The notes beneath the pieces are model-generated. The model worked only from the letters and a program-made list of their open reading frames with translations. It searched no databases and had not been told where the DNA came from. Position numbers and translations under genes: made by a program. From the NCBI GenBank assembly GCA_950295325.1, contig OX485804.1:2728001-2792000 (forward strand): DNA of 64,000 nt, read 5' to 3'. The DNA is from Polytrichum commune (lineage: Eukaryota; Streptophyta; Polytrichopsida; Polytrichales; Polytrichaceae). Positions 1 through 64,000 of this stretch are shown in pieces (within the stretch, counting starts at the first letter, position 1; each line of letters begins with the position of its first letter).

Positions 1-680
1 CGGGCATTCAAGCTACGATACTTTAACTATCGCTTTAAGTGCGACAGCCTACCAACTCCACATGAATTGTCACCAGACTTTCTCAATGGATGCTGGTTTC
101 AACCACCAAATTGCACTCTAAATCGGCCTGCATGACCAAAGGTCATGATAACGTAGGGACCTTCAAAAACTATGCTTCTGGTATAACAATGACGGTCAAT
201 TCAGGTCTAAGAAATTGCACAGACAAATAATCGGCCGCGGGAAACCAAACTAACCAACTGTTAGCTTAAATGCACATTGATCACCGAGGGTTTTGCTTTT
301 GTCACAGTACCTCATTGCCTTGAGGTTCTCTTAACATGCACACTCAATAGTGGACTCCAAATGCGAATTTCTCACCAAATTCAGTGCACACGCAACGGAT
401 GTTTGCATGGGGAGCCATACCATCCCCATGCCACTCACATTCCCTAGCCCAGGGATCACACCCTAGCCAGGTTCTAAACTAACCCCTCATTGCCATCTCT
501 AACCCCAAGCTCACACAATCACTCGCTCAAATATTCCACCCCAGCTTCCTCCCCCCCACCAACCTCATTCCCCTAAATCGGATCCTAATTTGACGATCAG
601 CAGCTAACAGCCATCTCCCCGGTCACTCCAACCCTAAACCACAATCCCGGATGCAATTAAAAAAACCCAGTCACGAGCAC
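1..680. other. left-edge non-coding stretch
   Basis: I see no convincing coding region. The last 300 bases are C-rich on the plus strand and contain several CCCTAA-type words, as is common near plant 5' regions. If the candidate exon at 692-892 is real, this stretch would be its first intron and would run leftward out of the window. Confidence 0.3.
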
Positions 681-691
681 CAACAACATAC

Positions 692-892
692 CTCCTCACC
701 ACACTTTGCTTCCAGCACCTCCCCAGCTCGAATTTGAGCACGAAAAATTCCGCGATGCCACGGCCGCTCCGTGGCCGTCCCCTGCAGATGCCGGTGCGTG
801 CGCGGCGATGTGCGGACGATGTGTTCAGGCATGCAATCGGGGCAAGAATCAGGCGCTAGGGTTTGAGCGATGGCGGGGGCATTTGCTTCCAT
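692..892 (-). CDS. possible first exon of an unrecognised gene
   Basis: A GC-rich island (about 690-1010) in AT-rich surroundings contains an ATG at 892 followed by 67 open codons on the minus strand. They end at GAG-GAG directly before GTATGT, a good plant splice donor at 691. The protein would start MEANAPAIAQTLAP and contains CPDC; I recognise no domain. The sense strand carries AAACCCTAG, a telo-box-like word common in plant 5' leaders of housekeeping genes, so the island may instead be an untranslated first exon. Later exons would lie left of 680, but none is recognisable there. Open frames on the other strand overlap the same GC-rich sequence and are probably chance. Real gene start: plausible. 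Exact coding call: weak. Confidence 0.25.
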
Positions 893-1079
893 GGGTGGTT
901 TTGTTGCAAGCGAGCCAGCCTTCGCTTCGCTTCCTGCCTGGGCCTTGTCAAATTGGCCGGGCCGCCCCGGGCCACCCGCGCAATCGAGGGGTGGCCACAC
1001 CCCCCCCCCCCAACCCCCTTTTCTAATACTTTGTCTTATGTGGGTTTTTGCAGGTTTGCAACATTCGGTCACTCCCGCA

Positions 1080-1930
1080 ACATTGGTTCTTGGACACCGC
1101 TTCATTGGCTTGGGGGCACGGCTTCAAGGTTTCCGACAACTTTGGTTTCCTATAATTCAATTTCCATTTATTTATAATTATCATTTACGTGTATAGGGTA
1201 ATCTACCGAGTCCAAGTGTTTTTATGACTCGTAAGTAGCTCCCAAAGGCAATATCATGAAGGGCCCTTGATTTCTCTTCTCAAAATGTAGTCGCATGTCA
1301 TTCCCAAACCGCCTAAAATCCACTTGAATTTCATGTGGAAAATTACATTCCAACTATCGCAAAGATGAATTAGAGTGCCCTCTACGGTCATCCAAGAGAA
1401 TTTTCACATGGAGAATGACCCGTTTTAGACGTCTAGCTAGGCTCCCCCTATTCACATTGAGGTTGGTGCATTGCCCTACATGTGAACTCTCCGACCTTCC
1501 TTTAGTGAAACCTCAAACGTTGCCTTGGAGTCGGCTTCAATTTCTATTGAGACAACTTCGGCATCATATAATTCAACTCATTAAGTATAATTGTCCTTTG
1601 TTTTTGTATAGGCTAATCTACCAAATCAAGCTCCTTATCAGCTCTCAAGGACAACAAGTAACCAACATAGCTCTTGCATGTGGAATGACCTATTTCAAAG
1701 GTTATGGGTTGGGTCCCCTATTTGCATGAGAGTTGATGCATCGTTCTAAGAGAGAAGGTGTCCAAACACATCATCATGAGACCTCAAAAGGTTGCTTGAG
1801 ACCCGACTTCAAGGTTTCTAACAACTTTGGTATTGTATATTTCACACTCCAATTTTCTTTTCTTTTACTTATATAGGGCAATTGACCAAGTCATGTGTTG
1901 TTTTACGTAAGTAATACTCAAAGACATTGA
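1080..1930. repeat. three degenerate direct repeats
   Basis: Three diverged copies of one unit follow each other, at about 1085-1230, 1505-1650 and 1780-1900. Shared words are CGGCTTCAAGGTTTC-like, then ACAACTT(T/C)GG, TATAATTCA(A/C), and a TATAGGGTAATCTACC-like block. Spacing is uneven, near 420 and 275 bases. No coding potential is visible, and the family is not recognised. Confidence 0.45.
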
Positions 1931-1982
1931 CCGAAGAGAGTTATTGCAAGTGGAGTACATTAAGTTAGGTTTGGCTCATACC

Positions 1983-2211
1983 CACTACACTGTTTGTGGT
2001 ATTTAGTGTTACTTGCTATTCGGAATTATGCAATGCAATAACTTCTCTCTCTAGACTCCATTTTTTTTACTTTCAAAAGTTGTATATGTTGTTCATATAT
2101 TATAGAACACAAATGACTTTTCCTGATAAAATTTTACATTCTCAATAAATAGATTTAGCACTACGTAACTCTAGATAATAAGTGACACTAAATACTATTA
2201 ACAATGTAGTG
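1983..2211. mobile_element. small terminal-inverted-repeat element (MITE-like)
   Basis: The stretch begins CACTACACTGTTTGTGG and ends with ACAATGTAGTG. The outer 40-45 bases at the two ends are imperfect reverse complements, including GTATTTAGTGTTACTTGCTA at the left against the complement of AATAAGTGACACTAAATAC at the right. About 230 bases in all, with no coding capacity. A related left end is seen near 57337. The CACTA start resembles En/Spm-type elements, but no clear target-site duplication was found, so the superfamily is open. Confidence 0.5.
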
Positions 2212-4340
2212 AAGTAGTGAAGTAGTGTGTTTTCACATGATTAGCATACTGAGAGCATGTCCACTTTCCATGGGAACAATCTTTAGTGGTTGCACTTTGA
2301 TTTTGGAATAAAAACTTAAGATGCAAAATTTATTTTGGTTTAGCCTAACTATGAAGTGCATGGAAAGGAGGGAGAGATAACAACGAACTTCATAGCTTCA
2401 TAAATTTACATTACTGTACCTACTATCCACACACTATTTTTCACAGCCATTATCCATTAAAATTCTAAACCAGGGACCATGTTTTAGCATGTTGTTTAGT
2501 ATTCACTGCAATAGTGACAACATTCAAATTAACTTTGATGGGGATGTTGGAATTTCTTGTTTCCATATAGATTATGGCAAATTTTTGTGTCCCAAAACTA
2601 TAATTTTATTTATGTCTTGGAGATGTACATAAATATTAAGCGTGTATCTGTGCTTTTATCTTCGGGACATCGATTCTTGAGAGATCGTTTCGTTCACGTG
2701 AGCACACCCAAAACCAACATTATGTACCACTAAGATACAATTGAAGCCCCCAAATGAATGATTGCAATACATCGTGTTGCTTTTGGGTATACGTACCTTC
2801 GCTCCACAAGCACATTTCCAAGGACTCCAACAACTTTGGAATCAAACGTTATCTTTAAGGCGGAAAGGGCTTGAATAGACTCTATTGCTAAGTTGCTTGC
2901 TTCCACCAAGTTTCTCTTGAAAATATTAATCCAACCGAGAACGTGAGAGTGAACTTCCTAGGTTTGGAGTGATGATGAATATCTTTGAATTCGTTGAAAT
3001 GCTCCACATTGAAATTTTCTTATTATTTTGAACGGTTTTATTCCAAGTGTGTACCTTTTATAGTTGAATGTGTACATGTATGTTAGATGCCATGTGAGGA
3101 CAACCTTCCTATTACCCACCACAAAATGCCCGTTCCTACCATTAGTAGTGTATGCCTATCATCTTAAAGTTTCAACACTTTGATTGATGCATTGGGGAAT
3201 CTCAAATTGGTTGATATTCTCCAAGTTTCACTTTTGTGAATGGACTTGCTAGATCTGCAAGGATGATATAAAACATAGAAGGAGCGACATAGCTTATACA
3301 ATGACGACCCACCGTGTGTTGATGTGAATGAGAGACACTTCACCCTTGGGTCCAATAAAATACACATTCATTTATGTAAGTTTTAGTTATAGATATTATC
3401 ACTTGATTTGTTCCTCATTTGTTCAAGGTGGCAAAGAGCTTTACAAACTCCAAACCTCCAAAAAAAAAAATTTAAAAAGAAAAAAAAAACGAACCTTGAC
3501 AAAAACATACGCGGAAATGCTTGTATCCGTTTTTCTTTTCTTTTCTCTTTTCTCTTTTTTCCTTATTGAGTATCTAAGGGTTTTAAAATACGTTATTCAA
3601 ACATTGAACGTAATATATATATATATATATAATATTTATGGGTGACAAGTGGCATGGAATTCCACCGCACCAAAACATGCCTTATTTGAAATCCATATGC
3701 AATAACGTACTAGATGACCCAAAACTAACACCAAACTGAACGATATGTTAAGGAGGTGAACATTCTCAAAGTCGATATGCACTTACCATATGCAAGATTA
3801 AAGAGGTGTCAAGTTTAACGCCATCTCTCTTACTTTTACACTCCCCAAAGGACAAAAGTATAACAATTGGGAAGGAAGGAAGGATTGACTAAAGAAAAGG
3901 ATGTGGCTACGTTTTAGGTACGTCCACATGGGAGTCATTGGCCATGGCTTGCATGGGCATGATGGGGATAAAAGTTAAGAAGTTCCTTTAGAGGTTTAAT
4001 AAGTGTTCATGGGTGTGGTGCCAGGTGGCACGGGAGGGGGACCAATGGTTGACCATGGCGTGTGCCGGCAAGCCCATGTGTATAAGGCGTATACAACTAT
4101 ATAAATATGGGTACCAATATACAAGCAATATAGTAAGGTATACTCTCTCGGCGTGTGAATACACTTATAAAGGACCTGCACTTTGGGGGTGGCATGGGAG
4201 CCAATCATCGACGACCTTTTTATAGAGAGAGGGGTTGTACGTTTGAAATACAGTATGGCTTACTTCGCACCTAGTTGGTCCTTTCCCAACCTTTCTTGGG
4301 ATACTACACACCCATAAGATTATAATCCGATGCCATCGCA
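2212..4340. other. intergenic, no gene seen
   Basis: AT-rich sequence without a supported gene. It contains two A-rich tracts (about 3461-3490), a short (AT)n run near 3612-3630, and several stop-rich frames. The open frames of 67-105 codons have no recognisable domain and low-complexity translations. Confidence 0.4.
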
Positions 4341-5865
4341 TTTAAGTGGTGAGGTGTGTGGGTCTTTAACGGACACTTCCCTCTCTCAACCCACTTCTTG
4401 TCGGAGATGCAACACGCGCGATTAAGCTAGTGCGAGGTGATTGGGTAGCAACCCTAAATCGGTTTTGTAGTCGATCTTTTCGTAATTTAGAGAGAGAGAG
4501 AGAGGGAGTGTTCACCCGTGTGCTCATATGTGAACCTGAGATGTGTTTATTCAGATGGAGATCATCTGGATATCCTATTCATTGTCAAAGTGAAGATTTT
4601 CTGGGTTATTATATGAGCATACAACCCTCTCCTTCCCCCCCCCCCCGGTCGTCTTGTTATGTTGATTACTGCATCTATAATGGTTCACAAATTTTGAGCG
4701 TGTAGTCCAAGAGGATTTTTAACACTGGTTTAAGTGGTAAGGTGTGTGGGTCTTTAACGGACACTTCCCTCTCTCCACTCACTTCTTGTCGGAGATGCAA
4801 CACGCGTGATTAAGCTAGTACGAGGTGATTGGGTAGCAATCTTAAATTGGTTTTGTAGTCGATTCTTTCGTAATTTAGAGAGAGAGAGAGAGTGTGTGTT
4901 CACCCGTGTGCTCATATGTGAACCTGAGATGTGTTTATTCAGATGGAGATCATTTGGATATCCTATTCATTGTCAAAGTGAAGATTTTTCTGGGTTATTA
5001 TATGAGCATATAGCCCTCTCCTTCTCCCCCCCCCCTCCCTTGTTATGTTGATTACTGCATCTATAATGGTTCACAAATTTTGAGCGTGTTGTCCAAGAGG
5101 ATTTTTAACATTGGTTTAAGTGGTAAGGTGTGCGGGTCTTTAACGGACACTTCCCTCTCTCCACTCACTTCTTGTCAGAGATGCAACACGTGTGATTAAG
5201 CTAGTGCGAGGTGATTGGGTAGCAATCCCTAAATCGGGTTTGTAGTCAATTTTTTCGTAAGTTAGAGATGAAGAGAGAATGCTCACCCATGTGCTCATAT
5301 GTGAACCCGAGACGTGTTTACTCATATGGAGATTTTCTGGATATCTTATTCATTGTCAAAGTGAAGATACTTTGAGTTATTATATGATCATATAGCTCTC
5401 TGCCTGCCCCTCCTTATTATGTTGATTACTGCGTCTATAATGGTTCACAAATTTTGAGTGTGTAGTCCAAGTGAGTTTTAAGACGGGTTTAAGTGGTAAG
5501 GTGTGTTGGTCTTTACCGGACATTTCTCTCTCTCCACCCACTTCTTGTCGGATATGCAACACGTGATTAAGCTAGTGCGAGGTGGTTGGGTAGCAATCCT
5601 AAATCGGGTTTGTAGTCGATTTTTTCGTAATTTAGAGAGAAAGAGAGAGTGTTCACCCGTGTGCTCATATGTGAACCCGAGACGTGTTTACTTAGATGGA
5701 GATTGTTTGGATGTCCTATTCATTGTCAAAGTGAAGATTCTCTGGGTTATTAGATGATCATATAGTCCTCCCCCCCCCCCTCCACCCCTTATTATGTTGA
5801 ACATTGCGTCCATAATGGTTCACAAATTTTGAGCGTGTAGTCCAAGTGATTTTCAACACGGGTTT
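4341..5865. repeat. tandem array, four units of about 385 bp
   Basis: Four head-to-tail copies start at about 4341, 4728, 5114 and 5488, each with TTTAAGTGGT(G/A)AGGTGTG. Spacings are about 387, 386 and 374. Each unit has the same order of parts: CGGACA(C/T)TTC, ACTTCTTGTC, a GA-rich microsatellite, GTGCTCATATGTGAACC, a poly-C tract of variable length, and TTTTGAGCGTGT with AGTCCAAG. Units 1 and 2 are closest to each other. The start TTTAAGTGGT-AGG resembles an RNA polymerase III A box, so a tRNA-derived SINE-like origin is possible, but I could not place a convincing B box. Confidence 0.8.
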
Positions 5866-8206
5866 TTTGGTGTCCATCAACCATGATTGGGGTTGTCCGG
5901 TCATAGTAGCAAGCCCTGAAGTAAAAGCGTTGGGCAAAGCAATGAAATCTTCAATTAAGTACAAGATACAAGTGGGACTTGCACTAGAAGCGAGTTGCTC
6001 TTAGATTTGCACACAATCATACGCCACTCAAATATATGTGTATGTTTAAGATCAAACATTGAATTAGGCATGTCTACCTTAGTCACATGCAATTGTCACA
6101 TTTTCTTTTACAATTATTTGTTTAAATTTGGACAATGGAATGGATGAGGATAATCAGTTTAAATAGAAGTGTTTGCATAGATTGAGAATATATACATGTG
6201 AGAGTTTGAGTTTCCATATTTGGAAATCAAGAGATGGTCGAAGTTTGTTGATATGGTGATGGATGTTTGGGGGGGGGGGGGGAGGGGATTGGCAAAAAAC
6301 ATAGGAACTATGTGCGATAAAACATAGGGTCTGATATATTATATATTAATCATTGGTAAAATAATTACATGTAGTAATCCTAGCGTGCTCTAGGTGTGTG
6401 AAAAGTATTATATGTAACATAGCATTTGACATAACATGACAAAAATATCTAAGCAATACATATAAAATACCATGGAAATTGAGACTAGATATGAAAAATC
6501 ATATAAGTTGCATTTTAATCATGGAGAATGGATAAATATTTGTTGATTTTTAGTGAAAGATTGAGGGATGGATGAAATCACTCATAAAACCATAAGCCAC
6601 AACAATTTCTAGAGCATGGTTTCATTATTCTTTGTTTCATAATAGCTTCAGCCTTATGAATGGGAATTATAATTTTTCGTAACCTTCCAAGGACTTTGGG
6701 AATTGGGGAATTTTTTTTTCTACATGTTAGTATATAAGGCACAATAAATCAATCATTCAACAATTTAGGATTGCCCATATGTTGCTAATAGTCACAACAA
6801 TTAACCATTATTTTGAAAATTGGCATGCCTTAAAATCCATTCTAGTAGGTAGATAGTTCCCTCATAAAATACTACGTTATTGCAAGTCTATATTTATCCT
6901 AAGAAGGAGACCCCCCGTCCCCACCCATGCCCCATGGATGAATGTCTCATATTGAACTCGAATGTCATTTTTGAAGCATGTGTTGGTTTGGGGTGTTGCC
7001 AAAACTACTGTGGTTGACACTAATAACATGCAAGAAAATTTGCCCCCTTGCTCATGTCTTAGTGATCTTCTACAAGCGTCTAAAGCACTATGGAATGTCA
7101 CCCTCCTTCAAATTTAAACATATCTAACATGCGGGCACCTATGTATTATTGAAACATAAGAGAGTAGTCATGCAAAGTGGGGGAGGGAGGAAAGGGGTTT
7201 GGATGATGACTTGATGACTTGAAGTGGCAGTCTAGAGGACTTTCCAGCCGATAGTCGATCTCTTGGGTGAATGGGGTCAGTTTAACATTTGTTGGATATG
7301 TGATATGCCTATTTGTTGCACAAAGACCATTATTTGAGGGTGACAAGACTTTGTGTTGACTACACTAAAATTAGTGGATGAAGAATAGTGTATCACATTT
7401 ATTAACCACTAAAAGCTCCACTCTTCTCACACAACCATTATTCACTTGCTAGAAAATGAAGATTGCAAGGTTAGAAAACAAAAAAACTCTATCACATAGA
7501 CATTGTTAATATTGGTATCCAACCTAAAACATGATTAAACCAACCATAAATCATACAACTTATTTCAAGAATGATGATTTCAAGATCGATTTGAAAGTGG
7601 ATGAACCCACAAACCGCAGAAAAAAAAACTTCTCCCATGATTTATTTGGGGGCGAATGAACGCCCAAATACGCAACATGTGGCTCAACATGGGAGTTACA
7701 AGGAACGTACTTTAACAAACAACAGAAACCTTTTCCATGGAAAGGAAGGGGGGATGTACATGACTAATTTGAGGGACATAAAATTCTTGCGTTTAGTAAA
7801 GTCATGGCCAATTCCCACGTACTTCAAATCGGTATACGTTGGGTTAACTTGCTAACTCTCTCCTTTACACATATTTGCAAGTACCTCAAAAGTACGTCAA
7901 GTGCTGAAGATCTCCCCCACAAGAAGCCTTTAATCTCCTTAAAAAGTGTCCACTTCCTGTCCATAAGCAAGTAAGATTCGTCCACCTTCAATTCGTCGCG
8001 TTGGAGGAGGATGTCACAAATCTCGACCGTCATCTTCAATCGAATTCTGAATAAAGCGTGTGTTGCTGCTGCAGAAGAAGCAGGGATCTCGAATCAATCC
8101 GACGGGTCAAGTCTACTTACTTATGATGTTTCCGACAGTAGTCGTCTTCAATCGAATCCCGAATAAGCCTTCAACAAAGTGCAACAGCAGCAGCGGCAGG
8201 GGCCTA
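5866..8206. other. intergenic, no gene seen
   Basis: No supported gene. A homopolymer G tract lies at about 6269-6282. Short open frames are present on both strands, but none carries a domain, a start context or splice structure that I can defend. Confidence 0.4.
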
Positions 8207-8317
8207 GAATGAATCCAGTGAGTCAATTCCTCTACGTTTCTTGGAATAAATCCAGTGGGTCAATTCCTCTACGTTTCTTAGAATAAACCCAGTGAGTCAA
8301 TTCCTCTACGTTTCTTC
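8207..8317. repeat. 37-bp tandem repeat, three copies
   Basis: Three consecutive 37-base copies lie at 8207-8243, 8244-8280 and 8281-8317, each built on GAAT(A/G)AA(T/C)CCAGTG and TCAATTCCTCTACG. They differ at only a few positions. The neighbouring sequence (8040-8340) repeats TCGAATCC-type words and a CAG-rich stretch, loosely like the 13-14 kb array. Confidence 0.85.
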
Positions 8318-11300
8318 CGTGCGCACACGAATTCGCACCGATTCGTGCAGCCGGCAGGGTGTCGAATCCTCTCAGACTTGTGCTTACATTCCGTTCGAAA
8401 GGTGTCAGAATGAGAAGAACAGCGGTGGCAGCAGCAACAACATGCAAGTGAAAACAGTCACATTAAGTTAACACACCCGCCCACTACTTACTTACTTACG
8501 AAAGCATCCGAATGTTCCAGATACTTTATAAAAACAAAAGTGCACCTGTGCTTGAAGTCTTGACAACGGAAGCTGGCGGTCGAATCCAAGCTATGGTACT
8601 TCCTACTTATGTATCCAAGCTATGGTACCTCCTACTTATGTGTCCACAGAAGCAGAGAAACCGTCAAATCTACGAGTGTACGAGGGATGTGGTGAACTGA
8701 GATGTGCATCGGACTGTTAAGATTTGTGCACCGTGCACACTCTCTTGAAGGTGGATTCAATATCACTACAAGCATATGAGTCCTAGGTAATTGAGTTGCG
8801 TCACTTGGAAACTTGTCTCACGTCATCTACAAACTTTGTATATGATTTACCGTTATGGAGATCTACAATTTTCTTTTCCATATTGCAAGATGATTGTGGA
8901 GGATGTGTATGTTGGTAGGGCATATACGTAATAAGGTATCAGTACAAGCATCAGAGGCATAGGTATGTTTGTCTTTCTTCTGTGGTTTTCCTTGTATATT
9001 TACTGTGATGATAATTTAAAGATTTTTTTAGTGACGCAAGTCAGGTTTAAGTCTCATATGCTTGTATTGTGGGCACTTGCACTCCAAGAATATTCTTGTG
9101 CATTGGATTGGTACAAGAATATTCATATTGCATTGAATTGTGCGTTGGAGTTGGCTCATTTGGTTGGCAAATATTGTCCTTTCAAGTTTTGAGGATGGGA
9201 GTTGAGGTGTAAAAGTTACACGAGGCGAAAGAAAACATTTAAAAGTCCATAAACGTATGACGATTTGGTGAACTGAGTGGATCGAGTCATTACAAGCGTA
9301 TGAGACTTGGGCAACACACCATGCATCCGTGAAATTTGTCTCGCATCACTAGAAAATATGCAAATCTATCATTGTGGTAGACTTGGAGATTTTTTTTATT
9401 AACTCATGATGTCTTGCTCAAGTCTCGTATGCTAACAATGAGTTGTTTAATATGTGCACACTTGCAAGGTAAATTGAGCCCATGCAAGGAGGTGGGGGGA
9501 GGGGCTTTACCTCTGTTGTTATTTAAGGGGTCACATGCGATAGTGGGGTATTTTCATGGTATTATAAACTAATGTGCATATTCATGGGCTATTTTACAAA
9601 TTATTGGAATATAACTAAAATATTTTCAAAAGAAATTCCAATGCATTAATAAATCTATGAATTTTAGTTTGAAATTTAAGTGGGAACCTTTCTTATATTG
9701 CTCCATGTTTTCTAATGCAACATCAATCCCCCCCCCCTGGTTGAACCTAGTAGTGGGAGTTGTATAGTGAAGTGTGCAACCTTGTTGTGGGCACTTCCCA
9801 CTGCACCAACAAACATGGATGTTGGATTGGACTTAGAGTTAACTCGTCCAGTCAACAATTGCGATTCACAAAGATTGTCATTTCCCATTTCAATGGACTA
9901 TTAAACTTATAAGAAGTCAAAGTCGAAGACTTTCAAATCTATAAATCCAATAACCACATAGGTCCTCCCAATAGATTGTGTTAAATATGAACATGGAATG
10001 GTATCTATGTTTTGAGCACATAGACTAATCTCATCATAGCACATGTCTTTTTGGTATTTGTTTTGACTAAAGCTTTTGACTACAAGTATCACTTAAATAT
10101 AGATGTCCACTTAAGGAGAGTGACCATGTCCACATACCCTTAAGGAAAAAACTATGAACACCAAGTGTTATAGAAGAGAAATAACATAGTTGATCTGAAT
10201 CCACAATTTAGAAGTGACAATTGAGGAGTAAATTAAACCTACACCTAACCAAATGTCGTTGAGATGTTGTTTGACACATAGATCTAACTATTGATTTGTT
10301 TAGCTTTGGATTTGAAAGGATATCGAGATACGTGAAGAGGTTTCCATGAAGCTGACCTAATCATTTGGGGCATTTTAAGAAAGTCAACCATAGAGGGCCA
10401 ATTCTTATTCTAACCAAAACCTACATCCATAATAATATTCAGTTTACCTCGAATCTTTCACATGTCGATTTAAGATTGGTTGAGACCTATTTGAAAACCG
10501 ATGTGGAACTTACGTTTTGCCACTTCACTAAATACGATATTTACTGTTGGATTATATTTAATGTTGTTACCACCCTACCCTGCTCAACATTAATTTTCAA
10601 GTCCTTGACAATTAGTGCTAGAAGATATATTGGAATTCTCCTTTTATCATTTCTTCTTCTTCTTCTTCTTCTTTCATATCCTTACTAACACTAAATTCAA
10701 AGATGTAACTTCCACATATTACCATGGTTGATATTTAGTGTTTGAGTTTACATTCAATGTTACTTACTTTCATAGGGTTATTGATATTTAGTGTATGCAT
10801 TTGTATTTAGTGTATCAAAGACTAAATATCCTTTTTAATGTAGTAATAATAATAATAATCAGTTTCCCTCAAACTTTGCTATGTGTCGTCCCTACATTGA
10901 TTGAGATCAACTTGAAACTCATGTGGGCTTACACTTGGACATTTACATTGACTATCCCAATTAGTGTGTATGGTACTGATTCCCGAAACACACACTATTT
11001 TGCCAAGTCTTAAAATTAGTGAGGGTCGAATCTTTTACTGAGTAATACTAAATCCATTAATACATGCTCATTTACCATACATTACAAGAAATTTAATGCG
11101 TGCTCTAAGGTGTTTATAGAGTGATAAATATATGCAACAATGAATAGTGTCATGATGAATAGTGTTAATATGAATAGCATTTTTAGTGAATAGTGTCAAG
11201 ATGAAGAAGCTCCCTAAATTTTTTGATGACACTAATTTCATTATGTAAAGAAATTTAGTATCACCTTCACTAAATTCCCACTTATTGGGATGATCATTGT

Positions 11301-13180
11301 AATAAATATTAATAAAAATAAGGTGAAGTGCCCTCCACGGTAATGATCTATTACCGTAATGGGCTTATGGTTCAGATGTTTTACTACAAACTATAATTTC
11401 CAAGTGAGATTTGAGTGGGTCTCCATTGATGTAAGATCTCCTTGTGGATAAATTTAGAGAACGGTTTTACTTTCTTAAAGCCAAAGCACGAAGCACTCTA
11501 CGTGACCTTCAATCTTGAGTTCATGGAAACCACAAGTTGGTATGTTGAGGCCAATGTTGGACCGATATAGTGAGATGCTTCTTATTTCATTTTGTTTGAG
11601 TGCCATACAATAACTTCCATGTGAGATTTGAAAGGGTCTTCACCAATGTTAGCATGCCTTGTGGCAAATTCTAAAGAACTAAAGAACAAAATCTTATTTT
11701 ATTATTATTAAAAAGTCTAAGTAGGAAGCACATTCCTAGGGTGGCAATTAATTGTAGCACTTGCAAGGGTGACCATCTTTAGAATTTGATTTGGAGTTGT
11801 TAAACTATTTCTAGGATTAATTAATAATTAGGGAACTACATTTGCATTATAAGCATTTTTAAGGTTGTAAATTCAAACAAACTTGATAGATTTTCTTAGA
11901 AGTGCCGGTTAACATCTAGAGGGGTTTAGATGTTAATCCCTCTTTTAAAAAACGACTTCTAATTGACATATAAAAGTACAAACTTTGTCTAATTCAAACA
12001 CAAATCGTATCAATGGATTCTTCTAAATGCCCTCTTACCAAGCATGTTTCTCCTATTTGTAAAAGAACAAACCATCAAGTCATTAGAAGTATTAGAAGCA
12101 TTTAAGAAACAATTGTTCTACAAGGGAGAGTTGTCACCATGGGAGCACTCTATTGTATGAGACTAGGATTCAAGTATATTTGGATTTACGCATGAATTTT
12201 GGACGATTCCAACTGCCAAAATGACGTACACTAGATCGCAAAACCACACAAATATGATGGTTAGAGAACATGGAACACACATATTCAAAGTTGCGGTTGT
12301 TGTGTTGTTGTCCTTTGATGTTTTTGTCCCACAAGTGCACAAGTGTATATTTGGACAGGTGGTTTGTCCAAATATACTTAAATATCAATGATAAGATAGA
12401 GCATGCTAAAACCAACACCATGTGGGCACCATGCCCATAATTAATACCCTACAATCTTAGACTATTAGTGCATTTCGATTTTCAGAATGCCCACGATCTT
12501 AACTTTGCAACCATCTGTATTGATTTTGGGTCATCTACCAATCAAACTTCGAGCCCTTGTAACTTTTGCATAAGGAAATCAGATAAAACATAATTAGGTG
12601 TGTTGGAATCTCCTTTCAATTCCTAACATGAAGTATCTTAAACTTCGTCAATCTTATAAAAACATGTGCACGTAGCACTTAAAGTGACAATTTTAGCACC
12701 ACGATCTGCCCCTAAAACCTGTTACAAATTGGAGTTATGTGTAAAGTCTTGGCATGAAACTTCAGGTGTGTTGGCTAAAATGTGAGTTTGAGAAGCTTAT
12801 GCATACAATTGTCCAAATTCTCTCAAGGCTTAAACTACCATGATGAAAGAGTGTTGTCGGGCTATCACAAACCACCTTTCTAGCTTTATCACACTAGAAT
12901 GGGTGGGCCAAGCTAAACCTTGCATAGACCGACTCGGAAGTTAAGGTGACGGGTCCCATCATAATGGATAAACTCTATTTGAATCTCAAGATTTTCTCAA
13001 AAATTTTAAATGATAAGGGGAGATCCAAGAAGTTTCACCCAACTTTCAAAATAAGCTCTGACACACGATGAACTAACACACTTTTAAAGGAAAGTTCTCT
13101 GCAAGGAGGATCAGCCCCACGATTCGATCTCTCTTTGAGGGACTTTACGTGTGACGTTTTTGGAGGAATTGAATATTTCA
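8318..13180. other. intergenic, no gene seen; small repeats
   Basis: No supported gene. It holds a CTT run near 10650-10672 and an AAT run near 10845-10858. Short TTTAGTGT / GAATAGTGT words recur at 10730-11190. Two related blocks lie at about 11320-11480 and 11570-11730, sharing CCA(A/T)GTGAGATTTGA and GTCTAAGTAGGAAGCAC-like ends. These look like diverged small-repeat debris. Confidence 0.4.
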
Positions 13181-13189
13181 GGCCCCCAT

Positions 13190-14300
13190 GCCTGCTGTCA
13201 ACTTCAATCCGATTCTACGAGGATCGACAAGGCCCCGACAAGGATACTGGCTCGCTTTCTGATTTTCTCATGAACTAAGTGCAGCAGGCAGTCAAATCTG
13301 TCCACTGTCTACCTTTTGGAAGATGATGAACATTGAAGGAATTGGTTGATTCCAATCACCCAAACCCGCTGTCATCTTCAATCTTTGAATTCTACGAGTG
13401 TCGACAGGGATACTGTCCCCCTCTGTGATTGTCACATACACCAAGTGCAACAGGCAGTCAAATCTATAAGTCTGAGGATCAGATAATCTAGTGTGTCAAA
13501 TCTGTCATTCTAGCTATGTGACATGCATTGGAGGAGTTGGTTTATTCCAATCACCCAAACCCCACTGTCATCTTCAATCCTTGAATTCTCTGAGGATCGA
13601 CAAGGATACTGACTCCCACTTTGATCGTCGCATACACCAAGTGCAGCAGGCAGTCCAATCTATAAGTCTGAGGATCAGATAATCTAATGTGTCAAATCCG
13701 TCATCTATGTGACATGCATTGGAGGAGTTGGTTCATTCCAATCACCCAAAACTCGCTGTCATCTTCAATCCTTGAATTCTCTAAGGATCGACAAGGATAC
13801 TGACTCCCACTTTGATTGTCGCATACACCACCTACTGCAGCAGGCAGTCAAATCTATAAGTCTGAGGATCAGATAATCTAATGTGTCAAAATCTGTCATT
13901 CTATGTGACATACATTGGAAGAGTTGGTTTATTCCAATCACCCAAAATCTGCTGTCATCTTCAATCCTTGAATTCTACGAGGCTCGACAGGGATACTGAC
14001 TCCCACTTTGATTTTCACATGAAGCAAGTGCAACAAGTAGTCAAATCTATAACATCCGAGGGTCAGATAATCTAATGTGTCAAATCTGTCATTCTATGTG
14101 ATAAACATGGATAGAATTGGTTTATTCCAATCACCTCATTCCCGCTGTCATCTTCAATCTAATTCGACGAGGATTGACAAGGATACTGACTCTCTCTATC
14201 TCTTTGATTTTCACATGAACCAAGTGCAGCAGGCGGTCAAGATCTATGAGTCTGAGGGTCGGATAATCTGATGTGTCATTCTATGTGCATCTGGGTATCT
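13190..14300. repeat. 195-bp tandem repeat array
   Basis: The landmark AGATAATCTA (or a one- to two-base variant) occurs at 13481, 13678, 13871, 14065 and 14261, so the period is 193-197 bases. Each unit holds TTCCAATCACCC, GCTGTCATCTTCAATC, GACAAGGATACTG or a near variant, and CAGGCAGTC. One or two more diverged units precede 13481. The period suits satellite-like or nucleosome-scale repeats. Several units keep an open frame of about 63-64 codons with the core (I/V)GLFQSP, CHLQS and QVQQ(A/V). I infer tandem duplication rather than selection on coding. Confidence 0.85.
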
Positions 14301-14699
14301 ATCACACACATGAATTACCAAATTTGCAAGTGAAGTAGTCAGTCAGATCTACTTATGTGTTAAGTCGATCTCATCCAACATCCCTCACTGAAACTCTATT
14401 TTATTTGGCATATTGAAGTATCTTAGACCACCAGTCTCATGCCCCGATCACACCAAAATTTCCCTCCAATTCTAGCCAAGAAATTGTTGGGGATTATGTT
14501 GAGAAATAGATGTTGGTCCCACCACTTCTCACACTATTACAGTTGGAGATGCTAGCAGATGGTGTTAGATTTGGCCGGTGTGATCGGCCCCTTAGTAGGT
14601 TAAATTCAAAGTTAAATATAACTAACATCACGTCTTGTCATCCAAGACCTTTCATAACATTCCTCTGCTATGCAAACCTTCACTTTTCCCTATTTCATT

Positions 14700-15085
14700 A
14701 TAAGGTAGATGGGTCTTAAGTGGCTCGTTTTCTTAATCGAACCCCTAGATTTGGTTGGTATGTGGTTCAATGAGGATCAAAGAGCAAACATCATAAAGAC
14801 ACTTGTTTAAAAGAGATTGGACTTCATCTTCAAACGTCAATAACTTCTCTACACTCAATAGTGAACACAATTGGGAGGACCTATGTATCCAATTAAGAAT
14901 TCAATCAACATGCACTTCTGATAATCATAACTAGATCATAGGAAGCCCGATTTTCAATCCCGTTTTTGCAGATGTTTCATCATAGTGTTGTTAATGCAAC
15001 ACAAATTTTGTCATGTAAATCTAACCGATAGAGGTTGGAGAACATGAAAACCGAACCAAATAACACCCACATACCTTAGACATAG
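14700..15085 (+). repeat. dispersed repeat family, copy 1
   Basis: This block is a diverged reverse complement of 53650-54140. Shared words include ATGTGGTTCAATGAGGAT, CTCAATAGTGAA, GGGAGGACCTATGTA, CCAATTAAGAA and CGTTTTTGCAGATG-like sequence. Shorter related pieces occur at 43980-44110 and 61010-61130. The frame is broken by stops. The family is unrecognised; an LTR or retroelement-internal origin is possible because a tRNA-primer-like site follows at 15163. Confidence 0.6.
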
Positions 15086-15162
15086 CCTTTTCACTTTCCT
15101 CATTTCCATGGCTTCTGTCCAAATTGTCCTTCGAGGAAGGAGATCATTCCATTTGAAGCAGG

Positions 15163-15176
15163 TGGTATCAAAGTCA
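15163..15176 (+). other. primer-binding-site-like sequence (initiator Met tRNA)
   Basis: TGGTATCAAAGTCAG closely matches TGGTATCAGAGCC-type sites, which are complementary to the 3' end of initiator methionine tRNA and prime many plant LTR retrotransposons. It is followed by AGATCTAG, common just inside copia elements. The sequence upstream would then be the end of a left LTR. Copia RNase H remains on the same strand at 16.9-17.4 kb are consistent with one decayed element, but I could not match the two LTRs. Confidence 0.45.
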
Positions 15177-15179
15177 GAC

Positions 15180-16870
15180 TAGAGATCTAGATTCCAACTT
15201 GTTTATAAATTCCTTGACTCCCAAGAGGATCATTCCTTGTAGAGGGTGAGTGCTATTGAAAGTTGAAGTATGATAACATTATTTGCTTCCTACTCTTTGT
15301 CTACCTATCACAAGGTAGGATAATACTCCCATATCATTGCCACTTCACACATGAGCCAAGAGCCATGACCTTGAAATGGTGAGGACCCTTGACTCTCATC
15401 CAAAGGCCGTACCATGGGTGTTGGGAAAGTTGTTTTATGTAGTCGCGGGCCCTCAAGCATAGTGTGAAGTGAGAATAGACCATGTTGCGGGACCATTGCA
15501 TATTTTGTTGGCGAAAAAAGAGGGGAGGATTTGGTTTAATATAATATGTCTCAAACTCTATCAATTTAAGAGAATTACTTGGTGGTGTTTGTCTGTCATG
15601 GAATCTGTCTTGAAATTTGTCATGTCGGAAAAATATTAAAAAAAGACGTGGTCTCCTGGAATTTGCGTCAGGCCCACCTCTTGGAGGTGGGCATGACGAA
15701 AATTCCATGAGACCATGAAACCTTATTCATAGTCCGCCATGTAGGAGTCCATGTAGACTTTTCATCCATGAAGTCTTCTTTGGGCCTTTAGGCCTTCACC
15801 TTCGTGTGTGAAGTGAACTTGGACGGTCTCTACCCTTTCGACCAATGAGAGCTCTTAGATTGCAATGGTCATGGGCCTTCAGTCTTGTGTGTGAAGTGGC
15901 CTTCATACTACGAGGCTCACGCTATAAGAGAAATAGGCCTAAATTGAACATTTTGAGCTCTACATCCACCTCTCCTAGGATATTAAACATGTAATTAGTA
16001 TGAGATAAATAACAAATTTGTATTGAGGTTGTAACCAATTGCCTCATTTTTTTTGGACAGTGCTCAAATAAGTATTTTTTAATCATAATGAATTAATTTC
16101 ATTTATTCATGAATGATCATATTCCCCCTCCCCTTTCCTTCACTAATGGACTTAGAATAGTTTGCAAATGTTCAGCACGTAGTCCAATATCTTTGGCACA
16201 TATGTCTCCTTGGTTTCCATTCTTAGAGCCACAACTAACCACATATCACTCATATATAGGCATTTGATTAAAATAAGTAACAAATTAAGCAAGTATTTAC
16301 ATTAGACTGATCTAAAAGGAATGCACATTTTCATGCCGGTAGTAAAATCCCCTATTCTTCGTCTATCTCTTTCTTTAATGTTATGTGTATGAGACCGCCC
16401 CCAACATGAGGCAGTAGCCCTTGCCCCTCAACCATGCTTTGTGAATCCGCCTCGCATTTCATGTGAGTATGAGGTTTTGAAAAAGTGGTAAGCATCTCGG
16501 TCACGCCAACCTACAATCAGAGTCATCTCTCTTTCTTTGTATGAAGATTTCAAAACAATTGTATCAATTTGACATGTACATGGGTTACAAATAAAGCTAT
16601 ATGTGACACTCAAATAGTGTTACATCTACAACAAACACCCCGGGTATTATACTTTAGTCATCGGATTGAAATGAATTGACATGGTTCAAATCTATTGTGA
16701 GCGATATTATTTTAAAATTGATAATGGAGGATTTCTCTTCCAAATTTGCAGTTCTTAAACATCATGAAGATTTGATGTTGGTAAGAAGAAACTTCTTCGA
16801 GTATATATTGTAACCCACATCAAAAATGTTGATTTTTGCTGCTCGAGTTTTTGAAACTCAATAATAACTC
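15180..16870. other. no gene seen; probable decayed retroelement interior
   Basis: Lies between the primer-binding-like site and the copia RNase H relic. No gag, protease or reverse-transcriptase motif could be read with confidence. Stops are frequent in all frames. Confidence 0.35.
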
Positions 16871-16879
16871 AAACAATCC

Positions 16880-17360
16880 CCTCGATATTAACTAGTTGGG
16901 CTAGACTATTGCCGGGATCACTTTTTGTTTTCCTCATACAAGGAGCAATGATATCTTGGAAGTCAACAAAGTAGAGTGTTGTAGCCACATCTTCAAACCA
17001 TTAAAAAAATATAGCCTTGCATGAGGCTTCACGTGTATGTGTTTTAATTGTGATTGATTGATGGCTTCATCAAAGGTTCTTGTGGATTTCGAGATGTTCC
17101 AATTATTCCAATGGTAATTTACGAAGACAATCCAACTTGCATTGCTTTGATGAAGGTGGCTACATAGAAGGAGACCGAATCAAGCACATTCAACCGAAGT
17201 TCTTTTTCACTCATGAACTATTAAGATCATATATAGATGTGAAGCATATTTGATCCTTTGATAACCTAATAGATTTATGTACTAAGCCATTACCAACCAG
17301 TAGGCATAAACAAATTGTTAAGGGAATAGGGTTGTAGAGTCTACCATTCCTATCTAACAT
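16880..17360 (+). pseudogene. Ty1/copia RNase H region, decayed
   Basis: Conceptual translation across several frames and stops gives fragments typical of the C-terminal RNase H part of copia polyproteins. They include an AMISWKSTK-like block (family pattern: A-[IV]-SW-x-S-x-KQ), VVATSSNH, and near 17110 VIYEDNPTCIALMK (family pattern: Y-x-DN-x-[AS]-CI). Later come remains of the pattern in which potential linkers lead to a final helix. Frameshifts and in-frame stops make it non-functional. Orientation is plus, and a purine-rich tract follows at about 17505, as expected at the 3' end of such an element. Confidence 0.7.
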
Positions 17361-17504
17361 GTACACAATCATGTAATAGACCTTTTCATTTTGCCCCCCC
17401 CCCCTTTACTATGATTTTTTACCTCAATTTTGAGGATTTTTATCATGGTAAGGTTTTTAACGAGAGGAAGGTAATGTGGGGTCTAAACCAAGATCCATTG
17501 TATC

Positions 17505-17850
17505 CAGGGGGAGTATTAAGACACCACCATTGACGGAGACTAGGTGTCAATAAACCCAACTTCATTGTAGTAGGATGTTGTCTTGGTAGGAGTTCTCTTT
17601 GAACTATAGGATGTTATCTTGGAACTATAAATACTAACAAGGCATGTCACCAGGGAGATATTAAACCTTCTACATATACATGAATAGAAGGTTAATAAAG
17701 AAAGACGTGACATGTTGTTGTCTTGTTTGTAAATTTTTTATCCATCATTGCTCTCTCTCTCATCTCCTCATTTTTGCAATAGTACAACTCACTTTTTGAA
17801 GGGAATCATACTCCTTAATATCCTAAAATAAAAAGAGTTTTGATCATTTA
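17505..17850 (+). mobile_element. polypurine tract and putative 3' LTR
   Basis: CCAGGGGGAGTATTAAG at about 17504 looks like a copia polypurine tract followed by an LTR start. The following 300 bases include a TATA-like CTATAAATACTAAC near 17617 and end in AT-rich sequence. The right boundary was not defined because no target-site duplication or matching left LTR was found. Confidence 0.4.
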
Positions 17851-18283
17851 GATTCACATATCCATACTCAAAAGATGATACTTCTTGCTTCCCCTTGAAT
17901 TCCTATTAGGACAATCTCCTCTTTTGAAGGAGAAATAGGACAATTTGGAGGGAAATTTGGAAAGTAGAGAGGCTCACGCTTCTAATGAAATGGAAAGGTG
18001 AACCGCTATGTTGTTGACGAATATCATGAGTCACCTTGGAATACACATTACATCCAACGATAGGTCATCCCTTCCGACGTGGCCTATGTTGTGTGGAGGT
18101 CACCGTAATAGTCCAGCTGGCATTCCACCGTGGCAAGCTTCCCTCTGTTTTTGAAAGTTTGTGCTGCAAACTATGTCGAGCACTCCGTTAGGGTTGATGA
18201 CACGAAGGAGATGAACCTCCTGCACTTGTGAGATTGAATTTTCAATTCGACTGCAGTGGCATCGCTTATCCAGAGATTTGGCC

Positions 18284-18664
18284 ATGTCGTCGTCATATGA
18301 GAAGGTGCGAGGGGGGAAATTGAGCTTTAAAGCGGGACTAGCGCCGGAGAAAACCCTGGACAAGAAGAAGAAGAAGAAGAAAACGAAGACGAAGGAGAGC
18401 GATAACGTGGAGAAGGTGGAAGTGGAATTAGAAGTGGAAGGCGCAGGTGCAGGGGTAAAGGGGCCGGCCAAGGTTGGTGGTGAGAAAGGGTATGATATTG
18501 ATACGGGAACCGGGCACGCTCCGGATGGCAAGAAAAGTAAGAAATACGAAGAGTTGTTTCCTGTAGAGACCAAGAGGTTTGGCTATGTGGTTCCGGAGGT
18601 GAAATCCAGGGAAGCTGCTCTGGATGAACGGATAAAGAAGAAAGCGGATCGGTATTGCAAGTAG
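18284..18664 (+). CDS. FAM32A-like small lysine-rich protein
   Basis: A single uninterrupted exon encodes 126 residues. The N-terminus SYEKVRGGKLSFK matches the short aromatic-Glu-x-Val-x-x-G-x-L-x-x-K start of FAM32A/DUF1754 proteins. A lysine block (residues about 27-36) resembles a nuclear localisation signal. An acidic, then glycine-rich spacer follows. The C-terminus KKYEELFPVETKRFGY followed by ALDERIKKKADRYCK is a signature I recognise from short conserved plant proteins. Human FAM32A is a late-stage spliceosomal factor; a nuclear RNA-processing role here is inferred from the family only. The ATG at 18284 is the first in frame; an upstream TTG is not used. The GC-rich coding sequence contrasts with the AT-rich flanks. 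No paralogue lies in the window. The gene is well supported, the function only moderately. Confidence 0.8.
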   Translation: MSSSYEKVRGGKLSFKAGLAPEKTLDKKKKKKKTKTKESDNVEKVEVELEVEGAGAGVKGPAKVGGEKGYDIDTGTGHAPDGKKSKKYEELFPVETKRFGYVVPEVKSREAALDERIKKKADRYCK

Positions 18665-20680
18665 GAGGAGAGGATCATGCGTACTGCTCGAATTGTGAAC
18701 AGTAAGAGGTGCTGCTCGTCACTAGTTGGTGGCTAGAAAGTAAGCCCTAGCATTGGAATCCATTTTCGGTATGAGAGTTTGTGTTTGAGCGTCCCTGTTG
18801 CATCTGGAAAGCTCCTTGCATCATTTCGTCGCAATTTACTGGTGAATTTTCTTTTTAGGGTTTCAGAAACAATTGAGTCTTGTTGGGGCAGGTTTAAAAA
18901 ACAGTGATCATATCATAATTATGGATAGACGTGTCACATGATTCAGGTCAGGTGTTTGCGCTCATGATATTTCCGCAAATGCCAATTCAAGGACAAGCTC
19001 AATTTGGCCGGGAGCTACTCGCATCACAGTGGAGAGTATTTTCGAAAGGTAGAGAGAACATCTCTAGGTCTTGAAGGACCCCTTGCAGGCTATGTGATAT
19101 GCTGCTTTAATTGAGATACTTGCTCCTATTTCTAGGCTGGAACAATCACATTGTGTGAGGTGGAATTTTAAGCCACGCACCTGTATGATCAGGAGTGTTG
19201 CCTTGAGCACATGTATATGTAATGGAATTATCTTATAGCAATGGCACACCGAAGGAAATCACCTGATTGATATCATTTAGGGTTTGTTCGATATCTTGCA
19301 TCATCTCCTGTTTCATCCTGTCGCTCCTATGTTTCGTATGGTTACAATATCGCCCGTCAATGTGTCCATGTGGCCGAGTGTTTGTTCTACGGTTGGAAAT
19401 TGGTAGCAATGACTTGAGATGATTGAAAGATACCTGCTACCATCCGAATCCTCTGCATGTATCTTTTGCATGGTATCCAAGATTTGGAAGAAGTACCATG
19501 CATATTTTACCACAGTAAACAAATGAAAACTGCAGGATTTAACAAAACAGACTGGTGAGAGCTATATCTGAAGACCTCTGACCCTTGTACGTTTCCAAGT
19601 TTGATGTGCTGTGGAGGTGGACGTATGCCATCTCATTCTCATGAACCATGTGGCATTGAATAATCTTTCTGCATGGTATTTAAGAGGGGAGTTTGTCAAA
19701 GCCCTTGTAGCAAAAGTAGGGTGTTTCCTTGAATAAATTTAACTCTTGGCTTTTGTTCTCATACTTTAGGGTTTTATCTTATCCCTCATGGTTTGTTTGT
19801 GTCGACATCAAGGTCTTACTACACATGCTGTACAACATGTTACCTACTTGAGGCATCCCGTGACCTCCAGAGATGTAGCAGAAACTGAAGACAAGGACTC
19901 CTTGTTGTGAACTGGCGAAGTTGGTCGAGATATCGGGGAAGGTAGATTCTTCCATGCAGATTGTTGTGGATGGCCGTAAATGTGCAGAGTGGTTTGCCAC
20001 CATTTGACTATTGCTGCATGTGTGATTTGTTTTCTATTTCATTCTAATTTCTGTTCATTTCTTTTTGATTGCTTTGTACCAAGTATGTAATTCTGAAAGC
20101 TCTGGATTAATCATCTCTCTTGTATTACTGGTTACCATTACCTGTAAGTGTTGTATGAACTTCAATACCTACAATGATATTTCTGTAGGAAGCTTGTAGA
20201 TTTCTCTTGCTACTGTTGTCCTCCTCTGACGAGTCTTCACAATCTGTCCAGTGTGTCTTGTGACTCCCATCTGGTCATTGTGTCTGAAGGGAAAAGACCA
20301 CCAAAACCAGCTCGATAAAACTCAATACCGATGGGATGGTAACATGCAAAGTGGGAGTACTTTACAGAACTCAATAACGATGGGTTTGCAACATGGAAAG
20401 AGGGTGTACTTACAGCATTCACGAGAAAATCTGCACAAGGATTGTGCTGAATCCCTCAGTATTTTGTGCTGGAATGAATAGGACCGTTGGCACAGGAGCA
20501 TGTAGTAGCCAAACCCACATGATAGGTCAGGTCCTAATTGACAGAAAAAGTTGTCTCCTCACATTGTGTTGTCAGATTGAAAAGCATTGCACTGGCTTGA
20601 TGTGCCTTTTGGGTTGAAATCTTCACCATCTGCCAAATGCACCAAGTTATCTCTGAAGTAGTCTCCCATCCTCCTGTCCA
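18665..20680. other. region downstream of the FAM32A-like gene, no gene seen
   Basis: Probably 3' untranslated and intergenic sequence. Base composition is closer to transcribed DNA than in the 2-17 kb region, and several open frames of 60-76 codons exist on both strands. None has a recognisable domain or conserved splice pattern. Confidence 0.35.
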
Positions 20681-20875
20681 GCTGAGACTGGTCACAGATG
20701 GGAAAGCAATGAAATGACTGGATCATGAGTCTCCACTACTACCATAGTACAATCATGCTCTTGAGTGCAGAGAAATCAAGGTGAAGTACTGCCATCAAAC
20801 TGACACACCTGTGAACTGGTGTGAAGTGTTTGTAGCTTGTGGCTAACTTAAGCGGCTGGCATGTCGACATGTGCC

Positions 20876-20915
20876 AGGCCTGTGACGCAAGTGCTAGGCC
20901 TGTGACGCAAGTGCT
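20876..20915. repeat. 20-bp tandem duplication
   Basis: Two perfect adjacent copies of the 20-base unit that begins AGGCCTGTGACG. It lies in the 3' flank of gene A, and nothing else suggests a function. Confidence 0.8.
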
Positions 20916-21752
20916 CAATTAGTCTCCGTCTTTTGCTGGATCCAGCTTTGCTCTAAGTAATTGCTTAATTAGCAACATTGAAATGGGAAGACAAATAATG
21001 GTCTACTGTTCTTTTGAAGCCCCATCTTTACATTCATCAACTATAGACCTTGCAAGACATCTCGTGTGAAAGGGAGTGCCATCAAACATCCAGCATATAG
21101 ACAAATTCGAGCAGCGTACATCTGCCACCAATAAAGCAAGCTTCATGAAATCTTAAAACAGGTTTCCTGTTAAGTTTAATTGGAGGTCACCACATTGTGT
21201 GGATATACATAAAAGGATCACTGATTTAGTAGATAGGCAAATGGTACAGCACAAACGAATGAGACCCCCTAGAACTTTGAGCAAAGATTCGATGATTGTT
21301 ACCACCTTCACAATTTCACAGCTCAAAGGAGGTAATGGATCATACACAAGTCACGTAGCACAGGATATTGCAATGGTTGGAACACTATGAAGAGAACATA
21401 TTGTTTGGCAAGTATGTCCACGTTACAAATAATCAACTCATGAACCCAGCAAGGGACATATTTCTTTTGGCAAGGTATTTTACATGGCTACTGCTTTGTA
21501 TGGGTATGAAGTGGCAATTACCAAAAGAGCTGTAACTGGCATCACTTGAACCTACTCTTCTAAGATAATCCATGAAGGTGTAAAACCCCCACTCTGTTGT
21601 TCACAACAATGTCCATTTTCTCTGTATAAGGGGCATTCTGCCATTCACTTGCTGCAAAGCTCTTTCCATCCTCCGAGGTCCTAGATAGTAGAAAGTGTGA
21701 CCAGGGCCACAGCAGAAGGCAAAGATTTGTGTATTCTAGCTTTAGAGATCCT

Positions 21753-24700
21753 TTAAGGTGTACGAAGGTATGATGCAGTTGATCCATTCACCATGCTTGT
21801 CACAGGTTGGATTTCAGCCATCCGTAGTCTTTCATTTTCAAGCTGGATAAGATGTGTGCGCAGACTTCGCTCCTCTACCTGCTCAAGCACCCACAACCCT
21901 GACAAATGAATTCACTGCTTATCACCCAACAAAATTCTCCCCTTGTAACCAACTCTTCTAAAGATCAATTTCTGAAGAACCCTGGACATGAAGTAAACAA
22001 ATGGAGTTCCATACATCAACAAATTGAATACTCTGGAACCTACTTGTCATCACAAATGCTAGTCTAGATGACAACGTGAAACTGGAGCATGTTGAAGATT
22101 ACCTCTAAAGAAGCAGCCACAGACAACAAATCTCCACACTCTTCTAGAAGTGCTCGTTCCTGTGCTGCTGTCTCTGCCAATTGTGACAACAGACCATCCA
22201 TACTATGTGCCTGCAGGTTCAAACGCATAATATAAGGATATGCTTAGCACATCACACACATATTCACCTTGCAGAAGAAAAGAACTTACTCTAATCTTCT
22301 AAAGAGAGCTATGGAGCACAGTGGCCATGTCTGATCCGTTTGAAGGATCAATTATGCATTGGTCAACCCTAAATGCCTGAGGGTCTTAAGCAATTTGAAA
22401 ATCCACTATAAAAAGTATGTTCCCCTCTATGACAGAGAACTTCTTACAACAAAGGTATTCAGAAAGGATGGGTACACAAATCTATACGGTTGGTGTATAG
22501 AGTGAAGTTTAAAATACTTGTATGGGTATTATAGAAGTGTTATCAGTTAAAAAATCTCATAAATTTTATTTGGACCTTTTTCAGTAGAATTTTTGGTCAT
22601 AAATTTCCTATACACAAGATCAGAGTGTCATGAAAAGTTGCAAGAATAAAACTCATATGTGTCAAAAACCGTCAATATCCTTTGTTATTGGCTACACTCC
22701 TACACTACAAAGGTGTGGTGTGCCTAACTTTGCCAAGTCTTTAAAAATAAACTATTGGCCTCATTGTGGTGGGGATGGGCTCAACTAACCCTCAAGCCTT
22801 CACTCTACCCTATTTTAAAAAAAACCAGCAACATCAGAGCTACCCTTGAACCCCCAACCAGCTTGCAAAGGTGAAGGAGAAACCAAAAATGGTCTCTTAG
22901 GTGCTTAGGAGTTAACTAATATACATAGAAATAACCAAACAAAAGATGACAAACATTGCAATGTATGAGAATTTTTATGCAAAGTAGATAGCACATATTA
23001 ACAGAGTCACACCTTGGGTAGCAGAAGGTGCACAGATCCTTCAACTGCATTCAATACGTCTACTGCAGAACTAAGAGCTTCCTTCACAGCTTGAACATCA
23101 GCCTGCAAAATAAATATCATTCAAAGCTTCTTGTGAGGAGGAAGGTAAGAGTTTAGAAAACCATATTTGATATACCAAGCAAGGGCAGGAAGTTTGTATC
23201 TGGAACTCTGAAATAGTGAAGACACAGCTCCAAAACTTATGTATCGAGGACACTAGCTTGTGAGCAGTGATTTTGACCAGTTCAAAGTTCAATTTCATAC
23301 AAATACTTAATACTCCCTCCGTTTCATATCAAAAGTTACGTTTGGACATAATTTGCGTTACGAAACAAAAGATACGTTTGGTGAAATTTCTTTCAAACTT
23401 CGTCAAACGAATTGGAATGTTGCTATAAACAATGTAAATGTTGTTGCCGATGAACTACCAAGTCAATCAACTAACAATTTACACTTATTTAACAATTGAT
23501 ATTTGAACTCAACCTAAACCCAAACATCAACACGGTTTTATGTGTATCATTCGTCAATGGTGATGAACGGGCCGTTTCTTCTCAAAAACCCTAACCCTAA
23601 ACACAAACCTTAAGGAGCACGAGTCTCAACCTCACTACTCATTAGCAAATGAGCTTCAGTGCCATCCGCCCAAAATGACGGGCTTCCAATGAAATTGGCG
23701 TTAAAAAAAATTTGATTTTTTTTTTGGACACCCCTAGCTCACCGGAAAGTGCTTAGTGAGAGCTATACAACGCACACAATTTCGTGCTAAAAATGCGAAA
23801 AATGACCTTAATCCCACATATTTAGTGAAACGTAACTTTTGATATGAAACGGAGGAAGTACCAGCCAAGCAAGTAGGAATAATTATGCAGAGATCTACAG
23901 TTAAAATGTACAACTACATTAAATATTTACATGAAGAGAATATTCACATCTCAGCACCCAATTTCCATTCTCTTATAAATAATAGTGAAAACCAGAGATT
24001 CACTGCAACAATCTAGCCGCTCTTAACATATGTTACTATTCAAGGTTCTTAAATCCTATGAGGGACTGGACTTGCAACAACAGGGAGAACCTGGAAACTC
24101 ATTAAGTAGTAAATCTCATTCATGCAAAGTAAAAACTGCCAGCAGCAACACAAAACACACAAATTGAAGGTTAATTACCCGGGCACCTCCAGTTACTGGA
24201 ACTCTCAAAATTGCAGATTCCAGAGCTTCCATGCAACCATTCAATGCATTTGAGTGCTCCTCCTCAATCATCTCCCAGTCTTCCAAATGGGTTCCCTGTA
24301 AAAAATACCTAGCTCCTCAGAACATAGTTAAGTTCTAGGTGGTACTGCCAATGTCCAGCAAATGTGCAACACTGGGATAACCTTGCAAAAGTATACAAGA
24401 GTATCATGCACTGTGTAACAATATGCTGGCTACACATTAAATTCAGTAGGAAAAAAGTCAAGACATCATTTGCAGAATGATGTGTACTCTAGAAACTTTT
24501 GAGAAGCTTGAAGCAGGTAATATCTGGTGAGTAATACTTGTGGAAATCAAAAAGAGGAAAGCTCTTGTTCTAGATTATGTGTCATCAAATACATAAGTGA
24601 GATATCCAAGAATACTCAAAGCTTTACCAGAGTGACTTTCTGGATAAGAAAAAGTCCCCTGAAATGTATTCCATTACCTGTGTCCATCTTGAATGCTGTG

Positions 24701-27700
24701 ATCAAAGTTGTACAACCATCAAGCTACATTACATACTTACATGTGTAGATAAGATGGAGCGGAGCTTGTGAGCCTGCCTTGCTTGCTGCAGTTTGATCCG
24801 CTGCATGGCCACTGACGTTCGCAACTCAGAGGTTTTAACCCACACATTGTACAGTTGCCTCTGCATAATTGAAACAGACTCTTCATAAGCACTTTTCAAG
24901 CTGTAGAATATCTAATACATATGACTGGAGACAGGGGAATAACAACCCTTACCCCTCTACAATCTTCCTTGGGCAGGACTCCAACACCTAGAGGGTACCT
25001 ATATACAACATGGATACCCCAGGTAGGAACTGGCTGCTCGACTTTAGACAACCACTACAGAAATCCCAAATACAAGCTCTAGGAATCTCATTGATTGCAC
25101 CGCACCTTGCACATTCACATACCTTAATTTCTCAATAATTTTTTCAAAGTCTTGGTCATGATGTGCACTGGCTCTCATAGGTTTCTTAGTAGAAAACAGG
25201 TAATGAGGACTCAAGGTTCCTAAGATAGAATGAAACTCAAAAGCCTCATAAAGCATAATAGAAGTTTGCCAACCTTGCTAGCGAAATGCAATACTGCAAC
25301 AAATTCTCTGTTCATATCATATGGAAACTAGTCAACTTAATCTTTCAGTGGCAACCAAATACTGAGATAAAGATAATTATATCCAAAACACCACCTGCTC
25401 ATAATATTTGACAAGGTCAAATCACTACTTGGAAGGCATAGCAGATATAGGATGGTTGCACCTTCACTTTGATCATATGGTGTTGAGTTGGTGATTTAGA
25501 CAACCCATAGTAAGTAAATCTCCTGATAGCCTGCCATTTAAGACAAACTCATCCTAAATCTTATGAAGTCTTGAGGTAAAAGCTCCCATAGTTCTGTGAC
25601 ATATGATTTATCCATAAACCTACCTCACATAGCAATAGGATTTTTATTTAGCGTAAACCATACTACTTCATAATCCCACTCTGGAATCCGCCGGTAACAA
25701 GCACAGACCCTATTAGAGAGAAAAACGTCCTACATAATAAACATAGAACACCATTCTTGGTAAGAGGGCCCACTAATTTTCCACCCATATTGCCTCAGGA
25801 GGTCTGTGATGTTCAGCACAGGTATGATAATTGGAATATTGGTAACACCAAGAGAAGGTAAATAGCAGTCACACTGGAGATAAGAGACCTTGCCACTGAA
25901 ACAAAAAGAGATCCAATACTCAACAGAACAAAATTCTCTTCACATGTTACAGAAATGCAAGTCAAGCACTCTCCACAGAAGTGACTTCTGGGAACGCTGT
26001 TCACACCAGCCAAGAATAATTAATTAAATAAAGCATGACAAAATTTCCAAGAAAACAAAGCATACATGTGCATAAAGGTAAAGTCATCATTAGAGCACCA
26101 TGTCCACATAATAAAACAATGCATCTGTATGCAGACATGCAGACATGCACCTGCAGCACTTGTCAATATAGTGTTGCCTTGCACTCCCGCTTTATCCCAT
26201 GGATACTAGAGGGTATGCCATTGGACATCTAATCCGATGGGTTGAACAATCTAATCAGTTGGGCAAATCCTACAGTTCAAGATAGGCCATCCCTCCAACT
26301 ACAATTTCATTGCAGGACCCCTTTCTATGCAAGATGACATGAGAGCTTCTGATATTCAACCACAACAAATAGCTTAAGCTCCACTATGTTGCACGTACTA
26401 TACAGTACCAAGGAGTAGGCAGACAAGCTGTAGGGATAGTATGCACCTCAGCAGCTGCCTTTTGTGCACTCATTACAGCTTCAGCTCGTGCATTTACAAA
26501 ACGCCATTGGAGCCATCGGTTGTGAAGAATTCGTAACAGCTGAGCTTCTTCCTGTTGCGTCAATGACTTTTTCCCTCTACTTCGCCCGTCAATCCCAAAA
26601 TTCGACATACTACTTACTACAGCCCGAGCGGTCCCCATCATGGCTACAGACCCTGCATATCCAGGTCGTGACCTCTGAGGACTAGGTGCACCCCTCAGAG
26701 GAGACGATGGTCTCGAATGCTTAGGTGATGATGGTGGATGTGGAGTTGAAGGAGTAGAATTCCCTGCACCTCGGCCAGGAGAAAGTGCCCACGAAGACGT
26801 CATGCCCCCGTTCATACTATGATTCATGCTGCTACCCATCAGCATACTGGCTGCCGATTGGTGAGGCAGAACTTTACTCCGCCGAACTACCTTTACCGGC
26901 GCAATGCCGGGTGGGCAAACATCCGAATCTGTCGATCGCATGTGATCCCCCTCAGAAAATCTTCGCAACCTGTTGTTCATGTCTTGCCATACCCGAGCAG
27001 GTACGGTTGTGCCCCTTACGGAACCTCGCCCGGCGGGTGCCGACCCGCTTGAGGACACGCTATCAGTATCTGACATGGTATCCGTCGGACCAGGAGGGGC
27101 ACAAAGAACATCAATTGCTGCCACAGATTCCTGTGAGTGTCGCCGGACGTGACCACCCACATCCCTTCCGCTTGATGAATTCTTATTCGCTGGACTTGTC
27201 TCAACCTTGCTGTTGCCTACAGACTCCCGACCACCGTTTTCGGTGCCCACCTTGCCTCTCGTGGGCGAAGGATTCCGCCGCAAAGCTGTTGGACCGGAAG
27301 GTGTAGCTGGACCCTCGTTCATAGATCGATTGAAGCTTCGAGACACCGTGCTCCTCGCTCGAGACGAAGGTGTTCCGGGTCGCCCTTGCACTACCATTGT
27401 TGCTGATCGTGAAAGTGGCCTTTCCCTGTCCCCGCCGAGATCCATGCTTCTAGTCATCGACCCGCCGAACACCTTTCCGGTGCTCATGCCTGGCCATCTT
27501 TGTTGCTCGGGTTTCGAATGCGAATTGTCTTTGGGACGCGCATTTTCAGCTTGATCCAGGCTTTGACGCCGCATAGGAGACCCCTTCCGCTGTGGTGGAG
27601 AAACAGTCACAGCGTCGCCATTCCCAGCATGACGATGCACACCGTTTCCTGCAGGTTTCAGACTGTGATCACAACCTTCGCTAACCTCCTGCTGATCCTT

Positions 27701-28318
27701 GCCTTCGCTCTGGATGCTAGAATTCGGACTGTTGCCATTCGCCTCCGTACCCTGCTTCGAGGCGGACATGGATGGCCATAATTCGGGCCCTCTTGATTGC
27801 GAACGTGCCTTGCTTGCACCCAACCCATCCGTTGAGGCAGAGCTTGACGCCGACTTGCCATCTGAACTGCTTGTAGCCGGCCAAGGTCTTCGCCTCTCGG
27901 CAGAGAAAGCACGCTTCGGAGCCTCTGCCACGTTGCTCGTGCGACCTAAATTAGGAGAAGGGTGCCGGATAGGGGCGTCCGACTTTGCTGCGCTACTGGA
28001 ACTAGAAATGCTACTGCGATTTCTCACAGGAGAAGCTTGCCGTGAAGATGAAGACGAAGGTGAAGGCTGCCTAAGCGGTGACGGATTTCGGCGACCACCT
28101 GCAGCGGCAGCTGCAGGAGCAGGACTTGCCACTTTGTACCTGGAAGTAATCTCCCTGTTTCGCATCTTCCGCACCGCCGCTGCATTGGCCTTCTCGGCCG
28201 GAGGAAGACCTCCATAATTCTGTGCACCGTTTGTTTCCTTCTTCTTGTCCAGCTGCGGCTCTTTCACCGTAGGCGACGTAAGCACGGGGTTGGACGTAGG
28301 CGCCACCGCGGCAACCAT
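21753..28318 (-). CDS. QWRF-domain protein, AUGMIN subunit 8 family, copy A
   Basis: Six exons, all phase 0: 28318-26447, 24860-24741, 24295-24179, 23102-23013, 22210-22103, 21878-21753, giving 810 residues. QWRF proteins (AUG8, SCO3 and EDE1 in Arabidopsis) bind microtubules, and AUG8 belongs to the augmin complex that recruits gamma-tubulin. The N-terminal 570 residues are Ser/Pro/Arg-rich and disordered-looking, as expected of the microtubule-binding part. The conserved C-terminal domain has NRWLQWRFVNARAEA with QWRF at 604-607, then RQLYNVWVKTSELR, and helices with THLEDW and ADVQAVKEAL. The ATG at 28318 (ACCATGG context) follows an in-frame TGA a few codons upstream. Exon 1 ends GAG|GTGCAT; translating past this donor adds a spurious tail. 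Introns are 1586, 445, 1076, 802 and 224 bases. Head-to-head with copy B. The frame is intact, so it is likely functional. Confidence 0.92.
23311..23860. mobile_element. Stowaway-type MITE in intron 3 of gene A
   Basis: The ends are nearly perfect inverted repeats: CTCCCTCCGTTTCATATC at the left and the complement of GATATGAAACGGAGGAAG at the right. They are flanked by TA, the target duplication of Tc1/mariner-type elements. CTCCCTCCGT is the classic plant Stowaway terminus. About 550 bases, without transposase. Copies B and C lack it at the same intron, so it inserted after the duplication. Confidence 0.88.
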
Positions 28319-29294
28319 GGTCCGAACCGCCACCCTTCACTTCCCTTCCCCGGACTCATGCACCACTCCTCTCCCCTACATCGTAACGCTTCCACTCCTT
28401 CGCTTCACTCTCACACAATGCCATTTCCAGCTCACGTAAGCTCAACATTCTGTCTCCAGCGCCGGCGATCCCCTCACCGGCCTAGCTACCAACCAATCGA
28501 CACAACACAAACATCCTCTACGTTGCTCTTCCAGCTAATTCCGCAATACAGAGTCCATTTCCTGCTCATTTCCCACCCCGCCACCGCTACATTGCCTCCC
28601 CCACCTCTTCTCTCCACTTACCTCAAACTTGCCAGCCTCCACATCCGCCGACTCCCCGATCTCTCCTCCACTGATAGAACCCCCAGTCGCCACCATTGCG
28701 GCCATCACCACCAAAAAACGCTAAACCATATCAAGGTTAACAAGCCCCGAAACCACAGCTCACGAACCTTTCACAATCATCAATACTTCACCCCAACAAA
28801 CAAACAAATAAACAAAAACACGACAATCCAACCCCTAGGGTTCGCGCCGAGACGAACACCGATTTTCACACTGGTACTCGCGAAATTGGTCGCTGCTAAA
28901 AACCACCAGCGACGCCAATCTCCGACCCGAAGCTACCAAAAACTTCAAAAAGAGTTCACACGCATCCGCTGGCTTCATATAGTTGCTGTATATTGCGACG
29001 AAACCCCGAGATCGACCAATGTCGAGCTCCGCGACGAAAGAGCGAAACCGAAAGCCAAGCGAGCTGGTCGCAAGGGACTGAGGAAGCAAGGCCCCACCTC
29101 GAGCGTCAATCACCCGGTCCCGTACATGTTGGGTATACATTCATAGATTTCCGTGGAAAGTTTCGTAGATTCAGCGTGTCTGCGGCCCAAGTGATGGAGC
29201 CAGTACTCGAGTGTTCGATACATGCTGTTTTTGCACAGTACAGTACTGTAGTGGTATTTGATTTCGTATTTGTATAATATTATTTATATATGTC

Positions 29295-29453
29295 ATCCGT
29301 TACGTAACATTACTCAGCTGATGACCTGTGTTCGTGGGTCCCACAGTGGATTCAAGAATGAAGCCTCCAGATGCTAGAATTCTAGTGCTTTGGACTGAAT
29401 CTGAAGTTAGAGCAGCTGAACATACCTCATCAGTTGAGTAATGTTTCGGATAA
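29295..29453. mobile_element. short inverted-repeat element
   Basis: ATCCGTTACGTAACATTACT with CAGCTGATGA at the left pairs imperfectly with the complement of TCATCAGTTGAGTAATGTTTCGGAT at the right. The repeats are about 28 bases and the whole is about 160 bases. It is non-coding and lies just outside the 5' flank of gene A. The superfamily is not determined. Confidence 0.55.
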
Positions 29454-29508
29454 ATTTGGACTTCCCATTAATTAATGGGACTCTCAATTTCAAATATTTC
29501 GTAACTTA

Positions 29509-30195
29509 CAGTAATCTCCCGATTAAGTAAGCACCCGTTTAAGTACGCATCCCAGTTAAGTTCGCAATTGTTTTTTGACAAAAATCAAGGTTCATGCTTT
29601 ATCATTTGAACATGTCATGCATATATAGTCGTTTGCTACGAATGCATGATTTTTTAACGCTTAATATTCAATGTCAATTTGTTAATGTTCGTTGAAACGT
29701 CTCAAACGATCGTTGCAATTCATCATATATATGTCCAGCTTCCGTTTGAACATCGGAGCAAAGCAGTTGGTCGTCAATATCGAGGACAATGTTGTGTAGA
29801 GCTTCAAAGCCTTTAAAACCAATCTTTTAGCTCAGTAAATTGGCCAACAGAGGCGCGAAACGTTTTCGATTTAGCATCATCAAACATTAGCGCCATTCGT
29901 TGCAATATGTTCTCCCGATTGTCCCAAACTTTCCAGATGGCGCCTTCACTAACTTCATACTTTGAGCCGTCCAATAAACTCAAAGCTTGCTTGGTGTGTT
30001 CGGCTTGCTCAACTTTGTAATGATTTCACATCGTTGGGTTTCGGTCGAGTGGGTTGCCTTAGGTTTAATTTATTTCATGTTGTGATTCATCGAATTAGAG
30101 GGTCTAGAAGGTGATACAAGTAAAGTACGCACCTACCAACTAAGTGCACACCAACCGCTCATGTGCAAAGTGCGTACTTAAGCAGGAAATTACTG
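29509..30195 (-). mobile_element. pogo/Tigger-like element with transposase remnant
   Basis: The ends CAGTAATCTCCCGATTAAGT and the complement CAGTAATTTCCTGCTTAAGT are inverted repeats flanked by TA on both sides. CAGTA-type starts and TA duplications fit pogo/Tigger elements (Tc1/mariner superfamily). Minus-strand translation gives a piece resembling the CENP-B-type helix-turn-helix of these transposases (residues like YEVSEGAIWKVWDNRENIL), then a frame break, then ALHNIVLDIDDQLL and ETFQRT, which resemble a transposase C-terminus. The DDE catalytic core is absent, so this is an internally deleted, non-autonomous copy, 687 bases long. Confidence 0.75.
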
Positions 30196-30199
30196 TACT

Positions 30200-31880
30200 C
30201 ACAAGTTCAAGAATTTGTGTCCATTGTTTATTTCTTTCTAAAGGTAGTTGCTACTGTAGATGGCACTCTATTTCCTCTTTACTAGTCCCAAAATATGAAT
30301 TTCAAGTGGGGATTAAGGGTCTCATCCAATGTAGGAATGACATGTGGCACGAGATGAGGAGAAAATTCATTTATCATCAAAATAGAGAACCTTCTATAGT
30401 GTTATTGAAATCATTCTTCACTTGGGCCAAAAATAGTGGACATACAAATTCATTATTGATCACTCATCCAAGTGCACAAGGGTTATCAAAACACATAATG
30501 GTTTTTCATCCATGGAGGTGTGATATCATCCATGCCTCTCATACTTCGTTCATTAATAAATTAGTTATGATTGATAACCAACTCAAGTAGGTGGGTGATT
30601 CATTAGCTCATTGTCCAATCTCCTCTCATTGGTTATCTAATCCATAAATGATTATCCTTTAAGATAAGCATGCCTTAAAATAATTTTTTAGCTTTGCAAT
30701 CATTTCATGGATGTGATCCTTTGATAGTATCTCAAAACATCTCTTATGCAAAAATGTTAAACAAAATCATGTGGAAATGTTTACACATCTTTCAATATTT
30801 GTAGCTTAATGTTGTTAAGGTTCAACCAGGGTCCCCTTAAGCATTAATACTACCCTACATGGGCAGTTTCAAATTTAAGGATCGAAGAATTATGTTAACT
30901 CTAAAAACTAATTTCCATGAACTTGAAAATCAACATTTAACCCCAGCAAAATCTTCGCCAAATTTTAAATTCTAAAGAGTTACACTCCACTCCCTAATTG
31001 CCATCATATTCAATAACAAAAATAACTTGAGACCCAAACTAGAAAGCCCGTATACACTTCACACCCACAAATCCCTTGGCAACAAAACGTCGCATCAACA
31101 TTTAACATGACAAGGCATGATACCTTAGCTCACCAACTCATGACATGTTTTATTGTCTCAAGCCACATTTGGGAACACCTTTGTATTTCCTCCTTAAGTT
31201 CAAGTCGTACACTAGATTCAAACCCCAAACCACTTTTGAAACACAAATAATAACACTCCTTGTCACCTTCAACATTAACCCAAGGTGACCACACTCCGTC
31301 CCACTAATATCATAACCCACTATTCCCTCTCACTCCCATCCATTAATCCCCCACCACTTGAATGAGTTACCTACCCCTACGTAATTTTATCCTCATTGAA
31401 AGGTGGTAATAGCATGCATACAAAGAGAATCTTCATTCATGTTATGAAACATACGTTTCTTTTCCTTTGTTGCTTTTTCATTCCTAATTCTCTCCAAGAT
31501 ATTCCAAACTTTTTGATGTTATGATTGTGGAATGTACCATGAACCTATGTTGTTAAGGTTGAAAAATTGTTCACTTTTCAATCTTGCAATTTTAAGGCTA
31601 GTTAAAGAACATCATATTACTTGTGTTTTTTTTCAAAAGAATATGTTTGTTAATAGATATATGATTATAGCATATTAATATATAACCTATATGTTATGTT
31701 GTGCACCACTGCACCACTGCACCATAATGTGAACCCACATCATGTGGTCAAAGTTGTTATCACAACCCTAATTTAACTTAAGTAATGATACATCTCCTTA
31801 GGCATTTGTCATACATTCCAACAAAAAGATAAAGGAAATGAAAGATAAAAATAAAACATATGGCTAATGCTAATACTTGT
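30200..31880. other. intergenic, no gene seen
   Basis: AT-rich sequence without a supported gene. An open frame of 148 codons (30144-30590) overlaps the right end of the pogo-like element and has no recognisable domain. A TGTTGGAATGTATGACA-like start on the minus strand near 31815 could be the LTR of the adjacent gypsy relic, but this is not established. Confidence 0.35.
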
Positions 31881-31884
31881 GACA

Positions 31885-33945
31885 CTAGGAGGGCAGCACA
31901 AACATGTAAGCTAGTTTGGCCTCGTTTATTTGTCCCATACACCGACATTGAAGACCCATTAAGAATGGTGCATGATCTGAACGCCCCATGCTCAAGGTAA
32001 GGTCAATTTCCTCCTCAATAATGGAAAAGTGGCAAGGTGCACAGTTGTGTGTGTGATCCCTCCAAACCTTTTCACATTTGCCAATTAATTCCAATACGTC
32101 AATGGGCATCACAGTCTGGATGTGTAAGATGATGCGACAACCAATGACGTCAAGAATTGTAGGAGTGGTTTGTTGCAAATATATACACAAATTAAAGTCT
32201 TCAGGCATGAACCTACATAAGGTTTGTAACCACCTCCTCGTACAATCGTGAAACGCAATGTGTCCGGATGTTGTTCAATATTGAGGTTCTCCAATGCCAT
32301 GGGCTTGATGCATTGAAATAACTTGACTCGTGCTTAACATGTTGCTAATCATGTGTCAATATCATCCATCTTGACCACACCTTGTGTGGCCTGCTTGGTG
32401 GGCACTAGTAACACTAGTTCTTGTCTATATAATAGAAAATAAGGTGAGGTTTGCTTGTTGAAGCAATATTCCATGGCCAACTATGGTAGTTGAATGTCCC
32501 AACCCCTATGATGGTCGTGTTGTAGCCCGTACTTCCAAAGGCCCCGCTTGATGGTATGCACCATGCATATCACCAACCCATCTCCTTCGGGATGGTCCCG
32601 GGATGTCATCTAATGGTCTATGAAGGTTTGTTTGCATATGGTTTGGAAATTTGCCCAAGGATTCTCTACCTTGGTCCATCAACACCTCTGTAGGGGCCCT
32701 TAATCAACTTAAAACATGATTGAGAAACGCATAAGCGACGCCTTCAAGGAATTTGTCAAGCAAAATGATTAGTTCAATCCATTTGGAAGAATGCTCGTTA
32801 CTAAGATGTACTTGTTGTAGCATTTGGTTGTGGGCAAAGGTTGCGATTTGGGCATGTGAACATTAAGCAATGCACGGACCCAATCACACACCTTGGCTAT
32901 GAGGCGTTGAATGTCCACCTGCATGCCTTTCCACCAATAATGATGTTGTATTGCGTACGCCATAGTGATCTAGGTCCTTGAGTAGGCGGAGGATAAGTTC
33001 CTCTCTTCCATTGGGTGGAAGCACCACGCATTTCTCACCTCCATGAAGCTTCCAAACTAATTGGTTGCCTTCCCATTCAAATCGCTTGGCCCATTGCAAT
33101 CCCTCACCTTAGGTGTTACATCCATGTTCATAGTGAAGGTGCATAGGTAGGCCAACATCATCTCATCGTTCTAGATGTCCTGGGCGCCCCCAACTTCTTC
33201 GACATCGGGAGACATGGTCGTCATTATAGGGCATAGTCAAAAGGTTTAAATACAAGGAGGCAATCCACCATGCTTGCTTGTTGGACTCATCCTCTGCATA
33301 AAACTATTGGGACTCATCTTTGTCATTAAACTCAAACCTTTCAGGATCCTCGGTGAACCAACCAATGACTTCTTTCTCATCCCCGTCAGTGTGCCAATGA
33401 GCACTAAACAATTCCACCTAGTTGGCACATGGGTTGCGTCCTTGTTCACCAACCCGACTTGATGAACAATTCGGAAATCATATTGTTGGAGCATAAAAGT
33501 CAATTGAGCAAGTTTGCATGTTAATTTGTCAAATTCCATGAGCCACTTCATAGGTTGATGGTCAATTACTAACAAAAACTCATTTTATATAGGTAACAAT
33601 GAAAATGAACGATGGCCCAAACAACTGCCAAATATTTGCCCTTTTACGAATTGTACAAAGCCTTTGCATTGTTGTTGGAGCAATTGGCATAGGCAATGAC
33701 AAACTTTGTGTCATTGTCATTCATTTGTGTGAGCACAACTCCTAGGCCGAGTCCACTCCAATCGGTATGCAATTGATAGGACCTCCCTGCAATGAGTTGC
33801 CTAAGAATGGGTGCAAATGCCAATAGTTGATATGGTGAGTGGCTTGGCAATCATGTTGAAGGCCTCCACAAATTATTGTAATAGTTGGCGAGCCCTAGGA
33901 ATGCCCGTTACCTACTAACGTCGGTTGGTTGGGGGATCTTAGCTA
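31885..33945 (-). pseudogene. Ty3/gypsy pol relic (RT end, RNase H, integrase)
   Basis: On the minus strand, in the order expected for Ty3/gypsy pol: the end of reverse transcriptase (RAFLGLANYY, about 33890); RNase H (HTDWSGLGLGVVLTQ near 33760, then IDHQPMKWLMEFDKLT near 33565 and LQQYDFRIVHQ); the integrase zinc-finger region (HYGVRNTTSLL, HYWWKGMQ, about 32930-33030); pieces of the integrase core (TEVLMDQGREF-like, near 32680); and an integrase C-terminal part (MALENLNIEQHPDTLRF, about 32300; WRDHTHNCAPCH, about 32060). Several stops and frameshifts break the frame. Gag, protease and most of reverse transcriptase are missing, so it is 5'-truncated. It sits almost exactly midway between QWRF genes A and B. 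Confidence 0.85.
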
Positions 33946-36284
33946 GTGAAACATTACAAATTCAATTACAATTTAACTTCCATGAAAAAATCAAAGCCAA
34001 CACCTGTAGCTTAAAACAATACCATACTACTTCCATGCATGTACATCAACAAGACAATAATCAATTAAAATGACATGTATAAGTTATAGCTAGGCTATCC
34101 AATCAACCATAAGTATAAGCACATTGTATACATCATGTGATAGTGAGTGATCATGATTCCAACAACCTAGTGGCCTAACCACCTTCATAACGATTGCACT
34201 AGCACTCTTAGTTGCGCTCTTGCACTTATGGTCTATCTTTTATGTGTTTTTTCTTCATTTCCAATCCTAATTCTAAGGTAGTTTGCCTAATTCGCCCAAC
34301 ACTTCATTCACTAAATCTCTCGGTATTAGATTGTTTCCCTCTTCTACACTTTATCCATTATTCTATCATCTCGATTTTCACTTAGAATTTCTTTATTTGC
34401 AAGTTTTAATCGTCATGCTTCATGTATGTTGAGACTAGACTCAATGCTCACATGTGTGCTCACAACTTTATGAATTTCACTCCCTCTCACATGCTACACA
34501 CATTCAAGCCAATTGATTGCACGGAATAACAAACAAATCCAACATGTTCAATGTATTGGCTACATTATATGAATGGTCTAAGCATCATCTCTATCACAAG
34601 GAATCATAATGCATGGCTATAATCCACTCAACATTCATCGCACAACCTATTGCCCTCATCCTCTCTCGCGCTATCTTGCACTTTTTGAGCTCTCTAAGTT
34701 GTTTATTGTGTATTGCCTTGCCTTCTTGTAGCTTGGCTTAGTGGCTAGCACCCAAAGTAGTTATAATCGTTTTTACTTGTCTATCATCTAATAGCCATTT
34801 TCACATTCTATCCAAGTTTTTTATAGTGGCAGCTAAGGCTTATAGACAAACACATAAAACTATGGTAAGAAAATTGTCGATTATAGGTTATCCCTACGAG
34901 AAACATAGGATTTGTAGCAATGTTACAAGCATCATATTTGTCCACCACATACAAGCCCGATGTGCTTGTGATCCGATCATTTTTTATGAATCTATACAAT
35001 ATACCTCAAATTAACAAAGACAAATTGAATATCACATCATGTAACTAGTTGGACTTGGAAACACTAGGATCATGCCCAAAAATTATGCCCAAAATTTCCT
35101 TGGATACCATAGCTCTCTAGCAACTTGGGCACCTTTATGCCTAATAATTAATTAAAGTATGAAAGTAAGTTAGGCAACCCTAAAAAATCTAAAATTTGGC
35201 ATACTGAAAAAATTAGACATTCATCCAAGACATTTCTATAATTCATGGATGGTTTTCCTAATTTCATCTATGGCAGCTACAATCAATCTAAACACTGACC
35301 TTAACCAACATTCCATACCCTACAATTGGTCTTTTACTTGTATGTTAGGGTTTTGCTTGGCAACAAATTTTGCTTTGATTTGATGCTACTTTATTGGATT
35401 CTAGTGAATATCACTTGCATAATTGTGATTCTAGGCACTCTTTGAATTTTATATATATATATATATATATATATTTGGGGATAATCAACGAAATGAATTT
35501 CCAAAAAAATTAGGCACCTTTAAAATTAATTATTTTATGCCCAAGCGGCTAGAGAGCTACGGTATTGGTGCACATGCATATCCCCATTTTAATTTGCACT
35601 ATTGGTTCTTCTTCACCGGAGCTGCTGCAACTAATTGTTGATCCTTTGAGTAGTAGCCAAAAACTTCGATTGCATTGCGTTACATAGTTTGACAGATGGA
35701 ACTTGACCCTAGAAAGAATTGATCGCTACAATGAAGAAGTTGTATGAAGTAAAGCTTCACCAACGGGCTCAATTTGACGCCGGTATTTAGATACGGGCGT
35801 AATTTTTCTTTCTTATGAAGTAAAGCTTCAAGATGCGATCTTTCTCATACCCGTGTTTTCCCAGTCGTTGTCAAAGGATGAAGTTACTCCAATACTTTCT
35901 CATTTTACGGATCTATCTTTTGAAAATTTTCAAAATCCTTCTTGTCCGTCTTTTACAGGTCTTCTCAATGACTAAGGGCCCTTCCATACATGTGATCAAG
36001 GTCCGTGAGAAAAGATAATATACGATTCATCATGATCATGGTTAGTGCATAACATTACTCAAATCCATAACAACGTTATGTGGGACTGACAATATACCAC
36101 AAAATATTCTTGAATATTCCCACATTCAATTTGAGTATTGTAATGCACAAACCATGTTCATTAATAATCCACATCATTTTTTAAGGCTTTGGCCATGGGA
36201 CGCGGTGTAAAGCAGACCTAGACTAGGACATAGTGTTTCTTTGAAAAATATACCAAATACAACAAATATTTAGGTACCAAAACT

Positions 36285-36333
<49 letters not shown>

Positions 36334-36999
36334 TCTCCGGACATGGTTGTCTTCATATTTTGTTGATATAACTTAAATTGGGTTCTCTTGCTGCATAAAT
36401 TGGGTGATAAGCAAACATTATCCGTCTATGGATATCATGTCAAATTCCATCTCATTTCCATGTCACTTTCTCACTCATTTTCAAACATGGTCATTGTTGT
36501 TTTGGGTGGCTTGGTAGAAAACAAAGTGGGGTTGTTGCTCATTTGCCACCAATGAGAGAAAATAGAAAGCGGATGTTGTGGTCATTAGTCATTAGTGACA
36601 CGATGCTCTCTAATACGATTGAAAAATACAATAGGTAGAAGGGCTATTTCAATAAGGGTCTTAGTTGACAGTAACAACTAGACATACAAACAAGAACTTT
36701 ACAATTCATGAACAATATCTGACGAGCCCGTAAATGAGCTTCCTGGGAGTGCTCATATAATTTTTGCGTAAGGTTAAATTGAATAAAGAACTTGATGTTA
36801 GTGAAGATTCACGGTTAATTATCATCATTATAGTAAAGTCAAGTAGGAGTAGTTTCATTTTCTCTTATGACATAAGACAACATATACAACAAGGTTTGAA
36901 ATCCATAAATGCATAGAATACGGTTTATACATAGATATACTTGAGTGGCCTTAGATGCAAATGCATCCTTATATTACAATCATCAATGTCAATATATGA

Positions 37000-37049
<50 letters not shown>

Positions 37050-37449
37050 GTTCTTCTCAACATATGACAATGTATAAAACAAGATTTGGAATGCATAACA
37101 TATGATTTATGAACTTGGTGAGGCCCATAAAGATTGTGTATATGGCCGTGCATATCGAGTCCTCGAGTCGTTTACGGGTTAAGGATTAAGAAACCGGCAA
37201 TCCATGTATCGGAACACTATCCTTCATCATTTTGCATTAGGTCCGAATGGCAAGGGTCCAAAATATTATAATACAAAAGTATACTTTAAATGCAAAAACA
37301 CCATGCATCGTACACTTGCCACTTCTGGACATTCCCATCACTCTTGCGCAAACCAGACGAATCTACGGGTCTGCCAGTAAAATCTACCACTTTCTGCGTC
37401 ACCTGTACCTGTCGGGGCGATTTCGCACAGGGGTCTCTGATTTCTCAAA
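33946..37449. other. intergenic with microsatellites, no gene seen
   Basis: No supported gene. Microsatellites: (TA)n at about 35448-35474, (CT)n then (AC)n at about 36284-36333, and (TA)n at about 37008-37046. Two copies of GAAGTAAAGCTTCA lie near 35745 and 35818. The stretch ends where homology to the QWRF 5' flank begins. Confidence 0.4.
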
Positions 37450-38192
37450 AGTGTGGCAGTGCCCCGCTCGCTTGGCTTTCGGTTTCCCCCCTTGCGTCGC
37501 GGAGTCGACATTGTTCGATCTCGGGGTTTCCTCGCAATATACAGCTCCTATATGAAGCCAGCGGACGCGTGTTAGCCCTTTTTTTTTTAACATTTTCGAT
37601 TGCTTCGGCTGGGAGATTGGCATCGCTCGTGGTTTTCTGTAGCGACCAATTTCGCCAATCCAGTGTGGAGATCGGTGTTCGTCTCGGCGCGAACCCTAGG
37701 GGTTGGATTGTCGTGGTTTTCTTTTGTGAACCATTGATGGTTGTGAGAGGTGTATACGCTGTGGTGTCGCGGCTTGGTAAGCTTGATATGGTTAATGTGG
37801 TGGTGATGGTCGCAATGGTGGCGACTGGGGGTTCTATCAGTGGAGGAGAGATCGGGGAGTCGGCGGATGTGGAGGCTGGCAAGTTTGAGGTAAGTGGAGA
37901 GAAGAGGTGGGGGAGGCAATGTAGCGGTGGCGGGGTGGGAAATGAGCAGGAAATGGACTCTGTATTGCGGAATTAGCTGGAAGAGCAACGTAGAGGATGT
38001 TTGTGTTGTGTCGATTGGTTGGTAGCTAGGCCGGTGAGGGGATCGCCGGCGCTGGAGACAGAATGTTGAGCTTACGTGAGCTGGAAATGGCATTGTGTGA
38101 GAGTGAAGCGAAGGAGTGGAAGCGTTACGATGTAGGGGAGAGGAGTGGTGCATGAGTCCGGGGAAGGGAAGTGAAGGGTGGCGGTTCGGACC

Positions 38193-41100
38193 ATGGTTGC
38201 CGCGGTGGCGCCTACGTCCAACCCCGTGCTTACGTCGCCTACGGTGAAAGAGCCGCAGCTGGACAAGAAGAAGGAAACAAACGGTGCACAGAATTATGGA
38301 GGTCTTCCTCCGGCCGAGAAGGCCAATGCAGCGGCGGTGCGGAAGATGCGAAACAGGGAGATTACTTCCAGGTACAAAGTGGCAAGTCCTGCTCCTGCAG
38401 CTGCCGCTGCAGGTGGTCGCCGAAATCCGTCACCGCTTAGGCAGCCTTCACCTTCGTCTTCATCTTCACGGCAAGCTTCTCCTGTGAGAAATCGCAGTAG
38501 CATTTCTAGTTCCAGTAGCGCAGCAAAGTCGGACGCCCCTATCCGGCACCCTTCTCCTAATTTAGGTCGCACGAGCAACGTGGCAGAGGCTCCGAAGCGT
38601 GCTTTCTCTGCCGAGAGGCGAAGACCTTGGCCGGCTACAAGCAGTTCAGATGGCAAGTCGGCGTCAAGCTCTGCCTCAACGGATGGGTTGGGTGCAAGCA
38701 AGGCACGTTCGCAATCAAGAGGGCCCGAATTATGGCCATCCATGTCCGCCTCGAAGCAGGGTACGGAGGCGAATGGCAACAGTCCGAATTCTAGCATCCA
38801 GAGCGAAGGCAAGGATCAGCAGGAGGTTAGCGAAGGTTGTGATCACAGTCTGAAACCTGCAGGAAACGGTGTGCATCGTCATGCTGGGAATGGCGACGCT
38901 GTGACTGTTTCTCCACCACAGCGGAAGGGGTCTCCTATGCGGCGTCAAAGCCTGGATCAAGCTGAAAATGCGCGTCCCAAAGACAATTCGCATTCGAAAC
39001 CCGAGCAACAAAGATGGCCAGGCATGAGCACCGGAAAGGTGTTCGGCGGGTCGATGACTAGAAGCATGGATCTCGGCGGGGACAGGGAAAGGCCACTTTC
39101 ACGATCAGCAACAATGGTAGTGCAAGGGCGACCCGGAACACCTTCGTCTCGAGCGAGGAGCACGGTGTCTCGAAGCTTCAATCGATCTATGAACGAGGGT
39201 CCAGCTACACCTTCCGGTCCAACAGCTTTGCGGCGGAATCCTTCGCCCACGAGAGGCAAGGTGGGCACCGAAAACGGTGGTCGGGAGTCTGTAGGCAACA
39301 GCAAGGTTGAGACAAGTCCAGCGAATAAGAATTCATCAAGCGGAAGGGATGTGGGTGGTCACGTCCGGCGACACTCACAGGAATCTGTGGCAGCAATTGA
39401 TGTTCTTTGTGCCCCTCCTGGTCCGACGGATACCATGTCAGATACTGATAGCGTGTCCTCAAGCGGGTCGGCACCCGCCGGGCGAGGTTCCGTAAGGGGC
39501 ACAACCGTACCTGCTCGGGTATGGCAAGACATGAACAACAGGTTGCGAAGATTTTCTGAGGGGGATCACATGCGATCGACAGATTCGGATGTTTGCCCAC
39601 CCGGCATTGCGCCGGTAAAGGTAGTTCGGCGGAGTAAAGTTCTGCCTCACCAATCGGCAGCCAGTATGCTGATGGGTAGCAGCATGAATCATAGTATGAA
39701 CGGGGGCATGACGTCTTCGTGGGCACTCTCTCCTGGCCGAGGTGTAGGGAATTCTGCTCCTTCAACTCCACATCCACCATCATCACCTAAGCTTTCCAAA
39801 CCTTCTTCGCCTCTGAGGGGTGCACCTAGTCCTCAGAGGCCACGACCTGGATATGCAGGGTCTGTAGCCATGATGGGGACCGCTCGGGCTGTAGTAAGTA
39901 GTATGTCGAATTTTGGGATTGACGGGCGAAGTAGAGGGAAAAAGTCATTGACGCAACAGGAAGAAGCTCAGCTGTTACGAATTCTTCACAACCGATGGCT
40001 CCAATGGCGTTTTGTAAATGCACGAGCTGAAGCTGTAATGAGTGCACAAAAGGCAGCTGCTGAGGTGCATACTATCCCTACAGCTTGTCTGCCTACTCCT
40101 TGGTACTGTATAGTACGTGCAACATAGTGGAGCTTAAGCTATTTGTTGTGGTTGAAAGTTTGAATATCAGAAGCTCTCATGTCATCTTGCATAGAAAGGG
40201 GTCCTGCAATGAAATTGTAGTTGGAGGGGTGGCCTCTCTTGAACTGCAGGATTTGCCCCACTTCATAGATTTTTGAATGGATTGGTTTACAAGTTAAACA
40301 GCATACTGGTACTCTTTCTGCTGGTTCTAGAAAACATATCGCAAGCTTGATCTGGTCAGCTCTATCTGTATTTGATCTGTAAACTAATATGCAAGGATAT
40401 TAAACACAAGGGACGAGAAGAGTGCTAGTCAACGTTGTGATTGAACTGGTAACACTATGTTGATAAGTGGTCATGCTGCAGAGTTGCTCTCTGTATGCAG
40501 ATGCATTCTAGTAGCATGTGCACATGGCGCTGTTGCAATGACAGAATGTTTGAGTGTGTGGTGATAAATTATAAGGCCCAGACTAAATTTGAATAAAATC
40601 TGGTTGCTTGAAAGTTACATTCTGAATAAATCATGTTTCATTGAAATCTAAGTACCTCTTGCCTTAAGGCCTCGTAAAATTAAGGGTGATTTTGGATTAC
40701 AAACAGGGAATGACAAATGGAACCACTTCAGGAATCTTAAATAACGAGCTCAATGCTCTGTGAGCAAACTGTACGTGCAAGTCATCCTGAATGTTCTATT
40801 TCTTCCATTTAGTGGTTTGATTTTCCTTCCTATATTGAGACAAGACAGTTAGATTATGTTCATCCTGCTATAAGTTTCAACCATTTCAACATCTCATGGT
40901 CATTATCAATGCTGAGGAAGCTTCTGATTCAATCATGCAGAGGCAACTGTACAATGTGTGGGTTAAAACCTCTGAATTACGAACATCAGTGGCCATGCAG
41001 CGGATCAAACTCCAGCAAGCAAGGCAGGCTCACAAGCTCCACTCCATCTTGTCTACACATGTAAGTTTGAAATGTATTTTAAGTGACGTGCAACCTTGTC

Positions 41101-42755
41101 CACAAGATGAACATTGGCATAGGGATGGAAAGTATGTGACGGGTAACCTGCTGAGCGAGAAAGTCACTCTGCTACAGATTTGAGTACATAGATCTAGAAC
41201 CTTTGTTGCTCTGATTTCAAAAAGTATTACAAACCACATATCACCTGCTTCATGCTTCTCATAAAGTTTCTAGACTACAAATCAAATTGTAAATCATGTC
41301 TTGCCAAATTTCCAGCCAAAATATCTGGACGTTAATAGCCATCATCATGTTACACAGTGAATGGTACTCTTGTATGTTGTTGCGAAGTAACTGCAGTTCT
41401 AGACATATGCTGCACATTGGCTATGCCACCTTGAATTCAACTATGTTAAGTGAGGCTTGGGTGTTTTTTACAGGCAACCCATTTGGAAGACTGGGAGTTG
41501 ATAGAGGAGGAGCACTCAAATGCATTGAATGGTTGCATGGAAGCTCTGGAATCAGCAATTTTAAGAGTCCCAGTAACTGGAGGTGCTCGGGTAATGAAAA
41601 TTTTAAGAACAGTGTAGTAGTCGTGCTTTCGATGTAGTTGTGATTCCGATGTAGTTGTGATTCCGATGTAGTTGTGATTCCGATGTAGTTGTGATTCCGA
41701 TGTAGTTGTGATTCCGATGTAGTTGTGATTCCGATGTAGTTGTGCCGCTTCCATAATGAAACTTTCGAAGTAGTTGTGCTGCTCCCGTATTGTGTGTTTT
41801 GTGGTGCGGCTGACAGTCCTTACTCTGTGTAAGCGTTAATGACTACTTGAAAAGAGTTCTTCCTTGTGGTTCCAGTAAGACCAGTGCATCAGAGGATTTG
41901 AATCTTGTTGGGGAATGTAATCCAATAATGACATACCCTGTGCAGGCTGATGTTCAAGCTGTGAAGGAAGCTCTCAATTCTGCAGTAGATGTACTGAATG
42001 CAGTTGAAGGATCCGTGCACCTTCTGTTACCCAAGGTGTGACTTTTGTATTATGTGCTAGCTATTTTGCATAAGGTTTCTCACATTTGGCAATGTGATTC
42101 ATGGTTGGTTTGAATTTTCCTATATATAGTAGTTAACCGATCCTGGACCGACCCTGAAATGGATGGGACATGGTGTGTGTTTCTTCTATAGTTCTCTCTG
42201 GAAGGTTTGAGCAAGTTGTCTTGTGCTGCAAGGTGAATATGTGGGTAATATGCTGAGTATATTGCATGTTACACATTTGTACCTGCAGGCACAGGGTATG
42301 GATGGTCTGTTGTCACAATTGGCAGAGACAGCAGCGCAGGAACGAGCACTTTTAGAAGAGTGTGGAGATCTGTTGTCTGTGGCTGCTTCTCTAGAGGTAA
42401 TGTGTAAGGTGTTCCAGTTTGATGTGGACATTAAGACATTAAGACATCCAGTATTTTTTGACGATAAGTAGGCCCATGAGTGTTCAGTTCAATTGTGTAT
42501 GGAACTCCATTTGTTTACTTCATCTCCAGGGGTTCTCCAGAGTTTGATATTCAAAAGAGTTGGTTAGAATGGGAGAATTTTGTTAGGTGATAAGCTTTGA
42601 ATTCATTGGTTTGTGGGGTGGTTGAGCAGGTAGAGGAGCGAAGTCTTCGCACACATCTGATCCAGCTTGAAAGTGAAAGACTTCGGATGGCTGAATGCCA
42701 GCCTTTGACAATCATGGTGAATGGCCCTAGTGCATCGTATTTGCATACTCCTTAA
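38193..42755 (+). CDS. QWRF-domain protein, AUGMIN subunit 8 family, copy B
   Basis: Six phase-0 exons: 38193-40064, 40941-41060, 41474-41590, 41946-42035, 42289-42396, 42630-42755, encoding 810 residues. The layout is as in copy A, with QWRF at residues 604-607 and all C-terminal helices present. Exon 1 differs from A only in a short patch before the QWRF domain (A has PKHSRPSSP, B has PKLSKPSSP as in C; A has GRGAGNST, B has GRGVGNSA). In exons 2-6 B is closer to C: exon 4 KEALNSAVDV and exon 6 MAECQPLT, where A has MAEIQPVT. Intron 1 is 876 bases against about 1.57 kb in A and C, so it has an internal deletion. Intron 3 holds an expanded 17-bp minisatellite. The start ATG has an in-frame upstream TGA and an ACCATGG context. 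The frame is intact and expression is likely. Tail-to-tail with copy C. Confidence 0.92.
41631..41743 (+). repeat. 17-bp minisatellite in intron 3 of gene B
   Basis: Six perfect units of GATGTAGTTGTGATTCC (41631-41732) plus a partial seventh. Copy C has at the matching place only one related stretch (GATAGTTGCGCTGCTTCC on its sense strand), so the array grew in B from a single ancestral unit. Confidence 0.95.
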
Positions 42756-42907
42756 GACCCTGAACACCCAAATCTTAACCTTTTGATGCAGATCTGGTGA
42801 CATCTTCCACTTTCTAGGACCTGAAAGTAGGATGGAAAGAGCTTTGGCAACAGGAGAACAAGTGTCCCTTCCATAGAGAAAATGGGCAGTGCCATTGACA
42901 ACCCAGT

Positions 42908-42924
42908 GGGGGGGGGGGGGGGGG
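42908..42924 (+). repeat. poly-G tract, 17 bases
   Basis: A pure G run in the 3' flank of gene B. The matching place in C reads CAGTAGGGGGGTAGGGG on the sense strand, so the run is expanded in B or is a base-calling artefact. Confidence 0.8.
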
Positions 42925-43739
42925 TAGGGGATTACACTTACACGGATAATCTCAGAAGAGTAGGTTCAATGAATGCCTCCATCACCCTACACACCGTTCC
43001 CCCCCCTAAGAACCCTCCTGCTGCTTGCAACATCTATACCCTCCAAGCAATAGCCATGTAAAATACTTTGCCAAAAGAAAGCTGGCCCTTGCTGGGCTCA
43101 TGCCTCAGTTATTTGTACTCTGAACACACGTGCCGTGAATATGGTCTCTTAGTGGTCTTTCAATCATTGCACTGTTTTGAGTTGTGAGGATGAGTAAATG
43201 GTTAATGATTATCCTTTCCTGATCGATAGTTCTGTGGTCCATCATTCCACAAAGGCTATGCCATAGTTGGCCGTCAACTTTATCCTTGCCGTAACTTAAG
43301 TTTTTTACTAAGAAAATGTATGGACGAAGTAGAGTGACTTATCAGCCATTGCTGCAACGGTGCTAGCCACTTCAGTTTGCCGCAATCTACAAATCTGGCA
43401 GAGTGATAGACAGGTGTGGCAGTCGGATGGCAGTGTGCTAACTTCATGTTTGATTTTTCTGTACTGAAGGGCATGATTGTACCTTGTGTAGGAGACTTCA
43501 GATGATAGGTACCAACAATATACAATTAATTAATTTTCTTGGAGTACTTTTCAAATGACGCAGCCGGCAGTGCATTACAGGACTTGGAAATCAAATGGGG
43601 GTTCCCCCCTTAATCTGGAACTTATAGTCTTGGTCCGGAGACAATAGTTCTCAACAATTTTCATGAGGTAATTTTATAGGAAAGTAAATGAAATTGAATT
43701 TAGAGTTGTGGAAGCCAAAAATTGTGACTAGAATTACAT

Positions 43740-44160
43740 CAAGATAGTGCTAGAGGCTAATTCCCAGAGCACAAAGTGCAGTGGCCTCCGTGAGGATTTG
43801 GGCGATCCAACCCATACACTTGTTCTTTGGTGGATGCTTAAACCCTTACCTCCAAGGAACCAGAGTACAGGTTGTTTCGCCCCAGCACTCCGTGAGATGG
43901 TGACTAATATCAATTGGATGGTCCACTTGGAAGAAAGACTTGAGACTATTGAGTACTACATGTCTAATTTGGTTACTTATCTTAGTTGAGCACCTACATT
44001 TGAGTGGTGTGTGGTTTGATGTGCATCTAAGAATGGGGACCATAAGGACACGTGTTTAAAAGAAGATTGGACTATGTACTCAAAATTTGTGAATCATTCT
44101 AGGGTCAATAGTCATCATAATTTTGGGGTCAGGGCAAGGGGGGTTTCTTGGTCATTATGA
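43740..44160 (+). repeat. dispersed repeat family, related piece
   Basis: The right part (about 43985-44110: CCTACATTTGAGTGGTGTGTGG, GACACGTGTTTAAAAGA, GGGTCAATAG) matches the families at 14730 and 61020. The left part has an 80-codon open frame (43747-43989) with LEERLETIEYY, possibly the remnant of a coiled-coil or gag-like protein. No family can be named. Confidence 0.45.
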
Positions 44161-45700
44161 TGGCTCCGACACTTTTGACTTTTTACAATCATAGCATAGC
44201 AACTAAACTAAGACGCTCAAAACATTTCACATATTTTTGCGAAACATTCATGTCAAATTCATGAATCTAGGAAAAATCCTAACTCTAGATTCCAAATTCA
44301 GATTCATAGAAAACAACAAAACTTAACCATTCAAGATGCGTTAACCTTGGAGTTGTAGAGGGGACACTTTAGTAAAAAGTGCACCTCATTGTTGACTACG
44401 TTGTGAGAGCAAAAGTGGCATGATGTATTGTTGCCAAGGATTGGGAAATTGACTCCAGCAATTATTTCTAGGGCTTGGAAAATCAATTAAATGAGACATG
44501 TTATTTAATTTTTTTTTTCCTTTCAATGTGATGGACAACATCAAAAATTACCTTTCAAATGGTTGGGTTGAGAAAAATCTTAATCTTTCACACAAAATTG
44601 AAGATCAAATCATATTCTTTCAAAAATGAATGTAGAGAAGTTTAGACTTCTTACAATATTTAGTCCATTTGAACTAAGAACTCTCCAATCCCTCATGTTG
44701 TGCCATAACTCAAATACCTACTCTCCAATCCATATTCTCCAACTTTAGGATTTGCAAGCAGAAGATCCAAGTCAACCCAAGTTTGTATCGTCCTCACATA
44801 GATTACATCAAACCAAAACTAGGTGGGTGATTTGCAGAGTGTAATCAAAGTTCCTACAAATTTGTAACTCAAAGATTCCATGGAAAAACCAAAGCAACAT
44901 GATAGACAACTTCAAGTTTGACACCATAGTTGGCATAGTTGTAGATGATACTTATTATTGCGGAGAATATGAAGGAAGAGTGTTTTCTACGTACCCAAGG
45001 AGAAGGGTTTACATCTCATGTACAATGCTAATGCCTAGAGCTCAAGCAAAAATGTGGGGAGTCTATACCATAAGAGTTTCCCAAGCATATTTGTTTATGC
45101 CTACTCAAAAAGTTTTGGGGTCTCTTCTCTACTTACTGTTAGTGTACAAAAATAGAGTTGTGCTTGAAAAGCATAGTTACTTCCAATCAAAAAATCTCCA
45201 ACAAAAACAATTTCTATCCAAACCAAGATTTGTGTTGAACTCTTGTTTGTGATCACAATCACTAGCAATCTCCCAAAATAGTTTGAGATTGGAAATTGAA
45301 ATTGGCCATCATAAATATAGTTCAATTTAGCATGAGAACATGTACATCAAAAAACTCAACACAAACTGAAATTGGGTTCAATCAGGTGTTACTTATAGGT
45401 GCAACAGTTGACTTGTATCTCCTAAATCATTATGAAATCAAAGCATGACTTATATATTATGGAATACAACATTATTTGCCCATAGTTATGGGATATGGTT
45501 GACGGGTAATGGTTGAGGGGACCTCTCTTTTGACTAGCTGATTATTTATTTAATTTGGGCCTTCCCATGTGATGAGCATTTTTTCATTTTCGCTTTTCTT
45601 TTGAAAGGCAAGATTGATTTCAAACATTCTATGCCTTTCTTTTTGTGGCAGGTGCAAAAAGGAGCCTTGCTTGCACTCACCCAAAATAACCCTAAAACCC
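44161..45700. other. B-C spacer, no gene seen
   Basis: AT-rich sequence around the midpoint of the tail-to-tail QWRF pair. An open frame of 117 codons lies at 44899-45252 on the plus strand; its translation has no domain I recognise. I do not call it a gene. Confidence 0.35.
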
Positions 45701-45711
45701 AGCTAGGCCTA

Positions 45712-46484
45712 CTAAGGGTGAGTTTCCATGTAGGCCGCTTGCCCACCATATTCTAGTGAGAATATGTCAAACTCACCCAAATGTAGATAGCATGTGGTGG
45801 GGTAAGGATTGTATGTGCCAACTAACTACTTGCATCTTCTCAAATCCAGTCCCACCTACTAACCTCCTCCTCCTAAAAGTGGTCTTAAATCCTTCGTTGA
45901 CCAGCATTTGTAGGTTAAAAAGTGCGTTAGTGAGCACATGGAAGTCTAGCAACCCATGGCGAGGAGAAATCTAGAAGGCCATGAGGATGTGGTTAGTGGC
46001 TAATGGTTAAGGCGAGTTTGCATGTAGGCCGCTCGCCCACTAGATTCTAGAAAGTAGTGGGTTAGAGGTGCTCGCATGTACTTAAGCGCAAGCCATCATC
46101 CAACCACATTCTGGAGGTCACCTAGAATGTGGAGGCCCGTGGACATAGACTGCTAGACTTCCATGCCTCCACTAAAGAATCTTCAACCTTCAAGTGCCGG
46201 CCACTGAAGGTTTTGAAGACCGTTTTTAAGAGGAGATTTCAACATGGGGGAGGAGGTTAGTAGGTGGGCCAAGATTTGAGAAGAAGAGTGTGGCTAGTTG
46301 GCACATACAAACCCTACCCCACTAGATTCTCTTTACATTTGGACGGATTTGTCCTTGTTTACAGCAGCATCTAGTGGACGAGCGGCCTACATGAAAACTC
46401 ACCCTTATCTACATGAGGACACCTCCAACCCACTATTATCTAGAATCCAGCGGGCAAGCGGCCTATATGAAAACTCATCCTTAA
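45712..46484. mobile_element. foldback element with long nested inverted repeats
   Basis: The left end TAAGGGTGAGTTTCCATG with TAGGCCGCTTGCCC is the reverse complement of the right end GGGCAAGCGGCCTA with ATGAAAACTCATCCTTA. Pairing continues inward with gaps: GTATGTGCCAACTA and CCTACTAACCTCC at the left match AGGAGGTTAGTAGG and TAGTTGGCACATAC at the right. A second pair of the terminal motif lies at about 46013 (GAGTTTGCATGTAGGCCGCT) and 46380 (AGCGGCCTACATGAAAACTC). The result is a nested hairpin of about 770 bases without coding capacity. Superfamily unknown; no target duplication was recognised. Confidence 0.7.
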
Positions 46485-46639
46485 CAAGTCAACAACCCAC
46501 TAGTCCGAGTTTTTGTTAAGATAAAATAAGGGCCCTTAGACAAGGGGCCGTCTTACACCAAGTTATTAACTTATGATACACAAATCAGACTCTGTTCCAC
46601 TAAGATGACAGTCCTAGAGCTTCAAGATGATAATACCTA

Positions 46640-49600
46640 GACGTTGAGAAACCCAAGCCACTATGGGCATTTGTATACGTATTTCAAACTGATTGGCTGG
46701 AGTCTCTACCACAATGTGCAATCATGCTCTTCAGTACTGGAAATTCAAAGATGAAGTAAGCTAGTACACTGCCATCCGACTGCCATGCCTGTCCACTACT
46801 CTGCCAAGCTTGCAGCAAACTGAAGTGGCGAGCACCTGACGTCAGTGATCAATAACTCATTCTCCAGAACATCTCATGTGGTACCAAAACTGCCAGCATA
46901 CAGAGAAAGCTAACCGGCTCATCATTCCCAAGTAAACCAGTGCCAGGAGTGTGAAATCCTCAAACCAGGTATCCTGAAGTTCAATCCTGAAGTCCCAAAG
47001 TTTGTGACCATAGACATACTTTGCTAAGATGACCTGATGCAAAATATAGGTCTCACTCTCCCATGTTACAAACAAATGAGGCACCACGGCACTATCAATC
47101 AAGGATAATCATTAACCATTTACTCATCCTCACAACTCAAAACAGTGCAATGAAAGACCACTAAGAGACCATATTCACGGCAAGTGTGTCCAGAGTACAA
47201 ATAACTGAGGCATGAGCCCAGCAAGGGCCAGCTTTCTTTTGGCAAAGTATTTTACATGGCTATTGCTTGGAGGGTATAGATGTTGCAAGCAGCAAGAGGG
47301 CTTTTAGGAGGGGAACGGTGTGTAGGGTGATGGAGGCATTCATTGAACCTACTCTTCTGAGATTATCCGTTAAAATGTAATCCCCTACCCCCCTACTGGG
47401 TTGTCAATGGCACTGCCCATTTTCTCTATATAAGGGACACTTGTTCTCTTGTTGCCAAAGCTCTTTCCATCCGACTTTCAGGTCCTAGAAAGTGGAAGGT
47501 GTCACCAGATCTGCATCAGAAGGTTAAGATTTGATTATTCAGGGTTTTAAGGTGTATGCAAGTACAATGCAGTAGGGCCATTCACCATGCTTGTCAAAGG
47601 CTGGCATTCAGCCATCCGAAGTCTTTCACTTTCAAGCTGGATCAGATGTGTGCGAAGACTTCGCTCCTCTACCTGCTCAACCACCCCACAAACCCAACCA
47701 TAAATACACAGCCCATCACCCCTCCTCTTCCATATAAACTCTGGAGAACCCCTGGAGATGAAGTAAACAAATGGAGTTCCATACACAATTGAACTGAACA
47801 CTCATGGGTCTACTTATTGTCAAAAAATACTGGATGTCTTAATGTCTTAATGTCCACATCAAACTGGAACACCTTACACATTACCTCTAGAGAAGCAGCC
47901 ACAGACAACAGATCTCCACACTCTTCTAAAAGTGCTCGTTCCTGCGCTGCTGTCTCTGCCAATTGTGACAACAGACCATCCATACCCTGTGCCTGCAGGT
48001 ACAAATGTGTAACATGCAATATACTCAGCATATTACCCACATATTCACCTTGCAGCAGCACAAGACAACTTGCTCAAACCTTCCAGAGAGAACTATAGAA
48101 GAAACACACACCATGTCCCATCCATTTCAGGGTCGGTCCAGGATCGATTAACTACAATGTATAGGAAAATTCAAACACAACCATGAATCGCATTGCCAAA
48201 TGTGAGAAACCTTATGCAAAACAGCTAGCACATAATACAAAAGTCACACCTTGGGTAACAGAAGGTGCACGGATCCTTCAACTGCATTCAATACATCTAC
48301 TGCAGAATTGAGAGCTTCCTTCACAGCTTGAACATCAGCCTGCACAGGGTATGTCATTCACGGATTACATTCCCCAACAAGATTCAAATCCTCTGATGCA
48401 CTGGTCTTACTGGAACCACAAGGAAGAACTCAAAAACATCTTCAAATTGTCATTCTCATTCACATAGAGAACTGCAATATGGAAGCAGCGCAACTATCTC
48501 AGTTGTTCTTAAAGATTTTCTTACCCGAGCGCCTCCAGTTACTGGGACTCTCAAAATTGCTGATTCCAAAGCTTCCATGCAACCATTCAATGCATTTGAG
48601 TGCTCCTCCTCTATCATCTCCCAATCTTCCAAATGGGTTGCCTGTAAAAACCATCCAAGCCTCACATAACATAGTTGAGTTGTAGGTGGCATAGCCAATG
48701 TGCAGCAATTGTCTCACACTGCAGTCACTTCATAACAACATACAAGAGTACCGTTCACTGTGTAACATGATGTTGTGTTAACATGAATACCACATTGTGT
48801 AACTTTCAAGTCCACATTATTTTCAGCAGGACTTTTGGCAAGACATGGTTTAAGGGTTGATGTATGGTCAAGACACTTTTTGAGAAGCTTGAAGCAGGTG
48901 ATAAGTTGTTATACTTGTAAAATCAACACACAGAAGCTTCTTGTTATAAATATGCTACCTTAGTCAAGACTACTTGAATCTCCACTTGAGTGACTTTCAC
49001 GTTTAGCAGGCTACCCATGAAATACTTTCCATGCTCATCTTGTGAACAAAGTTGCATGCCACTCAAGGTACATTAGAAACTCACATGTGTAGATAGGATG
49101 GAGCGGAGCTTGTGAGCCTGCCTGGCTTGCTGGAGTTTGATCCGCTGCATGGCCACTGATGTTCGTAACTCAGAGGTTTTAACCCACACATTGTACAGTT
49201 GCCTCTGCATGATTAAAATAGAACCTTCATTAGCATTGTAATGACTGAGTTGTTGGACTAGTTGGAACTTGATAGCAGGATGCACTTCTATTAGTATATA
49301 TCTTAGCAGGAGACAGATAATTATTACTACATACGGTTCCTACATTGGAATGAAATTGATAGAAAGAGTATGATGGAGGTTTCCTACTTTTACTCGCATA
49401 ATGTGATACTATTACATAGAAAATAGTCATGTAGCAGTTACATAACACAGAGGTCAGTGTTTTGAAAGATAAATTTATCTAAACCGCCATCTGCTTGTCA
49501 TAATTCGAAATGTCAAACAACTTCAGGGAAGAATAATACATTTACTAGGATGTCTTGCACCTTCACTGTGCTCAGAGTGTTGAGTTGATCATTTAAGCAT

Positions 49601-52600
49601 CCCAAAGGTGTGCCATCTTATCATTGTCTGCTTTTAAAGCCAAATTCACCCTTAATCATACGAGGTTTAAAGAGCTACTTGAGTGACATATGATTTGTTC
49701 ACATTGTGACTAAACAGCAGACATACAATTTGATTTTAGTTTAGGCCATATTATTTATCACCATGCATATAAACTGCACTGGATACAGACAGTGACAAGC
49801 ATAGACCTTGTCAGGGGATATATGGTGTTACAGGAGGAAATGTGAAGGTCACTCTACTTCAAGGAACCAACTAATTTATCACCCACATTAATTCACGAGG
49901 TCTGTGGTGTTCACCACAGATATGATAATTGGATAAGAGTAAGACTGACAGAAGTTACATAGCAGCCACGTGTAGAGAAGAGAATTTACGCCTGAAAGAA
50001 AAAGTGCACAAAATGATTGTCTTGAAGATTGACAGATACGTAGGTAATAAATCATAAATAAAAATGAATTTTGAGAAAACTATTCAGAATAGCCACGGTT
50101 TAAATCATGCATCACAAAAAGCAAGGTCTACTCTCGTACAAAGTTTATGTCATAAATGCAGGCCCCCTGTGCACATGCTAAAGCAATGCATCTGCAGACA
50201 TGGTGCAATGTGCGGCATGAGCACTTATCATTATAATCTATCCAGTTCAATGACTACACTGAACAGCACTCCTTCTCCTTCCCCTTGTAATTTATGTCCA
50301 TAGATATCAGTGCATAGATATAATTTAGCTAGAACTGAGGAGGTAAGGTTCGACGTGAGTTTTGCATCACCAATGGCAGAAGACGGGTATGCTTAAACTC
50401 TTCAATTGCTCTGAGTTGACCACGAACAAAATCTAATCCCTTTTCCGAACTTGATCCGAGTCTAAATACATTAGTAGAAAATAGACAAAAATTAAAGATA
50501 CTTTATTCACTCTCAGTTCGACATTATATTTATGGGCGTCTACCGAAATTGAATCACGTCCTGTTGTGAACTATTCAATGAAAGAATCTAATTAGTGGGG
50601 CAAATTCTGCAGTTTACATGAAAATACCCTTCCAACTTTGATTTCATTGCAGGAATTCTTACTATGCAAGATGACATGAGAGCTTCTGATATTCAAGTTT
50701 TCAAGAAACAGAAATGTAGAAAGAAGACAGCCAAAGCTGTAGGGATAGTATGCACCTCAGCGGCTGCCTTTTGTGCACTCATAACAGCTTCAGCTCGTGC
50801 ATTTACAAAACGCCATTGGAGCCATCGGTTGTGAAGAATTCGTAACAGCTGAGCTTCTTCCTGTTGCGTTAATGACTTCTTCCCTCTACTTCGCCCGTCA
50901 ATTCCGAAATTCGAAATAGAGCTTCCCAAAACTCGAGCGGTTCCCATCATGGCTACAGACCCTGCATATCCAGGTCGTGACCTCTGAGGACTAGGTGCCC
51001 CTCTCAGAGGAGATGAAGGTTTGGAAAGCTTAGGTGATGATGGTGGATGTGGAGTTGGAGAAGAATTACCTCCGCCTCGGCCAGGAGAAAGTGCCCATGA
51101 GGATGTCATACTCCCGTTCATACTATGATTCATGCTGCTATTCATGAGCATACTAGCTGCCGATTGGTGAGGCAGAACTTTACTCCGCCGAACTACCTTT
51201 ACCGGCGCAATGCCGGGTGGGCAAACATCCGAATCTGACGATCGCATGTGATCCCCCTCAGAAAATCTTCGCAACCTGTTGTTCATATCTTGCCATACCC
51301 GAGCAGGTACAGTAGTGCCCCTTACGGAAGATCGGCCGCCGGGTGCAGAGCCGCTTGAGGAAACACTATCAGTATCTGACATGGTATCCGTCGGACCAGG
51401 AGGGGCAGAAAGAACATCAATTGCTGCCACAGATTCCTGTGAGTGTCGCCGGACGTGAGCAGCGACGTCCCCTCCACCTGGTGAACTCTTATTTGCTGGA
51501 CTTGTCTCAACCTTACTGTTGCCTACAGACTCACGAGAACCATTTTCGGTGCCTACCTTGCCTCTCGTGGGGGAAGGATTGCGCCGCAATGCTGTTGGAC
51601 CAGAAGGTGTAGCTGGCCCCTCGTTCACAGATCGATTGAAGCTTCGAGACACCGTGGTCCTCATTCGAGAGGAAGGTGTTCCAGGTCGCCCTTGCACTAC
51701 CATTGTTGTCGATCGTGAAAGAGGCCTTTCCCTGTCCCCGCCGAGATCCATGCTTCTAGTCATCGACCCGCCGAACACCTTCCCAGTGCTCATGCCAGGC
51801 CATCTTTGATGGTCAGGTTTCGGATTTGAATTCTCTGTAGGACGAGCGTTTTCAGCTTGATCCACGCTTTGTCGCCGCATAGGCGAACCCTTTCGCTGTG
51901 TAGGAGAAACAGTGACAGCGTCACCATTCCCAGCATGACGATGCACACCATTTCCTGCAGGTTTTAGGGTGTGATCAGAAGCCTCCCTGGCCTCCTGCTG
52001 ATCCCTGCCCTCACCCTGGCTACGAGAATTGGGACTGTTTCCATTGGCCTCAGTAGCCTGCTTAGAGGCAGACATGGATGGCCATAATTCAGGCCCTCTT
52101 GATTGCGAACGTGCCTTGCTTGCGCCCAACCCATCCGTTGAGACAGAGGTCGATGCCGATTTACCATCTGAACTGTTTGCAGCTGGCCATGGTCTTCGCC
52201 TCTCCGCTGAGTATGCACGTTTTGGAACGTCCGGCAAACTGCTAGTGCGAACCAAATTGGGAGAAGGATGCCGGCTATGGGCATCCGGGGTTGCTGCCGA
52301 AACGGAGTTAGAACTGCTACTGCGATTTCTTACGGGAGAAGCCTGCCGTGAAGATGAAGGTGAAGGTTGCCTAAGTGGTGAGGGATTTCGGCGACCACCT
52401 GCCGCTGCCGATGGAGGAGCAGGACTTGCCACTTTGTACCTGGAAGTAATCTCCCTGTTTCGCGTTTTCCGTACAGCTGCTGCATTGGCCTTCTCGGCTG
52501 GAGGAAGACCCCCATAATTCGGTGCACCATTTGTTTCCTTCTTTTTTTCCAGCTGCGGCTCTTTAACAGTAGGCGATGTAAGCAGCGGGGGGGACGCAGG

Positions 52601-53420
52601 CGCCACCGCGGCAACCATGGTCCAAACCACCGGCCTTCACTTCCCTTCCCTGGCCTCATGCACCACTCCTCTCCCCTACATCTCGACGCTCCCACTCCTT
52701 CGCTTCATTCTCAAACAATACCATTTCCAGCTCCCATTGGTCCAGCATTCCGTCCCTAGCGCCAGCGATCCCTCACAAACTTAGCCACCGATCAAGGCAG
52801 CCGTACCAATCGAGACAAGACAAACATCCCCTGTCTTGCTCTTCATTGAAGACTCACACTATAACGTCCTTTCCCTGCTCTTTTCCACCGGCCACCGCTA
52901 CATTGTCTCCGCCACCTCACTCCGCCTCTTCTCTGCATTCAACTCAATGCACCACTTCCCAACCTCCACATCCGCCGACGCCCCACCCCACACACACACC
53001 TCGGTCGCCACCATTGCGACCATCACCACCGTCATAAGTACATTAACCATACCAAGCACACCAAGCCCCGAAACCGCAGTGCACGCACCTCTCACAACCA
53101 TCAACACTTCAAAAAAATTTAACCACAACAATCAACTCCTAGGGTTCGCGCCAAGATGAACACCGATCTCCGCACTGGGTTGGCGAAATTGGTCGCTACC
53201 TAAAACCACGAGCGACGCCAATCTCCCAACCGAACCTAACAAAAACGTCAAAAGAGCCAACACACATCCGCTTGCCCCATATACTAGCTGTAGATTGCGA
53301 GGGAACCTCGACATCCAGCAACCAACGTCGAGGTCCGCGACGCAAGGGGGGAAACCGAATGCGAAGCGACCTGGGGCACAGGGGAGTCGGGACTGGGGAA
53401 GCATGCGCCCTCAGGCCAAA
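46640..53420 (-). repeat. segmental duplication unit C (QWRF gene copy C)
   Basis: Same orientation as A, inverted relative to B. The 3' flank matches B over about 46690-47545, including CTGCCATCCGACTGCCAT and GATGGAGGCATTCATTGAA. The 5' flank matches A and B to about 53380. C is the most diverged copy in exon 1, and it is the most similar to B in exons 2-6. Confidence 0.85.
47547..52618 (-). CDS. QWRF-domain protein, AUGMIN subunit 8 family, copy C
   Basis: Six phase-0 exons: 52618-50756, 49204-49085, 48641-48525, 48339-48250, 47992-47885, 47672-47547, encoding 807 residues. Exons 2-6 have exactly the lengths seen in A and B (120, 117, 90, 108 and 126 bases); exon 1 is three codons shorter. 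QWRF is at residues 601-604. The N-terminal half is diverged from A/B mainly by substitutions in Ser/Pro-rich linkers, while blocks such as NNRLRRFSEGDHMRS and PVKVVRRSKVLPHQSAASML are unchanged, suggesting purifying selection on them. An in-frame TGA lies eight codons upstream of the ATG. Introns are 1551, 443, 185, 257 and 212 bases. The role is inferred as for copy A (microtubule and augmin binding). Intact and probably functional. Confidence 0.92.
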
Positions 53421-53649
53421 TCAACGCCCTGCGTACAGGCGTTGCACAAAATGGTAGATCTGGGAGAGAAGAATGGTAGATTTCTAGGGGTAAAGTTTGA
53501 AAGAGGCTCCCAACGGATCCCCTTGATTGCACCCGTCAGAATGTACGTGGGCGGTGCATCTATGGAGTAACTTTTTGGGTACGTTGGGGCTGTCGGTTAC
53601 CCGTTTACATTCCTTTTCCCTTTTCCACCCTCCGTTAAAACACATTCTT

Positions 53650-54140
53650 TCCCTTCCTAGTAAGAAGCTAGGGCATGTGGGTGTTATTTGGCTCGTTCCC
53701 CTTGTTCCCAACTTCTACCGATTGAATCTCCCGTTCTCCCCCTTTAATATGACACGTTTTGGTCGCGCAAGAAAGTGTTGTATTATCCGGATGTCGTATT
53801 ATGCACAATGTGACATTTTGGTCTCAAATGTCGAGGTTTTTCAAAAAGATGGTCTATTTTCAGTGAATAATACCAGGATGAACTGTGTTTTATGTGGATA
53901 GCATCTGCAAAAACCGGATTGAAAATAGGACCTCCCCTAATTGACTTATGGTTGTTGAGAGTGCATGTTTGTTGGCTTCTTAATTGGTTACATAGGTCCT
54001 CCCACTTGTATTCACTATTGAGTATAGAGTAGTTGTTAAATATGTGTTTATGCATTGTTTTTTTTTTTTTATCCTCATTGAACCACATAGCAATCAAATG
54101 TAGGGTCCAAGTAAGAAAACGAGTCACTTGAGACACATCT
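53650..54140 (-). repeat. dispersed repeat family, copy 2, with an insertion
   Basis: A reverse-complement relative of 14700-15085. Relative to that copy, about 53727-53860 is extra sequence. It begins TCTCCCCCTTTAATATGACACG, like the ends of the element at 59165-59777, so a fragment of that transposon family seems to have inserted. A 120-codon minus-strand open frame (54145-53783) crosses both parts and is not a recognisable protein. Confidence 0.5.
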
Positions 54141-54149
54141 ACCACAATA

Positions 54150-57100
54150 ACTTAGGGCATGTTTACACGAAAGCCATTAGGCCATGGCTCTTGAGAGTCC
54201 TTGAATTGCCATTGGTCGACAATGTCATTGGCCCCAACTTTAGGTTTATGCTCATGAGACTAGTTTTGGACTTTAGCCCATTACATTTTCAGTAGATCTA
54301 AAATATGTATGGAAACCCACATGGCAAGTATAGATAATCTTGGTTGGGATTTTAGGGGGATTTTTCAAGACGACTCTTGAAGGTGGGCTTGGCGGAATGT
54401 GGGGAGGGAATTTGGGTTTACACTAAGGTATTATGATCTTCAGACGACTTTGAATTGTAGTCCATGGACTTTGCTATGCCTCCATCCCCCCAAAAAAGGT
54501 ATCAGGGTCATCTAAGAGCGATGGCATAATGCCTTTAGTGTAAACATGCCTTAGTAATTGAGAATGATATCTTCAAGGACTCACCTTGAGAATTTGAAGA
54601 GATTGAATGTGTTAAAAGGTGAAGTATCCCATGTTTGGATGTGGTCACAAAGGGTCCTTACTTTTCGAATTAAGGCACTAGAAGTGTAGAAAGCAACAAT
54701 GTCATGTTAGTCGTTTGACATTCCAATCCCTAGAGATCATAGATCATGCCACTCTTGCTTTCACAATGTTGTTGAAAATGAGGCACAATTAACTCCATTA
54801 ATAATAAGTTTATTTTCACATTGTAATATTGGGTAGTTTTAAAATCTCTCTTCTAGTTGGATCACCAAGTTGATATTAGATTCTATCTCCCAAAGGCCAT
54901 TGCACTTTGTCACTCTAGGGAACTATTATGAACCAAAATAAGTAACAAAGGTTAAAAAACAATTAAAGGTGGCATTATATACACTAGTTTTGACACCATC
55001 TTGATATATTTTTAGTCTCAAAAGCCTTTCGGCTTCCCAAAAGTTTTAAATGAAGTTCATTTCATGTAATGATGTGAACCACAAGGAAGCGCCATTTTTT
55101 TGTAGGTGAACTTGAACCAATGTGATTTTGTGTCACAAGGGGTCTAGTGTGAGACGATTTTTAATATAAAAAACAAAGGCATCAAAAGTGTAGAAAAGCA
55201 ACAATTTAATAATGTCAATCAATGGTGCATTTAACGGTGTGACCAAGGGGTCCCGATGTAAAATGGAGATTTTTTTCAAAATAAAAAATTGGGGCCTAAA
55301 AGAATTGAAAGCAAACAATGCTGACCACAAGGAGGTTACATCTATTGCAGGTGAACTTCCACCAATATGTGGATACCTAGTTGTTGGGAGAAACTAGGAG
55401 AAATGACTCTCATATAGGTTAGGCACCACTTAGATGCTTGAGAAATGAAGGTGGTGATGGGGCAATCATGTGCCTACTTAAAAGAGTATCCGCCTGCAAG
55501 AGGAATCCTCCTTTGCACTTGTGCACTCACAATTTGCACTTGAGCATATGGTCAAGGAATGTGATGAACATATCAATATAAACATAGGCTCCATGAGGAG
55601 CAAGTTTTGATTGGTGCCAAAATTGGAAATCATGTGGACAGAGAATGTTGTGGATGACATTAAACTTTTTACTTATGAAACCATAGTAGATAGCAATTTG
55701 AAGACTTTGACAAGTGTCCACTCTTCTTCACAACTCCATTGTTGTGAAACATCTTGATATTATAGTTCCAATTGAATGTCTAAATCATCCAGAATAATTT
55801 CGGAAGCAACAAAACAAAGTGGCCAACATTAAATTCTTAGACATCAATATGGTGGGCAAACAATTGATGTGGTCCACATTAAATTCAAGGTTGAGATTTT
55901 TGTGGATCCTTTGAATTTATTTGTGGTCCCCACCAATTGAATATGCTAGTATATGTTGATGCTTTGTGATTCAAGAGGGACCATGCTTATATTCAAATAC
56001 ATTTGTGAATATCTAATTAACAGCTAAAATTCAAGATAATATATGGCAAAGGACTTTGATTTTGCATCACCTTGGTGGCAACATTGAGCCTCATGGACTA
56101 GCCACACTAGTTGGTGGTGAGTGTGGGAGTAGTTTTCCCCATGTCTAGGGTTTGTTGTTTAACTACAAGAATTCATCGCTTCTCCTTTGTGGTGACATTA
56201 AAGAGATTTTCTTCGGTACCTTCATTGTGGTTAGAGGAAATTGGCATGCAAACAAAAATTTAAGGATCACATTAGAAAAGAACATTGAAATCGTTGCACT
56301 TGTTAGATGTTGCTTTTTAAAAATCTTCTACCACCTTGGATCCAAGAGAACAACTTCAATGAAACTCCACCAACCTCAAACACAACTACAAGGTAAGCCA
56401 TTCTTTCCTTATCTTGTTTGAAATTAACAGATTTTTGTTTTAAGGATCTTTTGAATTTCTCTAGGTGAAGCCAAACTTAGGAAGCCAAAATAGGCATTGA
56501 TTTATTTTTGTGCTCAAACCCATCTCATTTTGGAACACAATTGACCAAGTATCTTCAATGTTTCTAAGATATTTTTGAATTACAATAACAAAGCAACACT
56601 AAAGGAGCCCATAGCACTTGGAATTGTTGCATTCCGTCCATTCTTGTGGAAGTTATGATATTTTATACCAGCAACTCCTCTACCGTAGTGCCAACCAGTT
56701 TAACCCCACCGTGTGCGCGGCCAATGGCTTTTGTTGCCGCCTACCACCTAACAACAACTGATGTGGCCAAGGCATCAACCCACCAAACCTTTCCTTACCT
56801 CTACTTGCATACTTGTTTGATTTTATATAGATTGAGAGCATGGATGCAACCTCAAGCCATCGATAATCAACATATGTCATGTTGTGAGAAAGTTGGGAGT
56901 TTCTTGAGTTGACTCAATACCCAAAGACCCCAAATGCATATAGTGAGATCCAATTGGAATGAATTGACAACAAACCTAAAAGAAGTGTATTTTTTGGTTG
57001 AATGCGTTCACTTGCAAAAACATTCCTTAGCCCATGAATTCATAGAAGGTTGCACATTTAAAAATACAAGAATCTCGTTCACAAGAAGATTCTTGGTTGA

Positions 57101-57336
57101 GAATTTAATGAAATTGGATAAATACCAAACTTGTATATTGAACACCTTTAGCATACAATTGAAGAATGTTGCGATTTCTATCGGTACTTCACAATCCGTA
57201 ACCAAGCTTTTAAAACCCTTCTGAATTTTGAGATGGTAGGAAAGGAGTGAAATAGATAGAAGGGGTTCCAATGAATGAGGAGCTATTGATCGTGTATCAT
57301 CATGCGGTTCTTAAGAGAGCAAAAGGTGGAATACAT
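54150..57336. other. intergenic, no gene seen
   Basis: AT-rich sequence without a supported gene. Open frames of 60-96 codons occur on both strands. I found no domain, no plausible exon chain and no clear transposon motif. Confidence 0.4.
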
Positions 57337-57560
57337 CACTAGCCATTGTTGTTACGTTGTAAATGCTATCTAGTGCCACTTACTATTTGGAATTACGCAA
57401 TGCTATGATGTTTTATATTATAGATTCTAAAGTCCATGAATTCTTTACATGCAGAAAAGTATGAATAAGTATTTTGAACATTAAAGAACACAAATGAGCA
57501 TAAAATACTTTCCTTGATGACAACTCGTTTTCTTAGTAGATTCTAGCATTGTGTATTATA
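57337..57560. mobile_element. diverged relative of the 1983-2211 element
   Basis: CACTAGCCATTGTTG with GCTATCTAGTGCCACTTACT and GGAATTACGCAATGC follows the same order as at 1983-2050 (CACTACACTG, GTATTTAGTGTTACTTGCT, GGAATTATGCAATGC). An internal AAGAACACAAATGA block is shared too. The right terminal repeat is poorly preserved. Confidence 0.45.
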
Positions 57561-57669
57561 GGTTGATAGCACGTTCGCAAATTTTGTCCAATAATTACTT
57601 AATTTCAACAAAAAGGCTTAGGCAATTTATAAAAAAAATCTGTGAAAATTTAGGCATATCGGACAAACA

Positions 57670-57690
57670 TTTTGGGATGGAGGGAGTATT
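57670..57690. mobile_element. solo Stowaway-like end
   Basis: TTTTGGGATGGAGGGAGTA is a right terminus of the Stowaway type next to TA. No matching left end was found, so this is a truncated remnant. Confidence 0.4.
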
Positions 57691-57821
57691 GGATAACGTT
57701 TATCCTACACACATTTGATTGTGAACACAATGTTTAGCCACAAGGGATTGTGAGTGCCCAATGGAATATCCTTCTTAGTTGTCTGATGTAGACGTTACAT
57801 CATGTAGGTAGTGGAAGAAAC

Positions 57822-57843
57822 CAATAATAATAATAATAATAAT
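57822..57843. repeat. (AAT)n microsatellite
   Basis: About seven AAT/TAA units in a row inside intergenic DNA. No gene lies nearby. Confidence 0.9.
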
Positions 57844-59160
57844 ATCTTCCCAAGCCTATGAAAGGGTTGTTTTGAGTACATTTTGCTCAATATTGGTTGT
57901 GGAATTTTCATGGACAAGTTGTGAGGTTAAAATGGGATTATTATGTAGAATCTTGAAACATGGGAGATGAGCTATAATAAGGGGAAAATGGACACAAACA
58001 ACCCTTTGGTTTTTTAGATTATAACAATCGAAGGAAACGATTTACATGAAAATGTCACATTTTATCACCCCCAAAAAAGACCTTTGACCAATCAAATTCA
58101 TCTTGAAAACAAGTGGACGACTTGAGTGATCCACTAGTTGGGAAAACTCAATAGTTGAGCATCTCCACACATTCTCATCATGCCAAAATGTGCAAATCAT
58201 AATAGGCTAGCCACCTTGCATTTGGAGTATGTAAATTGTCCCAAATCCCTAATCACATATATGCAAATATTCCCTTGAATATTTAAGATTGTCCAATTGT
58301 TAGGTTGAACAGTCAATGTGAGCACAAAGGCCAACTTCACATGAACATAAAAAAATTCAATGATACCAGAATAAACATTGTCAACAATCATGCAAAACTT
58401 GCATTGAAGTGGCACCCATTGATTGGAGTCAACACCCTCACATGAGCTCCCAACACAACATAAACATGACCAGTTCCCACTTTGGCTTATTTTTACACAT
58501 TCTAATCATCTACGAATTGCACGGCTCATGTGTCTTTGGGTAGATATCCATGTTGGCTTGATGTCTATAGTTGTTTTAATTATAGATGAATGAGTTAGGT
58601 GGAGTTGATCTAGTGAAGAAATCATCCATCAATCAAAAATGGGTTGCTTGTAGGGAAGTTAGGGATTAAGAGGAAAGGAGAAGCAATGCATTTTCAACAT
58701 CGTATGTCAATTAAATCTTTTGAGCTTTAGAAAGGTAGAAAAAGTAATATTCAAGGAGGATGATTTCTAGGAAGTTGACTTCATGTTACCAACTACAACC
58801 ACATAGTTGTTTGCACATACCTCCTCAAATAAGGTAGAAAATGGAAAACAACGAAAATAAGCCGATTTGGCCAAAAAGATTGAGTTGAAATTTGTGCAAT
58901 ATTTTTCAGTGATGGAATAGAGGAAATGATGAGGAATGCAAGTTTGTTTCGTAATTGTGTTCTCCATGTAAATAATTAGTTCCGTTTTCAGGCCACCACT
59001 TTTACAATTAGCCATATTTGGGTTCACACAAGAATCATCCTACTCTTTAGTCTAGTGCACCGATAATGATCATCCACCGTTTTTTGTTTTCTAGTTTACA
59101 TAGCAACCATATTGACTAACTCAAGGAAAAAGGGTTGATCAAACCCAAGAGCCTAGAAAA
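57844..59160. other. intergenic, no gene seen
   Basis: AT-rich, with no supported gene or clear element. The minus-strand open frames at 58197-58415 and 58767-59027 lack recognisable domains. Confidence 0.4.
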
Positions 59161-59164
59161 TTTT

Positions 59165-59777
59165 ATGGTTCTCCCTTTATACAATCTAACCTCATTAACA
59201 TGACACTTGTTTGATATTATGACACATCTTTGCGCTTTCAAAACTCCTTGTTTTATATGACTATGACACTCGATAATGCGACATTTAGAATCTTCATTTT
59301 GTCATATCAAAGAGGTAGTTAATGCTAAATTCCTTTCATCTATGTTATGTACATCTAAAATACATTCATTTTCACTTGGGAATGACTTAGGAACTTCACT
59401 TATCATTGGAAACTTAATGATAATTAGGGTTACTAGTGTAGAATGGACATGGTTAGGGTTAGTGTGGCCTCTTGCCTAGTATGTTGCCTTGTACACGGGT
59501 GATATAGTAGACAACACCAAAGATCTTTGGACTCCTATTGCAAGAGTTTTTAAAAATATTTGTACTTGTTTGGAGTTATGAGTTATTATGTCATACCATC
59601 TATATTGCTTAAACTCGTTGTATATATATATTTCAAGCTCATATTACTTATGTTTTCGTATTCCCTCAATAATACGACAACTTTACACCATTCGTCATAT
59701 TAATGAGAAGACGACACCTCGATAATGTGACTACTTTTTGTGTTTCCCAAACGTGTCATACTAAAGGGGGAGAACAG
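59165..59777. mobile_element. TIR element, possibly pogo-like, non-autonomous
   Basis: The left end GGTTCTCCCTTTATACAATC with TAACATGACACTTG pairs with the complement of the right end (CTGTTCTCCCCCTTTAGTATGACACGTTTG). Sub-terminal ATAATGCGACA / ATAATACGACA words repeat in both halves. A TA dinucleotide lies at each edge. No transposase is visible. The same terminus occurs at about 53735. Confidence 0.55.
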
Positions 59778-60036
59778 TACTGCGAATTGGGGTATTGTGT
59801 GTCAGTAGAATGTCTAAGTTTCAGCCACCGCGAATATCCATAAATGAAGATTACACCTAATATCCAACGCAACAAATTTGGCCATGATATAGAACCCATA
59901 TGGGTTGTACCATAATGTGTAAAGCAGCATTATAGTCCCATTTATATTGTGGAGCAGTCAACTGGGTGGTGTAGCGGCCACCTGTAACCCAAGCGGGGGC
60001 AAGAGGGGGTGTTGGACATGAGGTGTCGGGATATGG

Positions 60037-60830
60037 ACCATTGGCCACATGTAGATGGCTTGCCCACTCCAAACCCGGAGTCACCATTGATGTCTAACCG
60101 GAGGGTTGGGTGTCATGGGTGTTAGAGAGGAGGGCACCGCGTGAGGCGGGTAACTGAGCAATGCACACTTCCCACTCTAGGTAGTGGAGGGATCACGAGC
60201 TTGAATGTTGGCTGGCGATCACCATGCCTAGCATGCTCTCATGAACCACCTTCTCTTTTGTGGTTTTATTTATTGGCTTTGTTGCCGTGAGGGAAGAGAC
60301 CTCTAGGGGCGGTCTATGAAATAGGCCAAAGCCTGGCATTCGACCAAGTCGCATATGCATTATGATTCAATGGTGTTAGTAATTCACTCTTCGAGTGGAG
60401 TTCAATTGTATGGAGTTCAATGGGCCATCAACTGCGTGTAGATGGCTTGCCCACTCCAATCCCGGAGTCACCAATGATGTCTAGCTGGAGGGTTGGGCAT
60501 CATGGGTGTTAGAGAGGAGGGCACCGCGTGAGGTAGGTAACTTAGCAACGCACACTTCGTGCTTCGGGTAGTGGAGGGATCATGGGCTTGAATGTTGGCT
60601 GGCAATCACCTTGCCTAGCATGCTCTCATGAACCACCTTCTCTTTTGTGGTTTTATTTATTGGCTTTGTTGCCGTGAGGGAAAAGACCGCTAAGGGGTGG
60701 TCTATGAAATGGGCCAAAGCTTGGCATCCAACCCGAACCCTTCACATATGTGTTGTGGATCAATGATGTTAGTAACTCGCTCTTCGAGTGGAGTATAATT
60801 GTAAGTGAGTGCTAATGGAAAGTGGTATCT
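60037..60830 (+). repeat. 387-bp tandem duplication
   Basis: Two adjacent copies (about 60037-60423 and 60424-60830) share AGATGGCTTGCCCACTCC, GAGGGCACCGCGTGAGG, TAGTGGAGGGATCA, CATGCTCTCATGAACCACC and CTTTGTTGCCGTGAGGG. A shorter, diverged relative lies at about 61395-61520 (CAATGGAGGGATCACATG, CTCTCATGAACCAC). No coding frame runs through both copies. The origin is unknown; a SINE-like source is possible but unproven. Confidence 0.8.
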
Positions 60831-61009
60831 AAAATGAGCCAAAGTTTGGCCTTGGGTGGACAATTGACCTGAATGAGCCACGTGTGCATGATAATGCTCT
60901 TGTGACAAGTTGTGCAATATAGTGCATAATGCTCTTGCGACAAGCTACTTGTTCTCTTTGGGAGGTTTTTAACAATTAAGGTGGACATGCCTAATTCTGT
61001 TACTTCTTT

Positions 61010-61170
61010 TAATCGGGACGCCTATATTTGAGTGGTATGTGGTGTGGTGTGGCTCCAAAAATGGATGCCCAAAAAATTTGGACTAAGTGCTCAAAACACG
61101 ATAACCATTCTAGGCTCAACACTCAATATTATTTTTTATTTTTTATTTTTTGGGGGGGGAGGGAAGATCT
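61010..61170 (+). repeat. dispersed repeat family, short piece
   Basis: TTAATCGGGACGCCTATATT followed by GAGTGGTATGTGG matches the beginning of the family at 14733 and 43985. It ends in an AT-rich tract with a poly-G run near 61151-61158. Confidence 0.45.
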
Positions 61171-61199
61171 ATATGACCATTAATTAGCACAATAATCTT

Positions 61200-63160
61200 C
61201 ACTTTGATAATAACTCAAGATATTCACATGAGCTCCAAAAATTATGAAGATAGTTGCTATGGCCTTGATATAGATTTGCTAACCATATCGTCCTAGTCAT
61301 GTGTTTCACATCCTAGGAGAAGTAGGCAAGTAGGGAAAAAGCAACAATATCATACTCTCTACTTTATGACAATGTTAAATAGATCAATCTAGAGTTCATA
61401 AAAAGAAAGGTGTGGATAAGAGAGGTTGGGCAATGGAGGGATCACATGCTTGCATGTTTGTTGGTGATCACCTTGCCTGTGTTGCTCTCATGAACCACAT
61501 TTCTGCTGTGATTTGTTTTTTAATTTTCTTTGGGAGGATGCATTCACGGATTGGCAAGAGGGTAACATGTCTTACATGTGATTTTTGTTGCTTGTCATGA
61601 CTTTGAACTTGGATTTCAAAGTTAGGATTATTTTTCTTGGATTTGTGAATGTGATATGAGATTTTAACAACGATATGGATTTTTTTTTCAAAACTTTTCA
61701 TGTTCTTGCAATGTGTTAGACCATTTGTAAAAGATTAGTCTAGCATGTTCAAGTCAACCTCTCTTTCATTTGAAGCTCTGCCTATGATGCCCCTATAATG
61801 CACCACTTGGATACATGAAAATGATTCTAAAGTGGCTACAAAATAAGACTCCACTCCTTTTCCAACTACTGGCATCAAGTTCCATGATGAAAGTGGATTT
61901 CTCTTTTGAAATTGTGCAACATTGTCTAGAATGACATGTTCATGTTTGACATACACACACTAGGAATATGATCACTTTGTGTATGCTTACAATTCCATGA
62001 AAACCCCAAGCTAGCTAACCACATAAGACAAGCGAGCACAAAAAAACACACATATCTTATTAAGTTTGAAAGGAGGATCATTCCATAAACAATTGGTGAG
62101 CCAAGACTCTCCTAAAAGACTGCGACTCACGTAAATTTCAAAGATTAATTTACCACCCAAAGGCGTAGTTAGTCATGGTGAAGATTGGTTGATGATGTGG
62201 ATACCAACTCCATGTAGAAGATAAAGTACATTCACTCAAAAGAGTGTATTTGAAACGATATAAGTTATGTTGCCAACAATTTCCACTAGGACTTGAGGAA
62301 ACAAAGTGAACTCCCTCACAAAGTCTTCACATGTTTACCTTTGCCAATTTGTGTGGCACGGGTGGAGGACCTCAAGAAAGGAGTTCCTTTGTTTCATCAA
62401 GTTTTATTTGGTCATTGTTGGCAAACAAAAGTCATATTATTTACCCTACAAGCACATGACTCTTGGACAATTGTCATGCGTAAAAAATATGTCACATGAG
62501 AGATAGATTTACATATTTCTTCCACCGACGCTCAACAATTGCCTAGGACTCATATCATGGTAGTGTTAGTATACCCTCTATCGAGTGAATTTATCATAAC
62601 CTTTTGCATTGTGGTGGCTTCCACATCAACAATCCACCTTCCACAATGTAACCATGCCTCCTTCAAAATCATAAGATAAAAAGTCATTTTTTTGAAATGT
62701 TGTACCCATTGCCCAAACAACTAATACAACAGGTTGATGTACATTAAATATATCCAACTACATTGATATACATTTGCACCATAAAGGGGAATTAAGAAAA
62801 TTCCATACATGAGTTTTTACTAGGTGTGTTTTTAGTTGAGTGGAAGTATATTAGACCAAGTGTGATTCCATTTTTAGTGTGAGTCACACTCACATGAGTG
62901 ATTGGTGTAGTTCATATACCCAAGTCAGACATCATTCTTTAAGTGGGAGATGACAAGCCCATGAGGCATGAACCAGATTGTTGGACATAATCATTTTGAC
63001 ACCCTCCTCTTTGGACCCTCCAATCATGGAGATCGACGGTCTAGATTGAGGGCATGAGAGGGCAATGGTTATGCTTTGGGGGTATGATCTTATGGGGAGA
63101 TTATCCTCTTTCCTCAATCCTGGAACACTGCCTTGGGTGTCAAATGTCAGATTGTGTGGG
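61200..63160. other. intergenic, no gene seen
   Basis: No supported gene. Its right end is probably the 3' untranslated and downstream region of the minus-strand LRR gene. Confidence 0.4.
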
Positions 63161-63161
63161 G

Positions 63162-63859
63162 CTACTTAGCAGGCTCAGCTTTTGGGGAAGGAGGGTTTAG
63201 AAACAAATCTTCTTCGTCAAAACTCCGTGATAGTAACAACTGCTCGATCTTGGCTTCTAACTCAGCCCCGATGTTGCAATTCTTCAAATCAAGCTCCTTG
63301 ATTCTCTTTCCGGCAACCTGAATTGGAGCGAAACATTTATTTCAGCATGCATACTAGATATTGGAATAATGGATAGCATAGGGAGTTGCCATAGTTTGAT
63401 ACTATATAATTTTTTTTCTTCTGGTAAACAATGATTTGCCATGCAATACAATGCAAAAGATGATGTTCAAGGTCATGCAACACCATTCACATTGGTCAAG
63501 ACCCTTCTGGATTGCATGCAAATTACCTTTCGGCACTATGAGTGTTGAACTGGACAATACTCTTCTGTATCCACAAGAATTAGTATAACAAACCAAACAA
63601 TGGTTTTTATTATTTTGATAATATATGTGCTCTAGTAATGTTAAATGGGGAACCGCTAAGAAAATTTAGATGTCATTAGGGTTCTTGTTAAACTTCACAA
63701 ACACACCAGGCCAGTGTAGATGATTTGGCCACCAGCTGGGCCAATGCGGGGATTGGCCGAGCAGTCAATATTGTTCAGCCGAGAGTAGGGCAAGTGAAGC
63801 AACTTTGACAAGGATTCAACACTCTCCATGTCCAACCCTGTCCCTGCCATGCTTAGTCT
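63162..63859 (-). CDS. leucine-rich-repeat protein, last two exons (partial)
   Basis: Two phase-0 exons, 63859-63707 and 63317-63162, are joined by a GT-AG intron of 389 bases and end in TAG; upstream exons lie beyond the right edge. The visible 102 residues include SRLNNIDCSANPRIGPAGG and KRIKELDLKNCNIG, two units with the L-x-x-L-D-x-x-x-N/C-x-I-G spacing of ribonuclease-inhibitor-type leucine-rich repeats. A basic-acidic tail with PPSPKAEPAK follows. The acceptors TTGCAG and TTCAG and the donor CTG|GTGTGT are good plant sites. The fold suggests protein-protein binding. I cannot name the parent protein; LRR proteins such as TONSOKU are only one possibility. Confidence 0.75.
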
Positions 63860-64000
63860 CTGCAAGAATCGAATTCCAAGTTAGAAAATCATTGTCTTCT
63901 GTAGTATGTGTTGCAAAATTGGTAGTAGTTGTTTTGTGATTGCACAATTTTATTAGGAAATAATGGGGCATGACAAGATTTCATAAAAAAGGATCCACGC

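What the first reader, a model, noticed from the sequence alone, without database searches (positions are those of the whole stretch)
37815..40225. Gene-conversion-like mosaic: exon 1 of B is identical to A, its flanks are not
Between about 37815 and 40225 B matches A (26286-28696) almost base for base, with coordinates summing to 66511. Just outside, similarity drops abruptly to that of old paralogues, and the rest of gene B resembles C more. A recent duplication alone would not leave old, diverged sequence on both sides of an identical core. Conversion of B by A (or the reverse) across the inverted pair explains it.
Basis: partly seen in the sequence, partly recalled or inferred. Interest (0 to 1): 0.75.

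Follow-up and report, generated by a model that had tools for sequence, protein, structure and literature searches.

The report
Plant gene overwritten by its neighbours
In a land-plant genome (probably a moss), the middle one of three neighbouring sister genes has become identical to one neighbour over its front end and, apparently earlier, similar to the other neighbour over its back end: a very clear but ordinary case of gene conversion.

Summary
Confirmed, with corrections. Three QWRF-family genes with intact six-exon frames alternate in orientation: A (-), B (+), C (-). A and B are identical over B 37811-39727 (1917 bp), 39841-40151 (311 bp) and 40160-40228 (69 bp), interrupted by a 113-bp island with 10 substitutions and by 8 bp absent from A. 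The homologous flanks are old: A-B differ by 14% upstream and 37% in the rest of intron 1. The longest A-B run is 248 variable sites, against at most 17 in 10,000 shuffles. A second, more diverged tract joins B to C over 41851-43246 (3-6% B-C divergence by segment; 20-28% in introns 1-3 upstream). A and C show none. So B is a two-ended mosaic: 5' end shared with head-to-head neighbour A, 3' end with tail-to-tail neighbour C. Ectopic gene conversion from a DNA template explains this best. Direction is probably A to B for exon 1 (moderate evidence). Assembly error is unlikely but was not tested with reads. The phenomenon is well known, and conversion of tandem genes has been suggested in Physcomitrella (PMC3045890, passages). 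It is a clear new example, not a new kind.

The parts
37811..39727 (+). Conversion tract 1a: B identical to A (A 28700-26784) over 1917 bp; sequence upstream of the start codon and most of exon 1
39728..39840 (+). Island: 10 A-B substitutions in 113 bp, of mixed polarity (A=C at 3, B=C at 4, other 3); read as unconverted old paralogous sequence
39841..40228 (+). Conversion tract 1b: identical to A (311 + 69 bp) apart from 8 bp absent from A opposite 40152-40159; spans the end of exon 1 and the first 164 bp of intron 1
26291..28700 (-). Partner tract in gene A (probable donor)
41851..43246 (+). Tract 2: B homogenised with C (C 48431-47075): end of intron 3, exons 4-6, introns 4-5, 3' region; 3-6% B-C divergence by segment, exact patches up to 239 bp
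47075..48431 (-). Partner tract in gene C
21753..28318 (-). Gene A, QWRF family, six coding exons 28318-26447, 24860-24741, 24295-24179, 23102-23013, 22210-22103, 21878-21753; 810 aa, open frame
38193..42755 (+). Gene B, QWRF family, six coding exons 38193-40064, 40941-41060, 41474-41590, 41946-42035, 42289-42396, 42630-42755; 810 aa, open frame
47547..52618 (-). Gene C, QWRF family, six coding exons 52618-50756, 49204-49085, 48641-48525, 48339-48250, 47992-47885, 47672-47547; 807 aa, open frame

Best explanation
Three old QWRF paralogues in alternating orientation exchange sequence by ectopic (non-allelic) gene conversion. Inferred mechanism: a double-strand break or stalled fork in one copy is repaired by homologous recombination using the inverted neighbour as template. 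This made about 2.4 kb across exon 1 identical between A and B (probably copied from A to B), in one discontinuous event or two adjacent ones that left a 113-bp unconverted island. One or more further events homogenised the 3' ends of B and C; these are probably older on the whole, though exact patches of up to 239 bp may be recent. Shown: the tracts, their edges, the island, the open reading frames and the copies reported in the assembly. Inferred: the repair mechanism, the direction, the relative ages, and any favouring of facing ends by proximity.
For: Identical A-B runs of 1917, 311 and 69 bp between flanks diverged by 14% (5') and 37% (intron 1). 248 consecutive variable sites of A-B type against at most 17 in 10,000 shuffles; B-C 66 against at most 20; A-C longest run 4, P = 0.23. 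No A-B substitution in 370 columns upstream of the start codon or in 119 columns of intron 1 within the core, where C differs by 20% and 18%, so constraint does not explain the identity. Fourfold sites of exon 1: A-B differ at 5/369 (exon 1 has 10 A-B differences in all, the ten of the island), against 85/335 to C. Both tracts contain intron sequence, so the template was not spliced cDNA. The island has changes private to A and changes private to B, as old unconverted sequence should. A search of the assembly with the core reported B and A in full, C at 86%, and a 110-bp fragment on another contig. Direction A to B: outside the tracts C is closer to B than to A (5' flank 16.6% against 19.6%; intron 1 28.4% against 36.5%; intron 2 20.3% against 28.8%; fourfold sites of exons 2-3 2/34 against 7/34), whereas in the core C stands at an A-like distance upstream of the start codon (20.3%) and at fourfold sites (25.4%; Fisher P = 0.0097 against the B-C value, 0.68 against the A-C value).
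Against: No reads were available, so assembly or polishing error is not formally excluded. Direction rests on small, post hoc comparisons: the comparison upstream of the start codon alone is not significant (Fisher P = 0.24 against B-C), the intronic part of the core lies nearer to C (17.6%) than either A or B does in the rest of intron 1 and so does not help, exons 2-3 could themselves have been exchanged between B and C, and the decayed fourth copy gives 9 sites shared with A/B against 10 with C in exon 1. Conversion and a double crossover or template switch leave the same trace. No ortholog from a related species was at hand to show the earlier state. The shuffle test treats sites as exchangeable.
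Confidence: 0.92

Rival explanations
1. Assembly or polishing artefact: consensus of A was written into B (or the reverse), or two copies were collapsed.
For: The identity is perfect over 1917 bp, and reads could not be inspected.
Against: An island of 10 substitutions and an 8-bp gap sit inside the block. The window has no N and lies on contig C2, on which a match at 70.1 Mb is listed. The core search reported one place for A and one for B, each between its own diverged flanks. A second tract between B and C, carrying scattered differences, suggests a real recurring process.
Confidence: 0.05
2. Recent partial inverted duplications created B as a chimera of A's 5' half and C's 3' half.
For: B matches A best at its 5' end and C best at its 3' end.
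Against: Between and outside the two tracts B still aligns to A and C as an old paralogue: 5' flank 14-17%, rest of intron 1 28-37%, intron 2 20-27%. The two tracts differ in divergence (0 against 3-6%). A plain chimera would have no old B-specific sequence in between.
Confidence: 0.02
3. Strong purifying selection keeps exon 1 of A and B identical.
For: The reading frames are open and the QWRF domain is conserved.
Against: C differs from them at 85/335 fourfold sites in exon 1 and by 18-20% in the non-coding parts of the core.
Confidence: 0.01
4. A crossover between the inverted cores, which would invert the 9.1-kb A-B spacer, accompanied the event. This is an addition to conversion, not an exclusive alternative.
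For: A and B are inverted, so a crossover would flip the spacer without loss; nothing seen here excludes it.
Against: A crossover alone does not make two diverged sequences identical; conversion is still needed for the 2.4-kb identity. No relative was available to compare spacer orientation.
Confidence: 0.1

Closest known systems
Concerted evolution of tandemly arrayed genes by gene conversion in the moss Physcomitrella (suggested in PMC3045890, passages read, citing Lang et al. 2008, which is not held)
   Same: Neighbouring paralogues in a probable moss kept alike, by conversion.
Arm-to-arm gene conversion in inverted repeats and palindromes, e.g. willow W chromosome, and mammalian sex-chromosome palindromes as described there (PMC7023750, passages read)
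   Same: Inverted copies on one chromosome exchange sequence, over part of their length.
   Different: Here the arms are single old genes whose tracts lie 9.1 kb and 3.8 kb apart, not large palindromes; whether this is a sex chromosome was not examined.
QWRF family (PF04484; Arabidopsis QWRF1 and QWRF2 affect microtubule organisation, PMC10135539, passages read)
   Same: All three genes match PF04484 above its cut-off and carry the QWRF motif.
   Different: No unusual feature of the proteins was noticed; their function was not tested.

Membership tests
Ectopic (non-allelic) gene conversion between paralogues | Tract of near identity between two paralogues with abrupt edges inside older, diverged homology | tested here: met
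Ectopic (non-allelic) gene conversion between paralogues | Run of shared variants longer than expected by chance (GENECONV-type permutation, own script) | tested here: met
   A-B 248 sites against a maximum of 17 in 10,000 shuffles; B-C 66 against 20; A-C 4, P = 0.23
Ectopic (non-allelic) gene conversion between paralogues | Non-reciprocal transfer (donor unchanged) | tested here: inconclusive
   A as donor of exon 1 moderately favoured; decayed fourth copy uninformative; needs an ortholog from a relative
Ectopic (non-allelic) gene conversion between paralogues | Not an assembly artefact | not testable with these tools
   no reads held; indirect evidence
cDNA-templated conversion (retro-correction) | Tract lacks intron sequence | tested here: not met
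   tract 1 includes the first 164 bp of intron 1 (40065-40228); tract 2 includes introns 4 and 5
QWRF family (PF04484) | Profile match above the curated cut-off | tested here: met
   three genes, exon by exon; exon 1 of B
QWRF family (PF04484) | Microtubule association | not testable with these tools
   only PMC10135539 passages on Arabidopsis members

The most novel reading that the evidence does not exclude
In an alternating (head-to-head, tail-to-tail) array the conversion partner may be chosen end by end by whichever inverted neighbour faces that end, so that the middle gene becomes a two-ended mosaic of its neighbours while same-orientation copies (A, C) do not exchange. If general, the orientation of tandem copies would decide which parts of genes evolve in concert.
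Probability: 0.3. Interest if true: 0.5.

Novelty: new member of a known kind. Interest (0 to 1): 0.3.

Why it matters
It is a clean natural record of ectopic conversion in a probable moss; the model moss Physcomitrella is noted for homologous-recombination-mediated gene targeting (abstract of PMC4990234 in the listing). It warns that a tree of such genes built from exon 1 and one built from exons 4-6 would be expected to disagree. Two tracts on the facing ends of one gene make a simple hypothesis about orientation and partner choice testable genome-wide.

Tried and rejected
Constraint, chimeric duplication and cDNA-templated correction were considered and rejected on silent, flanking and intronic sequence. 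The fourth, decayed QWRF copy on contig C3 (L001, called D) was tried as an outgroup for direction. In intron 1 outside the core it is nearest to B (75 sites shared with B alone, 33 with C alone, 8 with A alone), but exon 1 gives 9 sites (A and B) against 10 (C), so it hardly helps. The G/C direction of core differences (127 sites G/C in A/B and A/T in C; 84 the reverse) cannot be polarised without an outgroup. Organism: the PsaB frame from contig C8 scores highest against PDB chains 8htu, 6l35 and 7ksq among the 60 listed of 170 matches. I recall these as Physcomitrella photosystem I; the listing names no organism, so 'probably a moss' is an inference. The RbcL frame printed was not searched further. 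Literature searches. 'QWRF' with 'gene conversion' found 0 papers and the five-term search found 0; both cover the held library only. Passages of PMC3729371 were read; they mention a proposed role of gene conversion in intron loss but nothing on this case.

Full report
WHAT IS THERE. The window is bases 2728001-2792000 of contig C2 in a 408-Mb, 64-contig assembly. It holds three genes of the QWRF family (PF04484). A search of the assembly with that profile reported 12 exon-level matches, all 12 in this window (17 candidates scored); a decayed fourth copy on contig C3 was not among them and came to light by DNA similarity. A lies on the minus strand, B on plus, C on minus, so A-B are head to head and B-C tail to tail. 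Each has six coding exons at matching places and an open frame of 810, 810 and 807 residues. AG/GT borders were printed for B, C and the first two exons of A, and can be read in the alignment for the other exons of A. The gene models are mine, from conservation and splice signals; no transcript was seen. Exon 1 carries 624 codons in A and B and 621 in C and ends shortly after the QWRF motif.

THE A-B TRACT. A and B are identical over B 37811-39727 (1917 bp), 39841-40151 (311 bp) and 40160-40228 (69 bp). Between the first two lies an island, 39728-39840, with 10 substitutions: at 3 A agrees with C, at 4 B agrees with C, and 3 are neither. Changes private to each of the two genes within 113 bp, and none in the rest of the core, are what old unconverted sequence should show, and not what a burst of mutation in one gene would give. 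Between the second and third run A lacks 8 bp that B has; C has sequence there. Left of 37811 there is one substitution (37810), then an indel and dense differences. A-B divergence is 47/326 there, and 211/570 in the rest of intron 1.

NOT CHANCE, NOT CONSTRAINT. Of 5261 gap-free columns in the three-gene alignment, 1203 vary. The longest run of variable sites at which A and B agree against C is 248; in 10,000 shuffles of site order the maximum was 17. C differs from the shared A/B sequence by 75/370 upstream of the start codon, by 21/119 in the intronic part and at 85/335 fourfold sites of exon 1, so the stretch is not held identical by selection. The shuffle test treats sites as exchangeable, a simplification.

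THE B-C TRACT. Over B 41851-43246, B and C differ by 3/92 (end of intron 3), 29/770 (exons 4-6 with introns) and 24/434 (3' region). In the introns upstream they differ by 162/570, 78/385 and 22/83. Taken one by one, intron 4 is 98.0% and intron 5 91.3% identical between B and C, so the tract is uneven. The longest B-C run is 66 variable sites (maximum in shuffles 20), and exact patches reach 239 bp. Downstream, similarity is 79% over 43359-43501. This reads as a second, patchier and on the whole older tract. A and C, which have the same orientation, show no tract (longest run 4; P = 0.23).

DIRECTION AND TEMPLATE. Outside the tracts C is nearer to B than to A: 5' flank 16.6 against 19.6%, intron 1 28.4 against 36.5%, intron 2 20.3 against 28.8%, fourfold sites of exons 2-3 2/34 against 7/34. 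In the core C stands at an A-like distance upstream of the start codon (20.3%) and at fourfold sites (85/335; Fisher P = 0.0097 against the B-C value, 0.68 against the A-C value). That favours A as donor, moderately. Against it, or unhelpful: the comparison upstream of the start codon alone is not significant (P = 0.24); the intronic part of the core is nearer to C (17.6%) than A or B are in the rest of intron 1; the decayed fourth copy gives 9 against 10 sites in exon 1; all these comparisons were chosen after the tract was known. Both tracts include intron sequence, so the template was not spliced cDNA.

ARTEFACT. A search of the assembly with B 37798-40156 reported four places: B and A in full, C at 86% and a 110-bp fragment at C3:7093121-7093230. 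Stretches withheld from the tool read N, so further copies are not strictly excluded. No reads were available. The island, the 8-bp gap and the B-C tract speak against collapse, and I put it at about 5%.

AGE. The identical runs sum to 2297 bp with no difference. By the rule of three the divergence is below about 0.13% (95%), leaving out the island, which I excluded after seeing it; with the island it is 10 substitutions in about 2,410 bp. No date is given because the organism and its mutation rate are unknown.

GEOMETRY. The inner ends of the A-B tract are 9.1 kb apart (A 28700, B 37811) and those of the B-C tract 3.8 kb apart (B 43246, C 47075). In both pairs the homogenised part belongs to the end of the gene that faces its partner. 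The homologous 5' flank of A and B (B 37463-37797), which lies still closer to the partner, was not homogenised. With two cases the facing-end pattern is a hypothesis and not a rule.

RELATION TO WHAT IS KNOWN. Gene conversion between neighbouring paralogues is long established (general knowledge). [quoted passage not shown] For inverted copies in a plant, PMC7023750 (passages) reports conversion between palindrome arms on the willow W chromosome. PMC5765362 (passages) reports that identity appears correlated with proximity within nematode gene clusters. The present case is a new, unusually legible member of this known kind.

Noticed in passing
L001 (G000:C3:7088500-7097500), about 3734-5136 on its minus strand: A decayed fourth QWRF copy with stop codons on another contig; in intron 1 it is closest to gene B.
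   Followed up: partly
window 4341-5865, 13331-14278 and 60050-60818: Direct repeats with units of roughly 390, 195 and 385 bp, the main pairs 81-89% alike.
   Followed up: no
window 45713-46483: Imperfect palindromic element (arms 78-89% complementary) in the spacer between B and C, possibly a foldback transposon; its centre (about 46060) does not coincide with the B-C mirror centre (about 45150).
   Followed up: no
window 41651-41850: Short-unit minisatellite-like stretch in intron 3 of B, just upstream of the 5' edge of the B-C tract; seen as repeats in the frames, mostly gap in C in the alignment.
   Followed up: no
window 37811-40228 against the spacers: The core is G+C-rich (54.8%) compared with the A-B spacer (37.9%) and the B-C spacer (39.6%).
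   Followed up: no
window 18215-18664: Open frame that from recall looks like a FAM32A-type protein; the Pfam scan of this stretch gave no match.
   Followed up: no
window 33246-33584 (-): Open frame resembling, from recall, a Ty3-type retroelement fragment in the A-B spacer; the Pfam scan gave no match.
   Followed up: no
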